Of a DNA stretch of 64,000 bases, positions 1-64,000 are shown in pieces. The DNA comes from Desulfosudis oleivorans Hxd3 (GTDB lineage: Bacteria; Desulfobacterota; Desulfobacteria; Desulfobacterales; Desulfosudaceae), in contig NC_009943.1 in the NCBI RefSeq assembly GCF_000018405.1, positions 809,001 to 873,000 on the forward strand, written 5' to 3'. The translations under genes were made by a program, and so were the position numbers. The notes beneath the pieces were generated by a model. It did no database searches. It was not told where the DNA came from and worked only from the letters and a program-made list of their open reading frames with translations. Positions within the stretch are counted from its first letter, which is position 1, and each line of letters starts with the position of its first letter.

Positions 1-404
1 TTTTGGTCCACGGCATCGGCATGCGGCCGGGCAAGCCCACCATTCTGGCCGAAGTGGAACAGAAAGCCGTATGGGGCCTGCCCGGACAGGTGGCATCGGC
101 CATGGTGGTGTTCATGATGATCGTCCGGCCTTTTGTGGAGCATGTCGGCGGCGCGGCAGCGGTGTCGACCCGGCCCGGCCGGCGGGTTGCGGCCCGGCTC
201 TGGCGCAATGTGCCGTCGGTTTATGGCCGCATCGACTATGTCCGGGTCAAGCTGGTGGAAAAGGAGGATGTTCTGTGGGCCCAGCCGGTTTTTGGGAAAT
301 CAGGCCTGCTCAACACCATGACCTGGGCCGACGGCGTCATTGAGATCGACGCCGACACCGAAGGCCTCAATGCCGGCGAAACCGTGGGCGTGGTCCTGTT
401 TTGA
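1..404 (+). CDS. moeA: MoeA-type molybdopterin molybdenumtransferase, C-terminal part (partial)
   Basis: The 5' end lies outside the window; the reading frame enters at base 3. The visible 133 residues match the C-terminal half of MoeA, the enzyme that inserts molybdate into adenylated molybdopterin in the cytoplasm. The diagnostic segment is the R-P-G-K-P loop near the start followed by a G-L-P-G-x-x-x-S-A stretch, both part of the MoeA active-site domain, then the small beta-barrel domain IV. A second MoeA gene follows 91 bases downstream on the same strand, so the two are likely co-transcribed. Tandem MoeA paralogues are common in anaerobes with both Mo and W enzymes; which metal this copy serves cannot be told from the sequence. 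Confidence 0.85.
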   Translation, partial: LVHGIGMRPGKPTILAEVEQKAVWGLPGQVASAMVVFMMIVRPFVEHVGGAAAVSTRPGRRVAARLWRNVPSVYGRIDYVRVKLVEKEDVLWAQPVFGKSGLLNTMTWADGVIEIDADTEGLNAGETVGVVLF

Positions 405-495
405 CCGTTTTTTTCGTTTCGATGTGGAAAAACAAAAAAGGCGCTATCCTGATATATTGAAAATTGTTTCAGGCAAAAGTGCAGGAAGATATCAA

Positions 496-2442
496 ATGCC
501 AGACTATTCAACCAACATATACTTAAAGAAAAAAAGCCTCACCGAGGCCCGGACCCTTCTGTTTGAAAAATTTGCGGCCCTTATGAAAACCGCCGCCGCC
601 GAAACCGTTCCCACGCCAAATGCCGTGGGCCGGGTTTTGGCCCGCGGCGTGCCGGCCCTGCGCTCTTCTCCGGCCCATCACCTGTCCGCCATGGACGGCA
701 TTGCGGTAAAAGCCGAGCAGACCTTCGGCGCCGGCGAGACCACTCCCAAAACCCTGGCCGTGGGCAGGGAAGCCTTTTTTGTCAACACCGGCAACCTGCT
801 GCCCGCCGGCACCAATGCCGTGATCATGATCGAGGACGTTCACGTGATTGACGACGCCACGGTGGAGATCCTGGCCCCGTCCTTTCCCTGGCAGTATGTG
901 CGAAAGGCCGGGGAAGACATCGTGGCCACGGAACTGCTCTTTCCCACCAACCATGTGGTCACCCCCTATTGCGTGGGCGCTTTGCTGGCCGCCGGCGTGA
1001 CATCGGTGTCCGTGCGCAAAAAGCCCCGCGTGCTGATCCTTCCCACCGGCAGTGAGCTGGTGGACTGGGAAGACAAAACAGACCCGGCCGGCCTTGCGCC
1101 GGGAAAGATTCTGGAATCCAACTCCTACATGCTGGGGGCCCTGGTCCGTGCCTGCGGCGCCGAACCGGTGCGCCACCCCATTTTGCCCGATGATCCGGAC
1201 ACCATTGCCCAAGCCCTGAAAAAGGCCGTTGACGACGGCGATTACCAGGCGGTGATGCTGGTCGGCGGCTCATCAGCCGGGGCCAAAGACTATTCATGGA
1301 TCGTGATCGACCGCCTTGGGGAGGTGTTTGTTCACGGCCTGACCATCATGCCGGGAAAGCCCCTGATCATCGGTGCTGTTTCAACGGTGCCGGTGTTCGG
1401 CATGCCCGGCTATCCCGTGTCCGCCGTGGTCTGTTTTGAAGAGCTGGTCCGGCCGTTGCTGTGCCGGATGCAGGGCCTGCCCGTGCCGGTGCGAAAAACC
1501 GTTTCCGCCATCCTGGCAAAAAAGACCGCTTCAAAGCTGGGCGTGGAGGAGTTTCTGCGGGTCAAGCTGGGCAAGGTGGACGACATTGTTATTGCCACCC
1601 AGTTGCCCCGGGGGGCCGGATCGGTCACCTCCCTGGCCGATGCCGACGCCTTTGTGAGAGTGCCGGCATCCACCGAGGGCATGGCCGAGGCCCAGGCCGT
1701 CACCGCCGAGCTGCTGCGGCCCCTGTCCGACATCGAGCAGACCGTGGTGGTGGTGGGCAGCCACGACAACACCCTGGACGTGCTTTCCGACATGATCGCG
1801 GCCCGGGGCCTGGGCTTCAAGCTGGCCTCCACCCACGTGGGCAGCATGGGCGGGCTCATGGCCGTTGCCAGGGGCCGTTGCCACGTGGCCGGCAGCCACC
1901 TGCTGGACGAAAAGACCGGTGAATATAATATTTCCTACATTCAAAAACACCTGGCCGGCATGCCCGTCAAACTGGTCAAGCTGGTCTCCCGGGAACAGGG
2001 CCTGATGGTGGTGCCGGGCAACCCCAAAAACATTTCCGGCATCGCTGACATCGCCCGAACCGGGGTCACCTTTATTAACCGCCAGGCCGGTTCCGGCACC
2101 CGGATCCTGCTGGACTTCAAGCTCAAAGAGCTGGGCATCGACCCCGGGGCCATTGACGGTTACGCCAATGACGAATATACCCACATGTCCGTGGCCATTG
2201 CCGTGGCCAGCGGTGTGGCCGACACCGGCCTGGGCATTCTGGCCGCGGCCCGCGCCCTGGGCCTTGATTTTATTCCCGTGGTCTCCGAAGAATACGACCT
2301 GGTCATTCCGGCCCGGTTCTTTGACCTGCCCGGCATCGCCACCCTGCTCAAAGTGATTCAAAGCCCGGCCTTTGCCGAACGGGTCAACACCCTGGGCGGC
2401 TACGGCACCCACAACACCGGCAAGGTGATTGATCTGGGCTGA
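496..2442 (+). CDS. moeA: MoeA fused to a C-terminal periplasmic-binding-protein-like domain
   Basis: 648 aa. Residues about 1-420 are a full MoeA module (molybdenum insertion into molybdopterin) with the M-P-G-K-P loop and the G-M-P-G-Y-P-V-S-A active-site segment. Residues about 430-648 form a PBP-like domain (begins V-V-V-V-G-S-H-D-N-T-L-D, later N-R-Q-A-G-S-G-T-R), as in the widespread MoeA/LysR-substrate-domain fusions; it probably binds molybdate or tungstate, which is inference. The start at 496 was chosen because a GGAAG ribosome-binding site lies a few bases upstream; an in-frame extension to 340 would overlap the preceding gene and lacks MoeA similarity. It lies directly behind the first moeA and is probably in the same operon. 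Confidence 0.88.
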   Translation: MPDYSTNIYLKKKSLTEARTLLFEKFAALMKTAAAETVPTPNAVGRVLARGVPALRSSPAHHLSAMDGIAVKAEQTFGAGETTPKTLAVGREAFFVNTGNLLPAGTNAVIMIEDVHVIDDATVEILAPSFPWQYVRKAGEDIVATELLFPTNHVVTPYCVGALLAAGVTSVSVRKKPRVLILPTGSELVDWEDKTDPAGLAPGKILESNSYMLGALVRACGAEPVRHPILPDDPDTIAQALKKAVDDGDYQAVMLVGGSSAGAKDYSWIVIDRLGEVFVHGLTIMPGKPLIIGAVSTVPVFGMPGYPVSAVVCFEELVRPLLCRMQGLPVPVRKTVSAILAKKTASKLGVEEFLRVKLGKVDDIVIATQLPRGAGSVTSLADADAFVRVPASTEGMAEAQAVTAELLRPLSDIEQTVVVVGSHDNTLDVLSDMIAARGLGFKLASTHVGSMGGLMAVARGRCHVAGSHLLDEKTGEYNISYIQKHLAGMPVKLVKLVSREQGLMVVPGNPKNISGIADIARTGVTFINRQAGSGTRILLDFKLKELGIDPGAIDGYANDEYTHMSVAIAVASGVADTGLGILAAARALGLDFIPVVSEEYDLVIPARFFDLPGIATLLKVIQSPAFAERVNTLGGYGTHNTGKVIDLG

Positions 2443-2539
2443 CGCCTTCTCCGTTATCCCCAACTTGCCTGCTGTTATCGAAATCGCTATCGCTATCGGG
2501 ATCGAAATCGATACCGGCTGATCGCATCCTGACGGCTTA

Positions 2540-2860
2540 ACTTCCATGCGTCATTGCGAGCGCAGCGAAGCAATCTTTCCCGCACACCAACGTCCATTCT
2601 TATTCCTCCTTATCCGTGTACTTTTCTTTAAAAGAAAAGTACCAAAAGAATCGCCCCAGGCAGCTTGGCCACGCCGCAGGCGTGGCTTCCCTCGCTCAAA
2701 TAATTTTTCGGCGCGGAAATGAACTCGCGCCGCTTGCAGCGGCACTCAAACAACATTTCCGCTCTTCCCGAAAAATCATTCTCGCTTCGGCTACGCTGCA
2801 ATGGGGCATAAAACGCCTGTCTGTCCATCTTTACAGCAACGGGTAACACGGGAAACTCGC
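2540..2860. repeat. Intergenic repeat-rich segment with palindromes
   Basis: The 2443-2978 stretch has no convincing gene. It holds several palindromes: ATTGC...GCAAT arms at 2553-2574 inside a 'tcattgcgagcgcagcgaag' unit that I recall as a common dispersed bacterial repeat; a perfect 12-bp-arm palindrome at 2618-2642 (GTACTTTTCTTT, one base, AAAGAAAAGTAC); and an 8-bp hairpin at 2668-2686 (GCCACGCC gca GGCGTGGC). The short open frames here are low-complexity shadows of these structures. It is likely a mosaic of dispersed intergenic repeats; copy number elsewhere in the genome cannot be judged from this window. Confidence 0.5.
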
Positions 2861-2893
2861 GTCACGACGTATAATAAATAGCCCCCTTTTCTG

Positions 2894-2921
2894 TTGACAT
2901 CTCAGTATCATAAAATATAGA
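2894..2921 (+). promoter_or_regulatory. Sigma70-type promoter reading into the AT-rich island
   Basis: A perfect -35 TTGACA at 2894-2899, a 16-bp spacer and a -10 TATAGA at 2916-2921. It lies about 60 bp upstream of the first AT-rich gene and is the only good promoter near it. Sequence-only call. Confidence 0.5.
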
Positions 2922-2978
2922 GTTTTTGGGAATGAGGGGAGGCAGGCGTTTTACGTCACGACACACAATCTATGTTAA

Positions 2979-3320
2979 ATGTGTTTTCGAAACAATATAA
3001 TAAAAATACTAAAAAATACTAATAATATGGCGATATTTTCTTTCATCGGGGGAAGTCTACTTTTACTTATAGGCATCGATGAATGTTTAGACTGGATCAA
3101 TGGAGAACCCTATGTTTTTTGGTTTCTTCACATTCCAGGTGGATTGTTGATGCTTTTTATTGGCTATAGAATTAAGAAAGGAAATCCAAATAATTTCATT
3201 TGTAGTTCTTGTTTTAAGGTATCATTTAAGCACCAACTTAAACAGAATAAATGCCCCCACTGTAATGGTCAAATTGAACTTCTTGACGGTTTTTATGATA
3301 GACACCCAGAAAAAAAGTAA
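2979..3320 (+). CDS. Small membrane protein with C-terminal zinc ribbon, integron-cassette-like
   Basis: 113 aa, not recognised as a named family. The N-terminal half has two hydrophobic stretches (about residues 17-35 and 45-65), and the C-terminal third has a C-x2-C / C-x2-C pair (C-S-S-C-F and C-P-H-C-N), a likely zinc ribbon on the cytoplasmic side. The gene is clearly more AT-rich than its neighbours, which suggests transfer. GTTAAAT at 2974-2980 immediately before the start matches the GTTRRRY core of integron cassettes, and a 59-bp attC-like site follows the stop. An internal ATG at 3027 is an alternative start; no clear ribosome-binding site is visible for either. Confidence 0.55.
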   Translation: MCFRNNIIKILKNTNNMAIFSFIGGSLLLLIGIDECLDWINGEPYVFWFLHIPGGLLMLFIGYRIKKGNPNNFICSSCFKVSFKHQLKQNKCPHCNGQIELLDGFYDRHPEKK

Positions 3321-3344
3321 CACATACTTTATAAAAGGCTAACA

Positions 3345-3403
3345 TTTAACAAGCTGCTGCTCTCCGACGCTCGTTCCTCGCGCCGGAGAGCAGCGACGTT
3401 AAA
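3345..3403 (+). other. attC-like recombination site (59-base element)
   Basis: A 59-bp imperfect inverted repeat opens with ATTTAAC (3344-3350; fits RYYYAAC) and ends with GTTAAA (3398-3403; fits the GTTRRR core). The inner arms GCTGCTCTCCG and CGGAGAGCAGC pair around a short loop, and the two outer arms differ by a few unpaired bases, as in single-strand-folded attC sites. It sits 24 bp after the stop of a small AT-rich gene, the normal position in an integron cassette. No integrase gene is in the window, so this would be an orphan site. Confidence 0.6.
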
Positions 3404-3426
3404 AAAATCGAGCGAAGAGGACTAAA

Positions 3427-3930
3427 TTGTTATTCTTTGTGAAAGCACCAGCCTGGGAAATTTTCGTTATTTTATTATTACCCTATGTTCTGTCGTTTTT
3501 TATTCTTTCAATGCCTCAAGATTCTTCCATTCCTTTATTTTACCTAAAAACAATGATTTTGCTTGGCATATGGGTTTATTTGTCCTGGCTGTATAGTATT
3601 GGATCATTGATTCATGAGCGATATTCAGAGTTTGTAAAGCCACCTATAAAGCGCTTTAGGTTTTGTATGACTTATAATTTTGTTTACTCTTTTTGTTTTA
3701 TTTTTGGAATAATTCCATTCGAAATATTGATGCCATTTCATTTAGTTGATTTTGTTACTATGATTTACAGCCTGTATTTTATATCGAAACTTATTATAAC
3801 AGTGGGAAAAAAACGAAAAGTTAAGGTTCAAGATTACGTCGGAACGCTAATGTTTGCATGGCTATACTTTATCGGTATATGGTTTATTCAGCCGAGAATA
3901 AATAGACTATTCTTATCCAACGATACTTAA
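3427..3930 (+). CDS. Hypothetical multi-pass membrane protein
   Basis: 167 aa, unrecognised. It has about four hydrophobic segments (residues about 10-30, 40-60, 82-105, 108-125, with a last one near 140-158) separated by short basic loops, so it is an inner-membrane protein. The TTG start is preceded by AGAGGA at a normal distance. Base composition is strongly AT-rich, like the gene before the attC-like site and unlike the rest of the window. No second attC-like site follows the stop; instead there is a perfect CACGGGCAAC/GTTGCCCGTG palindrome at 3941-3962. Function unknown. Confidence 0.55.
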   Translation: MLFFVKAPAWEIFVILLLPYVLSFFILSMPQDSSIPLFYLKTMILLGIWVYLSWLYSIGSLIHERYSEFVKPPIKRFRFCMTYNFVYSFCFIFGIIPFEILMPFHLVDFVTMIYSLYFISKLIITVGKKRKVKVQDYVGTLMFAWLYFIGIWFIQPRINRLFLSNDT

Positions 3931-3940
3931 CCACGGGTGA

Positions 3941-3962
3941 CACGGGCAACTCGTTGCCCGTG
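3941..3962. repeat. Perfect palindrome closing the AT-rich island
   Basis: CACGGGCAAC, two bases, GTTGCCCGTG. The sequence at 3934-3953 is a direct repeat (18 of 20 identical) of 2840-2859, so the pair brackets the AT-rich genes. There is no T-run, so a simple intrinsic terminator is unlikely. Confidence 0.5.
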
Positions 3963-3989
3963 CCCAAAGGGCAAGAGGAATTGAGGGGA

Positions 3990-4103
3990 TTGAATAAAAA
4001 CAGCAAATTGGGTGGCATTTTTCTGTTTGAAACGATGAGCTATGAACTTGAGGGCAGCCTGATTAAGGAAGATCTCAAGATCGTGGAAGGGAAAACAGCG
4101 TGA
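3990..4103 (+). pseudogene. Possible 3' remnant of a gene coupled to rhuM
   Basis: An open frame ends in a TGA at 4101-4103 that overlaps the GTG start of the next gene (GTGA), a typical translational coupling. The last ~35 residues (ending L-K-I-V-E-G-K-T-A) look like ordinary protein but have no good start codon or ribosome-binding site. RhuM genes often sit beside restriction-modification genes, so this could be the tail of such a gene cut by the upstream island. Speculative. Confidence 0.3.
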
Positions 4104-5128
4104 CGCAATCATCCGGCACCTCCGAAATTGTCTTTTATCAGACCGAGGATGGCAAGATAAAGATAGACACGGTTTTTCAGGATGAAACCATCTGGCTGAC
4201 CCAGGCAAAAATGGCGGAACTGTTTGCCGTCAATGTTCCCGCCATATCCAAACACCTAAACAATATATTTGAAGAGGGGGAACTGCAAAAGGAGGCAACT
4301 GTTTCCAAAATGGAAACAGTTCAACAGGAAGGCAGCCGGCAGGTGACCCGGACCAGGGACTTCTACAATCTTGATGCCATTATCGCCGTGGGTTACCGGG
4401 TCAATTCCAAAAGAGCGACTCAGTTCAGAATCTGGGCGACCCATATCTTAAAAGAGTACATCATCAAAGGTTTTGCCATGAATGATGACCGCCTGAAACA
4501 GGCGGACCGGTGGGACTACTTTGATGAATGGCTGGAACGTATCCGTGACATCAGGGCATCGGAAAAGCGGTTCTACCAGAAAATCCGTGATATTTACGCT
4601 ACTTCTATAGATTACGATAAACACTCGGAACAGGCGCAGATTTTTTTCAAGAAGGTGCAAAATAAAATGCTCTGGGCCATTACCGGCAAAACCGCCGCCG
4701 AAATTATCGAATCCCGCAGCAATCCGGACAAACCCAATATGGGACTGACCTCATGGCGGGGTTCCACAGTCAGAAAATTTGATGTGGGTATTGCCAAGAA
4801 TTACCTGAAGGCAGATGAGATAAAAGACCTGAATGAGATCGTGACCATGTATCTGGATTATGCCGAAAGGCAGGCCCGGCAGAGAAAAACCGTGACCATG
4901 GAACAGTGGTCGGGCAAACTCGATGCCTTTCTGAAATTCAATGAGCAGGAGTTGCTGACCCATGCGGGAGCAGTGAAGGCGGAAGTCGCCAGAAAAATCG
5001 CTGAAGACCGATACGAAGCGTTTGATAAAAAAAGAAAAACAGCCGAGGCCCGGGCTGCGGATAAGGAAGATTTAAAGGAGCTGGAAGAAATCGAAAAAAG
5101 GCTTCTTGAAAAGCGACATAAGAAATAA
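4100..5128 (+). CDS. rhuM: RhuM family protein (virulence RhuM)
   Basis: 342 aa, the usual length of the RhuM family. The N-terminal 80 residues contain the family signature region (W-L-T-Q-A-K-M-A-E-L-F followed by I-S-K-H-L-N-N-I), resembling a DNA-binding helix-turn-helix; the middle holds R-D-F-Y-N-L-D-A-I-I-A-V-G-Y-R-V, the most conserved RhuM block; the C-terminus is a charged coiled coil (about 290-342). Named after a Salmonella pathogenicity-island gene, the family is widespread in mobile and restriction-rich DNA and its biochemical role is unsettled. The GTG start has a GGAAGGG upstream and overlaps the preceding stop. Confidence 0.85.
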   Translation: MTQSSGTSEIVFYQTEDGKIKIDTVFQDETIWLTQAKMAELFAVNVPAISKHLNNIFEEGELQKEATVSKMETVQQEGSRQVTRTRDFYNLDAIIAVGYRVNSKRATQFRIWATHILKEYIIKGFAMNDDRLKQADRWDYFDEWLERIRDIRASEKRFYQKIRDIYATSIDYDKHSEQAQIFFKKVQNKMLWAITGKTAAEIIESRSNPDKPNMGLTSWRGSTVRKFDVGIAKNYLKADEIKDLNEIVTMYLDYAERQARQRKTVTMEQWSGKLDAFLKFNEQELLTHAGAVKAEVARKIAEDRYEAFDKKRKTAEARAADKEDLKELEEIEKRLLEKRHKK

Positions 5129-5167
5129 ATCGTTCAAAAGACATCCGGAGTTCAACATCTCACACTC

Positions 5168-5620
5168 ATGACACAACCCTCATCCCCAAAAAATTCTTCA
5201 GAGCCCCCGGTCTACCGCTACCTGGACCATACCGCTGATCTGCGTGTGGAGATTTTCGGCCATGACCTGGCCATGCTGTTTGAAAATGCCGGGTTTGCCC
5301 TGTTTGACATGCTGGCCGATTCTGCCGGCCTTTCCGGCGGCGAGGAAGGAGAGATGACGGTTGAAGGCGAAGACCTTGCTGACCTGATGTTTAACTGGCT
5401 GCGGGCGTTGCTTTGTTTCTGGACGGTAAAGGGGCGGCTGGTGGTGTCGGCCCAAATCGTGGAGATCAGTGAAACCCGGCTGGTGGCCCGTGTGCGCAGC
5501 GACAGATACGATGCGGATCGCCATTGTCTGAAAACCGACATCAAGGCCGTGACCTACCATGACCTGACCGTTGAGCCGGTGGAAGACGGCTGGGTGGCGC
5601 GGGTGGTGTTTGACGTGTAA
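5168..5620 (+). CDS. Archease
   Basis: 150 aa, full length for archease, the small cofactor that speeds guanylylation and turnover of the RNA ligase RtcB in tRNA splicing and RNA repair. Recognisable blocks are Y-R-Y-L-D-H-T-A-D-L near residue 17 (the conserved metal-binding D-H-T-A-D), the central F-N-W-L-R-A-L-L-C-F segment, and K-A-V-T-Y-H-D-L near the C-terminus. No rtcB is adjacent in the window, so the partner must be elsewhere. It starts at ATG 5168, 39 bp after the rhuM stop; the two are probably unrelated in function. Confidence 0.9.
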   Translation: MTQPSSPKNSSEPPVYRYLDHTADLRVEIFGHDLAMLFENAGFALFDMLADSAGLSGGEEGEMTVEGEDLADLMFNWLRALLCFWTVKGRLVVSAQIVEISETRLVARVRSDRYDADRHCLKTDIKAVTYHDLTVEPVEDGWVARVVFDV

Positions 5621-5628
5621 TCCATTTA

Positions 5629-5665
5629 CCATGAAAATCCGGATTGACACTCCGAATTTTCATGG
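5629..5665. terminator. Strong hairpin after the archease gene
   Basis: Fifteen-base arms (CCATGAAAATCCGGA at 5629-5643 and TCCGAATTTTCATGG at 5651-5665) pair with one mismatch around a 7-base loop, right after the archease stop. It lacks a following T-run, so termination or mRNA 3'-end protection are both possible. Confidence 0.4.
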
Positions 5666-5827
5666 AAAAGGGATCAGGTCTTATTTTAGAGATCTTCCCG
5701 ATACCCATTCCTTTGCCGTGTCAGAAAACGGTTCAATCCTTATAGTCAATCAGTTATACTCTTCAGGACAGTCCGGTTGCTGCCGAATCCTTATGCCGGT
5801 TTTCAGTTTTTACCTATGGGAGGTGCC

Positions 5828-8458
5828 GTGAAAATCATAAGACGTGCCACGATCATGCTTTTTGCCGGTATGCTGCTGCTGCCGGCGGTATCCCGTGCCG
5901 GGAATTTCTGCCTGCCGGAACACTATTTTACCATGGAGGAGATCAGCCGGTTTGCCCCGGCCCGGCAGTCGTCGGCCGCCATTGACGGGTTCTACAATCC
6001 GGCCGGGGCTGCTGAACCGGGGTATGCCGACCTGGGCTGGCAGTTTCTTACCACAGCCGAGTTTTCGCCCATGGCCGGCCTGGGCATCGGGCTGCCCACG
6101 CTTCTGGAGATACCGGGGTTTGACCAGATGGACGGCCTGCTGACCCATTTCGGGGGATTTCTGGCCCTGGCCCAGTTCTGGGTGGACCTGGAAAACCAGG
6201 ACCCCATGGCCCAGATGAAGCTGGCCAAGTCCGGTGCCTTCTGGGCGGTGGGGGCCCTGCCGCAGCACATGGTATCCAGGGCGGTAAAGATCTCAGCCAT
6301 CGGCATCAGCCTGATCGACTATTCCCTGACCACCCTGGGCACCACGGCCATTGCCGGCAACACTGAATACTGGTACCGCGTGTACAAGGCATATTATGAC
6401 GACCAGTACGGCCACCGGGTAGAAGACATGGCCAAGTGGGAAAAGCTGATTTTTGAGACCTACCAGGGCGATTTTGAAAAGGCCCTTACCGAGGGGCTGA
6501 TGACCTTCTGGAATGATGTGTGGCGCCACTCCTACGAAGCTTCCGGCCATGCCCATGCCGAACCCCTGCCCGAAGCCAAACAGCAGATCCGGGAGGCCTA
6601 CCTGGCCGAAATCCTGCCCACGCTGAAAAACTATTTTCGGGTCCAGCGGGAAAAGGCCCTGCAGAAGGTCCGCTTCGAGGTCCAGTATGCTTACGATTCG
6701 TTCAGGGAATACATGGACCACGCCTTGAAGTTCCAGGGCGTGGTGCAGACAGACGGGGGCGCGCCCCTGCCCGGCGTGACCGTGGATCTGCCCGGCGCGT
6801 CGGCGGTTACCACCAATGCCAACGGCGTTTATCTGCTTTCCGTCAAAACCTGTGACCTGGTGTCGGCCCTGACCCAAAGCGGCGCTCAAAATGCCGTGCT
6901 GCGGGCCGCCTTTCGGCCGGACCCGCCCCTGCCGGGAAACGCGGCCGTGACCCGCCAGGTGACATTGACCGGTTTTGACCGCTACCTGCCCAACCGGATC
7001 AATATTGTCTATACCGTTACCGACTCCCGGCTGGATATCGCCAAAACCCGGATTGAAAACAACCGGCGCTGGCGTCTGAAACCCACGGTGCAGGACGACC
7101 GGGGCCAGTCCTTGACCGAGGGAACAGTGACCCTGACCGCCGAAGGCGGCACATTTACGGGCGGCAACGGCCAGGCCGGGCAGATCACCCTGCCGGCCCG
7201 GGGCGGCACCACCCTGTGGCAGGTACCGGAAACACAGGCGCTGCCGGTGTCCCTGGTCGCGACATACAGCGGCCATGTGTTTGCCGACGGCCGCCTGGTA
7301 CGGCCCTGCCAACAGACCTTTCAACTGCCCCAGTCCCTGGAGATACCCACCTCGGTGAGCCTGAGCGCGGTCAAGCCCGATCCGGCGGGCCTGGACTCCA
7401 CCATCACCATTACGGTAAAAAGCGTTGACGGACAGGCGCCGGCCACCGGTCAGCTGGAGATCACGGCCGCTGCCGGCCGGTTTCTTCAGACCGGCACCGG
7501 CCGGGTGTCGCTTGCCATGGCCGGTGAAAAGCAGTCCGTGGTCTGGCACCAGCCTGACAACCTGGACGCCCGGGTGACAGTGGCGGCTGTTTATCAGCCG
7601 GACCCGGACGCCGATATTCAGTACCAGCCCAGCCGGGCCGCCATTTCCGTGCCCATTGTGCTGCCCGTGGAAACAGCGATTGACACGGTTGTCACGCCCC
7701 TGGACAGGGACAACAATCTCTGGTCTGTCTCGGCCGTGGTCAGCACCCGTTCAGGCGATCCGGTGGGCGTGGGCGCCATGCGTGCCGAAGCGTCGGCCGG
7801 AAGTTTTGACGGGGGTGGCGCCAACCGGCTGATGGACCTGGCCCAGGTTCCGCAGCCGGTCCTCCGGTGGCAGGGCCCGCCGGACACCACGGCCATGGTT
7901 ACCCTGACGTACTACGGCGACGGCCTTGCCCCCGATTCAGGCAACCGGGACTTTCTGGGGTCGGTCCGGCAGGTCAAACTGCCGCCGGAAACCGACACTC
8001 AGCCACCGGTCATTGTTTTTTCCGGGGCAAGGGACGGGGCGGTATATACCACGCCCGTGACCGTACGGGCAAAGGTGACCGACAACACGGACAAGCCGGT
8101 GACGGTCCACGCCTTTCACAGTTTTAACTATAACCCGTCCGGCGCGTTTCCTGTTGCCGGGCCGGACAACAGCGGCGCTTACAGCGGGGCAGCCACGTTC
8201 AGTGAGCCGGGGCGCCACGTGGTGGATGTGATGGCCACGGATGCCGCCGGCAATGGAGCCCGGGAAGTTCTGGCCTTTATTATTGAACCGGTCCAGCCCC
8301 CCAAACCCGAACCGGCCAAAGCAGACAAACCCGGGCCGGAAACACCGGACAAAACGCCTGTAACGGATGAACCCGAAAAGCCGGACACCGGCAAAGAGAA
8401 TGACGAGCCCCAGGAAGCGCCCATGGTGTTTTCTCCCTATGGCGGTATCTATGATTAA
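5828..8458 (+). CDS. Secreted multidomain protein with carboxypeptidase-regulatory-like and Ig-like repeats
   Basis: 876 aa. The N-terminus (M-K-I-I-R-R-A then a hydrophobic run ending V-S-R-A-G) is a Sec signal peptide. Residues about 25-290 are unrecognised and probably helical. About 303-345 is a carboxypeptidase-regulatory-like beta-sandwich (P-L-P-G-V-T-V-D-L, T-N-A-N-G-V-Y). Several Ig-like/invasin-like beta domains follow, then a last Ig-like domain near 720-820 and a Pro/Lys/Glu-rich tail. This suggests an exported structural or adhesive protein; no enzyme motif is seen. The GTG start at 5828 has GGGAGG four bases upstream; upstream in-frame codons do not begin with a signal sequence. 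Confidence 0.7.
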   Translation: MKIIRRATIMLFAGMLLLPAVSRAGNFCLPEHYFTMEEISRFAPARQSSAAIDGFYNPAGAAEPGYADLGWQFLTTAEFSPMAGLGIGLPTLLEIPGFDQMDGLLTHFGGFLALAQFWVDLENQDPMAQMKLAKSGAFWAVGALPQHMVSRAVKISAIGISLIDYSLTTLGTTAIAGNTEYWYRVYKAYYDDQYGHRVEDMAKWEKLIFETYQGDFEKALTEGLMTFWNDVWRHSYEASGHAHAEPLPEAKQQIREAYLAEILPTLKNYFRVQREKALQKVRFEVQYAYDSFREYMDHALKFQGVVQTDGGAPLPGVTVDLPGASAVTTNANGVYLLSVKTCDLVSALTQSGAQNAVLRAAFRPDPPLPGNAAVTRQVTLTGFDRYLPNRINIVYTVTDSRLDIAKTRIENNRRWRLKPTVQDDRGQSLTEGTVTLTAEGGTFTGGNGQAGQITLPARGGTTLWQVPETQALPVSLVATYSGHVFADGRLVRPCQQTFQLPQSLEIPTSVSLSAVKPDPAGLDSTITITVKSVDGQAPATGQLEITAAAGRFLQTGTGRVSLAMAGEKQSVVWHQPDNLDARVTVAAVYQPDPDADIQYQPSRAAISVPIVLPVETAIDTVVTPLDRDNNLWSVSAVVSTRSGDPVGVGAMRAEASAGSFDGGGANRLMDLAQVPQPVLRWQGPPDTTAMVTLTYYGDGLAPDSGNRDFLGSVRQVKLPPETDTQPPVIVFSGARDGAVYTTPVTVRAKVTDNTDKPVTVHAFHSFNYNPSGAFPVAGPDNSGAYSGAATFSEPGRHVVDVMATDAAGNGAREVLAFIIEPVQPPKPEPAKADKPGPETPDKTPVTDEPEKPDTGKENDEPQEAPMVFSPYGGIYD

Positions 8459-8497
8459 CCGTCCGGCGAACCGCAGCAGCAACGAAAAATAAATGGT

Positions 8498-9874
8498 ATG
8501 TTCAACGACAGCCGCATAACATTTCTCGTTTTTCTGACAGTTGCCTATCCGGCCTGGGCCAGGGGCGGTACCCCCCCGGCATGGCTGCCGCCCCTGGCCG
8601 CTTTTGCCGTGCTGTTGCTGTTCATGACCTGGGCCAATTTCAGGGTTCGCCCGGTGCCGGCCGCGCCCCGTCCGGCAAAAGATCAGGTTCTTTACGGCTG
8701 GGCCGTGCTGCTGATGCTGGCCGCTGTTCAGTGGCTCAATGCCGGTCGTTATCCAGTGCCCGGTTCATCCGGACAATGGGCCTACACCCTGCCGCCGGTG
8801 CCGTTTCTGCCGGGTGCGGTCACGCCTGAAGACGGCCGGATGGTGTTGATCTGGTTCCTGGCGGCCGCGGCCGTTATACTGGCTGTCCGTTACGGCCCGG
8901 CCCGGCCGGACTTGTTAAAACGGCTGGCCTGGCTGATCCCGGTAAACGCCCATCTTCTGGTGGCCATCGGCCTGGTTCAGCGGGCTTTTGACGCACAATC
9001 GGTTTACGGGCTGATTCCCATGGAAGGCCCGTTTTTTGCCGCCTTTGGCTATGTCAACCATGCCGGCACCTTTTTCATGGTCCTGTTTTTCTGGACCGCG
9101 GGATGGGCGTTGTATTACCGGCAACGCCGCCGGCCCAAAGCGGCCCTTGCGTGGGCGCTTCTGCTGGTGCCCTGCCTTGTTGCCGTGCATGCCACGTCGT
9201 GCCGGGCCGCCATTCTGATGATCTGGATAACGGTGGTTGCAGCCCTGCTGGTGTGGGTGGTACGGCAGTCCTTTCGAATGACTGCGAAAAAGAGGGGCCT
9301 TGCATTGGTTCTGACGATTATTTTGCTGGCAAGTGTGTGGGTCGGGGCCGTGGGGCCGGATGCCGGGCCGGCGACAAGGGCGGCCCAAAGCGCCAAAACA
9401 TGGCTGGCCGCGGCCGACGGCACCCTGGCCGGGCAGTGGACCGACCGGGCCTGGCAGGTGAAAAGCGCCTGGCGCATTTTTTTGGACTATCCCCTGCTGG
9501 GTGCCGGGGGCAACAGCTACCAGTATTTTGCCCCCCTGTACATCAAGCCGGGTGAGGCCCCCCGGCGTCATTTGCCCGGCCGGGCATTTGTTCATAACGA
9601 CCCGGTGCAGTTTCTGTCTGAATTCGGCCTTGCCGGTGCCGGATGCATGATTGCCGTGCTGGCCGGGCTTTTCGCGCCCATTGTCCGGCAAAGAAAAAAG
9701 GTCCCCCTGTTTCTGTCCGTCCCCCTGATCGGCGTGTTTTTTGCCGGCCTGCACAGCCTGATCGACCTGCCGTTTCGCTGCCCCGCCGTGCTGGTCTTCG
9801 TGGCCGTCATTCCGGCCCTGGCCGGCCGGTATGCAGTGTTGCAGGCCGAGAGCATCCCCCCTGTCCACCATTGA
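8498..9874 (+). CDS. O-antigen ligase / Wzy-type polymerase family membrane protein
   Basis: 458 aa with about ten to twelve hydrophobic segments. The C-terminal third contains the large extracytoplasmic loop and motif of the Wzy_C (O-antigen ligase) family: L-G-A-G-G-N-S-Y-Q, then F-V-H-N-D-P-V-Q-F-L-S-E-F-G-L-A-G. Members join or polymerise undecaprenyl-linked glycans at the periplasmic face of the inner membrane. No glycosyltransferases are nearby, so the substrate cannot be assigned and ligase versus polymerase is undecided. It begins 39 bp after the secreted-protein gene on the same strand, so the two may be co-transcribed and the ligase could act on that protein or an exported glycan; this is inference. 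Confidence 0.72.
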   Translation: MFNDSRITFLVFLTVAYPAWARGGTPPAWLPPLAAFAVLLLFMTWANFRVRPVPAAPRPAKDQVLYGWAVLLMLAAVQWLNAGRYPVPGSSGQWAYTLPPVPFLPGAVTPEDGRMVLIWFLAAAAVILAVRYGPARPDLLKRLAWLIPVNAHLLVAIGLVQRAFDAQSVYGLIPMEGPFFAAFGYVNHAGTFFMVLFFWTAGWALYYRQRRRPKAALAWALLLVPCLVAVHATSCRAAILMIWITVVAALLVWVVRQSFRMTAKKRGLALVLTIILLASVWVGAVGPDAGPATRAAQSAKTWLAAADGTLAGQWTDRAWQVKSAWRIFLDYPLLGAGGNSYQYFAPLYIKPGEAPRRHLPGRAFVHNDPVQFLSEFGLAGAGCMIAVLAGLFAPIVRQRKKVPLFLSVPLIGVFFAGLHSLIDLPFRCPAVLVFVAVIPALAGRYAVLQAESIPPVHH

Positions 9875-9954
9875 CAATTAACCGTTGAACATTAACCATT
9901 GACCATTCGGACCCGCTCATCGTAAATGGTCAATAGACAATTGTTAATTGTCAA
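9871..9954. repeat. Long imperfect hairpin between convergent genes
   Basis: TTGACAATTAAC (9871-9882) pairs with GTTAATTGTCAA (9943-9954), and inside it ATTGACCATT (9898-9907) pairs with AATGGTCAAT (9925-9934). It lies where two genes converge and could end both transcripts, or be a dispersed intergenic repeat. Confidence 0.5.
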
Positions 9955-10009
9955 TTGTCAATTCACAACAACAGCTTTTTCTTTGATAACAATAAGTTAC
10001 CCGCTTTGG

Positions 10010-10264
10010 TCAGGCGTCAGCCGGCTTGTCGTTCCATGGGAGTTCTTCAGGCGCGGCACTGCGCCACTCTTCAATTATTTTTTGTGCTTCCGGAAAGTCC
10101 GCCTCAGAAACACGGATGACGCCCCACCCATATTGAGACTGGAAAAGGCCATCATAGGCGGTGTCGTGAAACGATTTTATTTCCGCAGGTATCCCATGTT
10201 CCGCCAACACCGCCTGGAGGACACTGGCTTCTGCTGCATTCTCAGGCTTCATTAAATCTTTCAT
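10010..10264 (-). CDS. DUF2007-like small protein (putative signal-transducing protein family)
   Basis: 84 aa. The sequence has the DUF2007 pattern: an N-terminal P-E-N-A-A-E-A-S-V-L-Q-A-V-L segment, then G-I-P-A-E-I, a variable middle, and W-G-V-I-R-V-S-E-A-D-F-P-E-A-Q-K-I-I-E-E-W. The fold is ferredoxin-like and the role of the family is unknown. The ATG at 10264 is preceded by GGGGA at about 8 bases and no in-frame candidate further upstream looks like this family. It lies 61 bp behind the V4R gene on the same strand and is likely its downstream operon partner. Confidence 0.7.
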   Translation of the reverse strand: MKDLMKPENAAEASVLQAVLAEHGIPAEIKSFHDTAYDGLFQSQYGWGVIRVSEADFPEAQKIIEEWRSAAPEELPWNDKPADA

Positions 10265-10325
10265 GGTTTGATTCCCCACATTTTTGATGGCCGCGCAACG
10301 CGGATATTGCGCTTTTATAAAGTGG

Positions 10326-11051
10326 TCACTCTTCAAACAGATGAAACACGCATTTTTCCGCGCCCATGGCGCTGCAGGCCACCTCTTTGACGCGGATGGT
10401 TTTGCCCGAGATGGTGCCGGCGTAACCGGCCACGATGCCGGCGTAGAAGTGGCAGACCGGGGTGGGGGAGGGGCCCAGCCACCGGGCCTCCTGGGAGTTG
10501 GATAAAAAGACCTGCATGGGCGCGGCGCTAAAGTCAAAATCCAGGTGGCCCCAGCCCCCTTCGTCGGTGATCAGGCGGGACATCATGTTCATGGTTTTGG
10601 TGAAAAACTTCGCCATGAGCGGGTCGGTGCGCACCTGGTCCAGGATCTGGCTGTTGGCGATCAGGGGCACCAAAAACGAGGGGGCCCACCGGCCGCCCTC
10701 CAGGGCACAGGTGACCTCCCACGTGCAGAGGGCCACACCCATGTTGTACAGGGCTGCTGCCTTCTCTTTTTCATCCAGGTGGTCGGCCAGGGTGGTGTGC
10801 AGCAGGTGAATGATCTTGGCCCCGGCCATGATCTCTTCCACGCCGCCGATGCCGATGCGGCCGGCGGGCAGGTCCACGTCGTGAATATCAAAGGCAGTGG
10901 CGCCCATGTAAGCCCGGGGCAGGACCATGAGTTTTCGGGAAAGAAACGGGGCGTTGGCAAACGGTTTTAAAAACAGCCTGACCAGCAGGGGGTGGCGTTC
11001 AAGAAACCCGATAAGACCCAGCAGCAGTTTGATCTGAAGCCGTTTGTCCAT
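10326..11051 (-). CDS. V4R (4-vinyl reductase-type) domain protein
   Basis: 241 aa. The C-terminal part carries the V4R signature: a conserved V-K-E-V-A-C-S-A-M-G-A-E-K-C-V-F-H-L block at the end with two cysteines, and upstream C-H-F-Y-A-G-I-V-A-G. V4R domains bind small hydrophobic ligands and occur in XylR-type regulators and BchJ-like proteins. The N-terminal 80 residues are basic and helical, without a recognised domain, so this is probably a stand-alone ligand-binding protein. It sits 21 bp after the fumarase stop on the same strand, so the three minus-strand genes here may form one transcript. Confidence 0.65.
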   Translation of the reverse strand: MDKRLQIKLLLGLIGFLERHPLLVRLFLKPFANAPFLSRKLMVLPRAYMGATAFDIHDVDLPAGRIGIGGVEEIMAGAKIIHLLHTTLADHLDEKEKAAALYNMGVALCTWEVTCALEGGRWAPSFLVPLIANSQILDQVRTDPLMAKFFTKTMNMMSRLITDEGGWGHLDFDFSAAPMQVFLSNSQEARWLGPSPTPVCHFYAGIVAGYAGTISGKTIRVKEVACSAMGAEKCVFHLFEE

Positions 11052-11072
11052 GCGCGTTCCTGTTTGTTGGTA

Positions 11073-12689
11073 TCAGCCTGCTGCCAGGTTTTTGAAAAAA
11101 TCGTTTCCCTTGTCATCGGTGATGAGAAAGGCGGGGAAATCCTTTACCGTGACGCGCTGTACCGCCTCCATGCCCAGTTCCGGAAAGTCGATCACCTCGA
11201 TGCCGGTGATGCATTCTTTTCCCAGAATGGCGGCAACACCGCCGATGGTGCCAAGGTAGAAGCCGCCGTTGGTTTTGCAGGCGTCGATCACGGCCTGGGA
11301 CCGGTTGCCCTTGCCCAGGGTCACCAGGGCGCCGCCGTGGGGTTGAAAAGCCGTGACATAGGGGTCCATGCGGGCCGAGGTGGTGGGACCCAGGCTGCCG
11401 GAGGGATACCCTTCCGGGGTCTTGGCCGGGCCGGCGTAGAGAATCATGTAGTCGGTCATGTAGGACGGCAGGGGCTTGCCCGCGTCAAGCATCTCCTTGA
11501 CCCGTGCGTGGGCAATGTCTCTGGCCACGATGACAGGGCCGTTTAACAGCAGGCGGGTGCCCACGGCAAGGCGGGAGAGGTCGTTTCTCACCTCGGAAAG
11601 AGGCCGGTCCAGGTCGAGGCGCACGGCATCGCTTTCTTTGGCCTGGGGTGTGGGAAGGTATTGGGCCGGATCGGTTTCCAACTGCTCGACAAAGATGCCC
11701 TCTTTGGTGATTTTTGCCTTGAGGTTGCGGTCCGCGCTGCAGCTTAAGCCCATGCCGACTGGGCAGGAGGCCCCGTGCCGGGGCATGCGGATCACCTTTA
11801 CGTCGTGGCAGAGGTATTTGCCGCCGAACTGGGCTCCCAGGTTTAGACCCCGGGAAATTTTGAAAAGTTCTTTTTCCAGATCCCTGTCCCGAAAGGCGTG
11901 GCCGGAGGGGCTGCCCTTGTCCGGCAGGGTGTCCAGGTAGCCGGCGGACGCCAGCTTGACGGTTTTTAAGACCGCCTCGGCGGATGTGCCGCCGATGACC
12001 ACGGCCAGGTGGTAGGGCGGGCAGGCGGCCGTGCCCAAGTGGGCGATTTCGGTCTTTAAAAAGGCCAGAAGGGCCTCGGAATTTAAAACAGCCTTTGTCT
12101 TCTGAAACAAAAAGGTCTTGTTGGCCGAGCCCCCGCCCTTGGCGATAAAAAGGAACCGGTAGGCGTCGCCTTCAACGGCGTAAAGGTCGATCTGGGCCGG
12201 GAGGTTGGTTTTTGTGTTGGCCTCGTCGTACAGGGTCAGGGGGGCCACCTGGGAGTAGCGCAGGTTCAGCTTCCGGTAGGCGTTGAAGATGCCTTCGCTC
12301 AAGGCCGCCTCGTCGGAAAACCCGGTCCACACCTGCTGGCCCTTTTTGCCCATCACTGTGGCCGTGCCCGTGTCCTGGCAGATGGGAAACACGTAACCCG
12401 AAGCGACAACGGCATTTTTTATCATCTCCAGGGCCACGTAGCGGTCGTTGGCCGAGCTTTCCGGGTCGGTTAAAATGGCTGCCGTCTGTTTCAAATGGGA
12501 GGGCCGCAATAGATGGGAAACTTCCCGAAAGGCGGTTTCGGCCAGCAGCACAACACCGGCCCGGTCGACCTTGATCACCGGTGTTTTTTCAAAGGCGGCG
12601 GTTGCCACATGGTCCGCGGTCAGCAGCCGGTATGCGGTGGTGTCCGGCCCGGTGGGAAACATCTCCTGAAAAGAAAAAGAGGGCTCCAT
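11073..12689 (-). CDS. fumA: Fumarate hydratase, class I (4Fe-4S type, fused alpha-beta)
   Basis: 538 aa, close to E. coli FumA/FumB. It interconverts fumarate and malate in the cytoplasm. The N-terminal alpha part has the iron-sulfur cysteines expected of the family (P-I-C-Q-D-T-G-T-A, G-T-A-A-C-P-P-Y, G-A-S-C-P-V-G-M-G-L-S-C); the C-terminal beta part has the G-P-T-T-S-A-R-M swivelling-domain motif and G-N-R-S. The ATG at 12689 is chosen because AGGA lies seven bases upstream and the protein then starts as class I fumarases do; an in-frame extension to 12791 has no support. The enzyme is oxygen-sensitive, in keeping with an anaerobe. Confidence 0.92.
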   Translation of the reverse strand: MEPSFSFQEMFPTGPDTTAYRLLTADHVATAAFEKTPVIKVDRAGVVLLAETAFREVSHLLRPSHLKQTAAILTDPESSANDRYVALEMIKNAVVASGYVFPICQDTGTATVMGKKGQQVWTGFSDEAALSEGIFNAYRKLNLRYSQVAPLTLYDEANTKTNLPAQIDLYAVEGDAYRFLFIAKGGGSANKTFLFQKTKAVLNSEALLAFLKTEIAHLGTAACPPYHLAVVIGGTSAEAVLKTVKLASAGYLDTLPDKGSPSGHAFRDRDLEKELFKISRGLNLGAQFGGKYLCHDVKVIRMPRHGASCPVGMGLSCSADRNLKAKITKEGIFVEQLETDPAQYLPTPQAKESDAVRLDLDRPLSEVRNDLSRLAVGTRLLLNGPVIVARDIAHARVKEMLDAGKPLPSYMTDYMILYAGPAKTPEGYPSGSLGPTTSARMDPYVTAFQPHGGALVTLGKGNRSQAVIDACKTNGGFYLGTIGGVAAILGKECITGIEVIDFPELGMEAVQRVTVKDFPAFLITDDKGNDFFKNLAAG

Positions 12690-12987
12690 GATACGGTCCT
12701 TATTATTTTGGATCTTCTCCAATTTAGTGGGTGCGAAGGGTTCGAGGGTCCAAGGGAATTGAATCATTGGTGAATGATGTCCGAATTTCAACCCATAAAC
12801 CGAACGTTCGGGAACTCATCAAGTCCCTGTTTATCGTTTTTTACTTGACCACTTGAATCCTTGAATCCTTTAAAACCATCGGCTGCACTGAAAATCATGC
12901 AAGTCTTTACTACCACTAATAGGGAGGTGAACCGTTATTTTAAATATTCCACAAGTTGTTTGAGCGCACTGGCAGGATGCACGCCGG
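12690..12987. other. Intergenic region without recognised genes
   Basis: About 300 bp between the fumarase start and the lytic transglycosylase stop. It contains short tandem echoes (cttgaatccttgaatcctt at about 12852-12870) and a copy of 'ttcgagggtccaag'-type low-complexity sequence, but I see no gene, tRNA or clear terminator. Confidence 0.4.
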
Positions 12988-14775
12988 CTACTCCAGGCAG
13001 ACCTGCTGGCCCGGATAGATGGTGCTTCGCGTACTCAGGTTGTTGATCTGAAGAAAGCGGTTTAAGGGAATGTTGTGGCTTCTGGCAATGGTAAAGGGGC
13101 TGTCGCCGGCCCGTACCGTGTAGGTTTTACCGTCGCCGGCCGCGGTTGCCGGGGCCGCGCCACCGCCGGGGATTTTCAGGACCTGGCCCACGCGCAGGCT
13201 GGTCCCGGACAGGCCGTTTAACCGCTGAATAGCGTTGACCGTGGTGCTGTAACGGTTGGCAAGAATCCAGAGCGACTCACCGCTTCGCACCCGGTGGCTC
13301 GCCGGTATTTCCGAGGCCTTTTCAAATTTCTGGGTCTTGGTGGCCACCCAGTTGCTGGAAAGGGGAATCTTGAGAATTTTGCCGGCCACGATGAAGTTGC
13401 GTTTGTAAATATTGTTGGCCCGGGCGATGTTGGAGACCGAGGTGCGGTATCGCCGGGCAATGGTGGACAGGGTCTCGCCGGACCGGACCCGGTGGTAGGC
13501 AAACTGGGTCTGGGCCGGTTCGGTGACGGGCAGAGAGTTGATACTGGCCACCACTGCTTCCGATTTTTCCGCGGGCACCCGCAGGGGGTAGGCACTGGGC
13601 GGCAGGATGTTCTGGCGCAGCTCCGGGTTCAGCTCGTTGAGCAGGTCGTAGGCGATGCCGGTTGCCTCGGCGATTTTTTTCAAATGGACCTGGCGGGCGG
13701 TTTCCACCACTTCGTAGGAGATCGGATCTTCCGGCACCACCGTGTCCATACCGTATTTTTCCAGGTTGGAAACGATGTGCAGGGTGGCCAGGAACCGGGG
13801 CACGTAACGGGCCGTTTCCCGGGGCAGCCGGTGGTAGAGGTCCCAGAAGTTGTCCAGGTAATTCACCCGCTGGTCCCGGATCACCTGAAGCACTTTTCCT
13901 TCGCCGCAGTTGTAGGCGGCCAGGGCCGTTGCCCAGTCGCCGAAAATTCTGTGCAGGGCCGTGAGGTAATCAATGGCGGCGTCGGTGGCCCGTTCCGGGT
14001 CCAGCCGCTGGTCCACGTAAAGGTTGCGCTCCAGGCCGAATTTGTATCCCGTGGAGGGGATGAACTGCCACAGCCCCAGGGCACGGGCCTTGGACAGGGC
14101 GTTGGTTTTGAAGCCGCTTTCGATCAGGGGCAGCCATGAGAGTTCGGCGGGCAGCCCGGCCTCGGCCAGTTTTTTGAGAATATGGGGCCGGTATTTTCCC
14201 GAACGCTGGTAGGAGGCGATAAAAAAAGACCGCTCCGGGCCGGTGGTAAACAGGTCGATCTCTTTTTGCACTTCCCGGTTGATGGTCACGGGAATGGCGT
14301 TGTGGGCTCCGTTGACCACGGTGGTGCGGGAGGTGTAGATCTCCAGGATCCGTTTTGAGATCAGAAACCGGATATCCTCCTTCTGCTGCAAGAGCTGGAC
14401 GTCGCTCTCGACATCCCCTTTGAGCATCAGGGCGTATGCCTGGTCCAGGGCCTGAATGGCGTTGTCAAACTCCCCCTTCTGCCAGAAGTCCTGGGAAACC
14501 TTGCAGAGGTCCAGTGCCTCGTCCATGGCTTTCTGGGTCTCATTGACTTCGCCGGCCGGTTCCGTGGCCTCCAGGATCTGGTCCGGGGCCTCGGCGGACA
14601 GGGTGACGTCCACCGGACCGTCCACCGCCTCGGCGGTGTCGGCTTCGCAGACGACCGGGGTTTTTCGTGTAAACGGGAAACCCCCTGTTTTTTCAGATAA
14701 AGTTGACAGACACCCCGTGCCTGTCAGGGTCAGAATCAGAATGAATACAACGCTTTTAAAAACGGGTCTGGGCAT
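12988..14775 (-). CDS. mltD: MltD-like membrane-bound lytic murein transglycosylase with LysM repeats
   Basis: 595 aa. It opens with a lipoprotein signal peptide (hydrophobic run then T-G-T-G-C-L-S), so it is probably anchored in the outer membrane. Residues about 205-320 are the SLT domain that cleaves the MurNAc-GlcNAc bond of peptidoglycan to an anhydro end: catalytic Glu219 in L-I-E-S-G-F, then A-L-G-L-W-Q-F-I-P-S-T-G and A-A-Y-N-C-G-E-G-K. Three LysM peptidoglycan-binding repeats lie in the C-terminal third (each R-V/A-R-S/A-G-E/D-S/T ... I-A). The SLT-then-LysM order is that of MltD. It stands alone on the minus strand, divergent from the tRNA operon. Confidence 0.92.
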   Translation of the reverse strand: MPRPVFKSVVFILILTLTGTGCLSTLSEKTGGFPFTRKTPVVCEADTAEAVDGPVDVTLSAEAPDQILEATEPAGEVNETQKAMDEALDLCKVSQDFWQKGEFDNAIQALDQAYALMLKGDVESDVQLLQQKEDIRFLISKRILEIYTSRTTVVNGAHNAIPVTINREVQKEIDLFTTGPERSFFIASYQRSGKYRPHILKKLAEAGLPAELSWLPLIESGFKTNALSKARALGLWQFIPSTGYKFGLERNLYVDQRLDPERATDAAIDYLTALHRIFGDWATALAAYNCGEGKVLQVIRDQRVNYLDNFWDLYHRLPRETARYVPRFLATLHIVSNLEKYGMDTVVPEDPISYEVVETARQVHLKKIAEATGIAYDLLNELNPELRQNILPPSAYPLRVPAEKSEAVVASINSLPVTEPAQTQFAYHRVRSGETLSTIARRYRTSVSNIARANNIYKRNFIVAGKILKIPLSSNWVATKTQKFEKASEIPASHRVRSGESLWILANRYSTTVNAIQRLNGLSGTSLRVGQVLKIPGGGAAPATAAGDGKTYTVRAGDSPFTIARSHNIPLNRFLQINNLSTRSTIYPGQQVCLE

Positions 14776-15008
14776 AAAATTGCAATCCTTAAAGGAAGTT
14801 TGAATCTTCTTTTGTGTTTTTTGTTTGCAAGCCTTTTATTTTTTCATTATATTATCTAGTTTTCGCGGGCCGGAATGTCAAGAAAAATAGGTGGTCATGC
14901 CCGTAAGCGGCCCCTTCCGGGAAAACGGCCCGGAAAAGAGTGGAATGGACGGGCGAAACATCGGTGCAGGCGCGTTGGGGTGTCTGCAAATTATCTGCCA
15001 AAAAACAC

Positions 15009-15037
15009 TTGACAACCGGGAATTTATCCAATAGGAT
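15009..15037 (+). promoter_or_regulatory. Promoter of the tRNA-tuf-rpl superoperon
   Basis: TTGACA at 15009-15014, a 17-bp spacer and TAGGAT at 15032-15037. Transcription would start about 15044, some 30 bp before the first tRNA. This is the best promoter match in the 300-bp stretch between the divergent mltD gene and the tRNAs; the rest of that stretch shows no gene. Confidence 0.75.
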
Positions 15038-15075
15038 TTTCAGATTTAATAAATGGCGCAAACCTAGCCGGTTGT

Positions 15076-15151
15076 GCCAGCGTAGCTCAGCAGGTAGAGC
15101 GGCTGATTTGTAATCAGTTGGTCGGGGGTTCGAGTCCCTCCGCTGGCTCCA
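15076..15151 (+). tRNA. tRNA-Thr (anticodon TGT)
   Basis: 76-nt cloverleaf with CCA encoded; acceptor GCCAGCG/CGCTGGC, anticodon loop TTTGTAA, T arm GGGGG-TTCGAGT-CCCTC. It is first in a Thr-Tyr-Gly-Thr-tuf cluster, the same order as the E. coli thrU-tyrU-glyT-thrT-tufB operon. Confidence 0.96.
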
Positions 15152-15165
15152 GAGGGGATGTGTGC

Positions 15166-15251
15166 GGTGGGGTTCCCGAGTGGCCAAAGGGAACAGACTG
15201 TAAATCTGTCGGTATACACCTTCGGAGGTTCAAATCCTCCCCCCACCACCA
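15166..15251 (+). tRNA. tRNA-Tyr (anticodon GTA)
   Basis: 86 nt with the long variable arm of a class II tRNA; acceptor GGTGGGG/CCCCACC, anticodon GTA in 'gactgtaaatctg', CCA encoded. Second in the cluster. Confidence 0.96.
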
Positions 15252-15254
15252 TTT

Positions 15255-15330
15255 GCGGGAGTAGCTCAGTTGGTAGAGCATCAGCCTTCCAAGCTGGATG
15301 TCGCGAGTTCGAGCCTCGTCTCCCGCTCCA
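15255..15330 (+). tRNA. tRNA-Gly (anticodon TCC)
   Basis: 76 nt; acceptor GCGGGAG/CTCCCGC, anticodon loop CTTCCAA, CCA encoded. Only three bases separate it from the tRNA-Tyr, so processing must be tight. Confidence 0.96.
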
Positions 15331-15351
15331 AAAGGCTTTTGGTGTGGCAAT

Positions 15352-15429
15352 GCCCACGTAGCTCAGTAGGTAGAGCGCTTCCTTGGTAAGGAAGAGGTTT
15401 CACCGGTTCAATTCCGGTCGTGGGCTCCA
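15352..15429 (+). tRNA. tRNA-Thr (anticodon GGT)
   Basis: 78 nt; acceptor GCCCACG/CGTGGGC, anticodon loop TTGGTAA, CCA encoded. The variable loop reads AGGTTTC, two bases longer than the usual five. Last of the four-tRNA cluster, directly before tuf. Confidence 0.94.
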
Positions 15430-15524
15430 GCCGCAACCCGTCGGTGGAAGGCCGAGGCGCTGAAATTAGAGAAATAAATTAGGATCAGAATCAAAAAGCG
15501 TTTAACCAGATAGGGGGCAGCATT

Positions 15525-16718
<1,194 letters not shown>

Positions 16719-16743
16719 AAGCAGCATATAAGGGAGTTGATCA

Positions 16744-16893
16744 GTGAGAGTCATCATATCACTTGCGTGTAGCCAGTGTAAAAGGCGCAACTACTCGACG
16801 ACAAAGAACAAACGGACGACACCGGACAAGTTGGAGCTCAAGAAGTATTGCAGGTTCTGCCGCGAGCACACGATGCATAAAGAGACAAAGTAG
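16744..16893 (+). CDS. rpmG: Ribosomal protein L33
   Basis: 49 aa, GTG start with AGGGAG upstream, ending K-E-T-K. It has the zinc-binding form of L33, with C-S-Q-C near the N-terminus and C-R-F-C near the C-terminus. It lies between tuf and tRNA-Trp, a normal place in this operon, and is too short to be picked up by length-based gene calling. Confidence 0.95.
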
Positions 16894-16941
16894 GTTGAGC
16901 GCAGGCTCTTTACGCGGGCCGCGGCATTGTCTGCACAGTGC

Positions 16942-17017
16942 AGGCCAGTAGCTCTAACGGCAGAGCGTCGGACTCCAAATCCGGGGGTTGGGGGTTCAAA
17001 TCCCTCCTGGCCTGCCA
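16942..17017 (+). tRNA. tRNA-Trp (anticodon CCA)
   Basis: 76 nt; acceptor AGGCCAG/CTGGCCT, anticodon loop CTCCAAA, CCA encoded. It lies between rpmG and secE, as in many bacteria. Confidence 0.96.
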
Positions 17018-17096
17018 ACTGTTTTTTAAACGAAAAAGCGCACACGATCTGAGGCGACCAGACGGTGTGCTTTTCATGTTATGAAAAAGAGGGATC

Positions 17097-17489
17097 ATGG
17101 GGCGCATACTGAAGAAAAAGGATCCGCTGAAAAAGAAGAAAAAGACCGATGTCGACGCTTCCGGTAACGCCACAGCCGACGGTTCCCAGAGCAAGCCCGC
17201 CGTTGGCGCCAAGCTGGTTTCCGGTGTTACCGTGAAAACCGGCAAGGGGCAGATCGGCTCGTCGGGCGTTGCCAAAAAGATCGGCGGCATGATGGAAACC
17301 GGCCGCATGGGCCGGGCCGTTCAGTTCCTTCGGGAAGTGAAGGTTGAGCTGAAGAAGGTCACCTGGCCGACGCGCCAGCAGACCATTGGCTCCACGGCGG
17401 TGGTATTGCTGCTGGTGATGATCATCAGCGTGTTCCTGGGATTGGCGGACCTGGTCCTGGGCCGGTTGATTCAGGTGATTCTCAATTAG
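17097..17489 (+). CDS. secE: Preprotein translocase subunit SecE
   Basis: 130 aa. The C-terminal ~60 residues are the conserved SecE part: F-L-R-E-V-K-V-E-L-K-K-V-T-W-P-T-R amphipathic helix followed by one transmembrane segment. The first ~65 residues are hydrophilic and Lys/Gly-rich, replacing the two extra transmembrane helices of E. coli SecE, so this is a single-span SecE with a long cytoplasmic tail. It clamps SecY in the inner membrane. Start ATG 17097 has GAGGGAT upstream. nusG follows 17 bp later. Confidence 0.95.
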   Translation: MGRILKKKDPLKKKKKTDVDASGNATADGSQSKPAVGAKLVSGVTVKTGKGQIGSSGVAKKIGGMMETGRMGRAVQFLREVKVELKKVTWPTRQQTIGSTAVVLLLVMIISVFLGLADLVLGRLIQVILN

Positions 17490-17506
17490 ATGATGAGGAC
17501 GGTATC

Positions 17507-18037
17507 GTGGCGTTAAAATGGTATGTGGTGCACGTTTATTCCGGCTTTGAAAACAAGGTCCAGAAGTCCCTGGAGGACCGTATCGCATCGTCCGGCTGCG
17601 CCGAGAAGTTCGGCGAGGTGATCGTGCCCACCGAGCAGGTGGTCGAGCTGGTCAAGGGCAAGAAAAAGGAGTCGTCGCGTAAGTTTTATCCCGGATATAT
17701 CCTTGTCCAGATGGAACTTGACGACGAAACATGGCACGTGGTGGCCAACACGGCCAAGGTGACCGGTTTTCTGGGCGGCAAGAACAAGCCGGCGCCGATC
17801 ACCGACCAGGAGGCGGACAAGATCCTGGAGCGGATCGAGGCGGGCAAGCTGAAACCCCAGCCCAAGTACTCTTTTGAGGTGGGTGATGAGGTGCGGGTGA
17901 CCGAAGGTCCCTTTGCCACCTTCAGTGGCCTGGTGGAGACCGTGAACCAAGAGAAGGGAAAGCTGCGGGTCCTGGTGAGCATCTTCGGGCGTTCCACGCC
18001 GGTTGAACTGGATTTCATGCAGGTTGCGAAACTATAA
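17507..18037 (+). CDS. nusG: Transcription termination/antitermination factor NusG
   Basis: 176 aa. N-terminal NGN domain (W-Y-V-V-H-V-Y-S-G-F-E at residue 5) binds RNA polymerase; the C-terminal KOW domain (F-E-V-G-D-E-V-R-V, G-P-F-A-T-F-S-G) binds S10 or Rho. GTG start with GAGGACGG upstream. Part of the secE-nusG-rplKA transcript. Confidence 0.97.
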   Translation: MALKWYVVHVYSGFENKVQKSLEDRIASSGCAEKFGEVIVPTEQVVELVKGKKKESSRKFYPGYILVQMELDDETWHVVANTAKVTGFLGGKNKPAPITDQEADKILERIEAGKLKPQPKYSFEVGDEVRVTEGPFATFSGLVETVNQEKGKLRVLVSIFGRSTPVELDFMQVAKL

Positions 18038-18054
18038 CAGGTTTGGAGTAGACA

Positions 18055-18480
18055 ATGGCAAAAAAAGTTACAGGACAGATAAAGTTGCAGGTCACGGCCG
18101 GCAAGGCCAACCCGTCACCGCCTATCGGCCCGGCCCTGGGTCAGCACGGCGTCAACATCATGGATTTCTGCAAGGCGTTTAACGCCCGGACGGCGGACCA
18201 GGAAGGGATGATCATTCCCGTGGTCATCACGGTGTATGCGGACAAATCTTTTTCGTTTATCACCAAGACCCCGCCGGCTGCCATTCTGCTGAAAAAGGCG
18301 GCCAAGATCGCCAAGGGCTCCGCCGTACCCAACAAGGACAAGATCGGCAAGGTGTCCATGCAGGATGTGGAAGAGATCGCCAGGTTGAAGATGCCTGACC
18401 TGAATGCCACGGACCTGGACGCCGCCTGCAGGATTATTCAAGGGACCGCCCGAAGCATGGGCATCGAGATTGTACAATAG
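18055..18480 (+). CDS. rplK: Ribosomal protein L11
   Basis: 141 aa, normal length. Contains the proline-rich N-terminal signature ([16 protein letters not shown]) that folds over the thiostrepton/GTPase-centre RNA, and the conserved S-M-G-I-E-I-V C-terminus. It starts 17 bp after nusG and leads directly into rplA. Confidence 0.98.
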
Positions 18481-18492
18481 GAGAGAGCACAG

Positions 18493-19197
18493 ATGGCCAA
18501 GAAAGGGAAAAAAATTGTCGCCGCCCAGCAGAAAGTCGACGCTGATCGCAAGTACGACATTTCCGAAGGGATAGACACGGCGCTTCAGGCGCGTTTTGCC
18601 GGTTTTGATGAAAGCGTGGATATTGCCGTCCGCCTGGGTGTAGATCCCCGTCATGCCGACCAGATGGTCCGCGGGTCCGTGGTGCTGCCCCACGGCACGG
18701 GCAAGGAGATCAAAATTCTGGTGTTTGCCAAGGGCGAGAAGGAAAAGGAGGCCCTGGACGCCGGCGCTGATTTCGTGGGCAACGACGAGTTGATTGAGGA
18801 CATCAAGAACGGCTGGTTCGGTTTTGACAAGGCCGTGGCCACACCGGACATGATGGGCGCCGTGGGCAAGATCGGCAAGCTGCTGGGCCCCCGGGGCCTG
18901 ATGCCCAACGCCAAGACCGGAACGGTTACCTTTGACGTGGCCAGGGCCGTGAATGACCTGAAGGCCGGCAAGATCGACTTTCGGGTCGACAAGGCCGGCA
19001 TTGTTCACGCGCCGCTGGGAAAGGCCTCCTTCGGCACCGAGAAGCTGCAGGATAACATGCTGGCCCTGCTCAGGATGCTGGTCGCCATGAAGCCGGCCAC
19101 CAGCAAGGGGGCCTACATGAGAAGCCTTGCCGTATCCACCTCCATGGGCGCCGGTGTCCGGCTGGACCCGCTACTGGTAAAGGACGCGGTAAAATAA
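18493..19197 (+). CDS. rplA: Ribosomal protein L1
   Basis: 234 aa, normal length. L1-stalk protein binding 23S rRNA near the E site; in many bacteria it also represses its own rplK-rplA message. Conserved core [14 protein letters not shown] and [11 protein letters not shown] are present. Starts 12 bp after rplK. Confidence 0.98.
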
Positions 19198-19287
19198 CAG
19201 GGATCTTGCCGGCGACGGCTCGACCCTCTTTGCGTAGGATATTTTAACTGCGCTGTTTGAAACCGTTCAGACGGCGTGCATTATTTT

Positions 19288-19351
19288 CTGTCAAAGACCG
19301 CAGGCGCATGCCCGTGCATGCTTAATCCGGTTTACCGGCCTGCCGAGACAG
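19288..19351 (+). promoter_or_regulatory. L10 leader (r-protein L10 autoregulatory RNA element)
   Basis: The 230-bp gap before rplJ contains a nested stem set: CTGTC (19288-19292) with GACAG (19347-19351), CAGGC (19301-19305) with GCCTG (19338-19342), and GCATG (19306-19310) with CATGC (19317-19321). This fits the known L10 leader, where excess L10-(L12)4 binds the mRNA and represses rplJL. Confidence 0.65.
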
Positions 19352-19428
19352 AGTGACCACACTTTTAGTTACTGCTGAATGTGTCGCCTCCGGTCTTTTT
19401 CGGAAACAGAAAGGAGGTGTATTCCACT

Positions 19429-19953
19429 TTGCTGAATCTTACTCAGAAACAAGCCCTGGTAGAGGAACTGCGCGGATCTTTTCAGAAGGCCGCCATTTTA
19501 ATTCTAACGGATTACAAAGGCCTCACCGTGGAGCAGGTTAATGACCTGCGGCGTAAGCTCAAGGAGGTCGGTGTTGAATACCGGGTGGTGAAAAACACCC
19601 TGCTGCGCCGGGCCGTCCAGGAGACGGACATGGCCGCGGCTCAGGACCATTTTACGGGTCCCACGGCGGTCGCCCTGGGCTATGACGATCCGGTGGCGGT
19701 GGCCAAGGTGCTGTGCGAGTTTGCCAAGACCAACGACAAGCTGGCGGTCAAGGCCGGCGTCATGGCCGGCAAGCTGATGGACCGCGACAGGATTACCGCG
19801 CTTTCCAAGCTGCCGTCACGCGAAGAGCTGCTGGCCAAGCTGCTCGGAACGATGAACGCGGTGCCCACGTCTTTTGTCAGGGTGCTCAACGGTATTCCCG
19901 CCAAGCTTGTTTATGCGCTGGCCGCCATCAAGGAACAGAAAGAGGCCGCATAA
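19429..19953 (+). CDS. rplJ: Ribosomal protein L10
   Basis: 174 aa with the TTG start at 19429, chosen because GGAGG lies 11 bases upstream and the protein then begins L-N-L-T-Q-K-Q as L10 proteins do; an in-frame extension to 19381 would cover that ribosome-binding site. L10 anchors L7/L12 dimers to the stalk base. The conserved T-D-Y-K-G-L-T-V and V-V-K-N-T-L-L-R-R-A blocks are present. Preceded by an L10 leader element. Confidence 0.95.
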   Translation: MLNLTQKQALVEELRGSFQKAAILILTDYKGLTVEQVNDLRRKLKEVGVEYRVVKNTLLRRAVQETDMAAAQDHFTGPTAVALGYDDPVAVAKVLCEFAKTNDKLAVKAGVMAGKLMDRDRITALSKLPSREELLAKLLGTMNAVPTSFVRVLNGIPAKLVYALAAIKEQKEAA

Positions 19954-20013
19954 ACAGACCGGTGAAACACATTTTATCAATTTTTCTATATTATCAAGTT
20001 GGAGGAAGGATCA

Positions 20014-20400
20014 ATGGCTGACATTACCAAGCAGGATGTAATCGATTTTATCGCAAATATGACCGTACTGGAGCTGTCGGAACTGATTACCGAACTGGAA
20101 GAGAAGTTCGGCGTTTCCGCGGCCGCGCCCGTTGCCATGATGGCCGGCGGCATGCCTGCCGGCGGCGATGCCGGAGCTGCTGAAGAAAAGACCGAGTTTG
20201 ACGTGGTGCTGCTCACCTCCGGTGACAAGAAGATTCAGGTCATCAAGGAAGTCCGGGCCATCACCGGTCTGGGCCTCAAAGAGGCCAAGGCCCTGGTGGA
20301 AGAGGCCCCCAAGCCCGTCAAGGAAGGGGTTCCCAAGGACGAAGCGGAAAAACTCAAGGCCCAGCTGGAAGGCGCCGGCGCCCAGGTGGAGATCAAATAA
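20014..20400 (+). CDS. rplL: Ribosomal protein L7/L12
   Basis: 128 aa. N-terminal dimerisation helix pair, an Ala/Gly/Met-rich hinge (about residues 35-55), and the C-terminal factor-binding domain with K-I-Q-V-I-K-E-V-R and [11 protein letters not shown]. The ATG at 20014 follows GGAGGAAGG; the in-frame TTG at 19999 is part of that ribosome-binding site and is rejected as start. Confidence 0.97.
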
Positions 20401-20434
20401 TCGGTGCTCATCGGCCGATGACGGTAAGGCGGCT

Positions 20435-20470
20435 CGACCCATTTTCGTATTTCATGACGAAAGTGGGTCG
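20435..20470 (+). promoter_or_regulatory. Hairpin between rplL and rpoB (processing site or attenuator)
   Basis: CGACCCATTTTCGT (20435-20448) pairs with ACGAAAGTGGGTCG (20457-20470), 14 bp with one G-U, 8-nt loop, no T-run. In E. coli the same intergenic position holds an attenuator and an RNase III site, so partial termination or cleavage between the r-protein and polymerase genes is likely. Confidence 0.6.
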
Positions 20471-20581
20471 GCTGTCATGCCATGCAGGACAATTCTGGAG
20501 TTCGGAAAAGCATGATGCGAGGCATGCGGTGTGGTTGGGCCTCACCCCCGAACCCCGTAAAAAACATTTTTCGGAGATGCC

Positions 20582-23500
20582 ATGTCAGGCGAATCTATGT
20601 TGAACAGGCGCATTAGAAAGCAATTCGGCAAGCTGGACAAGATCGTGGAAATTCCCGATCTGATCGGTATGCAGAAAGAGTCCTACGGACGATTCCTGCA
20701 GCAGGGGGTTCCGCCGGAAAAGCGTGAAAAGATCGGGTTGCAGGCGATCTTTCAGTCGGTATTTCCCATCAAGGATTTTACCAAAAGCGCCTCCCTCGAA
20801 TTTGTCTCCTACTCCTTCGGCGGCGTTAAACATTCGGTGGCTGAATGCATTCAGCGGGGCATGACCTACGAGATTCCCGTGCGCATACGGGTCCGGCTGG
20901 TGGTCTATGACATGGATGAGACATCGGGGACATCCAGCATTCGGGACATCAAGGAACAGGAGATCTATTTCGGCGCCATTCCGCTGATGACGGACAACGG
21001 CACCTTTATCATCAACGGTACCGAGCGGGTGGTGGTGAGCCAGCTGCACCGGTCGTCGGGCATTTTCTTTGATCACGACCAGGGAAAGACCCACTCTTCC
21101 GGCAAGGTGGTCTACAGTTCCCGCATCATTCCGGTGCGGGGGTCCTGGATCGATATCGAGATCGACCCCAAGGACATCGTCCACATGCGCATCGACCGGC
21201 GGCGAAAGTTCCCGGGCACCATCCTGTTCAAGGCCCTGGGCTACACGGTAAAGGACATTCTTGATTATTTTTACACCAAGGAGCGCGTTTTTGTCCGCAA
21301 GAAGAAGGTGTTCAAAGCCTTCAGTGAAGATTCGCTGCGCGGCCAGCGGGCCACGGTCCGTATCAAGCATCCCGAAACCGGCGACCTGATCGTGGACAAG
21401 GGCCGGATCTTCAACAAGACCGTGTTGAAAAACATGAAGTCCGCGGGCATTGACATGGTGCCCATTCGCCCTGAAGACGTGGTGGGAGCCGTTCTGGCCG
21501 CGCCATTGGCCGATTCCTCTACCGGCGAAATGCTGGCCGATGCCGGTGATTTTATCAGCGAAGAGGTGTTTGAGCGCATCGGCGAGCTGGGTATTGAGGA
21601 ACTCCAGATTCTGTTTATCGACGGCGCCGGCAGCACCGATTCCATTGTCAAAACCCTGCTGCTGGACAAGGTGAACACCAAGGAAGAGGCCCTGATCGAT
21701 ATCTACCGGCGTATTCGACCGGGCAACCCGGCCACGCCGGAAGTGGCCCAGGATTTTATTGATCATCTTTTTTTCAAGCCTGACTACTACGATCTTTCAG
21801 CCGTGGGCCGGCTGAAACTCAACCACCGGCTGGGCGCCAACGCGCCGGTGAGCCTGCGGACCCTGCGGCGGGAAGACCTGCTGCTGGCCGTAAAAACCCT
21901 GATTCACCTGAAAAACACCCAGGGGCCGGTGGACGACATCGACCATCTGGGCAACCGCCGGGTGCGGGCCGTGGGCGAGCTGCTGGAAAACCAGTACCGC
22001 ATCGGCCTGGTGCGCATGGAGCGGGCCATCAAGGAGCGCATGAGCCTTCAGGAAGTGGACGCGCTCATGCCCCACGACCTGATCAATCCCAAGCCGGTCT
22101 CCGCGGTGGTGCGGGAATTCTTCGGTACCAGCCAGCTCTCCCAGTTCATGGACCAGACCAACCCGTTGTCCGAGACCACCCACAAGCGGCGGCTCTCCGC
22201 CCTGGGCCCCGGCGGCCTGACCCGGGAACGGGCCGGATTCGAGGTCCGGGACGTGCATCCCTCCCATTACGGCCGCATCTGTCCCATTGAAACGCCGGAA
22301 GGCCCCAACATCGGCCTGATCGTTTCGCTGAGCACCTATGCGCGTGTCAACGGCTATGGTTTTATCGAGACGCCGTACCGCGTGGTCAAAGACACCAAAG
22401 TTTCCAAAGAGATTAAAATGCTGCCCGCCTTTGAAGAAGGGGAGCATCCCATTGCCCAGGCCAACGCCCCCATCGGCAAGGACGGCCGGTATGTCAACCC
22501 GGTGGTCATTGCCCGGGTGGCCGGCGAGTTCAGCATGATCAAGGCCAGTGACGTGGAGCTCATGGATGTGTCGCCCAACCAGCTGGTCAGCGTCTCGGCC
22601 TCCCTGATCCCCTTTCTTGAAAACGACGACGCCAACCGGGCCCTGATGGGGTCCAACATGCAGCGACAGTCCGTGCCCCTGGCCAGGACCAGCGCGCCCC
22701 TGGTGGGCACGGGTGTGGAAAAGGTGGTGGCCCGGGATTCGGGTGTGGCCGTGGTGGCCCGCCGGCCCGGCGAGGTCGTTTACGTGGACTCCGGCCGCAT
22801 CGTGGTCCGTCACGACACCGACGACAAGGACCCGGAAGCCAAACCGGTAACCGTCTACAACCTGTCCAAGTTCATTCGCTCCAACCAGAACACCTGTTTC
22901 AACCACCGGCCCATCGTCAAGAAGGGGCAGCGGGTGGCGCCCGGCGACGTGCTGGCTGACGGCCCGGCCACGGAAAAGGGCGAGCTGGCCCTGGGCAAGA
23001 ACGTGACCGTGGCCTTCATGCCATGGGGCGGGTACAACTTTGAAGATTCCATCCTGGTGGGGGAAACCCTGGTGCGGGACGGCGTGTTTACCTCGATTCA
23101 CATTGAAGAGTTCGAGGTGGTGGCCCGGGACACCAAGCTGGGCAAGGAAGAGATCACCTGCGACATTCCCAATGTGGGCGAAGAGAGCCTGGTGGACCTG
23201 GATGAGAGCGGCATCGTCCGCCTGGGCGCCGAGGTCAAGCCCGGCGATGTTCTGGTGGGCAAAATAACGCCCAAGGGCGAGACGCAGCTCTCCCCGGAAG
23301 AGAAACTGCTGCGCGCCATCTTCGGCGAAAAGGGCGGCAATGTGAAAGACACCTCCCTTCGGGTGCCCCCCGGCGTCAGCGGCACGGTCATCGATGCCAA
23401 GGTCTTCACCCGTCGGGGCGTGGAAAAGGACACCCGCACCCGCATGATCGAGGAAGAAGAGATCCGTGTGCTGGAGAAGAACCGGGACGACGAGATTGCG

Positions 23501-24688
23501 GTCATCGAAGAGGTGACCCGGGAACGGCTCAAGGCCCTGCTGACGGGACAGAAGTGTGATACGCCGGTCAAGAAGGGCAAAAAGACGATTCTTGCCAAGG
23601 GCGACAAGATCACGGCCGCCCTGTTTGACGAGGTCCCCACCTCCCAGTTTGAAAAGCTCGCCGTGACCTCCGACAGTGTCACGGAGCAGGCCCACCGGGT
23701 ATTTGAGTGGTATCGGACCCAGGTTGATGCCTGCCGGGAAGAGTTCGAGGCCAGGATCAGCCGCTACGGTGCCGGCGAGGAGCTGCCCCCCGGCGTGATC
23801 AAGATGGTCAAGGTGTACGTGGCCATGAAACGGGTGCTCTCCACAGGTGACAAGATGGCCGGACGCCACGGCAATAAGGGCGTGGTGTCGCGTATTCTGC
23901 CCCAGGAAGACCTGCCCTACTTTGAAGACGGAACCACGGTGGACATGGTGTTAAACCCTCTGGGTGTGCCGTCCCGTATGAACGTTGGACAGATTCTGGA
24001 GATTCATCTGGGCCGGGCGGCCAGGGTCCTTGGCGATCAGATCAGCACGATGCTGGAAGAAAAGAAATACAAGGACTTAAAGAAAAAGCTGTCCGCCGTT
24101 TTCAATAAGGAGATACCGGCCGCCGAGATCGAGGCCATGAGTTCGGCCCGTCTCTGCGAGTTCGCGTCTGAATACAAAGACGGTGTTCACATGGAGACTC
24201 CGGTTTTTGACGGTGCCAAGGAGGCGGAGATCAAGGCCCTGCTCAAGGAGGGCGGCGCAGACGAGACCGGACAGGCGATCCTTTACGACGGCCGTACCGG
24301 CCAGCCTTTTGACGAGCGGATCACCGTGGGCACCATGTACATGCTCAAGCTCCACCATCTGGTGGACGACAAGCTGCACGCCCGGTCTATCGGCCCCTAT
24401 TCACTGGTCACCCAGCAGCCCCTGGGCGGCAAGGCCCAGTTCGGCGGCCAGCGTCTGGGCGAAATGGAAGTGTGGGCCATGGAGGCCTATGGCGCGGCGT
24501 ACGCGCTGCAGGAGTTCCTTACGGTCAAGTCCGACGACATCGCCGGCCGGACCCGCATGTACGAGAAGATCGTCAAGGGCCAGAACGTCCTGGACCCGGG
24601 GATTCCCGAGTCTTTCAAGGTTCTGACCAAGGAGATGAAGGCGCTTGGGCTGGATGTAACCCTTATTGAACAGCAAGATAAGGAGTAA
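20582..24688 (+). CDS. rpoB: DNA-directed RNA polymerase subunit beta
   Basis: 1368 aa, in the normal range. It contains the rifampicin-pocket region ([14 protein letters not shown], then [12 protein letters not shown]), [16 protein letters not shown], and the C-terminal [13 protein letters not shown] active-site lysine region. The pocket residues that can be read look wild type. ATG 20582 has CGGAG upstream; an internal ATG 15 bases later is a weaker alternative. rpoC follows after three bases. Confidence 0.98.
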
Positions 24689-24691
24689 CGA

Positions 24692-27600
24692 TTGGAAACT
24701 GTATACGATTTTTTTGCAAAACCGATAAACCCCCGGCGTTTTTCAGGTGTTAAAATCGCCCTGGCCTCGTCGGAGCAGATTCTGCAATGGTCCTTCGGCG
24801 AGATCACCAAGCCCGAAACCATCAACTATCGGACCTTTCGGCCCGAGCGGGACGGGCTCTTCTGCGCCAAGATTTTCGGCCCGACCAAGGACTTTGAGTG
24901 CAACTGTGGCAAGTATAAGCGCATGAAGCACCGGGGCGTCACCTGCGAAAAATGCGGGGTGGAGGTGATCCAGTCCAAGGTACGGCGGGAGCGCATGGCC
25001 CACATCAAGCTGGCGTCTCCGGTTTCTCACATATGGTTTCTCAAGAGTCTGCCCAGCAAGATCGGCAACGTGTTGGACCTGACCTTAAAAGAGCTGGAGC
25101 GGGTGCTCTATTTTGACAGCTATATCGTCATCGACCCCAAAAACACGGACCTCTCCCCCATGCAGCTGCTGTCCGAGGAGGCCTACCAGGAGGCCCGGGC
25201 CAAGTATGGTTCGGACTTTGAGGCCGCCATCGGCGCGGAAGCCATCAAGGCCCTGCTGGACAAGGTGGACCTGGAGGTGCTCAGCACGCAGCTGCGGGAA
25301 GACCTGAAAGCCACTTCGGTGGAGGCCAAGCGGAAAAAACTGGCCAAGCGGCTGCGGATCGTTGACGCGTTTGCCAAGTCCGGGGTCTCCCCCTCATGGA
25401 TGATTATCGAGGTGGTGCCGGTGCTGCCGCCGGACCTGCGGCCCCTGGTGCCCCTGGAGGGCGGACGGTTTGCCACTTCGGACCTGAACGACCTCTACCG
25501 CCGCGTGATCAACCGGAACAACCGGCTCAAGCGACTCATGGAGCTCAAGGCCCCGGACATCATCATTCGAAACGAAAAGCGCATGCTGCAGGAAGCGGTG
25601 GATGTGCTGTTCGACAACGGCCGCCACGGCCGGGCCGTCACCGGCAGCAACAAGCGGCCCTTAAAGTCGCTCACCGATACCCTGAAAGGCAAGCAGGGCC
25701 GGTTCCGGCAGAACCTGCTGGGCAAGCGGGTTGACTATTCCGGACGTACGGTCATTACCATCGGCCCCAACCTGCGGTTGCACCAGTGCGGCCTTCCCAA
25801 GCAGATGGCCCTGGAGCTGTTCAAGCCGTTTATCTATTATCGCCTGGAGCAGAAAGGCTATGTATCCACCGTCAAGAGCGCCAAGAAGATGGTGGAGCGG
25901 GAGGTCCCGGAGGTGTGGGACACCCTGGAAGAGGTGGTCAAGGAGTATCCGGTGATGCTCAACCGGGCCCCTACCCTTCACCGGCTGGGCATTCAGGCCT
26001 TTGAGCCGGTACTCATCGAGGGCAAGGCCATTCAGCTGCATCCCCTGGTCTGTACGGCCTTTAACGCGGACTTCGACGGCGACCAGATGGCCGTTCACAT
26101 TCCACTCTCCGTGGAAGCCCAGATCGAGGCCCGGGTGTTGATGCTGGCCACCAACAATATTCTCTCCCCGGCCAACGGCAGCCCCATCATCGTTCCCACC
26201 CAGGACATCGTGCTGGGTACCTATTACATGACCAAGACCATTGAGGGAACCAAGGGAGAGGGCGTCGTGTTTTCCGGCCCCGAAGAGGTGGTGGCGGCCT
26301 TTGATTCAGGGACCGTGGGTCTTCATGCCGCCATCTCCGTTCGTATCAACGGTAAGCTTTATGACACCTCGGTGGGCCGTGTCCTGGTGTGGGAGGTGAT
26401 TCCCCAGCAGATCGTGCCGGTGTTCAAGACCATTCACTTTTCGGCCAAGAAAGAGGCCAACAGTGTACTGGCAGAGATCAAACGGGGGGCGTCCTTTGTG
26501 GACATGCAGAAGAAACATGGCGATGAAAGCGGCGTGGACTACGAGCGGGCCATGAAAAAAGAGGACATGATCACGGAGTTCGGTCTTTCCGAGGCGGACG
26601 CCGATTACCTGTTCTCCCTGAAGGAAGGTGAATGCAGCGATATCATTGGAATCAGCGATGGCTATCGCCTGTTCAAACTGGCCGGCTACCGGAGCGAGAT
26701 TCCCTTTGAGATGGTCAACCGGCCCCTGGGCAAAAAGGCCATTCGGGAACTGGTGGACGGGGCCTATCGAAACACCGGCCTGAAATCCACGGTGATTCTG
26801 GCCGACCGGCTCAAGGACATCGGTTACAAGTATTCAACCCTGGGCGGGCTTTCCATCTCCATCGACGCCATGGTGGTGCCGGAAAAAAAGTGGGACATTA
26901 TCAAGGCCGCTGAAAAGAAGGTCGAGGAGATCGCCAACCAGTACAAGGAGGGCCTGATTACCCAGGGTGAGAAATACAACAAGGTCGTGGATATCTGGTC
27001 CAAGGCCACCGACGACATCGCCAACGAGATGATGGAGGCCATGCGGACCGACGCCGGAACGCCTACCGGGCGCTTTAACCCGGTCTTTATGATGGCCGAC
27101 TCCGGGGCCCGGGGCAGCAAGGACCAGATGCGGCAGCTGGCCGGCATGCGCGGTCTGATGGCCAAACCTTCCGGTGAGATTATCGAAACCCCCATCGTGG
27201 CCAACTTCCGGGAAGGCCTCAGCGTGCTTCAGTACTTTATCTCCACCCACGGCGCGCGGAAAGGCCTGGCGGACACGGCCTTAAAGACAGCCAACTCCGG
27301 GTACCTTACCCGCCGGCTGGCCGACGTGGCCCAGGACTGCATCATCACCGAGGATGACTGCGGCGCCATGATGGGCGTGGAGGTGGAGGCCCTGGTGGAG
27401 GGCGGCGAGATCATCGAACGCCTGGTGGACCGGGTCATCGGCCGCATCGCCCTGGAGGATATCCGCGACCCCTTTACCGACGAAGTGATTGTCAGGGGCG
27501 GTGAGGAGATCTCCGAGCGGCATCTTTCCGTTATTGAAAATTCGGGCCTCACCAAGATCTGGATCCGTTCGGTGCTGACATGTAAGAGTGAAACCGGCAT

Positions 27601-29035
27601 CTGCGCCAAGTGCTATGGCCGGGATTTTGCCCACGGCAAGCTGGTGGAACACGGCCAGGCCGTCGGCATTCTGGCGGCCCAGTCCATCGGCGAGCCCGGC
27701 ACCCAGCTCACCATGAGAACCTTCCACATCGGCGGTACCGCCAGCCGGAAGGTGGAGCGGGCTGAAATTCGGGCCCGGGTGGACGGCTTTGTCCGGCTGG
27801 GGGATTTAAAGCTGGTGGAAAACGCCGAGAAGAAGCTGGTGGTCATGAACCGCCGGGGTGGTGAATTCACCATCGTCAACAAGGCGGGCCGGGAAGTGGA
27901 AAAGTGCCCGGTCATTTACGGCGCTACCATAGTTGTGAAGGACGGCCAGGATATCCAGGCCGGTGACGTGCTGGCCGCCTGGGACCCCTTTACCACGCCA
28001 ATCGTGGCGGAAGTGGCCGGCACGGTGAAGTTCGGCGACATCGTTAAGGGCAAGACCATGCAGGAGATGGTGGACCCGGTGACCGGCAAGTCGAGCCAGA
28101 CCATTATTGATGAGAGCCGGACCCATGACGTGCGGCCCCGTATCTCCATCAAGGACGACGAGAACAAGACCGCCACGCTGCCTGACGGAAAGAGTAAGGC
28201 CCGGTATCCCCTGCCCGTGGGCGCGGTCCTGCTGGTGGAGGAAAACGACACCATTCGGGCCGGCGACGTGATCGCCAAGCTGCCCCGGGCCACCACCAAG
28301 ACCAAGGACATTACCGGTGGTCTGCCCCGGGTGGCCGAGCTCTTTGAAGTGCGCAAGCCCAAGGAGGCGGCCATTCTGAGCGAGATCAACGGGTATATCT
28401 CCATTGCCAAGGCCACCACCAAGAAGGGCAAGCAGAAGGTGACCGTGGCCCCGGTGGACGGCGGCGAACCCAGGGAATACCTGATTCCCCGGGGCAAGCA
28501 CATCAATGTGTACGACGGCGACTATATTCGGGCCGGTGAAGAGATCGTGGCCGGGTCGGCCAATCCCCAGGACGTCATGAACATCCGGGGTGACGTGGCC
28601 CTGGCCCGTTACCTGGTGGACGAGGTGCAGGAGGTGTACCGGCTCCAGGGCGTCACCATCAACGACAAGCATATTGAGGTCATTGTTCGCCAGATGATGC
28701 GGCGGGTTAAGATCAAGGAGATCGGCGACACGGAATTCATTGATGACGAGCAGGTGGACCGGCAGCGGTTTGAAGATACCAACCGGGAGGTGATAGCCAA
28801 TGGCGGAAAGCCCGCCGTGGGCGAGCCCCTGATTCTGGGTATCACCAAGGCGTCTCTGGCCACGGAGAGCTTTATCTCCGCGGCTTCTTTCCAGGAGACC
28901 ACCAAGGTCCTTACCGATGCCAGTATTGCCGGAAAGACCGATTATCTGAGGGGGCTTAAGGAGAACGTCATCATGGGCCGCCTGATTCCGGCGGGTACCG
29001 GGTTTGTGGAGTATCGAAAGGCCGCGGAAAAGTAG
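24692..29035 (+). CDS. rpoC: DNA-directed RNA polymerase subunit beta' with inserted parvulin-like domain
   Basis: 1447 aa, TTG start with AAGGAG upstream. N-terminal zinc site (C-N-C-G and C-E-K-C-G), catalytic N-A-D-F-D-G-D-Q-M (Asp460, Asp462, Asp464) and the second zinc cluster near the C-terminus are intact. Between [13 protein letters not shown] and [13 protein letters not shown], which are continuous in E. coli, residues about 574-669 are extra and read like a parvulin/rotamase domain (I-H-F near its start, [14 protein letters not shown], then [21 protein letters not shown]). The second catalytic His of parvulins is Arg here. Its place just before the rim helices puts it by the secondary channel. 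Confidence 0.97.
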
Positions 29036-29077
29036 GGCGGCCGGTGCGAAAAATCGTGTTAAACACAGACAAAATGC

Positions 29078-29104
29078 TTGACAGAGCGAAAAAATAATTA
29101 TAAC
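29078..29104 (+). promoter_or_regulatory. Candidate promoter upstream of rpsL
   Basis: TTGACA at 29078-29083 and TATAAC at 29099-29104 with a 15-bp spacer, in an AT-rich 140-bp gap between rpoC and rpsL. The spacer is short, so strength is uncertain. Confidence 0.5.
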
Positions 29105-29175
29105 GTTCTTTGTTTTATCGGATTTGCAATCATTAAACCGAGCGTTTGCAAAAAAAGGGAGTTGAAACAGGAAAC

Positions 29176-29547
29176 ATGCCTACGATTAATCAGCTGGTAC
29201 GCAACGGAAGAAAGCGGGCAACCAAGAAGACAACCACCCCGGCACTGAAGGGGGCTCCCCAGAAGCGGGGGGTATGCGTGCGGGTGTATACCACCACGCC
29301 GAAGAAGCCGAACTCGGCTTTGCGTAAAGTGGCCAGGGTGCGGTTGACCACCGGTATTGAGGTCACTGCCTATATCCCGGGTATCGGCCACAACCTTCAG
29401 GAGCACTCGGTGGTGCTGGTTCGCGGCGGCCGCGTAAAGGACCTTCCGGGCGTTCGGTACCACATCGTACGGGGTACCCTGGACACCCTGGGCGTCAGTG
29501 ACAGGAAGCAGGGCCGGTCCAAGTACGGCACAAAGAGACCCAAATAA
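29176..29547 (+). CDS. rpsL: Ribosomal protein S12
   Basis: 123 aa. Decoding-centre protein; the conserved [15 protein letters not shown] and [11 protein letters not shown] loops that carry the streptomycin-resistance sites look wild type. The ATG at 29176 (M-P-T-I-N-Q-L-V-R) has CAGGA five bases upstream; an in-frame extension to 29146 is rejected because S12 always starts this way. Confidence 0.98.
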
Positions 29548-29607
29548 GGGGGCCCGGCGGGGCGCCATGCGGATCGAACATATATAAACAGGACAATGGT
29601 GTAAGGT

Positions 29608-30078
29608 ATGCCTAGAAAAAGAGAAGTCCCGGTACGACCGGTGTTGCCGGATGCACGGTACAACAGCAAGCTGGTATCCATGTTTATTCACAAGCTGATG
29701 CGCGACGGCAAGAAAAGCACGGCGGAGTCCATACTCTACAAGGCGTTTGACATTATCAACGAGAAGACGGGCAAGGCGCCGCTGGAGGTGTTTGAAGAGG
29801 CCCTGGCCAATGTCAAGCCCAAGCTTGAGGTCAAGTCCAGGCGCGTGGGTGGTTCCACCTATCAGGTGCCCACTGAGATCCGGGAAGCCCGGCGGTTGGC
29901 CCTGGCCATCCGGTGGATGATCGGCTATGCCCGGAGCCGGGCCGAAAAGGGAATGGACGTGAAACTGGCCGGTGAGCTGATGGATGCGGCCGGGCAGCGG
30001 GGCGCTTCGGTCAAGAAACGGGAAGACACCCATAAGATGGCGGAGGCGAACAAGGCTTTTGCCCACTATCGGTGGTAG
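29608..30078 (+). CDS. rpsG: Ribosomal protein S7
   Basis: 156 aa, normal length. Primary 16S-binding protein of the 30S head; conserved R-D-G-K-K-S-T-A-E and G-G-S-T-Y-Q-V-P blocks. In most bacteria fusA follows, but here the next gene is tuf, 88 bp downstream. Confidence 0.98.
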
Positions 30079-30129
30079 ACGCCGGGGGCGAAAGATTTTC
30101 ATATATGTCATTACAAATATTAAACATTT

Positions 30130-30135
30130 TATAAT
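30130..30135 (+). promoter_or_regulatory. Candidate -10 element before the second tuf gene
   Basis: A perfect TATAAT in an AT-rich patch 32 bp before the tuf start, but no good -35 box at 16-18 bp. It may be a weak internal promoter created where fusA was lost. Confidence 0.3.
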
Positions 30136-30166
30136 CAGCGAGTGCATGTAAAAAGGGGGCAGCATT

Positions 30167-31360
<1,194 letters not shown>

Positions 31361-31403
31361 CGACTAGCCAGCCGTTGGGCTGCATGGGAAGTAAAAACAG
31401 GCT

Positions 31404-31709
31404 ATGAATACCAAGATCAGGATTAAGCTCAAGGCGTACGATCATAAGCTGCTGGACCAGTCGGCACTGGACATCGTTGATACGGCCCGGAAAACCGGGG
31501 CCCGGATCGTGGGACCCATCCCCCTTCCCACGCGGATCAACAAGTTCTGCGTGCTGCGGTCGCCCCACGTGGACAAGAAGTCCCGGGAGCAGTTTGAAAT
31601 GCGGACCCATAAGCGGCTGCTGGATATTATTGAACCGACTCAACAGACGGTGGACGCGTTGATGAAGCTTGACCTGTCTCCGGGTGTGGATGTCGCCATC
31701 AAATTGTAG
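31404..31709 (+). CDS. rpsJ: Ribosomal protein S10
   Basis: 101 aa, normal length; also the NusE partner of NusG/NusB. Conserved [11 protein letters not shown] and [14 protein letters not shown] are present. First gene of the S10 operon, 43 bp after tuf. Confidence 0.98.
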
Positions 31710-31737
31710 CAAGGGCAGTGTAAGGAAACAGACGGCC

Positions 31738-32364
31738 ATGTGCAGAGGAATTATTGGACGAAAGATAGGAATGACAGGGGTCTTTTCCGACCAGGGAGAG
31801 TATGTCCCGGTTACGGTGATTGAAGCCGGCCCCTGCGTGGTGACCCAGATCAAGACTGTTGAAACCGACGGCTACAGCGCCCTTCAGCTGGGGTTTTTGG
31901 AAAAAAAGGCCAGCAAGATCAACAAGCCGCTGGCCGGCCATTTCAAAAAGAGCGGCGGTGTGGGGTTTGCCTACGTCAGGGAAATGGCGGTGGACGATCC
32001 TTCCGCGTATACCCTGGGCCAGGTGATCAACGCCGAACTGTTTTCAGCCGGAGAGAAGGTGCATGTGGCCGGACTGATGAAGGGGCGTGGTTTTGCCGGT
32101 GTTGTAAAACGGCACGGATTTGCCGGCGGCAAGGATACCCACGGCTGCCACAGCCACAGGGTACCCGGTTCCATCGGCACCAGCGCCTGGCCCAGTAAGG
32201 TATTCAAGGGCAGGAAGCTGCCCGGCCGTTACGGCAATACACGCATTACGACCAAAAATTTGAAAATATTTGATATTCAACCGGAAACCAACCTGATCCT
32301 GATCAAGGGCGCGGTTCCCGGCAGCAACAACGGACTGGTGGAGATTCGGAAAATCAACGCCTGA
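31738..32364 (+). CDS. rplC: Ribosomal protein L3
   Basis: 208 aa. The ATG at 31738 gives M-C-R-G-I-I-G-R-K-I-G-M-T-G-V-F, the expected L3 start; an earlier in-frame start would overlap rpsJ. The long internal loop with K-G-R-G-F-A-G-V-V-K-R-H and the conserved Gln-like methylation region (H-R-V-P-G-S-I-G) are visible. Confidence 0.97.
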   Translation: MCRGIIGRKIGMTGVFSDQGEYVPVTVIEAGPCVVTQIKTVETDGYSALQLGFLEKKASKINKPLAGHFKKSGGVGFAYVREMAVDDPSAYTLGQVINAELFSAGEKVHVAGLMKGRGFAGVVKRHGFAGGKDTHGCHSHRVPGSIGTSAWPSKVFKGRKLPGRYGNTRITTKNLKIFDIQPETNLILIKGAVPGSNNGLVEIRKINA

Positions 32365-32413
32365 TTGGCAGGCGGCGTTTTGTGTCGCTTAACAAGCGGT
32401 GGACGAGGATATT

Positions 32414-33031
32414 ATGGCGGTTGTAGATATAAAAAATATGAACGGGGAAACGGTTTCTCAGGCAGAACTTCCCGACAGCATCTTCGATGTGGAGGTCAAG
32501 TCGAGCGTTCTGCACGAGGTGGTAAAAATGCAGCTGGCGCGCAGGCGTTCGGGAACCGCTTCCACCAAGGGGCGGTCCGATGTGGCGGGCAGCCGGGCCA
32601 AACTTTTTCGCCAGAAGGGCACGGGCCGTGCCCGGCGGGGCGATGTCAAGTCGCCGCTGCTGAAAGGCGGGGGCGTTGTTTTCGGTCCCCATCCCCGCTC
32701 CTTTGATTACAGTGTGCCCAAGAAAGTCAGGAAACTGGCGCTGAAAATGGCACTGACCAGCAAGCTGCGGGACAACACCCTGACCGTTGTGGACCAGTTC
32801 CGGTTCGACAGGATCAAGACAAAGGACTTTGTCGGTGCCATCAATGCGCTGGGTGCCGCCAACGCCCTGGTCATCTCCGACGGCAGTGAGACCCTTGAAA
32901 AGTCGGCCCGCAACGTGCCGAAGGTAAAGGTGCTCAAATGCGAGGGGCTGAATGTTTACGACATTCTTAAATACAAGAATCTCGTTCTGCCCGAGGCGGC
33001 GATCAAGATGATAGAGGGGAGGCTTTTGTAA
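32414..33031 (+). CDS. rplD: Ribosomal protein L4
   Basis: 205 aa. The exit-tunnel loop ([17 protein letters not shown], then G-T-G-R-A-R-R-G) is conserved. ATG 32414 follows GAGGA; the in-frame GTG at 32399 lies before that site. In gammaproteobacteria L4 represses the S10 operon; no matching leader was recognised here. The stop overlaps the rplW start (TAATG). Confidence 0.97.
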
Positions 33032-33318
33032 TGGTTTATCATGATTTAATCCGGCGTCCGGTGACCACCGAGAAGACGACCCTTCAGAAGGAGACGGCCA
33101 ACCAGGTGACCTTTGAGGTCGACCGGCGGGCCAACCGGGTGGAGATTAAGCGCGCGGTGGAGCAGGTGTTCAACGCCAAGGTGGCCGCCGTCAATACCGC
33201 CACCGTAAAGGGAAAGAAAAAACGCATGGGCCGGAATATCGGCAAGCGGAAAGATTGGAAAAAAGCGGTAGTGACCCTGATGCCGGGGGAACGTATCGAT
33301 TTTTTTGAGGGTGTATAG
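33031..33318 (+). CDS. rplW: Ribosomal protein L23
   Basis: 95 aa. Tunnel-exit protein and docking site for trigger factor and [13 protein letters not shown] near the start and the K-G-K-K-K-R-M-G-R loop are characteristic. Translationally coupled to rplD by a one-base overlap. Confidence 0.97.
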
Positions 33319-33330
33319 CGGAGGCAGACA

Positions 33331-34158
33331 ATGGGTATCAGAAAAGTAAAACCGACTTCTCCCGGGCGCAGGTTCCAGGAATATTCTACATTTGAAGAGA
33401 TAACCGCCGACCGGCCGTCCGAAAAGGGTCTCATCGAACCGTTGCGGAAAACCGGTGGGCGGAATGTCAATGGACGGATCACCTGCCGGCATCGGGGCGG
33501 CGGCCACAAGCGGCACTATCGGGTCATCGACTTCAAGCGCAACAAGGATGACATTCCCGCAAAGGTGGCGGCCATCGAGTATGACCCCAACCGGTCGGCC
33601 CGGATTGCCCTGCTTTTTTACGCTGATGGTGAGAAACGCTATATTCTGGCGCCGGTGAACCTGAAGGTGGGCGACACTGTGATGAGCGGCCAGGCTTCGG
33701 AAATCAAGCCCGGCAATGCCATGCCCCTGGCCAGCATTCCCCTGGGCACGGAAGTGCACAATATCGAACTGCGGCTGGGCAAGGGCGGGCAGATCGTCCG
33801 CAGCGCCGGCGGCTATGCAAAGGTGATGGCAAAGGAGGCCCGCTATGTGCTGCTGCGGCTCCCCTCCAGCGAGATGCGCAAAGTGCTGGCCACCTGCAAG
33901 GCCACCATCGGCCGGGTGGGAAATGTGGAACACGACGATGTTTCCATCGGCAAGGCCGGCAGAAACCGGTGGCTGGGCAAGCGGCCCCGTGTTCGCGGCG
34001 TGGCCATGAACCCCGTGGATCATCCCATGGGTGGTGGTGAAGGCAAGTCCTCGGGCGGCCGTCATCCCTGTTCTCCCTGGGGCCAGCAGTCCAAGGGTGT
34101 CAGGACACGCAACAACAAGAGAACCGATCAGTTTATTGTCAAGAGACGATCAAAATAA
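33331..34158 (+). CDS. rplB: Ribosomal protein L2
   Basis: 275 aa, normal length. Near the peptidyl-transferase centre; conserved [17 protein letters not shown] and the C-terminal [13 protein letters not shown] with the functionally important His are present. Confidence 0.98.
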
Positions 34159-34204
34159 CGCGACGGACACGAATAACGTCTAGCGGAGCAAGGAGAAGGA
34201 CAAG

Positions 34205-34483
34205 ATGCCAAGGTCGTTGAAAAAAGGGCCGTTTGTAGATGAAAAGCTTGAAAATAAGATCGTGATTGCCCGCAACACCAAGAGCAGTCATATCATCAAG
34301 ACCTGGTCCCGGCGGTCTACCGTTACCCCTGAGATGGTGGGGCTGACCTTTGCGGTGCATAACGGGAAAAAGTTCATTCCCGTGTTCGTGACGGAAAACA
34401 TGGTAGGCCACAAGCTTGGCGAGTTTTCTCCTACCCGTACCTTTTATGGCCATGCCGGTTCGAAAAAGAGCAAGGTCAGGTAG
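34205..34483 (+). CDS. rpsS: Ribosomal protein S19
   Basis: 92 aa, normal length; [12 protein letters not shown] start and [13 protein letters not shown] near the end are the family hallmarks. SD AAGGAGAAGG upstream. Confidence 0.98.
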
Positions 34484-34539
34484 GAAAGAAACGCCGGAAA
34501 CTGAAGTGGCGGTGACTAAACAGTTAAGGAATGGTTGAG

Positions 34540-34884
34540 ATGGAGCAGGTAAGCGCAACAGCAAGATATTTACGGATCGGTCCCCAGAAGGTTCGCATGC
34601 TGGTGGACGGCATCAAGGGGAAGTCTGTCGAAAAGGGGCTCAACACGCTCAGGTTCATGCCCAACAAGGGTGCCGGACTGGTCGAGAAGGCGCTTCGCTC
34701 CGCCGTGGCCAATGCCGAAGAAAAGAATATGGATGTGGACGGCCTGGTCATTCTCAACGTGCTTGTGGACCAGGGGCCTACACTGAAGCGTTTTCGGCCC
34801 AGGGCACGGGGAAGAGCCACCCGAATATTGAAACGGACAAGCCATATCACGGTTGTTCTGGCTGAAAAAGCAGCCAAAAACTAA
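34540..34884 (+). CDS. rplV: Ribosomal protein L22
   Basis: 114 aa from ATG 34540, chosen because AAGGA lies nine bases upstream; the in-frame ATG at 34531 directly abuts that site. Conserved [10 protein letters not shown] and the tunnel hairpin with P-R-A-R-G-R-A. Lines the exit tunnel together with L4. Confidence 0.95.
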
Positions 34885-34899
34885 GAGGAGGAAACGGTA

Positions 34900-35550
34900 T
34901 TGGGTCAGAAAGTAAATCCTGAGGGGTTGCGGCTGGGCATTGTCAAAACCTGGCAGTCACGCTGGTACGCCGACAAGGAATATGCGGATTTTATTCTTGA
35001 AGATTTCAAACTGCGCGAATTCGTGAAGAAGAAGCTTCACCATGCCGGTATCGCCAAGGTGGAGATCGAACGGTCGTTGAACCGCATTCGTCTGCGTATA
35101 TTTGCCGCACGGCCCGGTATCGTCATCGGGAAGAAGGGCAATGAGATCGAACAGCTGAAAAACGAAATCCGCCAGAAGGTCGTTGCCGGCAAGGATCTGG
35201 CCATCGACATTCAGGAAGTAAAAAAACCCGAAACCGTGGCCCAGCTGGTGGCCGAAAACGTTGCCGGTCAACTGGAACGGCGTGTGGCCTTCCGGCGCGC
35301 CATGAAACGCGGGGTCTCTTCGGCCATGCGGTTCGGCGTCAAGGGCATCAAGATCATCTGCTCCGGCCGCCTGGGCGGCGCTGAAATGGCCCGCCGGGAG
35401 TGGTACCGGGAAGGCCGGGTGCCGCTTCACACCCTGCGGGCCGATGTGGATTACGGGTTTGTAGAGGCCAGTACCACCTATGGCCGTATTGGCGTCAAGG
35501 TGTTTATTTTCAAGGGCGAAGTGCTCAAGGATGAACGAAAGAAGAACTGA
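34900..35550 (+). CDS. rpsC: Ribosomal protein S3
   Basis: 216 aa, TTG start after GAGGAGG. N-terminal KH domain with [12 protein letters not shown] and the helicase-entry residues of the mRNA channel. Normal length and position. Confidence 0.97.
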
Positions 35551-35574
35551 CAGGCAGTCGCGGAGCAATGAATT

Positions 35575-35988
35575 ATGCTGAGTCCAAAGAAAGTTAAATT
35601 CAGAAAACAACAGCGGGGAAGAAGAACGGGGACCCGCCTTGCCGGAAGCACCTTGAGTTTCGGTGAATTCGGCCTGCAGGCCACCGAGTGCGGCATGATT
35701 ACCGCCCGGCAGATTGAGGCGGCTCGTATCGCCATGACCCGGTATATCAAACGTGCGGGAAAGACCTGGATACGGATTTTCCCGGACAAGCCGTTTACCA
35801 AGAAGCCCGCTGAAGTGCGAATGGGCAAGGGCAAGGGCGCGCCTGAAGGATGGGCCGCGGTGATTCGGCCGGGCCGGATCCTTTACGAGATGGACGGGGT
35901 GCCCGATGAACTGGCCCGCGAGGCCTTTCGCCTGGCCGCCCACAAGCTTCCCGTGAAGACCAAGTTTGTAAAAAGGGAGACGGCTTGA
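35575..35988 (+). CDS. rplP: Ribosomal protein L16
   Basis: 137 aa; [11 protein letters not shown] start and the conserved R-R-G-R-T-G-T-R-like and M-G-K-G-K-G region contacting A-site tRNA. Its TGA overlaps the next ATG (ATGA). Confidence 0.97.
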
Positions 35989-36176
35989 TGAAACCAGATG
36001 AAATCAAGGCATTGAGTGCCGACGAGGCAAAACAGAAGCTTGTCGAATTGAAGGCCGCCTACTTCAACCTGCGGTTTCGGCACGAAACCGGCCAGCTGGA
36101 CAACACCAGCATGTTGGAGAAGACCAAGAAGGATATTGCCAGGGTCAAGACGGTGTTAAGCGCCTATAACCGGTAG
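35988..36176 (+). CDS. rpmC: Ribosomal protein L29
   Basis: 62 aa, all helical, with the family core E-L-K-A-A-Y-F-N-L-R-F-R and I-A-R-V-K-T-V-L. The ATG at 35988 overlaps the rplP stop by one base, indicating coupled translation. Confidence 0.96.
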   Translation: MKPDEIKALSADEAKQKLVELKAAYFNLRFRHETGQLDNTSMLEKTKKDIARVKTVLSAYNR

Positions 36177-36209
36177 TCCCGGATCAACGAGGAAGAGAAC
36201 AGTTACGCC

Positions 36210-36467
36210 ATGAAGACAAGAGGATTGAAGAGACAGTTTGAGGGGACCGTCGTCAGCGACAAGATGGACAAGACGGTTATCGTCGCGGTGGAGCGGCTGG
36301 TCAAGCACCAGGAGTACAAGAAGTACGTACGCCGGACAGCCAAGTTCGCGGCCCATGACGAGCAGAACCAGTGCGCCGTGGGCGACAAGGTGATCATCAC
36401 GGAGTCCCGGCCCCTCAGCCGGACAAAGCACTGGCGCGTCGTCAATGTTGTGGAAAAGGCTGTTTAA
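36210..36467 (+). CDS. rpsQ: Ribosomal protein S17
   Basis: 85 aa; [14 protein letters not shown] and the [14 protein letters not shown]-terminal motif are present. Confidence 0.97.
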
Positions 36468-36488
36468 TTTACATAGAAGGACACGAAG

Positions 36489-36857
36489 ATGATCCAGACC
36501 GAGACACGACTGAAGGTGGCCGACAACTCAGGCGCTAAAATTGTCTATTGTATCAAGGTGTTGGGCGGCTCCCGGCGAAGATACGCCACGGTGGGAGACG
36601 TGATTGTGGTCTCTGTCAAGGAGGCGATTCCCAACTCGAAGGTGAAAAAGGGCGATGTGCTCAAGGCCGTCATTGTGCGCACCAAAAAAGAGATCAAGCG
36701 GCCTGATGGCTCCTATATCCGTTTTGATGAAAATTCAGCGGTGCTGATCTCCGGCAACAATGAGCCCCTGGGAACCCGTATTTTCGGTCCGGTGGCAAGG
36801 GAGCTTCGGGCCAAACGGTTCATGAAGATTGTTTCCCTGGCACCGGAAGTGCTGTAA
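36489..36857 (+). CDS. rplN: Ribosomal protein L14
   Basis: 122 aa, normal length; starts [17 protein letters not shown] and ends in the [18 protein letters not shown] motif. Subunit-bridge protein. Confidence 0.98.
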
Positions 36858-36886
36858 AAAAGGTTGTTCTGGCGAAGAGGGACCCC

Positions 36887-37213
36887 ATGCAGAAAGAAAA
36901 AGTGAATATCAAGAAGAACGATAAGGTCAAGGTCGTTGCCGGCAAGGACAAGGGCAAGATCGGAAAAGTGCTTTCCGTCAACCGGGAAAAGAACCGGCTG
37001 GTGGTGGAGAACATCAACATGATCAAGCGCCATACGCGGCCCAATGTCAGCAATCGGCAGGGTGGTATCATTGAAAGAGAGGCCCCCATCGATCGTTCCA
37101 ACGTGATGCTGATGTGCGGCAAGTGCGTAACGCCTGTGCGGATCAAGATGAAAGAGCTGGAAGATGGCCGCAAGGTACGCATGTGCGGCAAGTGCAAAGA
37201 ACTCATTGATTAA
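36887..37213 (+). CDS. rplX: Ribosomal protein L24
   Basis: 108 aa. N-terminal KOW motif ([13 protein letters not shown]) and a C-terminal zinc-type C-G-K-C / C-G-K-C pair. Assembly-initiator protein at the tunnel exit. Confidence 0.97.
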
Positions 37214-37242
37214 CGGGCTGTCCGGCGCCGCGGAGAAAAACA

Positions 37243-37782
37243 ATGTCGTCTTTTAAGGAATTTTATACCACAGAGGTGGTACCAAAGCTTCAGGAAACCT
37301 TTGGATATAAAAATGTGATGCAGATTCCCAAGCTCGAGAAGATCGTGCTGAACATGGGGCTGGGAGAGGCCATCAGCAACATCAAGATCATCGATTCGGC
37401 CGTGGAGGAGCTCAAGCTCATCTCCGGCCAGCAGCCGGTGATCCGGCGGGCGAGAAAGTCTATTGCCGCCTTCAAGCTGCGGCAGGGCATGCCCGTGGGC
37501 TGCATGGTCACCCTTCGCCATGAACGGATGTACGATTTTTTCAACAAGCTGGTGAACATCGCGCTTCCCCGGGTGCGTGATTTCAGGGGAATTTCGGGCC
37601 AGGCTTTTGACGGGCAGGGCAACTACACCCTGGGTGTGCGGGAACAGATTATCTTTCCCGAGATTGAGTATGACAAGATCGATAAGATAAAGGGACTCAA
37701 CATTACCATCGTGACATCGGTGCAGAAAGATGACGAGGCCCGTGAACTGCTGCGGCTGATGGGAATGCCGTTCAAGAATTAG
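37243..37782 (+). CDS. rplE: Ribosomal protein L5
   Basis: 179 aa, normal length; conserved [14 protein letters not shown] and R-D-F-R-G-I-S blocks. Binds 5S rRNA in the central protuberance. First gene after the L24 gene in spc-operon order. Confidence 0.98.
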
Positions 37783-37842
37783 GCAAAGAAGGTATGCGCC
37801 GGCGCGGATACGTCGCCGGATGGAATTTTCAAGGAGGCTATT

Positions 37843-38028
37843 TTGGCAAGAACATCGTTGGTCGTAAAAGCAAGCAGGGAGCCTAAGTTCAGCGCAAGAA
37901 AGTACAACCGGTGTCCCATATGCGGTCGGCCCAGGGCCTTTATCAGAAAATTCGGCATCTGCCGTATCTGCTTCCGGTCCATGGCCTCCATGGGCAAGCT
38001 CCCGGGAGTGACCAAGTCGAGTTGGTAG
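37843..38028 (+). CDS. rpsN: Ribosomal protein S14 (zinc-binding type)
   Basis: 61 aa, TTG start after AAGGAGG. The short zinc form with C-P-I-C-G and C-R-I-C-F, so the cell does not use the longer cysteine-free S14 at this locus. Confidence 0.97.
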
Positions 38029-38101
38029 TCGCCGGCGCATCCGGCGTGAATACGGCAGATCGCCTGCCGTCAGAAAGAAAACGAAGGACGGAGAAGATAA
38101 C

Positions 38102-38500
38102 ATGAAAGTGACCGACCCGATTGCGGATATGCTGACCCGGATACGCAATGCCGGAAAAGCAAAGCATGCCAGCGTCGACATGCCCAATTCAAAACTGAAG
38201 ACCCGTATAGCGGATATTCTCAAGGCCAGCGGGTATGTCAAGAACTACAAAGTGATCGACGACGATCTGCAGGGGGTGCTGCGCGTTTACTTGAAATACG
38301 ACAAGCACAACACCCATGCCATTTACGGCATCGAGCGCGTCAGTAAATCCGGGCGCCGGGTTTACACGAAAAACAAGGATATGGCACCGGTACTCAACGG
38401 CCTGGGCATTTCCATTCTGTCCACCTCCCGGGGGGTGATGACGGACAAACAGGCCATAAAGGAAAACGTGGGAGGCGAAGTCCTCTGCAATGTCTGGTAA
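38102..38500 (+). CDS. rpsH: Ribosomal protein S8
   Basis: 132 aa; D-P-I-A-D-M-L-T-R-I-R-N-A start and the S-T-S-R-G-V-M-T C-terminal motif. In E. coli S8 represses the spc operon at the rplE start; not tested here. Confidence 0.98.
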   Translation: MKVTDPIADMLTRIRNAGKAKHASVDMPNSKLKTRIADILKASGYVKNYKVIDDDLQGVLRVYLKYDKHNTHAIYGIERVSKSGRRVYTKNKDMAPVLNGLGISILSTSRGVMTDKQAIKENVGGEVLCNVW

Positions 38501-38516
38501 ACAAGGGGTGTAGTGG

Positions 38517-39047
38517 ATGGCGCGAATAGGAAAAAAACCGATTCAGGTTCCGGATAAGGTAAAGGTGTCATACACCGACAGGTGTATTACCGTGTCCAGC
38601 GACAAGGGAGTCCTGTCGCGGACCGTGCAGGGCGATGTGGACCTGGAGATCAAAGAGGATCACATTCACGTAGTGGCGGGCAGCGAGAACAGAAAGGTTC
38701 TGGCGCTGCAGGGCCTCTACCGTTCCCTGGTCAACAATATGGTTCAGGGCGTCAGCACCGGGTTCTCCCGCAGCCTGGAGATTAACGGCATCGGCTACCG
38801 GGTGGAGCTCAACGGCCAGACGGTGGTGTTGAACATCGGATATTCCCATCCGATCAATTTTGAGCTTCCCGACGGCGTTACCGCCAAGGTGGAAAAGAAC
38901 GTGCTGACCCTTGCTTCTATCGACAAGGAGCTGCTGGGACAGACGGCGGCGTCCATTCGCAAGTTGCGACCGCCGGAGCCCTACAAGGGGCGGGGCATCA
39001 AGTACACCGATGAGCATATTCAGCGCAAGGCCGGCAAGACTAAATAG
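38517..39047 (+). CDS. rplF: Ribosomal protein L6
   Basis: 176 aa; two L6 repeats, with M-A-R-I-G-K-K-P-I at the start and P-E-P-Y-K-G-R-G-I-K-Y near the C-terminus. Confidence 0.98.
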   Translation: MARIGKKPIQVPDKVKVSYTDRCITVSSDKGVLSRTVQGDVDLEIKEDHIHVVAGSENRKVLALQGLYRSLVNNMVQGVSTGFSRSLEINGIGYRVELNGQTVVLNIGYSHPINFELPDGVTAKVEKNVLTLASIDKELLGQTAASIRKLRPPEPYKGRGIKYTDEHIQRKAGKTK

Positions 39048-39064
39048 AATGTAGAGGATGAAAG

Positions 39065-39439
39065 ATGGGTGCTGCAAACAAAAAACAGGAGTTGCGGTTA
39101 AAAAGAAAGGCCAGAATCCGGAAAAAGATTGCGGGTACCCCGGAGCGGCCGCGGTTGAGCATATTCAGAAGCGCGCGGCACATATACGCGCAGCTGATCG
39201 ACGACACAAAGGGCGTGACCTTTGTGACCGCATCCAGTAATGAACCGGATGTGAAGAACAATACGGAACTGTCGGGCAAGAACAAGTCCGAGGTGGCGGT
39301 GTTCGTGGGCAAACTGATTGCCGGGCGCGCCAAGGACAAAGGCATCTCCTCGGTGGTGTTCGACAGGGGCGGATTTGTATATCACGGGCGGGTCAAGGCG
39401 GTTTCCGACGGGGCCCGTGAAGGCGGCCTGAATTTTTAA
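39065..39439 (+). CDS. rplR: Ribosomal protein L18
   Basis: 124 aa; 5S rRNA-binding. [14 protein letters not shown] and the closing [12 protein letters not shown] are conserved. Confidence 0.97.
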
Positions 39440-39515
39440 TTCGTGCATGCCGGTGGAAAACAGGGCGGATGCCCGGGCCGGCATATCAAACAGCGATGCA
39501 TGAGGAGGCAGGCAG

Positions 39516-40013
39516 TTGTTTAAAGAGACCAATAAGGAAGAGAGCCAGTTTATCGATAACGTGGTCCACATTCGGCGGGTGTCGAAGGTGGTCAAGGGCG
39601 GGCGCAAGTTCCGTTTCAGTGCCGTTGTGGTGGTAGGCGATGGAAACGGCAACGTGGGCTGCGGCCTGGGAAAAGCCCACGAGGTTCCCGAGGCGATCCG
39701 CAAAGGCGCTGAGAAGGCCAAGCGGGACATGGTTTCCGTTCCCCTGGTGGAAGGCACCATTCCCTTTAAGATTATCGGAAGATTCGGCGCCGGACGTGTC
39801 ATGCTCAAGCCTGCCGCAAGAGGAACCGGCCTGATTGCCGGCGGTGCCGTGCGTGCCGTGCTGGAGGCCGCCGGTGTGACGGATATTTTAACCAAGTGCA
39901 TGGGAACCCACAATTCGCACAACGTAGTTAAGGCCACCATTCGGGGGTTGCAGCAGTTGCAGACCCGTGATCAGATCGCAGCCCGGCGGGGTATACCGGT
40001 GGAAGAGCTGTAG
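39516..40013 (+). CDS. rpsE: Ribosomal protein S5
   Basis: 165 aa, TTG start after GGAGG. Double-stranded-RNA-binding-like N-terminal domain ([12 protein letters not shown]) and G-L-G-K-A-H-E-V-P. Lies at the mRNA entry channel. Confidence 0.97.
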
Positions 40014-40027
40014 AAAAGGATGTTGAT

Positions 40028-40225
40028 ATGTCTGGTTCTATCAAAGTGACATTGGCCAAAAGCATGATCGGGCGGCCGGAAAAGCACCGGAAGGTGCTGC
40101 GGGCCATGGGGCTGACCAAGGTGAATCGAACGGTCTGTCTGCAGGACACGCCGACGGTCCAGGGAATGATTCGAAAGGTGTCGCATTTATTGCGCGTAGA
40201 GGAGAGTGCTGATGGATCTGAGTAA
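40028..40225 (+). CDS. rpmD: Ribosomal protein L30
   Basis: 65 aa; V-T-L-A-K-S-M-I-G-R-P-E-K-H and the L-R-A-M-G-L motif. Its last codons overlap the start of rplO by 14 bases, which is unusual but consistent with coupling. Confidence 0.95.
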   Translation: MSGSIKVTLAKSMIGRPEKHRKVLRAMGLTKVNRTVCLQDTPTVQGMIRKVSHLLRVEESADGSE

Positions 40226-40655
40226 TTTATCTCCCGCGCCGGGGTCCACAAAGGCCAGAAAGCGCCTGGGGCGCGGCCCCGGGTCCGGCAACGGCACCAC
40301 GGCAGGAAGAGGAAACAAGGGCCATAACAGCCGGTCCGGCGGTGGCGTGCGTCCGGGGTTTGAGGGCGGTCAGATGCCCCTGCACCGGCGCCTGCCCAAG
40401 CGGGGGTTTGTTAATATTTTTGCCAAAGATATCGCCGTGGTCAACATTCGCGATCTCGCCCGGTTTGAAAGCGGCAGCGTGGTGGACGGCGAGGCGTTGA
40501 AGGCAAAAGGACTGGTAAAGGGACGCGTGGACGGCATCAAGCTGCTGGGAAAGGGCGATATCGCCTATCCGCTCACGGTCAAGGTATCCCATGTCAGCCG
40601 CTCGGCCCGCGAAAAGATTGAAGCGGCCGGCGGCGCCATTGAGGTGATCTCCTGA
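40212..40655 (+). CDS. rplO: Ribosomal protein L15
   Basis: 147 aa. ATG 40212 follows AGGAG; it yields the family start [11 protein letters not shown]. Gly/Arg-rich N-terminal arm ([11 protein letters not shown]) is typical. Stop overlaps the secY start (TGATG). Confidence 0.97.
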
Positions 40656-41944
40656 TGTTTGCACGCGGTTATCAGAACATATTCAAGATTCCGGAGCTCA
40701 AGCGACGGATCCTGTTCACCCTGTCCATGCTTGCGGTTTACCGTATCGGTGTCATGATTCCCACGCCGGGAATCGACAGGGAGGCCCTGGCCCGCATTTT
40801 CGAGGCCCACAAGGGCGGCATGCTGGGTATGTTCAACATGTTTTCCGGCGGCGCCCTGGAGCAGCTCTCGGTCTTTGCCCTGGGCATCATGCCCTACATC
40901 AGCGCGGCCATTATTCTGGAACTGCTCACCGTGGCCGTTCCTTACCTGGAGCAGCTGAAGAAAGAGGGCGAGCAGGGCCGGAAGAAGCTCACCCAGTACA
41001 CCCGGTACGGTACCGTGGTGCTGAGTATCATTCAGGGTTTTCTCATGGCCGTGGGCATTGAGAAGATGGGCGCGGTGATTGATCCGGGCTGGTCTTTTCG
41101 CCTGATGACCGTCATCACCCTGACCGCGGGCACCGCCTTTATCATGTGGCTGGGCGAACAGATCACGGAAAAGGGGATCGGCAACGGGATTTCGCTGATC
41201 ATCTTTGCCGGCATCGTGGCCCGTCTGCCGGCGGCTATTATTAATACTTCCCGCATGATCTCCACCGGAGACATGGGCATCTTCGGGGTTCTCATCCTTC
41301 TGGTGTTCATGGTGGCGGTGGTGGGCGTCATTATTTTCATGGAGCAGGGCCAGCGCCGGATTCCGATCCAGTACGCCAAGCGGGTGGTGGGACGGAGAAT
41401 GTATGGGGGCCAGAGTACCCACCTGCCCCTGAAGATCAACACGTCTGGCGTTATTCCGCCTATTTTTGCGTCGTCGATCATGATGTTCCCGGCCACCATG
41501 GCAGGATTTGTTGATGTGCCGTTTGTTCAGGACATGTCTGCGGTGCTGATGCCGGGTCACTGGATTTACAATGTTTTTTTCGTGGCCCTGATTTTTTTCT
41601 TCTGTTATTTTTACACGGCGGTCACCTTTAAACCGGATGACGTCGCGGAAAATATGAAAAAACAGGGCGGCTACATTCCAGGCATTCGGCCGGGAAAACG
41701 GACCGCCGATTATATCGACCGGGTGCTGACCCGGATCACCCTGGGCGGTGCCACCTATGTAGCGGCAGTGTGCGTGCTGCCCACCATATTGATTTCGCAG
41801 TTCAACGTGCCGTTCTATTTCGGCGGCACGGCGTTGCTGATTGTTGTCGGCGTGGCCATCGACACCACGGCCCAGATGGAGTCCCACATGATCCAGCGCA
41901 GTTACGAAGGTTTTCTGAAAAAGGGCATTCGGGGACGCCGGTAG
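40655..41944 (+). CDS. secY: Preprotein translocase subunit SecY
   Basis: 429 aa with ten predicted transmembrane helices; forms the protein-conducting channel of the inner membrane with the SecE encoded at 17097. The plug-region [10 protein letters not shown] and the cytoplasmic loop with [12 protein letters not shown] are visible. Translationally coupled to rplO. In many bacteria adk and map follow; here infA comes 41 bp later. Confidence 0.98.
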
Positions 41945-41985
41945 GCGCGCGGAATTCGCGCCGGTGATGGAGGCTTGCAAGGCAG

Positions 41986-42204
41986 ATGGCAAAAGAAGAG
42001 GCAATAAAAGTTGAGGGCACGGTTTTAGAAACACTGCCCAACGCGATGTTTAAGGTGGAGCTGGCAAACAAGCACCAGGTGCTGGCCCATATTTCCGGCA
42101 AAATGCGGATGCATTTTATCAAGATTCTGCCGGGAGATAAGGTGACGGTTGAGCTTTCTCCCTATGATCTGACCCGCGGGCGGATCACCTACAGGGAAAA
42201 GTAG
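41986..42204 (+). CDS. infA: Translation initiation factor IF-1
   Basis: 72 aa OB-fold protein, normal length, with [14 protein letters not shown] and L-T-R-G-R-I-T-Y-R. Caps the A site during initiation. Confidence 0.98.
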
Positions 42205-42262
42205 AGTGCAGCAGCGTTAATATATCGGCAATGGGCCGGTTGAAAATAGAGGAGCGTGAGCC

Positions 42263-42376
42263 ATGAAGGTACGAGCGTCGGTCAAGAAAATATGCCGCAA
42301 CTGCAAGGTTGTCAGGCGTAAAGGCGTTATCCGGGTGATTTGTGTCAACAAACGGCATAACCAACGTCAGGGATAA
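42263..42376 (+). CDS. rpmJ: Ribosomal protein L36
   Basis: 37 aa, [15 protein letters not shown]. Zinc form with C-x2-C, C and H ligands (C-V-N-K-R-H). It has an AGGAG upstream and lies in the standard infA-rpmJ-rpsM order; short enough to be missed by automated callers. Confidence 0.97.
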
Positions 42377-42397
42377 GACAAACAGGAGGATTCGGGT

Positions 42398-42781
42398 TTG
42401 GCAAGAATTGCGGGTGTAGATTTACCAAAGCGAAAACGGGTCGAGATAGGGCTTACCTATATATATGGCATCGGCCGTTCCACGTCACGTCAGATACTCA
42501 ATAAGTTGAGCATCGACTATGACACCAAGGTGGACCAGCTCACCGAGACTGAAATCAACGCGATCAGAAACGCCGTCACCAACGAGCACAAGGTGGAGGG
42601 CGAACTGCGCACCGAGGTTTCCATGAACATCAAGCGGCTCATGGACCTGGGGTGCTATCGGGGCCTTCGCCATCGAAAATCGCTTCCGTGCCACGGCCAG
42701 CGCACCAGCACCAATGCCCGTACGCGAAAAGGGCCCAAGCGGACGGCCGTGAAGAAAAAGGGTGCAGCAAAGAAAAAGTAA
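42398..42781 (+). CDS. rpsM: Ribosomal protein S13
   Basis: 127 aa, TTG start after [15 protein letters not shown] start, [15 protein letters not shown] and the lysine-rich tail contacting P-site tRNA. Confidence 0.97.
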
Positions 42782-42806
42782 ACTCATAGAATCGGGATTG
42801 GTATAA

Positions 42807-43193
42807 ATGGCGAAACGAGTCCAGACCAAGAAAAAGGTAAGAAAGAATATTGCAAGCGGGGTGGTCCATATTCAGTCCACCTTTAACAATACCATCGTGA
42901 CCGTTACCGATGTGGCCGGTAACGTGATCTCCTGGTCGTCGGCCGGGGGCCGCGGATTCAAGGGGTCGCGCAAGAGCACGCCCTTTGCCGCCCAGATGGC
43001 GTCCGAGGACGCGGTGAAGAAGGCCATGGCCCAGGGCTTGCAGACGGTTGAAGTCTATGTCAAGGGACCGGGGCCGGGCCGGGAATCGGCGCTACGCGCC
43101 CTTCAGGCCGCCGGGCTTACCGTGACCATGATTCGGGACGTAACCCCCATTCCTCACAACGGCTGCCGGCCTCCCAAGCGGCGCCGGGTGTAA
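42807..43193 (+). CDS. rpsK: Ribosomal protein S11
   Basis: 128 aa; [23 protein letters not shown] and the C-terminal [12 protein letters not shown]. Confidence 0.98.
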
Positions 43194-43254
43194 ATGGGGC
43201 AAAAAATATACAGATTGAAAAAAAGCGAACTGCTTTTTGCAAGGAGGAAGTGAT

Positions 43255-43881
43255 TTGGGACGATACAGAGAATCGGTGTGCAGGCTTTGCCGACGTGAAA
43301 ATCTGAAGCTGTTTCTGAAAGGGGACCGTTGCTTTTCCGACAAGTGCGCCTTTGATCGGCGGGGATATCCGCCGGGAGAGCACGGCCAGTTGCGTCCAAA
43401 ATTCTCCGGTTACGGCATACAGCTTCGTGAAAAACAGAAGGTAAAGCGCATGTACGGCCTGTCCGAAGGCCAGTTCCGCAGAGTATTCGCGGAAGCGGAC
43501 CGCCGGAAAGGCATCACCGGCAGCACCCTTCTGGTACTGCTGGAATCCCGGCTCGACAATGCGGTCTATCGTCTCGGTTTTGTAAATTCCCGTACCCAGG
43601 GCCGCCAGCTGATACGGCACAACCACTTTCTGGTCAACGGCAAGAATGTGGACATTCCATCCTATGTACTTTCGCCCGGGGACGTGATCGAGGTCAGAGA
43701 AAAAAGTCGCAACATGCAGGTGATTGATGAGTCCCTTGCGGCGGTGGAACGGCGGGGCGTTCCCCAGTGGCTCTCCCTGGAAAAGGAGAACAAACGCGGT
43801 GTTGTAAAGAATCTGCCTGTTCGTGAGGATATCACCATCCCCATTCAGGAACAGCTTATTGTTGAGCTTTACTCCAAGTAA
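43255..43881 (+). CDS. rpsD: Ribosomal protein S4 (zinc-type)
   Basis: 208 aa from the TTG at 43255, nine bases after AAGGAGGA; an in-frame TTG at 43237 precedes that site and is rejected. Zinc cysteines C-R-L-C near residue 9 and C-F-S-D-K-C follow, and the S4 RNA-binding domain ([24 protein letters not shown]) is complete. Confidence 0.97.
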
Positions 43882-43994
43882 GCCCCTTTTGTGTCCCCCG
43901 GCGCGTGCGGGTTTCCCGTTCGGCTTGAGGGCTCTGTGCGGGGCCGGCCCGGTAACGGCGACATGTCTCTTTACAACCAATTGTGGAGATCATC

Positions 43995-45014
43995 ATGGAA
44001 AATGAATTGATGTATATGAACTGGCAGGAAATGATTCAGCCGGACAAGATTCAGGTTGAGGCTGCCACCCCTTTTTATGGAAAGTTTATCTGCGAGCCGT
44101 TGGGCCGGGGATTTGGCATTACCATCGGCAACGCGTTGCGGCGCATCATCATCTCCTCGCTGCACGGCGCCGCGATTACGTCCGTGAAGATCGACAATGT
44201 GATGCATGAATACTCCACGGTTGAAGGTGTACTGGAGGATGTGTCCGAGATCATACTGAACCTCAAAGAGGTGCGGCTGAAGACCAGCACGGCGGCGGCC
44301 AAGACCATTCGTATCGACGCCGCGGGACCCGGGGTGGTGACCGCCGGTGACATCGCCAGCCCCGACGGGCGGGTGGAAATCCTGAACCCGGAGTCTCACA
44401 TCGCCACCCTTTCCGAAGGCGCCACCCTGAAGATGGAGATGACGGTAAAGGTGGGCCGGGGATACGCGCTGGCCGAGGCCAACAAGGATGAGGAGACGCC
44501 GGTCAACACCATTCCCATTGATGCCATGTTCTCCCCGATTCGCCGGGTCAATTACGTGGTGGGCAACTCCCGGGTCAAGCAGAAGACCGATTTTGACAAG
44601 CTGACCCTGGAAGTGTGGACCGACGGCAGCGTGCTGCCCGAGGACGCGGTGGCCTTTGCCGCCAAGATCATGAAAGAGCAGATGAATGTTTTCATCAATT
44701 TTGATGAAAGCGCCGAGCCCGAGCATGCCGGCCGGAAAGACGACAGCGGCGGCAAGGTGTTCAACGAAAACCTGTACCGCAGCGTCAACGAGCTCGAACT
44801 TTCCGTCCGCAGCTCCAACTGCCTGAAGAACGCCGAAATCGACAAGCTTTATCAACTGGTCCAGAAGACCGAGTCGGAGATGCTGAAGACCAAAAACTTC
44901 GGCAGAAAGTCATTGAACGAAATCAAGGAACTGCTGGCCGAGATGGGCCTTTCCCTTGGCATGGACCTGGAAGGGTTTGTGCCGCCGGCGGAAGACAATA
45001 AGGAAGGGGAGTAG
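43995..45014 (+). CDS. rpoA: DNA-directed RNA polymerase subunit alpha
   Basis: 339 aa from ATG 43995 (GGAG six bases upstream; the in-frame GTG at 43983 overlaps that site). N-terminal dimerisation domain with [20 protein letters not shown] and a C-terminal domain with the UP-element-binding region (R-S-S-N-C-L-K-N-A and [10 protein letters not shown]). Alpha-operon order. Confidence 0.98.
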
Positions 45015-45022
45015 ATCGACCG

Positions 45023-45649
45023 ATGAGACATCGTAAGAGTGGTGTAAAACTTGGCAGAACCGGCAGTCACAGGAACGCGATGTTCCGCAACATGGTGACC
45101 TCTCTGCTGAAGCACGAAAAAATACAGACCACGGATGCCAAGGCCAAGGAGTTGCGGCGGTGGGCGGACCATGTGATCACCCTTGCCAAGCGCGGTGACC
45201 TGCACGCCCGGCGCCAGGTCATGGCCATTGTTCGGGAAAAAAACGTGGTGCACAAGCTGTTTGCCGAGGCGGCTGAGCGGTTTGGTTCACGGGAAGGCGG
45301 GTATACCCGGCTGACCAAGATCGGCGCCCGCCCCGGCGACGCGGCCCCGGTCACATTGATTGAACTGGTGTCGCTGACCGAGACGACGGAGAAAAAGAAG
45401 AAGAAACCGGCCAAAACGGCGGCAAAACCGGCCCCGACCCCGTCAGCGCCCGCTGTTGAGAAAGAGGCGGCAGCGGATACGCCCGCCCCTGCGGCTGAGG
45501 AATCGGCGCCGGCGAAGGCTGCCGAACCGGAAGCCGAGGCGGCTGCTCCTGAAGCAGAGGCCGCACCGGAGGAACCTGAAGTGCCGGCGGCGGATACGCC
45601 CGTTGAAGACGATGGGGCTTCAGAAGAGGCTCCGCCGAAAACCGAGTAG
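45023..45649 (+). CDS. rplQ: Ribosomal protein L17 with long acidic Ala/Pro/Glu tail
   Basis: 208 aa. Residues 1-118 are ordinary L17 ([29 protein letters not shown]). About 90 more residues follow: a lysine cluster (E-K-K-K-K-K-P-A-K) then a low-complexity Ala/Pro/Glu tail ending E-A-P-P-K-T-E. Typical bacterial L17 stops near 120. The tail is probably disordered and extends from the ribosome near the tunnel exit. Confidence 0.95.
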
Positions 45650-45675
45650 AGATTAGCAGAATAACGGATTGATAA

Positions 45676-45715
45676 GAGGGCTTGCGCGGAAATTAAGCGC
45701 GGCCCTCTTTGTTTT
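45676..45715 (+). terminator. Rho-independent terminator after rplQ
   Basis: GAGGGC...GCGC, loop, GCGC...GCCCTC, followed by TTTGTTTT. It lies between the end of the r-protein operon and the stop of the convergent GGDEF gene and could serve both. Confidence 0.85.
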
Positions 45716-46736
45716 GGCGGGCCGCCTTTTTCTCGTAGAGCCGTTCATCAGCCTTTTTCAGGAGCGCGGCCGGGTCATCTTTCGGAGGATCGGGATCCAT
45801 GGTGGAGGCCACGCCAAAGGTGATGACAACGGGAATCGGGGTCTCGCCGCACACCAGCGGGGATGCGGCCAGGTGCTCCTGAATGCGGTGCATCAGGGCC
45901 GTGGCATGGTCGGCGTCTGTTTCCGGCAGAATGATCACAAACTCATCTCCGGCAAACCGGGCCACGATGTCGGTGCCCCGGCATTGATGCACCAACTGGT
46001 CGGCCAGGTGCTTGAGCAGGGCGTCCCCGGTTTCATGGCCGTGGGTGTCGTTGACCTTCTTGAAGTAGTCCAGGTCCAGAAAGACAACGGACAGGGGCAG
46101 GTTGTAACGGCCGGCCCGGGCCGTCTCCCGGGCCAGGGCCGTCTCCATCACCCGGCGGTTGAGCAGGCCGGTGAGGGGGTCATGGTAGGCCAGAAACTTG
46201 AGCTTTTCATGGGCCGCCACGTTGGAGAGGCAGAGTGACACCTTCGTGGCCAGCTGTTCCAGCAGGGAGGTGTCCATGCCCGGCTCAAACCGGTCCTGGG
46301 CCGCGTCCCCCTGGTTGAGGCTGCCCACGATCTCACCGTCCATCATGATAGGGGCAATGGCCATGGACTTGACCAGGTAGTGCCGGTCCGCGGGCAGCAG
46401 CTTGAAAAAGGGCTTCAGCCCGTCATTGGCCAGGATTGGTTCGGTCTGCTGGCCGATCAACGCAAAAAAGGCGCTTCTGTCGATGATGTTGATGCTGGCC
46501 TTGAGCTCGGGGTCCATGTCGTCGATCGACTCAATCAGGTGATGGGCCTCGCTGTTTTCAATGATGGAAAGCCAGACGTAGGGAAGGTTGAACTGGCCCT
46601 TGATCTCGGCCAGCAGGGCGTCGAAAAGGTCCTTGAACCGCAGAATGGAAAGGATCTTTTTTTCCACCTCGTAGAATTTTTTCGCGGTCTCCTCATTTTC
46701 CCTCAACCGCTGATAGAGGGATATCTCGTCATTCAT
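45693..46736 (-). CDS. GGDEF-domain protein, probable diguanylate cyclase
   Basis: 347 aa. Residues about 10-170 look like a GAF-type sensor (D-U-F-484-like architecture), ending in a helix; residues about 175-335 are a GGDEF domain (D-P-L-T-G-L-L-N-R-R, V-V-F-L-D-L-D-Y-F-K-K-V-N-D). The signature is R-F-A-G-D-E-F, i.e. AGDEF at 262-266, a variant that is active in several known cyclases. It would make c-di-GMP from two GTP. ATG 46736 starts M-N-D-E and has GGGGAG upstream; an open extension to 46913 looks non-coding. No transmembrane segment, so a cytoplasmic sensor. Confidence 0.88.
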   Translation of the reverse strand: MNDEISLYQRLRENEETAKKFYEVEKKILSILRFKDLFDALLAEIKGQFNLPYVWLSIIENSEAHHLIESIDDMDPELKASINIIDRSAFFALIGQQTEPILANDGLKPFFKLLPADRHYLVKSMAIAPIMMDGEIVGSLNQGDAAQDRFEPGMDTSLLEQLATKVSLCLSNVAAHEKLKFLAYHDPLTGLLNRRVMETALARETARAGRYNLPLSVVFLDLDYFKKVNDTHGHETGDALLKHLADQLVHQCRGTDIVARFAGDEFVIILPETDADHATALMHRIQEHLAASPLVCGETPIPVVITFGVASTMDPDPPKDDPAALLKKADERLYEKKAARQNKEGRA

Positions 46737-46919
46737 GGCCCCGCTCCCCGTCCGTTTTATCCGATATCGCCGTTCGGCCGCAAACTGCCTGATTATGGGG
46801 AAAAACCTGCGGAGTGTCAAGATTAAAGCCGGTCGGGCCGGCGTCACGCCAGGTATGAATCCGAACAAATCCGGTTTGAAGCTTAAGGCGTGGTTGTTTT
46901 GGCCGCACCGCAAAGACCA

Positions 46920-48158
46920 TCAGGCGACAAACGTTAAAGCCTCAATACGATCCAGCCGGAACGTCTGTTGTTTTTGCCGGGATTCGGAGAGTGCTTCCAC
47001 ACAGGTCACACTATCCTTGTAAAAAATGGAAACAGGGCGGATGAGGCAGCTTACCAGGCGTTGATCGTTTGCGCGGTAGTCAATTTTCAGAATCGCCCCG
47101 GTTTCGCATGCCTCTTTTACTGCCTGCTCTTTTTTTAATTCCCAGTCTATTCGATCCTGAATTCGAAGGTCGGCTTTTACCAGGGCCTCTTGCGCGTCGC
47201 CCCGTGCCTGCTGTCCCTGGTTAGCTGAATTGTCATACAACATGGCCATGGTTTCAATCGCCGCATGGCTTTTTTCATCCCAGTAGATCAGGCCGGCATC
47301 CACCAGCCTCCTCTGCTTGCCCACCCAGTCCCCATTGCCCGCTTTTGATTCACGAAGCATCAACTCGTAAAAGCAGGTACGGAAGAAAGGCTCATCATCC
47401 AGGCGTGTTGGCTCCAGGTCCAGTATATGCACCAGCCTGTGGATTTCCGTTTCGCACCACTGGCCGGCCAGTAACTCCTCAGTGGATTGGACCTCCTCGG
47501 TCTCTTCACCGCCGTAGGGCAGGTTCAGGCTGTGGTGAATCTCATGCAGCAGGGTCCGAAGCATGGAGTGCCATATCAGGCCGTGGATGGAAAAGCCCGA
47601 ATCAATCACAAGGGCCATCTGGGCCGCGTTTTCAAAATGGCGCAGCAGGTTGAAAATAACGGTGCCGCTTTTACGAATATAAACGCCCATCACCGGCAAT
47701 TCTCCCCGGCGCGGATAACCTTTGGCGCTAAAGGAGACGGTGCGAATTCGATGGCCTTGATATTGTTGCAGTATCTGGCCCATTACATGCAGAAAACGGC
47801 TGGAAACAAGTTCGGATTGCAGCATCTGCACGGGGGCGCTCGCTGAGCGCCGCTCCGCCTGGTGTTCCGTGGCCCCTTGTCGAGTCCGTGGCGGTATATG
47901 TGCGGCGTTCTCCTCCTCACCCCACAGGCTTCTCCGCCCGCAACAGATGTCGTCGACATACTGTTCGAAGGGCCTTAAGGGTTTTTGTCCATCCCTGCTT
48001 GATGGAACAACGTCTTCTTCATCTTCAAACGGATCATCAGGCCGATCCTCCTCTCTTATGATCCGGCGGCGTTCGTTTGCTTCTTCAGCCATTTCTTCGG
48101 CCATACCCAGAAAAAGACCCAGATTTTCCGGGCCGAAATCAAAACCATCAAAGCTCAT
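46920..48158 (-). CDS. Putative HEIHH zincin fused to a WYL-like domain (defence module gene C)
   Basis: 412 aa, not recognised as a named family. The N-terminal ~90 residues are acidic and probably disordered. In the middle, L-L-H-E-I-H-H-S-L-N-L contains HExxH (H205, E206, H209), a zinc-metallopeptidase motif, followed by an acidic stretch (E-E-T-E-E-V) that may hold the third ligand. The last ~60 residues (I-L-K-I-D-Y-R, then Q-T-F-R-L-D-R-I-E-A-L) resemble a WYL domain, a ligand-sensing fold common in defence loci. ATG 48158 has AGGAGG. It lies 30 bp after the 286-aa gene and likely shares a transcript with it and the NERD-helicase gene. Peptidase activity is inferred, not shown. Confidence 0.6.
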   Translation of the reverse strand: MSFDGFDFGPENLGLFLGMAEEMAEEANERRRIIREEDRPDDPFEDEEDVVPSSRDGQKPLRPFEQYVDDICCGRRSLWGEEENAAHIPPRTRQGATEHQAERRSASAPVQMLQSELVSSRFLHVMGQILQQYQGHRIRTVSFSAKGYPRRGELPVMGVYIRKSGTVIFNLLRHFENAAQMALVIDSGFSIHGLIWHSMLRTLLHEIHHSLNLPYGGEETEEVQSTEELLAGQWCETEIHRLVHILDLEPTRLDDEPFFRTCFYELMLRESKAGNGDWVGKQRRLVDAGLIYWDEKSHAAIETMAMLYDNSANQGQQARGDAQEALVKADLRIQDRIDWELKKEQAVKEACETGAILKIDYRANDQRLVSCLIRPVSIFYKDSVTCVEALSESRQKQQTFRLDRIEALTFVA

Positions 48159-48188
48159 TTTTGCCTCCTTTGGCCAGAACCGTTCTTT

Positions 48189-49049
48189 CTATTCCCATCC
48201 CTTTTTGGCGAGCTGCCGTTCAAATTCATTCAACACGGCCAGGTCCCGCATCATGGCTTTGTGTTCCGCGTCGCGCTTTTCCTGCCGGCGCTGCAGATTA
48301 AGGACATCCTGCCAGAACGCCTCCATTTCAGCAGGATCGGCGTGAAAGGAGGGCGCAATCGGGGGCCAGTCTTTGTTTCCCAGGTTCCCGGAAGTCCATT
48401 GGAAATACTCTCTTAAAAAAAAGAGGCCCATTTGCGGCAGAGACGCACCGATCTTGTGCATGATTTCTCTTTGTGCGGCGGCCCAGGGCACACCCGCTGC
48501 TTCCCATTCGGCCAGCTGGCGCTCCACAAGCGGGCCGAGAAACCGGTCCTTTTTCAGTGGCGGCGGCTCCACGTTGTAGTAACGACCGATAAAACTGAGC
48601 AGCTTGCCAGTGACCGGGTCGTTGGGCATGATGGACTGGAATCGGTTCAGGTCCGCCCTTATCCGGTTTTCGCTTTTTTCGCACATGACGGCAAAAAGCC
48701 GGAATATCGCTGTCAGATAGCCCAGCCAGAAACTGGCACGAAGGCTGAAGCAGTCTTGCTCGGGGTCCTGTACGCGAAGGCAGCTCTTCTCAAAAAGCGC
48801 ACGCAAAAAAAGCACCGCTTCTCCGGTTGTTTCGTCGAAGGATATACAGGTGTGATAAACCGGCGAGTCGGTAAACTCAAAGGACCGGATCGGGGGGGCC
48901 GGACAGATGTGCGCGGCCAGGTCCACGATGTTGACATACTTGTCCTCCACCAGAGAGGCGTTGACAATGGCAATTCGCCAGGATGCAGCCCCTGGTCCCG
49001 GCTGGATCGTGAGCACGCGATCCGCACGAGATTTGCGGTTCTCATTCAT
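48189..49049 (-). CDS. Unrecognised 286-aa protein (defence module gene B)
   Basis: I do not recognise this family. It is mostly soluble with a mixed alpha/beta N-terminal half (residues 1-110, hydrophobic strands V-L-T-I, I-A-I-V-N-A-S-L) and a helical, charged C-terminal half ending in a coiled-coil-like segment (R-R-Q-E-K-R-D-A-E-H-K-A). Two tryptophan-rich patches (P-W-A-A-A, Q-W-T-S-G-N) lie near residues 195 and 230. No catalytic motif, no signal peptide. ATG 49049 has GGAAGG upstream, 52 bp after the NERD-helicase stop; the next gene starts 30 bp later, so it is the middle gene of a three-gene operon. Confidence 0.55.
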   Translation of the reverse strand: MNENRKSRADRVLTIQPGPGAASWRIAIVNASLVEDKYVNIVDLAAHICPAPPIRSFEFTDSPVYHTCISFDETTGEAVLFLRALFEKSCLRVQDPEQDCFSLRASFWLGYLTAIFRLFAVMCEKSENRIRADLNRFQSIMPNDPVTGKLLSFIGRYYNVEPPPLKKDRFLGPLVERQLAEWEAAGVPWAAAQREIMHKIGASLPQMGLFFLREYFQWTSGNLGNKDWPPIAPSFHADPAEMEAFWQDVLNLQRRQEKRDAEHKAMMRDLAVLNEFERQLAKKGWE

Positions 49050-49101
49050 CGGTTATACCTTCCGTGTGGGATGTTGCACCGGCTTGCCGATGCCCCTACC
49101 G

Positions 49102-50997
49102 TTACTGTTCCAGGAAGTCCGGCCAGGAGGCACCGTATTCACGCAGCTCCGGCGCGCACGACACCACCGTCAAAAAACTGCCGCGCACATGCCGCTTCAG
49201 GCGGGTCAACCCCGTGTAGACCAGGGCCAGTGCCCGGTGGTTGTCCGCGGTGTTGATCAGCACCACCATGGCCCGCGATTCCCACCCCTTGAAGCTGTGC
49301 AGGGTGGTGGCCTTGACGCGCGCGTCGCCCATGAAAAACCCCATCTTTTTTCTCCGGCACGCCTGGCTGTCGTCGTCAAACGTATCCACGCACGCTATAT
49401 TGTATTGGCCCTTCAGGTGCGCGACCACCGCCATACCCGATTTCTGGCTGGGGGCCAGAAAAGTGATATCCGTCATGGCCAGCAGCTCCGGATCCGCGGC
49501 CGGGGCCATGGCCAGAATTTCCCGCAGGCACGCCGCTTCGGCCCGGGCGCTGTCTGTTTGAACCCATTTCAGGTTGCAGGGGTAGATGTCCAGTTCGCCC
49601 TGGGCTTTTTCAGGCAGGTCGATCAGGTCGGGGTCCAGAAACCGGCTGGCAAATTCCCGGGCGTATTGCACGGCCTTGGGCGGCAGACGGTAACTGGTTG
49701 CAAGCCGCACCCAGTCGCCTCTGAAACCGGCGCCGTGCATGGCCTCCTCGGTCCATACACGGGCCGTTCCGTATATGTCCTGGGTGGCGTCCGCCACCAG
49801 CAGCTTTTCACCGCCCTGGCGACACACCTTTCTTAACAGGTTCCACCATTTCAGTTGAAAGTCCTGGGCCTCATCCAGTAAAACCGCGTCGTAGATCGTG
49901 TCCGGATGGCCCAGGTTTCGGCTGATGATCCGGTCCACAAGGTCGGGGATACGATGATCCATGATTTCTTTCAACCCGTTGTTCTTTTTGTCCGGCTCTC
50001 TCCGTTCTGCCGAACGGATCTCGGCAAAAAGGTTGTCGTACTCCTTTTTGAAGCCGGCCTGTATACACACCCGCTTGCACCAGGCGTGAAAATTCAGCCA
50101 CGTGATGCTCCCCCGGCCCTCGCCGTTTCGGTGACAGCGGGCCGCCAGGTCCCGAAGGTAGTGCGGCAGGGTGATGGTGTAGTTGACCACCAGCACGTCC
50201 TTGCCCTCGTTGGCCAGTTCCACTGCCCGGGCCGCCAGCACCAGGGACTTGCCCGACCCAGCCGGGCCCTTGATGCGGCGGTATCCGGTATCGGTCCGCG
50301 ACGTGACAAGGTTGTTCTGGTTTTTGTCCATATCCAGCGGCTCCCGTTGCGCAAGGGCAAAGTCGGGTTCAACCAGCCAGCTCCTTAAGTCCCTGGCCAG
50401 GGTTTCATTCATGATTTTTGAGAGACCCCGGTTGTGCTCGGGAAAAACCTGGTCAATCCGGCCGCCGTCAATGGCCTCCATGCCCGTCACCGGATGGCGG
50501 CCGGGGTATTGCACGATCTCGCGGTGGCGGCGCAGCCACGGTTCGAAAAACTCCCGCACCCGCCGATCGCCGGTGGAAGGAAAGATCAGGCCGGCGGTCA
50601 TCACGGCCCGTCCGGCCCGCTGGTCCAGGCGGGGACAGTAGAGGTCAAAGATTTCCTGCTTGTAGTGAAGAATTTTTTCAACCGGGTTTGCCTGTTCAAT
50701 GGCGCGCCACTCTCCATGGTCGTTTACCATCAGCACGGGCGTGCCGTCCTCCCGTTTTTGGACCTGGTAGGCCGCGTCATTCAGGCTCCAGTCTTTTACC
50801 TCGAACACGGCGACCCCGATCCGGGGATGCAGCAGCACAAAGTCGGGCCGCAATCCGTTTAAGTGGGGTTGAACGTAGATTTCCCATTCGGGCGCAAGCC
50901 GGGCGTTAAAAAAATCAAACACCCGCCGTTCGCCCGAAGTCAGTGGGTGAGGCAGGCTGTCGAGTTCGTTGACCGGCGGTGAAACACGTCGCGGCAT
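49102..50997 (-). CDS. NERD-nuclease/UvrD-like SF1 helicase (defence module gene A)
   Basis: 631 aa. Residues about 20-150 form a NERD nuclease domain with the PD-(D/E)xK pattern D52 ... E66-V-K68. The rest is a superfamily 1 helicase: Walker A G-P-A-G-S-G-K (244-250), Walker B D-E-A-Q-D (375-379), motif IV Y-R-L-P, motif V H-S-F-K-G-W-E and motif VI Y-T-G-L-T-R-L. This is the architecture of Nhi-type NERD-helicase phage defence proteins, though Nhi works alone. Start ATG 50997 has GGAGG. It is the first gene of a minus-strand set directly downstream of the CRISPR array. Confidence 0.85.
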   Translation of the reverse strand: MPRRVSPPVNELDSLPHPLTSGERRVFDFFNARLAPEWEIYVQPHLNGLRPDFVLLHPRIGVAVFEVKDWSLNDAAYQVQKREDGTPVLMVNDHGEWRAIEQANPVEKILHYKQEIFDLYCPRLDQRAGRAVMTAGLIFPSTGDRRVREFFEPWLRRHREIVQYPGRHPVTGMEAIDGGRIDQVFPEHNRGLSKIMNETLARDLRSWLVEPDFALAQREPLDMDKNQNNLVTSRTDTGYRRIKGPAGSGKSLVLAARAVELANEGKDVLVVNYTITLPHYLRDLAARCHRNGEGRGSITWLNFHAWCKRVCIQAGFKKEYDNLFAEIRSAERREPDKKNNGLKEIMDHRIPDLVDRIISRNLGHPDTIYDAVLLDEAQDFQLKWWNLLRKVCRQGGEKLLVADATQDIYGTARVWTEEAMHGAGFRGDWVRLATSYRLPPKAVQYAREFASRFLDPDLIDLPEKAQGELDIYPCNLKWVQTDSARAEAACLREILAMAPAADPELLAMTDITFLAPSQKSGMAVVAHLKGQYNIACVDTFDDDSQACRRKKMGFFMGDARVKATTLHSFKGWESRAMVVLINTADNHRALALVYTGLTRLKRHVRGSFLTVVSCAPELREYGASWPDFLEQ

Positions 50998-51004
50998 AAA
51001 ACCT

Positions 51005-51045
51005 CCTGCTTTTTCAGGTTATAAATTGTGCGCCTCCTTTTGACA
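51005..51045 (-). promoter_or_regulatory. Candidate promoter of the NERD-helicase operon
   Basis: On the minus strand, TATAAC (from 'ttataa' near 51018-51024) lies about 17 bp after a poor -35 match (GTGTCA). AGGAGG and GGAGGC ribosome-binding-like sites surround it. Weak. Confidence 0.3.
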
Positions 51046-51152
51046 CCATCTTAGGAGGCAAAGCCAATGGCCGCAACAACGGCAACGTTGCCAGGAAGAG
51101 GCAGGGGCGTTTTGGGGGGAGGTAGGGCCGGGAATATTTTCTCCCTGCTCAG

Positions 51153-52365
51153 GCCGCAATCCATTCTAAAAATGGGTCTTTTCTTTCCGCCACGCCGGGA
51201 GCGCCGCACCCCAGTGCGGCACCCCCGGGTCCCAATCCCCTCTAACAGCGGGTCTCTTCCTTCGATTTACGGTATCGCCAACAGCTACGGTGAAGGGTCA
51301 AGGTCGCAATCCCCTCTAACAGCGGGTCTCTTCCTTCGTTTTGGCGGAACATTCACAACCGTCCTGGCCGGGTCGCAATCCCCTCTAACAGCGGGTCTCT
51401 TCCTTCCATGACTACAACATCAAGTAATTATGCTGAGATTCCCAAGTCGCAATCCCCTCTAACAGCGGGTCTCTTCCTTCGCGACACTAACAACGCGGAA
51501 ATGAAGGCTGCAAAGGCCAAGTCGCAATCCCCTCTAACAGCGGGTCTCTTCCTTCCAGTTAGAAGAAAAGATGGCCAAGGCAGCTGAGGCTGAGGTCGCA
51601 ATCCCCTCTAACAGCGGGTCTCTTCCTTCTTTTTATTAATCAATAAAAATGGAGGTTTGAGACATGACGTCGCAATCCCCTCTAACAGCGGGTCTCTTCC
51701 TTCACGGTCAGCCGATTCAGATTCAGAAGACCTCGTTCACCAGTCGCAATCCCCTCTAACAGCGGGTCTCTTCCTTCGATTTCCCATTCATGAGGGACAG
51801 AACGTCATCATACGTTCGTCGCAATCCCCTCTAACAGCGGGTCTCTTCCTTCTGGTTATCGATGGTGTTGAATATAAATTGGTAAGAAAAGTCGCAATCC
51901 CCTCTAACAGCGGGTCTCTTCCTTCGGACTTTCCACGAAGTACTGAACACAAAAGATTTGTCGCAATCCCCTCTAACAGCGGGTCTCTTCCTTCCTTACC
52001 AGGATTTATTTCAAGAGGCCTGTGTTGCATACGTCGCAATCCCCTCTAACAGCGGGTCTCTTCCTTCTGGGAAAATATTAAGAAAAGATCAGACTACGAA
52101 CTATTTTTTGTCGCAATCCCCTCTAACAGCGGGTCTCTTCCTTCATTGCCGATTACCTGTCATATAACCTTACTGCGATTCAGTCGCAATCCCCTCTAAC
52201 AGCGGGTCTCTTCCTTCAGAGCTTTGAGGTAGGCGATAAGGTCTGCTGGTGTGGGTCGCAATCCCCTCTAACAGCGGGTCTCTTCCTTCTTTATATCCTT
52301 CCTTCCCTAAATACTCTCTAATGTATTTTAGTCGCAATCCCCTCTAACAGCGGGTCTCTTCCTTC
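51153..52365 (-). CRISPR. CRISPR array, type III-A locus (17 repeats including one decayed, 16 spacers)
   Basis: Sixteen copies of a 35-nt repeat lie between 51229 and 52365; on the plus strand each begins GTCGCAATCCCC and ends GGTCTCTTCCTTC. Only the 51229 copy has one change. A decayed copy at 51153-51187 (27 of 35 identical) lies 41 nt further out. Spacers are 34-42 nt. Read on the minus strand the repeat ends GGGGATTGCGAC, like the usual ...ATTGAAAC ends, so the crRNA 5' tag would be AUUGCGAC. Decay at the low-coordinate end and cas genes on the other side both put the leader at 52366-52663. The array is transcribed on the minus strand, like the cas genes. Confidence 0.97.
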
Positions 52366-52663
52366 CGCGGCCTTTTTATCGGCAATAAAAACAACGGGCT
52401 CCAGCGGGTTTTCCGCGGACCGCTGCCGGTTTCCTTTTCTTTCATCTTTTTACGCCTCCTTTTATGGGGTTGTGATGTTGTAACACTTCAGAATCGTTTA
52501 CTATTTTTATTTTCCGCCGACCTCCTGGCCGGGATCTTTCGTTTTCAAAACAAATTCAGCTAGTTGGATCTTTATTCCTTTCCCGGCCCTGGGTTGGCGC
52601 ATTGTGGTTTTTTATCGTTTTTCCGCACCGGGTTGTCTCCCTGCTTTCCGGTATTTCCGGTAA
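52366..52663 (-). promoter_or_regulatory. CRISPR leader region
   Basis: The ~300-bp AT-richer stretch between the Cas02710 gene stop and the first repeat. It contains a ribosome-binding-like AAGGAGGCG followed by ATG at 52445 (minus) that opens a 33-codon frame ending inside the first repeat (TGT TAG). No clean -35/-10 pair was found. Otherwise nothing recognised. Confidence 0.6.
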
Positions 52664-53950
52664 TCAAAAAACAACGACCGGAAACCGGGGCACGTCCGAG
52701 ACCTGAAAGATGTTTAACGACACAATAAAATCCCGCAGGGACATGTACGCCGCTTCCCTGGCCGACCGGAATCCGTGGGCCAGAAACGAGTGGTTCCGGG
52801 AATCCTGTATTTTTAGAAACGAGTCCTTTTGGTCATAAAACTGAAGACCCAGGTCGTCGCCCATCTCTTTTAGCAGGCTATACCCGGCTGCCATGGAAAT
52901 CTTGATGGTTTTGCTTTCCGGATCCATGTACTTTTCTTCATAAATGGATTTCAGGCCGGCCGGCAGTTTTTCCGGCGCCGCGTTTGACGTGTCGATGCCG
53001 TTTGTGTCCATCAGCCGCTGCTGGCCCGCCATTTCCACGATGCGATAAAGGCGGAGCACGGCGTCATCGGTTTTGCCTTCGTCAAACCGGCGTTCGGCAT
53101 TGGCAAACAGGTCCAGGATGTATGCCGGGCATGGTTTTTCTCCGCATCCGGCGGCATCCGCAAGGAACGGCAGCAGTGCCTTTGCGGCTTTGGCGAACGC
53201 CTGGACGCCTTTATTCTCATCATCCAGCAGCTCGTCTATTTCGCATTTTTCAAAACGCCGAACAGCGGTTTTGTGACGCAGCAAATCCCATTCATGAAAG
53301 CCTTCGATCATCAGCCCGATTTTCTTGTACACAAGTCTCCGGTTGACGTTTTTTTCAGCCAGGTCCGCGCAAAGCTGGCCGGCCGCCTTGAACTGGTGGC
53401 GGTTAAACAGCAATGCGATTTTCTTTCGTTCCTCCACGGCCAGAAAATCCCAGGGGTTGACGCTTTGAAACACCTTTTCGGCCCCGTTTTCCACGGTGCC
53501 CACGTTCCCCCTGGTGCGGCGGGTTCCGCCCACATAGGAGAAAGAAAACCCGTGGGTGATGGCCGCAAGCGACAGGGCAACCGACATGTTCTTGGTGCCG
53601 CCGGTGTAATCCACAATGACGCTGTCCCGGCTGTGGCCCCGGCCGATGACGCGGGCCACGGCCTCCTCGGCCTTTTTGTGGCAGTGCAGCAGGTCGTTGA
53701 CGTTTTCAGCCAGGGTGACCTCGCTTTGCAACTCAAGGCCGGCGGCCTTTATCGCGCCTTTAATCTCCATTACCTTGTCCAGGGTCTCTTGAGAGGCGAA
53801 AAAGGAGACAAATACCGGCCGAAAGTGGCGGATGGACTCGATCACCGGCGCGGGCGTGCCGCCCACGGAAACGATCATGGCCCCTGCGGCCCCGTCGCTG
53901 TTCGGTTTGTTCATTTGCAAAAAATCCCTGTTTTGTGGATTTGCTGTCAT
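52664..53950 (-). CDS. Cas02710-family CARF-HEPN ribonuclease (Csm6-like)
   Basis: 428 aa. N-terminal CARF (cyclic-oligoadenylate sensor) with S-V-G-G-T-P-A-P-V after the first strand and D-Y-T-G-G-T-K (114-120), the family signature. The C-terminal part is a HEPN domain with R-N-H-S-F-L-A-H (R385, H392, R-x6-H), the catalytic dyad of HEPN RNases. It resembles the TIGR02710 family used instead of Csm6 in some type III loci: cOA made by Cas10 would switch on non-specific RNA cleavage. Start at 53950 is 27 bp after csm5; an in-frame Met at 53914 is an alternative. Confidence 0.85.
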   Translation of the reverse strand: MTANPQNRDFLQMNKPNSDGAAGAMIVSVGGTPAPVIESIRHFRPVFVSFFASQETLDKVMEIKGAIKAAGLELQSEVTLAENVNDLLHCHKKAEEAVARVIGRGHSRDSVIVDYTGGTKNMSVALSLAAITHGFSFSYVGGTRRTRGNVGTVENGAEKVFQSVNPWDFLAVEERKKIALLFNRHQFKAAGQLCADLAEKNVNRRLVYKKIGLMIEGFHEWDLLRHKTAVRRFEKCEIDELLDDENKGVQAFAKAAKALLPFLADAAGCGEKPCPAYILDLFANAERRFDEGKTDDAVLRLYRIVEMAGQQRLMDTNGIDTSNAAPEKLPAGLKSIYEEKYMDPESKTIKISMAAGYSLLKEMGDDLGLQFYDQKDSFLKIQDSRNHSFLAHGFRSAREAAYMSLRDFIVSLNIFQVSDVPRFPVVVF

Positions 53951-53977
53951 ATGGCCGACCCTTGAATCTTTGACTCG

Positions 53978-55153
53978 TCAATAACGGCTTACGCCCTGCT
54001 CCTGGTCAAGGGTCAGTATCAGCCAGCCAAAGGGCATGGCGGGCTGGCCGTTTTCCATGGTGCAGCGCGTCCGGGTGGAGCCTTGGGTGATGGGCTCTCT
54101 TTTTTTCGCGTGCCAGCCCTGCCGCAATTCATCGACCGACAGGGACTCAAAATGGGAGAAATGGCCGACCCGGATTAACATGCGGCGGTTGACGTATTCG
54201 CGATGGTCCCAAACGTCGACCGATGGATTGATGCTGATCGTTTGCCCGTTATCCAGTTGCCCCAGAGGAAAAAGTTTCTCAATGGCCTTCCAGGAGGTAT
54301 CGTCGGCTTCTTTGTTGTCAAAGCGGGCTGCTTCGTCAATCATCCTGGCCCAGTAAAACCGGTTGCAGGCGTCCATGATCAGATCAATATTTAGTTCTCT
54401 GCCCAGGTTCTCTTTCACGCCGGGACGTTTCATTGCCTTGCTGTCAAGGCGTATGGAGACAGTAAACTCAGGCGGGGTTGCCGCGTCGGCCTTTGATTGG
54501 ACCCGCTCGACCCACATCTGAATGCCCTTTGCCCCGGAATTCTCGGCCCAGTCGATGCGGGTGGAATTGTCCGGAAGTTCGGCGTCCGACACGTGAATGA
54601 GCCGGAAAACATCCTTGTGCGTTTCGCTTTTGCGACAGTTGAGAGCCGTTTCCTCCAGAGCCACGCATTTTTTCTTTATGTCGCGTTCGGCCTGGACTTT
54701 TTGGTGAACAGAGGGCCGGGTGTTTGCGTCGATGTTGGCAAAATAATTCACCACCGCCGTTCGTATCGCGCCTTTGATGGAAGAACCAGGGACATAAACA
54801 CTGCCGGTGTGGGGGTTGCGCGGCATCATGGAAACGATAAACCGGTTGTTTGGATTGGATGCCTTGGCCGTATATTCTTTTATGAAAGCATCGGACGCGT
54901 CTATGGTGTTCATGGCATGACGCTGGATATCCAGATGATGCCCAAGAAAATTTTGCATTTCCTTCAGGTCGGCCCGGTCGGCAAAGGCGGCAAACCGGGT
55001 CTTTTCTTCTGGAGAAAGGTCTTTAATAACCCGTGCGGTATTGAATTGCACCAGCGTTTCATCCTTGATCAGGAATTCGGTGGGGTCGATTTCACAGCCG
55101 CAGCCGATGTGAATGGGTGTCAGTGCCTGGGCCTTGAAGTGATATGTGGTCAT
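53978..55153 (-). CDS. csm5: Csm5, type III-A RAMP protein (Cas7-like)
   Basis: 391 aa. RAMP-fold subunit near the 3' end of the crRNA in the Csm complex. Typical features: L-T-P-I-H-I-G-C-G near the N-terminus, V-P-G-S-S-I-K-G-A-I-R-T near residue 125 and the C-terminal G-S-T-R-T-R and P-F-G-W. The gene start overlaps the csm4 stop by four bases, so the two are translationally coupled. Confidence 0.9.
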   Translation of the reverse strand: MTTYHFKAQALTPIHIGCGCEIDPTEFLIKDETLVQFNTARVIKDLSPEEKTRFAAFADRADLKEMQNFLGHHLDIQRHAMNTIDASDAFIKEYTAKASNPNNRFIVSMMPRNPHTGSVYVPGSSIKGAIRTAVVNYFANIDANTRPSVHQKVQAERDIKKKCVALEETALNCRKSETHKDVFRLIHVSDAELPDNSTRIDWAENSGAKGIQMWVERVQSKADAATPPEFTVSIRLDSKAMKRPGVKENLGRELNIDLIMDACNRFYWARMIDEAARFDNKEADDTSWKAIEKLFPLGQLDNGQTISINPSVDVWDHREYVNRRMLIRVGHFSHFESLSVDELRQGWHAKKREPITQGSTRTRCTMENGQPAMPFGWLILTLDQEQGVSRY

Positions 55154-56082
55154 GGCGTCACCTCCGTAAAATAGGTGGGCAGGTGAAAAGCATAGTGTCG
55201 GATGAAGCCGAGGCTTTCGTCATGGTGGACCTTTCCCAGCAGTTTTCCAAAGGGCGGATCCCCAGCCGGGTCGAAGGTGGCGCCGGGCCGGGCCATGAGA
55301 ATCGGGTATTTAAAGGGACTGCGGCCGCCTGTAGCAAAATGGCCACCCAGTTTGCCATAGTGGGTGTGGAGCTTGTACCTGGGGTTTTGCATCGCCGGGG
55401 TGATGACACCGTGGGAAAGGCTCATGGCCCGATTGCCCGTGCCGGCAAACAGCGCTGTTTCTTCTTTGATTTCGAAGCTAAAACTTCCCCGGCCGGTGCT
55501 GGCATTGGCCCCGAATCCGGACTGGCCAATAAAGGCAAGCGAACTTTCCAGTCGCTTCCGGCAAGCCGGGTCGGCGGCCGCGAAAATTTGGAACCGCTGA
55601 TTTTCTCCCGGCCACTTGATGTTTTCCACGAACAGGCCGCCGGCATCCGGGGTGCGGCCGGAGTTCCGGTCAATGCAATTGTGAAAAAGATGGCCTGATT
55701 CCAGTCCACTGTGGTTCTCGGGGGTGATTTTTTTCAGCCCCTCCAGCAGGGCTGGCTCATTTAACTGATCCCGGAGGGAAAGAAAGAGGCGTTCTGGAAT
55801 ATAGGCTGTCTTAGCGACATTTTTGCTGAGGCTGAACGCTTCCAGGGAGGGTTTCCCGCCTTTTTTCGCGGCCGGCGGCAGCAATGGCAGGGGCAGCATG
55901 TTTTCCGGTATCCGGCTGGAAAAGAGCCAGGGAGAGGACTCCTGCTCCCTCATCCATTGAGCAAGGGCCGATTCGCCTTCGAGATATCGAATGGCCCAGG
56001 CCATGTGCCCCCAGATCGTTCCGGACACCCATTCCGTGGTCAGCGGGCCTGACGGCGTGATGATGATGCGAAAGTAAGCCAT
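55150..56082 (-). CDS. csm4: Csm4, type III-A RAMP protein (Cas5-like)
   Basis: 310 aa. Cas5-family subunit that grips the 5' tag of the crRNA and contacts Cas10. Recognisable by the glycine-rich loop near S-G-T-I-W-G-H (about 20-26), the G-F-G-A-N-A-S-T-G-R-G segment and the C-terminal H-Y-G-K-L-G-G-H-F-A-T. Two bases separate it from csm3, and it overlaps csm5. Confidence 0.88.
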   Translation of the reverse strand: MAYFRIIITPSGPLTTEWVSGTIWGHMAWAIRYLEGESALAQWMREQESSPWLFSSRIPENMLPLPLLPPAAKKGGKPSLEAFSLSKNVAKTAYIPERLFLSLRDQLNEPALLEGLKKITPENHSGLESGHLFHNCIDRNSGRTPDAGGLFVENIKWPGENQRFQIFAAADPACRKRLESSLAFIGQSGFGANASTGRGSFSFEIKEETALFAGTGNRAMSLSHGVITPAMQNPRYKLHTHYGKLGGHFATGGRSPFKYPILMARPGATFDPAGDPPFGKLLGKVHHDESLGFIRHYAFHLPTYFTEVTP

Positions 56083-56084
56083 AA

Positions 56085-56813
56085 TTACGCGACCTTTTGT
56101 TGTTTAATCAGTTTAGAGACGTCGATGGATTCAAACTTTGCCTGAATGTCCTGGCCGTCTTTTTTGAGCTTGTCAAAACGGATGCGGCCATAACCGCGGG
56201 AGCCTGAGCCGCCCAGGGCATCCTGTTCCAGCAGGCGCATAATCGCAAACAGGTTGTCCAGATTATCCACATCGGTCCGGCCTTCATCGTTCGTGTCAAA
56301 AATCCGGTAGACCATCTCAAAGTCAAAAAGCGAGCCGGCCGGCACCCGTTCTGTCTTGCGGATACCAGGGCCAGCCTTACCCTGAATCCGGTCGATGTTG
56401 TTTTCAAATTTTTCCTCGGTCAAAGGGAGCCCCCGGTCGATGATCCGCTCTTTCCATTCCTTATTCAGGCAGGCGTCCCGGACGATCAGCCGGGTGGGGC
56501 CGGCATCCCAGTTTTTGCTGGTGGTGCCGAAGATCCGGAGAATGGGGTCTGCCGCCAGTTTGTCCGGGCCGGTCTCGCCGCCGCCTTCCCAGGTTTTGCC
56601 CGAGTCTTCCACACACCCGGTGACCCACTCCATCAGGCACCGCAGTTTTCCTTTGAGTGACGAGCCCGGGATATAAGGCTCGCCGGTATAGGGGTTTTTA
56701 ACGACCGGATTGTCAACGCCGCCGATTTCAACGGCGTCCTTGCCGGCGCCGATGTGAAGTCCGGTCAGTATTTCTATCTGGCCAGTTATCAAGTAAGAGG
56801 TGGTCAGCTTCAT
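56085..56813 (-). CDS. csm3: Csm3, backbone RNase of the type III-A complex (Cas7)
   Basis: 242 aa. Repeated backbone subunit that cuts target RNA every six nucleotides. The catalytic aspartate is present (Asp34 in I-G-G-V-D-N-P-V-V), followed by P-Y-I-P-G-S-S-L-K-G-K-L-R and the C-terminal glycine-rich G-G-S-G-S-R-G-Y-G-R-I. So the complex should be able to cleave target RNA. 20 bp after csm2. Confidence 0.95.
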   Translation of the reverse strand: MKLTTSYLITGQIEILTGLHIGAGKDAVEIGGVDNPVVKNPYTGEPYIPGSSLKGKLRCLMEWVTGCVEDSGKTWEGGGETGPDKLAADPILRIFGTTSKNWDAGPTRLIVRDACLNKEWKERIIDRGLPLTEEKFENNIDRIQGKAGPGIRKTERVPAGSLFDFEMVYRIFDTNDEGRTDVDNLDNLFAIMRLLEQDALGGSGSRGYGRIRFDKLKKDGQDIQAKFESIDVSKLIKQQKVA

Positions 56814-56833
56814 GGTCGAACTCTCCTTTTACG

Positions 56834-57328
56834 TTATTTTTCCGGTGAATAAAACTTGTGAAAGGCCACCACGGCTTCAAACACTTTTAAAAATCCTTTA
56901 AAATCGGCCAGGTCTTTGATGGAAGCCACGTGGTCAAAAATGAACTGGGTAAAGGCCCTGGGTGCTACTTTTCGTTTTTCCGCGTAAACCGCCTTGGCCT
57001 TGAACATGACGATCAACGCCCGGTCCCGTTCGAAATTGGCCTGCTGCTCCTGAAGGTCCCCCGACATGATTTTTCGTTCAATGGCTTTCAAATCATCATA
57101 GAAACGCCGCATCTGGGTCGCCTTCAAGCCTTTAAAATTTTCGGCGTCAGTTCTCGCCTGGTCATCCAGCAGTTCGGGCTTCAGTCGCTTTTTTTTCTCA
57201 TCCGAATAGTAGCTCAACGGTTTTGGCGTTGGCAATTGCGGGGGCGGGCTCTGGCTGCCATAGGTCGGGCGGCCCGCGCCCTGCTGACCATGAGGTTTGT
57301 ATCCTGAATGTCTGTTGGGTTGTACCAT
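56834..57328 (-). CDS. csm2: Csm2, small subunit of the type III-A complex (Cas11)
   Basis: 164 aa, longer than common Csm2 because of a disordered Gly/Pro/Gln-rich N-terminal ~50 residues (P-N-R-H-S-G-Y-K-P-H-G). The helical core (R-R-F-Y-D-D-L-K-A, R-A-F-T-Q-F-I-F-D-H-V) is the Csm2 part. Lies between cas10 and csm3, its usual place. Confidence 0.85.
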   Translation of the reverse strand: MVQPNRHSGYKPHGQQGAGRPTYGSQSPPPQLPTPKPLSYYSDEKKKRLKPELLDDQARTDAENFKGLKATQMRRFYDDLKAIERKIMSGDLQEQQANFERDRALIVMFKAKAVYAEKRKVAPRAFTQFIFDHVASIKDLADFKGFLKVFEAVVAFHKFYSPEK

Positions 57329-57346
57329 GGCTCCTCCTTTGTGATG

Positions 57347-59884
57347 TTATTTCCGGTTTCTATATAAAGCGATGGTGATCGGCAGCCGCCACCCGGTGAT
57401 GCCGGGTTCATTGGCAACCGTGTGAAACATATTGTCCAGGCCCAGCCGCTTGAGCCATTCGGCTATGCTTCGGGCTTTTTCGTCCTTTTTGCCGGGAACA
57501 TTGCGGGCTAAATGATAGGCCAGCTTGGCCCGCCAGCCGGCCTTGCTCACATCACCTTTAGCCACTTCTTCCGCGTCTCCGGCGAGGGTGAGAATTTGAT
57601 AGACAAAGCCCGTGCCGACCTTCTGTTTCCCCTGCATCCGGTCATGAATCCATTGGGCGCTATCAAGGGTCTGGCTAAATTGTGGCCATATCATGGGGGC
57701 GCCGGTGTAGGGGCAGATTCTGTCTTTGGTTTCCGGGTCGTGCTGTTTGGCCCTTTCGAGAAGCTCCTCTGCCTCGCCTACGGCCCGGTTTACCGGGTAG
57801 TTGGCGTGCAGAAGGGAAAGCCCGGCGGAAATCGTGAGGTTGGGGTTGTTGCCGGTATAGGCGCCGAAGGATTCCCGCATCCGTTTGGCAAGATGGTGCA
57901 TCTGGCGCCAGGGCCCGATGAGCAGCAGGTCGTCGCCGCCGGCGTAAATCGTGTAGGTGTCCGGGAAGTCGTTTTTGATGACCCCCTGAAGATAGCCGGT
58001 GAAATAAAGGTCCATCATTCGTGAAAGCTGGGCCAGGCGGGAAAGGGTGAAACGGCTCTTCTGTTGATCCTCGCGCTTCAAGCCATAACTGAAAACATAT
58101 CCGAGAAAGTCCACGTCCGCTTTTAACAGGCCGAGAAAAGGCTTGCCCCGGTAGTCGTTGTCTTCATGGCTGAACTCTTTTGCCTCGGCGCCGATATGGG
58201 CAAAGGTTTTGGGCATGCCGTGGAAATACTGGTTATCTTCTTTTGGAACTCCGTCATACTTCGGATCCTGAAGGTCACGTTCGTCAGAAAACCTGGGAAT
58301 ATGGTTGGCCAGAATGCGCCAAGCCCAAGGAGCCTTATCGCTTTCCGGCTTCAGTCTGCGGATGGAAACGGCTGTATCCGGCCTGACGCCGGTCGGTTCC
58401 TGTTTCAATAAAAAGAGATGCAAACCCAGCACGGGAATGGCGTTTTTGTCTTCGGTTTCACCTTTTTCCCAGACCAGGTGGTTGGCACTGGTAAGGCGGC
58501 GGCCAAGTTCGAATTCTTTCTGGCATGTGCGGCAACGGTATTCATCTTCACTGTGATCCTCGGCCAGCCTGACGCCGCAGGTGGAGCAGGCTTTGTCGTA
58601 TCGAAATTCACGTTTGATGACGCCCTGTTGGCAGGCGCCGAGCGACCGGTGTTTGGCGTTTTCGACGGCAAGGGCCAGGTCGGCCATGATGCCGTGAAGT
58701 CCGTTGGACTTGAAGGACTGGCCGGGGAAGCAGGGACTGGCGGCCAGGTGGAAGGCCAGGCTGCCGGTGTAGTTTTCCAGCAGCCATTGATCAATGTCGC
58801 GCTGGAGCGATTCCATCCGCTGTTCCATGTCAGGCGTGACGGGCGCGAGAATCAGAAACCGCCCTCCTGCCTGTTGGATGATGCATGACAGGGGCAGGGA
58901 AAACGTTTCCAATGTCTCCAGCGCGGCGGCCTCGGTGATGGCGGAAAGCATAAAGGACCTTGCTCGCAGAATTTTGCTCACGCCCTTTACGCCCTGACTT
59001 TCCAGCGTGAATAGCGTGGACTGAAGGCCGGAAAGGTCGCCGGCAATAAACTGGAATTTTGGGAGAGACTCGTTTTTTACAGCCTCCGGGTTTTCAAGCT
59101 CGCCTTTTTCCTCATGATAGCGGTAGAGACAGGCTGCGATGGCCGCCGTGGTCCGTGAGTGGTCGAACAGGGATATATCGGGGATGTCCATGGTGCTGGA
59201 GGGGATGGCCCAGGTGTGCCTTTCCAGAAGGCCAAGGAGTACCTCCTCAAAAAGCCGGGGCGAAAGCTCTGGCATATCCTTGATTTTTTGAAATTCCTGA
59301 ATCCATAATTCCGTAACCGCCTTATAATTTTCGGGAAGCGATGGGCTTTCCCCGGTCCAGGGCAGGGGGATCAAGGCCGCTGGGGCATGGGGATTGAGAA
59401 CAGACAGAGTATAAGCGTTTTTTGTCGGCGCCGGTCGCTTGGGATCAATGACAATTTCATCGAAAACAGATTGCAGGGGCAAGCGCCTGTAAGTTTCCCT
59501 GGACGAAGTCTCTTCCTCCTCCTCGTCTTTTTCTCTTCTGTCCATGCCGGAAGAGTATCTGTCGGCCAGGGCGATCATCCAGGCCATGGCTTTTTCCGGA
59601 GCTTTATCTGGCGCATGATGGAAACTCGCGGCATCGGCGACGTGTTTCAGCACGGTGCCATCTGGAAACGAAATTTTCCGCTGTTCAATCCAGTCAAAAA
59701 AAGCATTGGTGAACAGGACATGCTTGTGCGTGTATGCCTGGTGCTTGTTCTTGGGGCAGAGTGTTGACTCCATATCATAGGTTACCCATGGAACGGCTTT
59801 CATGGAGCCATATGCCCGCTGACACATTTTCCCGACGTCATGCAGCAGCGCGCCAAAAATTACTTCGTAAATCGAATATGCCAT
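57347..59884 (-). CDS. csm1: Cas10/Csm1, type III-A large subunit with HD and GGDD
   Basis: 845 aa. N-terminal HD domain with H15-D16 (L-L-H-D-V-G-K), the single-stranded DNase of Cas10. In the middle there is a zinc ribbon C433-x2-C436 / C451-x2-C454. The second palm domain carries G649-G650-D651-D652, the active site for cyclic-oligoadenylate synthesis. Both activities therefore look intact. Starts 11 bp after the APE2256-type CARF gene and leads the csm operon. Confidence 0.95.
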   Translation of the reverse strand: MAYSIYEVIFGALLHDVGKMCQRAYGSMKAVPWVTYDMESTLCPKNKHQAYTHKHVLFTNAFFDWIEQRKISFPDGTVLKHVADAASFHHAPDKAPEKAMAWMIALADRYSSGMDRREKDEEEEETSSRETYRRLPLQSVFDEIVIDPKRPAPTKNAYTLSVLNPHAPAALIPLPWTGESPSLPENYKAVTELWIQEFQKIKDMPELSPRLFEEVLLGLLERHTWAIPSSTMDIPDISLFDHSRTTAAIAACLYRYHEEKGELENPEAVKNESLPKFQFIAGDLSGLQSTLFTLESQGVKGVSKILRARSFMLSAITEAAALETLETFSLPLSCIIQQAGGRFLILAPVTPDMEQRMESLQRDIDQWLLENYTGSLAFHLAASPCFPGQSFKSNGLHGIMADLALAVENAKHRSLGACQQGVIKREFRYDKACSTCGVRLAEDHSEDEYRCRTCQKEFELGRRLTSANHLVWEKGETEDKNAIPVLGLHLFLLKQEPTGVRPDTAVSIRRLKPESDKAPWAWRILANHIPRFSDERDLQDPKYDGVPKEDNQYFHGMPKTFAHIGAEAKEFSHEDNDYRGKPFLGLLKADVDFLGYVFSYGLKREDQQKSRFTLSRLAQLSRMMDLYFTGYLQGVIKNDFPDTYTIYAGGDDLLLIGPWRQMHHLAKRMRESFGAYTGNNPNLTISAGLSLLHANYPVNRAVGEAEELLERAKQHDPETKDRICPYTGAPMIWPQFSQTLDSAQWIHDRMQGKQKVGTGFVYQILTLAGDAEEVAKGDVSKAGWRAKLAYHLARNVPGKKDEKARSIAEWLKRLGLDNMFHTVANEPGITGWRLPITIALYRNRK

Positions 59885-59895
59885 GACTCCTCCTT

Positions 59896-61002
59896 TTAAA
59901 CAAACCGGCTCGACAGGTCGGCGATGACGGCATCCCGCTGGTCGGCAGTTTTTGCCGTGGTTACGATGTCAAATTTGGTTGTGGCATGCCCGTCGCTGAA
60001 GCTGCCTTCCACCTGGCAGAAGTCTCCTTTGGCCGAGGGGCGGAAATAGTTTTTCAGCGGAAGACTGTAGTGGTGATAATGGGTGTATATCCGCTTCACA
60101 TAGGGCGCCCCGCAAAGTTTTTTCAGCCAGGGCTCAAGGCCGGAATGTCGGCCTTTATTGCTGTCTTCGTATTTAATGACCTTTGCATCGGGCGCGATGC
60201 CCGCATCCGGCGGCAAAAGGCGGCCGCGTTGCTGCTGGAACCGGAAGCAGAACATTTCGTGAAAGAGCTGGCCCGTGGCCGAAAGGCCGACCAGCCGGGT
60301 GTTGTCCACCTCTATTTCGTCTATCAGTCCGGCGAAACGGGGGTCGGCATCGGCGGGATTTTTGTCGAGGCCGTCGCCGGCAAGGTCGAAAAACAGGGAC
60401 GCGTTTGCCAGCCAGAACCCCAGATCGAGTGAAATGGGCTGGGGCGGAAGGGCAATAACCTCGGAAAATTTTTCAAACAGGTAGCAGACCGGGATTTCCA
60501 GGGCCTGGCCGATCATGCCGGCAAACGATATCTGGGCCTTGTACCCGCCCGTGGCGTTGATGAGCACCGATTCGGCCCCGTGTCTTTTAACGATTTCGGC
60601 AATGGCTTTCACCAAGTTGCGCAAGCCCTTGGTCCTGAAGTCGAAGACTGAGCGGTCGGAAAGCCCTTCAAGGGTGACGGTTTCAACCTTGTCAAACCGC
60701 CGGGGGTTCTTGCTGTTTTCGTAGTACGCCTTGAGTATCCGGCCGGTGAGGGCGCCATCTTCGGTGTCGGAAACCAGCAAATAAAGGGCGTTTCTCTGGT
60801 CAAGCAGACCTTTTTCCAGAATGCCGGTGATGGAGTTGATTTCCGCACCGTTGAGCCGGTCGGCCGGGTCTATAACGGAAAGCTCGGACACTATGCCTTG
60901 AACATTGGCCGAACCGATCCATTCCTTGAGTTTTTCATCGGGCGCGTGGGCCAGGTTCTTCTTCAGACTGGTGCCCACAGTACAGACAAGGACATGTTTC
61001 AT
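59896..61002 (-). CDS. APE2256-family CARF protein with uncharacterised C-terminal domain
   Basis: 368 aa from ATG 61002 (AAGGA five bases upstream; an extension to 61125 has no CARF similarity). N-terminal CARF domain with T-V-G-T-S (8-12) and N-A-T-G-G-Y-K (149-155), the ligand-binding signature of the Cas_APE2256 family. Residues about 190-280 may be a winged-helix-type linker; residues about 283-368 are a small basic domain with Tyr/His clusters (Y-T-H-Y-H-H-Y) and V-T-T-A-K-T that I cannot place. CARF-RelE mRNA interferases (Cami1 type) have about this size, so a RelE-like toxin is one possibility. It is the first gene of the cas10 transcript. Confidence 0.75.
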   Translation of the reverse strand: MKHVLVCTVGTSLKKNLAHAPDEKLKEWIGSANVQGIVSELSVIDPADRLNGAEINSITGILEKGLLDQRNALYLLVSDTEDGALTGRILKAYYENSKNPRRFDKVETVTLEGLSDRSVFDFRTKGLRNLVKAIAEIVKRHGAESVLINATGGYKAQISFAGMIGQALEIPVCYLFEKFSEVIALPPQPISLDLGFWLANASLFFDLAGDGLDKNPADADPRFAGLIDEIEVDNTRLVGLSATGQLFHEMFCFRFQQQRGRLLPPDAGIAPDAKVIKYEDSNKGRHSGLEPWLKKLCGAPYVKRIYTHYHHYSLPLKNYFRPSAKGDFCQVEGSFSDGHATTKFDIVTTAKTADQRDAVIADLSSRFV

Positions 61003-61281
61003 GTGATTCCTTTCATTCCGGTGCTCAGCATATCGCCGCCTGTCCGGCCGGGCAACCCTGGCAACGTTGCCGGTGTTCGTTGGTTTCCATCCATAAATGG
61101 CCTTTTCCCGCAATCTCTGGGTCAAACGGCGGGCTTCCTTGTGCGGCGTACGACAGTAGGCCTTCAGTCAGCCCTTGTTCCCCTTGATCTTGCGAAAAAG
61201 TTCTCATTTCTGGATTGGAAACCTTTGTCGTGTCCCCATAATCACTGGATGGACACTCGTTAATTTGTTCGGTGAAGCGAT

Positions 61282-61309
61282 AATCTATGCCGATACTCCA
61301 AACTGTCAC
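61282..61309 (-). promoter_or_regulatory. Candidate promoter of the cas10-csm operon
   Basis: On the minus strand, -35 GTGACA (61304-61309), 16-bp spacer, -10 TAGATT (61282-61287). The -35 box lies inside the downstream copy of a 17-bp direct repeat, so a bound regulator would directly affect transcription. The 5' leader to the CARF start would be about 270 nt. Confidence 0.45.
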
Positions 61310-61342
61310 AAATAATTTGACACTGACTCCAAATTATCACAA
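61295..61342 (-). repeat. Pair of 17-bp direct repeats overlapping the promoter
   Basis: On the minus strand TTGTGATAATTTGGAGT (61342-61326) and TTGTGACAGTTTGGAGT (61311-61295), 15 of 17 identical, 31 bp apart start to start, close to three helical turns. Arranged like binding sites for a dimeric or tandem regulator. Confidence 0.55.
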
Positions 61343-61438
61343 CCGATCGTTCCGGCATCACCATTCTTCCGTGACGGGTGTTTTGTCAATTGTTCTGGGA
61401 TGGCCAGATCATCTGACCCGGTCCGGCTCCATAGCCTT

Positions 61439-62563
61439 TCAATAAACGATTTCAATTTTCCCCTTGTCCATCTGAATGCCGTATCGGGTGTCAGGCCGCC
61501 TGCCTTTGGAGGCGATTTCCAGCTCTTTTAAGGCGTATGGCCCGAATCTGTTCTGCAGGACGGCTTTGATTTTTGATTTAAGCGAGTTGAAGCGCTCGGC
61601 GTCAAGGTTCATGATGCCGGTCTTGCTCATCTCTTCGACAGGGCGGGTGCCGCAAAGACGTTTGTAAATATCCGCAATAACCAAACCCTGGTTCAGAATT
61701 GCGGGTAAATCCAGGAAACACTCATGGCAGTCGCCGCAGGTGATCGAATTTTTGCGGCAGTCTTTTTTGCGCATGGCGAAAAAGGCATAGAGGGCCATCT
61801 GGGCCGGCGTCAGGTCCAGCTCCATCCTTTTATATATGATTTTTTTGTCCACAAGGTTGACCGTCAGCCGGGGCGTTTCTTCCCGGATCAGGGAAAGCAG
61901 AAGCGCGCCCGGTGGTTTGGACGCCTTGAGAACATCTTTTGACAGCGAGTCCCGAATAGAAACAAATGGAACCGATATAAGATTGATCTCGGCGTACCGG
62001 GTGTCCTTGTAATACGCTTGTCCGTTTTTGGCCTTGAGGGCGATGGTTTTCGATTCCTTCGGGGGATAGAAGAATTCCCGGCTGCTTTCAAAGTCGGGGG
62101 ACACCAGCACATGATAAAGCCTGTCCTGGGGCCGGCCGTAAAACTGGGCCGCCAGGGTGAGGCAGGCGCTCATGGTCTTGCGGCCCCCGGCAATGGAAAA
62201 GAAAACCGCCGTGTCCGGGTCCTTTGTAAGCTCAAAGGCCATGCCCAGGCACAGGGCCAGAAGCCGTTCGTTGTCGGCTTCGGTGAGAATGTCCGGGCGC
62301 TCCACGCCGTGGGTATCGGCGACGACGTGAACATGGGTATGGTCAAAGGCGATGGTTTCCGGATTGATGCCGTACTCGTTCAGGTAGCGATGATAGCGGC
62401 CGTCTTCACCGGCCAGAAGATCGGAGAAAATTCTGTCTTTGCCCTCCCGGGTGGTGATGACATGAATGGCGTGGACCTCCCGTCCGCTCTGGTGAAGGAC
62501 GTAGAGGGTCTCTGTGATCACCTGGGGGCTTAAGCCCGTTACCGCCAGAATAATGTTTTTCAT
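61439..62563 (-). CDS. NE0113-family CARF protein with winged-helix and four-cysteine cluster
   Basis: 374 aa from ATG 62563, where the protein starts M-K-N-I-I-L-A-V-T-G-L-S-P-Q-V as its family does; ATGs at 62587 and 62632 are in-frame alternatives. CARF domain with A-V-T-G-L-S-P-Q and S-I-A-G-G-R-K-T. The C-terminal part looks like a winged helix (L-T-P-A-Q-M-A-L-Y-A-F-F-A-M-R) with C269, C276, C279 and C282, a possible metal site. Such CARF-wHTH proteins may be transcription regulators controlled by cyclic nucleotides. 80 bp after cas6. Confidence 0.78.
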   Translation of the reverse strand: MKNIILAVTGLSPQVITETLYVLHQSGREVHAIHVITTREGKDRIFSDLLAGEDGRYHRYLNEYGINPETIAFDHTHVHVVADTHGVERPDILTEADNERLLALCLGMAFELTKDPDTAVFFSIAGGRKTMSACLTLAAQFYGRPQDRLYHVLVSPDFESSREFFYPPKESKTIALKAKNGQAYYKDTRYAEINLISVPFVSIRDSLSKDVLKASKPPGALLLSLIREETPRLTVNLVDKKIIYKRMELDLTPAQMALYAFFAMRKKDCRKNSITCGDCHECFLDLPAILNQGLVIADIYKRLCGTRPVEEMSKTGIMNLDAERFNSLKSKIKAVLQNRFGPYALKELEIASKGRRPDTRYGIQMDKGKIEIVY

Positions 62564-62643
62564 GGTTTTCTGTTTTCCGGAAGCCATTTTCGGTCGGCGG
62601 CCTTTTCCGGTCAATTTTGGAAACGTTGCCATGTCTCTCTGTT

Positions 62644-63561
62644 CTATACCGTGGTTGCCTTTATTCTTCCCAGCCCGAAGGTGGTCTGCTTGCCCACATG
62701 GGTTTTTTCACAGAACCGGACCAGGGGCAGAAATTCATCGAGTTCGCCTTCATAAACAACAGAACCGGTGATGCCGCCCATGAGCATTTCGTTGTCCTGG
62801 CGGAAAGAGTATCGCCGCCAGTCAAACCATTGCAGGTTGTTTTCAACGATTTTTACGTCCATGGCCCGTTTTACCATGCCCTTGTAGTCCAGGGGCGGCT
62901 CCCCTTGTCCGTAATGGGTCATGAGGGAAGATACCCGGCGCAGCATGACCCGGACCAGGGCATGAAAGGGCAGGTCGGCCGTCAGCCGGTTCTGCATTTT
63001 CGTACGGAGGGGGGTCTCCATGGTCAGGTGAAGGCGGCTGGTCCGGGAAGAGCCGGCTTCCGCAGACAGGGCAAGGGTTTCGACAGGGGCCGGGGTTTTG
63101 ACCCGTCCATCCTCGGCCCGGTAAACGGTTTTGCGGCCGGCTTTCACTTCGACAAGGGCAAACCGGCCTCTGCGGCCGTCTATTCTGGCGCCGATGCCGA
63201 TTGCGCCCATTTTGTCCACGGTATAAATGAAGTAAGGCAGGCTGTTGTTGACGGAACCAAATAGAAGCAGGGAAAAATTCAGGGTGTCGCCTGCCGCAAA
63301 GTCTGTTTCCTGGGCCGGGGGCGGCTCCAGCACAAAAGGATGGGGGGCTTCCGATGTTTTTGCCGAAGCCGGTGTTTCAAAAACAATGGCGTAAAGGCAG
63401 GTGGTGTTGAGCAGGCAGGTGTCGCACTGCTGTCGCCTGAGAGCGCAGACCGTTTTTTTGAGGGATCGGCCGAAAATGCCTCGAAGCGCGGAGCCCTTGT
63501 AAAAGGGCAGCCTGGCCGGAGTTTCAAACACACAGGAAAAAGAGTAGTCCCCATACAACAT
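62644..63561 (-). CDS. cas6: Cas6, pre-crRNA endonuclease
   Basis: 305 aa. Cuts repeats in the CRISPR transcript to give the 8-nt crRNA 5' tag. The C-terminal RAMP half carries the Cas6 pattern (G-G-I-T-G-S-V-V-Y, then T-H-V-G-K-Q-T-T-F-G-L-G-R-I glycine-rich loop). Cysteine pairs near residues 45-60 (C-D-T-C, N-T-T-C) are an unusual addition. ATG 63561 is chosen for its GAGGAGG seven bases upstream; a TTG 24 bases earlier is weaker. First gene of the minus-strand CRISPR-cas run. Confidence 0.85.
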   Translation of the reverse strand: MLYGDYSFSCVFETPARLPFYKGSALRGIFGRSLKKTVCALRRQQCDTCLLNTTCLYAIVFETPASAKTSEAPHPFVLEPPPAQETDFAAGDTLNFSLLLFGSVNNSLPYFIYTVDKMGAIGIGARIDGRRGRFALVEVKAGRKTVYRAEDGRVKTPAPVETLALSAEAGSSRTSRLHLTMETPLRTKMQNRLTADLPFHALVRVMLRRVSSLMTHYGQGEPPLDYKGMVKRAMDVKIVENNLQWFDWRRYSFRQDNEMLMGGITGSVVYEGELDEFLPLVRFCEKTHVGKQTTFGLGRIKATTV

Positions 63562-63654
63562 GTTTTGGCCCCTCCTCGACGCCAATTCATGTTCAGCAAA
63601 ACATCGGCAAATACCCGCGTTGGGTTTTGTCGAAAGTCCCGCAGTGTTTGTTTG

Positions 63655-63683
63655 AACCTATGGCAAAAGAAAAGGGGTGTCAA
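63655..63683 (-). promoter_or_regulatory. Promoter of the cas6-CARF transcript
   Basis: Minus-strand -35 TTGACA (63678-63683), 17-bp spacer, -10 TAGGTT (63655-63660), about 90 bp upstream of the cas6 start. The 135-bp gap to the next gene shows nothing else. Confidence 0.7.
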
Positions 63684-63720
63684 GGAGTTTAAAGGAAAGA
63701 CAAGTCAGTAAAAAGAACAG

Positions 63721-64000
63721 TTATGGCTGAGACAATCCGATATCTTTCGGACCCGTGTAGATGTCGGCAAACCGGGCGCCTTTTTTACTATTGGCCTTGT
63801 AAAAGGTGATGCAGCGGCGAATGATATCGATCACCTGGTCTTCGGAAAAGATGCCGTCCAGTGGCCGGGCCAGCTTCGGGTGGCGGCCCAGCTTGCCCCC
63901 CAGCAGGATGCGGTAGCCCTTCTGCCCTTCGGTGATGGTGCCGGTGGGACATGCCTTGGCACAGGCCCCGCAGGCAAGGCAGAGGCCGGGATCGATCACC
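63721..64000 (-). CDS. Sulfite reductase-type 4Fe-4S protein, C-terminal part (partial)
   Basis: Runs off the right edge; only the last 92-93 residues are visible. They contain a ferredoxin motif C-L-A-C-G-A-C-A-K-A-C-P and the family block G-Y-R-I-L-L-G-G-K-L-G-R-H-P-K-L, as in nitrite/sulfite reductase-related iron-sulfur proteins. The full gene's start and haem-binding part are outside the window, so the exact reductase type is open. Reads towards cas6 but is probably a separate transcript. Confidence 0.75.
   Translation of the reverse strand, partial: VIDPGLCLACGACAKACPTGTITEGQKGYRILLGGKLGRHPKLARPLDGIFSEDQVIDIIRRCITFYKANSKKGARFADIYTGPKDIGLSQP

What the first reader, a model, noticed from the sequence alone, without database searches (positions are those of the whole stretch)
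46920..50997. Three-gene NERD-helicase / 286-aa / zincin-WYL module as a candidate new defence system
Seen: three minus-strand genes, 30-52 bp apart, directly downstream of a type III-A CRISPR array: a NERD-nuclease/SF1 helicase, an unrecognised 286-aa protein, and a protein with HEIHH and a WYL-like C-terminus. Known: NERD-helicase (Nhi) and WYL proteins are each tied to phage defence, but I know of no described system made of this trio. Inference: the helicase-nuclease detects or cuts foreign nucleic acid, the 286-aa protein may couple it to the zincin, and the WYL part senses a ligand.
Basis: partly seen in the sequence, partly recalled or inferred. Interest (0 to 1): 0.78.

Follow-up and report, generated by a model that had tools for sequence, protein, structure and literature searches.

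The report
Helicase-coupled protease with dead twin
Next to a CRISPR array in a bacterium sit three genes: a DNA helicase-nuclease, a predicted zinc protease with a tail of a kind known to sense DNA, and, between them, a diverged copy of that protease that has lost its active site; in two related genomes a relative of the protease sits beside a different helicase, which hints at a helicase-triggered protease that may act in phage defence.

Summary
The three minus-strand genes are real and placed as described. The trio is not a conserved module: it was found only in this genome, and the NERD-helicase's relatives on plasmids and viral contigs (20 loci scanned) stand without the other two. Following the zincin gave something better. 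(1) The 'unrecognised' 286-aa protein is a diverged paralogue of its neighbour's zincin domain, with the catalytic positions replaced (H205>R117, E206>L118, H209>V121, E228>N135): a pseudoprotease. (2) The zincin-WYL protein belongs to a very rare family (three genomes found) and lies next to a DNA helicase in all three, but of different superfamilies: SF1 NERD-UvrD here, a Hel308/HamB-like SF2 helicase in the other two, both of one genus, whose loci share only this pair. (3) The WYL domain keeps the two arginines that, by spacing, match those PafB needs for ssDNA binding, but not the WYL tyrosine. Best reading: a helicase-coupled, ssDNA-gated metalloprotease with a pseudoprotease partner, working by the logic of Hachiman (sensor helicase, held-back effector) or PprI (ssDNA-sensing protease). 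Protease activity, gating and defence are inferred, not shown.

The parts
49102..50997 (-). NERD nuclease + UvrD-like SF1 helicase, 631 aa; PADLOC family C3a187
   Evidence: PDLC01087, 914.5 bits, full length; D52, E66, K68, the Walker A GxxGK and DE.Q invariant in an alignment of 8 sequences
48189..49049 (-). 286-aa pseudo-zincin: paralogue of the zincin domain of the 412-aa protein, without HExxH and without a WYL domain
46920..48158 (-). 412-aa zincin (HEIHH 205-209; E228 as likely third ligand, inferred) with a C-terminal WYL domain (346-409)
51229..52365 (-). CRISPR array, 16 repeats of 35 nt; minus strand as the reading strand is inferred from the repeat's end and the one imperfect repeat at 51229
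52664..63585 (-). type III-A effector genes: Csm6 (TIGR02710), Csm5, Csm4, Csm3, Csm2, Csm1/Cas10 (GGDD at 649), an APE2256-type and an NE0113-type protein, Cas6
46792..46842 (-). terminator-like hairpin (46842-46828) and promoter-like site (46820-46792) between the trio and the GGDEF gene; consensus matches only
   Evidence: 11 terminator-like sites found against 10.5 expected; promoter-like 5 against 2.6

Best explanation
A helicase-coupled, WYL-gated metalloprotease unit with a pseudoprotease partner, carried as cargo beside a type III-A CRISPR array. Shown by sequence: the anatomy, the paralogy and the loss of the catalytic residues in the 286-aa protein, and the repeated neighbourhood of the zincin-WYL protein with a DNA helicase. 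Inferred: the NERD-helicase unwinds and trims foreign or damaged DNA; the single-stranded products bind the WYL domain of the 412-aa protein; this releases its zincin domain, which the 286-aa pseudoprotease holds (as a heterodimer partner) or steers to a substrate; the protease then cuts a host or phage protein, as PprI cuts DdrO in answer to ssDNA, with the helicase in the part that HamB plays for its effector HamA. The likely outcome is anti-phage or anti-plasmid defence.
For: 286-aa protein = dead zincin: blastp with the G090 zincin 26% over 178 aa, E 2e-12 for the single comparison; an HMM built from three zincins without it gives 36.7 bits, against 5.2 for the best of 2000 shuffles; the zincin profile A3, which does not contain it, finds it in the window's whole genome at E 6.8e-10; catalytic positions replaced; same order of secondary structure elements in the two models; the 50 rows listed in the structural re-alignment are, by title and chain length, metallohydrolases, Z 4.8-6.2. 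Helicase link: 3 of 3 zincin-WYL genomes; the Hel308-like helicase is in 2 of 218 order genomes at E 1e-40, the same two that have the zincin; of the two loci only that pair is shared among ORFs of 80 aa or more. WYL fold: Z 13.1 PafBC, 12.3 BrxR, 12.0 CapW with ssDNA, 11.0 DriD with ssDNA; R401/R404 have the spacing of PafB R211/R214, needed for ssDNA binding. Gating precedents: PprI (title and start of abstract), HamAB (passages). Shine-Dalgarno-like AGGAGG before the 412- and 631-aa genes. G070 and G111 have rpoA-rplQ-GGDEF without the trio, which fits an acquired block.
Against: The trio is seen once. The two other zincin loci are in one genus, so they are not independent, and the G090 contig ends 482 bp beyond the helicase. 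Their C-termini are WYL-like by alignment only: G090 scores 15.1 bits, under the Pfam cut-off of 21.8, G030 has no match. The 286- and 412-aa proteins do not match each other directly (E 0.26). The WYL tyrosine needed in PafB (Y196) is cysteine in the 412-aa protein by a weak alignment (E 0.8), and G030 has H for the second arginine. The NERD-helicase stands without a zincin in all 20 plasmid and viral loci scanned, so it can probably work alone. Foldseek itself gave no match at E 0.001 or better for the 286-aa model and its list mixes zincins with unrelated folds; Z below 8 is modest, and the model was built with zincins in the alignment. The zincin fold of the 412-aa model was barely tested. 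No substrate is known; no assay was run.
Confidence: 0.4

Rival explanations
1. Accidental neighbours: a solo NERD-helicase defence gene landed upstream of an independent pseudo-zincin/zincin-WYL pair in a defence island; the helicase does not work with them.
For: None of 17 NERD-helicase loci at 33-55% identity (9 plasmid, 8 viral) has a zincin or 286-aa relative by HMM, and the settings vary (SIR2-HerA, type I restriction, CRISPR genes). GC3 differs: 0.755 for the helicase, 0.672 and 0.584 for the other two.
Against: Same strand, 52 and 30 bp apart, and the zincin-WYL protein is beside a helicase also in the two other genomes. Of the 17 loci, four viral ones (L036-L039) share their neighbours and are near copies, and several contigs are short.
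Confidence: 0.3
2. DNA repair rather than defence: a helicase and a protease that clear DNA-protein crosslinks or stalled complexes, in the manner of SPRTN/Wss1-type proteases (recalled).
For: WYL domains and the PprI protease answer DNA damage; the helicase in G030/G090 is nearest to Hel308-type DNA helicases (all under the curated cut-offs).
Against: Patchy presence (3 of 389 order genomes), the CRISPR setting, the kept NERD motif and the plasmid and viral carriage of helicase relatives fit defence better.
Confidence: 0.15
3. Type III CRISPR accessory: the protease is switched on by the cyclic oligoadenylate made by Cas10, with the WYL domain as receptor, like the SAVED-gated protease CalpL.
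For: Array 231 bp away on the same strand; Cas10 has GGDD; PADLOC holds the helicase family as C3a187 (that C3a means type III accessory is recalled); two of nine plasmid relatives read lie beside CRISPR genes.
Against: No CARF or SAVED match in the trio; G030, with the same zincin family, has no Csm1 match; the ligand-bound WYL structures listed hold ssDNA.
Confidence: 0.12

Closest known systems
Hachiman (HamA nuclease + HamB Ski2/Hel308-like sensor helicase)
   Same: A DNA helicase paired with a separate effector; the helicase in G030 scores with HamB models (best E 4.5e-29)
   Different: The partner is a zincin-WYL protein, not the DUF1837 nuclease HamA; in the window the helicase is SF1 NERD-UvrD
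PprI/IrrE-DdrO of Deinococcus
   Same: A metalloprotease answering ssDNA (proposed here; title and start of abstract, for PprI)
   Different: No M78 match of the 412-aa protein in Pfam at E 1, a WYL domain instead, and no DdrO-like gene in the trio
Nhi (NERD-helicase) and PADLOC C3a187
   Same: NERD nuclease fused to an SF1 helicase (for Nhi recalled); C3a187 matches over the whole length
   Different: Nhi model only E 0.0017; the helicase here has two further genes in its apparent operon
WYL regulators PafBC, CapW, BrxR, DriD
   Same: WYL fold, Z 9.3-13.1; the FRLDR arginines
   Different: These are transcription factors; here the WYL domain is attached to a zincin

Membership tests
WYL domain (PF13280) | Pfam score over the curated cut-off | tested here: met
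   34.8 bits against 21.8 for the 412-aa protein; G090 C-terminus 15.1 bits, below it; G030 none
Zincin metallopeptidase (412-aa protein) | HExxH plus a downstream acidic ligand, conserved in the family | tested here: met
   H205, E206, H209, E228 kept in the three zincin-WYL proteins; fold and activity not tested
Zincin metallopeptidase (286-aa protein) | HExxH motif | tested here: not met
   R117, L118, V121, N135 at the catalytic positions although homologous: a pseudoenzyme
PADLOC C3a187 (NERD+UvrD) | full-length match to PDLC01087 | tested here: met
   914.5 bits, 1-559 of 559
Nhi | strong match to the Nhi model | tested here: not met
   best Nhi model shown: E 0.0017, 15.1 bits, 45 residues (25 of 27 families are shown)
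Hachiman | HamA (DUF1837) beside HamB | tested here: not met
   no HamA match for the 286- and 412-aa proteins and no HamB among the families shown for the helicase; in G030/G090 neighbours other than the pair were not tested
PprI/IrrE (M78) | Peptidase_M78 match | tested here: inconclusive
   no Pfam M78 hit at E 1; IrrE and PprI are only weak Foldseek matches of the 286-aa model, E 0.62 and 1.1
cOA-gated type III effector | CARF or SAVED domain | tested here: not met
   no such match in Pfam, NCBIfam or PADLOC for the three proteins

The most novel reading that the evidence does not exclude
A new kind of helicase-triggered immunity in which the released effector is not a nuclease but an ssDNA-gated metalloprotease; one zincin-WYL family has swapped partner helicases (HamB/Hel308-like SF2 or NERD-SF1), and in the window genome it acquired a dead twin that holds or aims it.
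Probability: 0.3. Interest if true: 0.8.

Novelty: new variant of a known kind. Interest (0 to 1): 0.58.

Why it matters
Hachiman shows a sensor helicase that frees a nuclease; a protease as the output, read out through a WYL domain, would join two separately known ideas (Hachiman, PprI) and make the ligand of a WYL domain outside transcription factors directly testable. The active/dead protease pair gives a simple mutational test of regulation by a pseudoenzyme in bacteria.

Tried and rejected
Trio as a widespread system: rejected, no second trio. Direct similarity of the 286- and 412-aa proteins by pairwise BLAST: not seen (best E 0.26); the link shows only through the G090/G030 zincins and the profile. 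Homologues of the 286-aa protein in genome contigs (46 pattern matches, none confirmed), viral contigs (7, none) and plasmids (none): none, but the pattern scans are blind to distant relatives, and the phage collection was not searched with it. The 412-aa protein in plasmids and phages: none; its profiles in viral contigs: 319 and 31 pattern matches, none confirmed; the G090 zincin in plasmids: none. The A1 profile in 345 phylum genomes gave, besides the true own-genome match, a 50-residue own-genome hit to the acidic N-terminus (22.5 bits) and one hit in G314 to a C-terminal stretch (19.8 bits, E 5.1e-4); both were left out as weak partial hits and not followed. Sequence match of the A3 zincin profile with PDB chains: one row, E 0.74, a ribosomal protein. 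The list for the 412-aa model is filled by its WYL domain and by Sm/Hfq-like barrels, so its zincin fold was barely tested. Other HExxH proteins near NERD-helicases (L031, L008) are not of this family by HMM. GGDEF gene as a fourth member: rejected, it keeps its place beside rplQ in G070 and G111 without the trio. PHROGs was not searched.
Full report
Anatomy. The three ORFs lie at 49102-50997, 48189-49049 and 46920-48158 on the minus strand, 52 and 30 bp apart, the first 231 bp from a CRISPR array of 16 repeats at 51229-52365. Upstream on the same strand are Csm6 (TIGR02710), Csm5, Csm4, Csm3, Csm2, Csm1, an APE2256-type and an NE0113-type protein and Cas6. AGGAGG lies just before the 412- and 631-aa genes. 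Downstream, a GGDEF gene (45693-46913 as listed; by reading, its start is probably at 46736) follows after a promoter-like site that matches 11 of 12 consensus bases. In the two same-family genomes examined, G070 and G111, rpoA, rplQ and the GGDEF gene are adjacent, while neither the trio nor the eight type III proteins used as queries matched in the 10.0 and 7.4 kb read. This fits an acquired block that does not include the GGDEF gene. The window's genome is a single contig of 3,944,167 bases; from that size I would guess Desulfosudis oleivorans Hxd3, but this is recalled and untested.

The helicase. It matches PADLOC C3a187 (NERD+UvrD) over its full length with 914.5 bits, so the family was already on a list of defence-linked proteins; the founding paper as I recall it was not held. 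Among order genomes the family is in 6 of 146 at E 1e-40, but apart from the window's own copy these are only 22-25% identical; as a protein query it is in 1 of 192 class genomes at E 1e-30, the own one. Closer relatives are on plasmids (24 records matched; the first eight rows 45-51% identical, three more rows 33-39%, the rest of those shown about 24%) and viral contigs (8 of 11 loci at 44-55%, 3 at 21-22%), none in 50,697 phage records. I read the surroundings of 9 of the 24 plasmid records and all 11 viral loci. Settings include type III-A csm genes (Deinococcus aquaticus), cas1-cas2 and a RAMP gene (Euhalothece), SIR2-HerA (Rhodovastum) and type I restriction genes (Acinetobacter). One plasmid copy (Methylorubrum) is annotated as two genes. 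None of the 20 loci has a zincin or 286-aa relative by HMM (best E 1.5 in 891 frames; best E 0.34 in 608 ORFs). Limits: L036-L039 are near copies with the same neighbours, and some contigs are short. An alignment of eight sequences keeps the NERD and helicase motifs. The helicase looks like a mobile, mostly solo defence gene.

The zincin-WYL protein. Pfam, NCBIfam and PADLOC name nothing but its WYL domain (PHROGs not searched). A search of 58 relatives with the part upstream of the WYL domain (319 aa) found 2 with a match, the own genome and G030 (29%, E 1e-24); 389 order genomes gave 3, adding G090; 291 class genomes gave the same 3; the scan of genome contigs gave the same two outside the window (27 pattern matches, 2 confirmed; the records are titled Desulfobacterales bacterium and Desulfatibacillum sp.). 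The A1 profile in a 345-genome phylum sample found the own genome and one weak partial hit in G314. The family keeps HExxH and a downstream ExxAxxW. In both G030 and G090 the next gene is an SF2 helicase, 65% identical between them, with best NCBIfam matches to ATP-dependent DNA helicases of the Hel308 kind, all under the curated cut-offs, and best PADLOC matches to HamB. In G090 its likely ATG is 16 bp after the zincin stop; in G030 the two candidate ATGs overlap the stop slightly or follow closely. That helicase is in 2 of 218 order genomes at E 1e-40, exactly these two. Comparing the two loci, only the pair and frames overlapping it are shared, though on the helicase side the G090 contig ends after 482 bp. 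G030 has no Csm1 match. Relatives of this helicase were in 3 plasmid records; two lie beside dpdA, and the zincin profiles gave nothing convincing there (one hit of 6.9 bits, E 0.0076 in that small set, to a cut ORF of L056, was not followed).

The 286-aa protein. Pfam, NCBIfam and PADLOC found nothing. tblastn against the G090 locus matched it to the zincin, 26% over 178 aa, E 3.5e-11; blastp gave E 2e-12. With G030 the composition-adjusted pair comparison is weak (E 0.002), a database-style blastp stronger (53 bits, E 4.6e-9). With its own neighbour, the 412-aa protein, it is not significant (E 0.26). An HMM of the three zincins without it scored it at 36.7 bits (E 2.8e-10); the best of 2000 shuffles scored 5.2, and the best of the other window frames, the zincin itself apart, 4.7. 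The A3 profile picked it out of the window's whole genome at E 6.8e-10. At the catalytic positions it has R117, L118, V121 and N135 in place of H, E, H and E. AlphaFold2 models (mean pLDDT 62 and 70, four-sequence alignments) share the order strand-helix-three strands-two helices, and both have a long helix after the zincin part; the WYL barrel is absent from the 286-aa protein. Foldseek gave no match at E 0.001 for it; its list, E 0.5 and up, mixes M1 peptidases, IrrE, PprI and selecase with unrelated folds. In the re-alignment of 723 Foldseek candidates the 50 rows listed are, by title and chain length, metallohydrolases (M1 aminopeptidases, YbeY, collagenase, selecase and others), Z 4.8-6.2. 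Z below 8 is modest and the model was made with zincins in its alignment, so this only agrees with the sequence evidence. It occurs in 1 of 345 phylum genomes.

The WYL domain. Residues 334-412 align with PafBC (Z 13.1), BrxR (12.3), CapW with ssDNA (12.0) and DriD with ssDNA (11.0); Sm/Hfq-type barrels follow at about 9. In the passages that I read, a PafBC variant with both arginine pairs changed (PafB R211/R214, PafC R201/R204) no longer binds ssDNA; the PafB pair alone abolishes binding, the PafC pair does not, and PafB R181A and Y196A also lose it (PMC11804915). The FRLDR of the 412-aa protein (R401, R404) has that spacing and lines up with FRLDR of A. aurescens PafBC in a weak alignment (E 0.8); that this is the R211/R214 pair is inferred. 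G090 has RIDR, G030 RLDH. By the same alignment the tyrosine is replaced by cysteine and the R181 position is not arginine. The case for ssDNA as ligand is thus half supported by residues.

Mechanism. HamB, which its authors liken to Hel308, constrains and frees a separate effector (PMC12278908, passages). PprI is a metalloprotease that senses ssDNA and cleaves DdrO (PMC10904395, title and start of abstract). The zincin-WYL protein stands beside a HamB-like helicase in two genomes and near a helicase-nuclease here, and carries a WYL domain. The economical reading is that the helicase makes or exposes ssDNA, the WYL domain reads it, and the zincin is the output; the dead paralogue is a partner that restrains or aims it. 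Each of these steps is inference. A defence role rests on the neighbourhood, the patchy presence and the mobility of helicase relatives, not on an assay.

Literature. WYL fusions named in the passage seen of Makarova et al. 2014 (PMC4012209) are nucleases, helicases and others, no peptidase. Searches for NERD with WYL and accessory or metalloprotease terms, NERD-helicase with defence or type III terms, WYL with zincin or metallopeptidase and WYL domain with ssDNA and metalloprotease, each seen as listings, and passages of PMC12839542, PMC12458937, PMC11229360, PMC5512222, PMC10952713 and PMC7159879 showed no such trio or pair. The library holds open-licence papers only, so this is not proof of absence.

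Noticed in passing
L031:4459-5757 (Sphingomonas sp. gentR plasmid): A 432-aa protein with HEARH upstream of a NERD-helicase relative on the same strand; not related to the window zincin by HMM and without a Pfam match.
   Followed up: partly
L033:7987-8850 (Euhalothece plasmid): A 287-aa protein without Pfam match directly downstream of a NERD-helicase near cas1-cas2; not a relative of the 286-aa protein by HMM.
   Followed up: partly
L008:2342-3298 (G083): A 318-aa protein with HExxH and a sub-threshold M78/IrrE match two genes upstream of a distant NERD-helicase.
   Followed up: partly
window 52664-53950, 59896-61125, 61439-62632: The type III-A locus has three candidate cOA-linked proteins (TIGR02710 Csm6, APE2256-type, NE0113-type Csm6) and Cas10 with GGDD. 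No cas1 or cas2 was among the 13 window ORFs scanned or 7 of 29 ORFs of the stretch that follows (L053).
   Followed up: partly
L057, L058 (Nostoc and Picosynechococcus plasmids): Plasmid relatives of the Hel308-like helicase lie in clusters with dpdA.
   Followed up: no
L036-L042 (IMG/VR contigs): NERD-helicases 44-55% identical to the window's are carried on contigs classed as viral, without the zincin or 286-aa gene; whether these are true phages was not tested.
   Followed up: no
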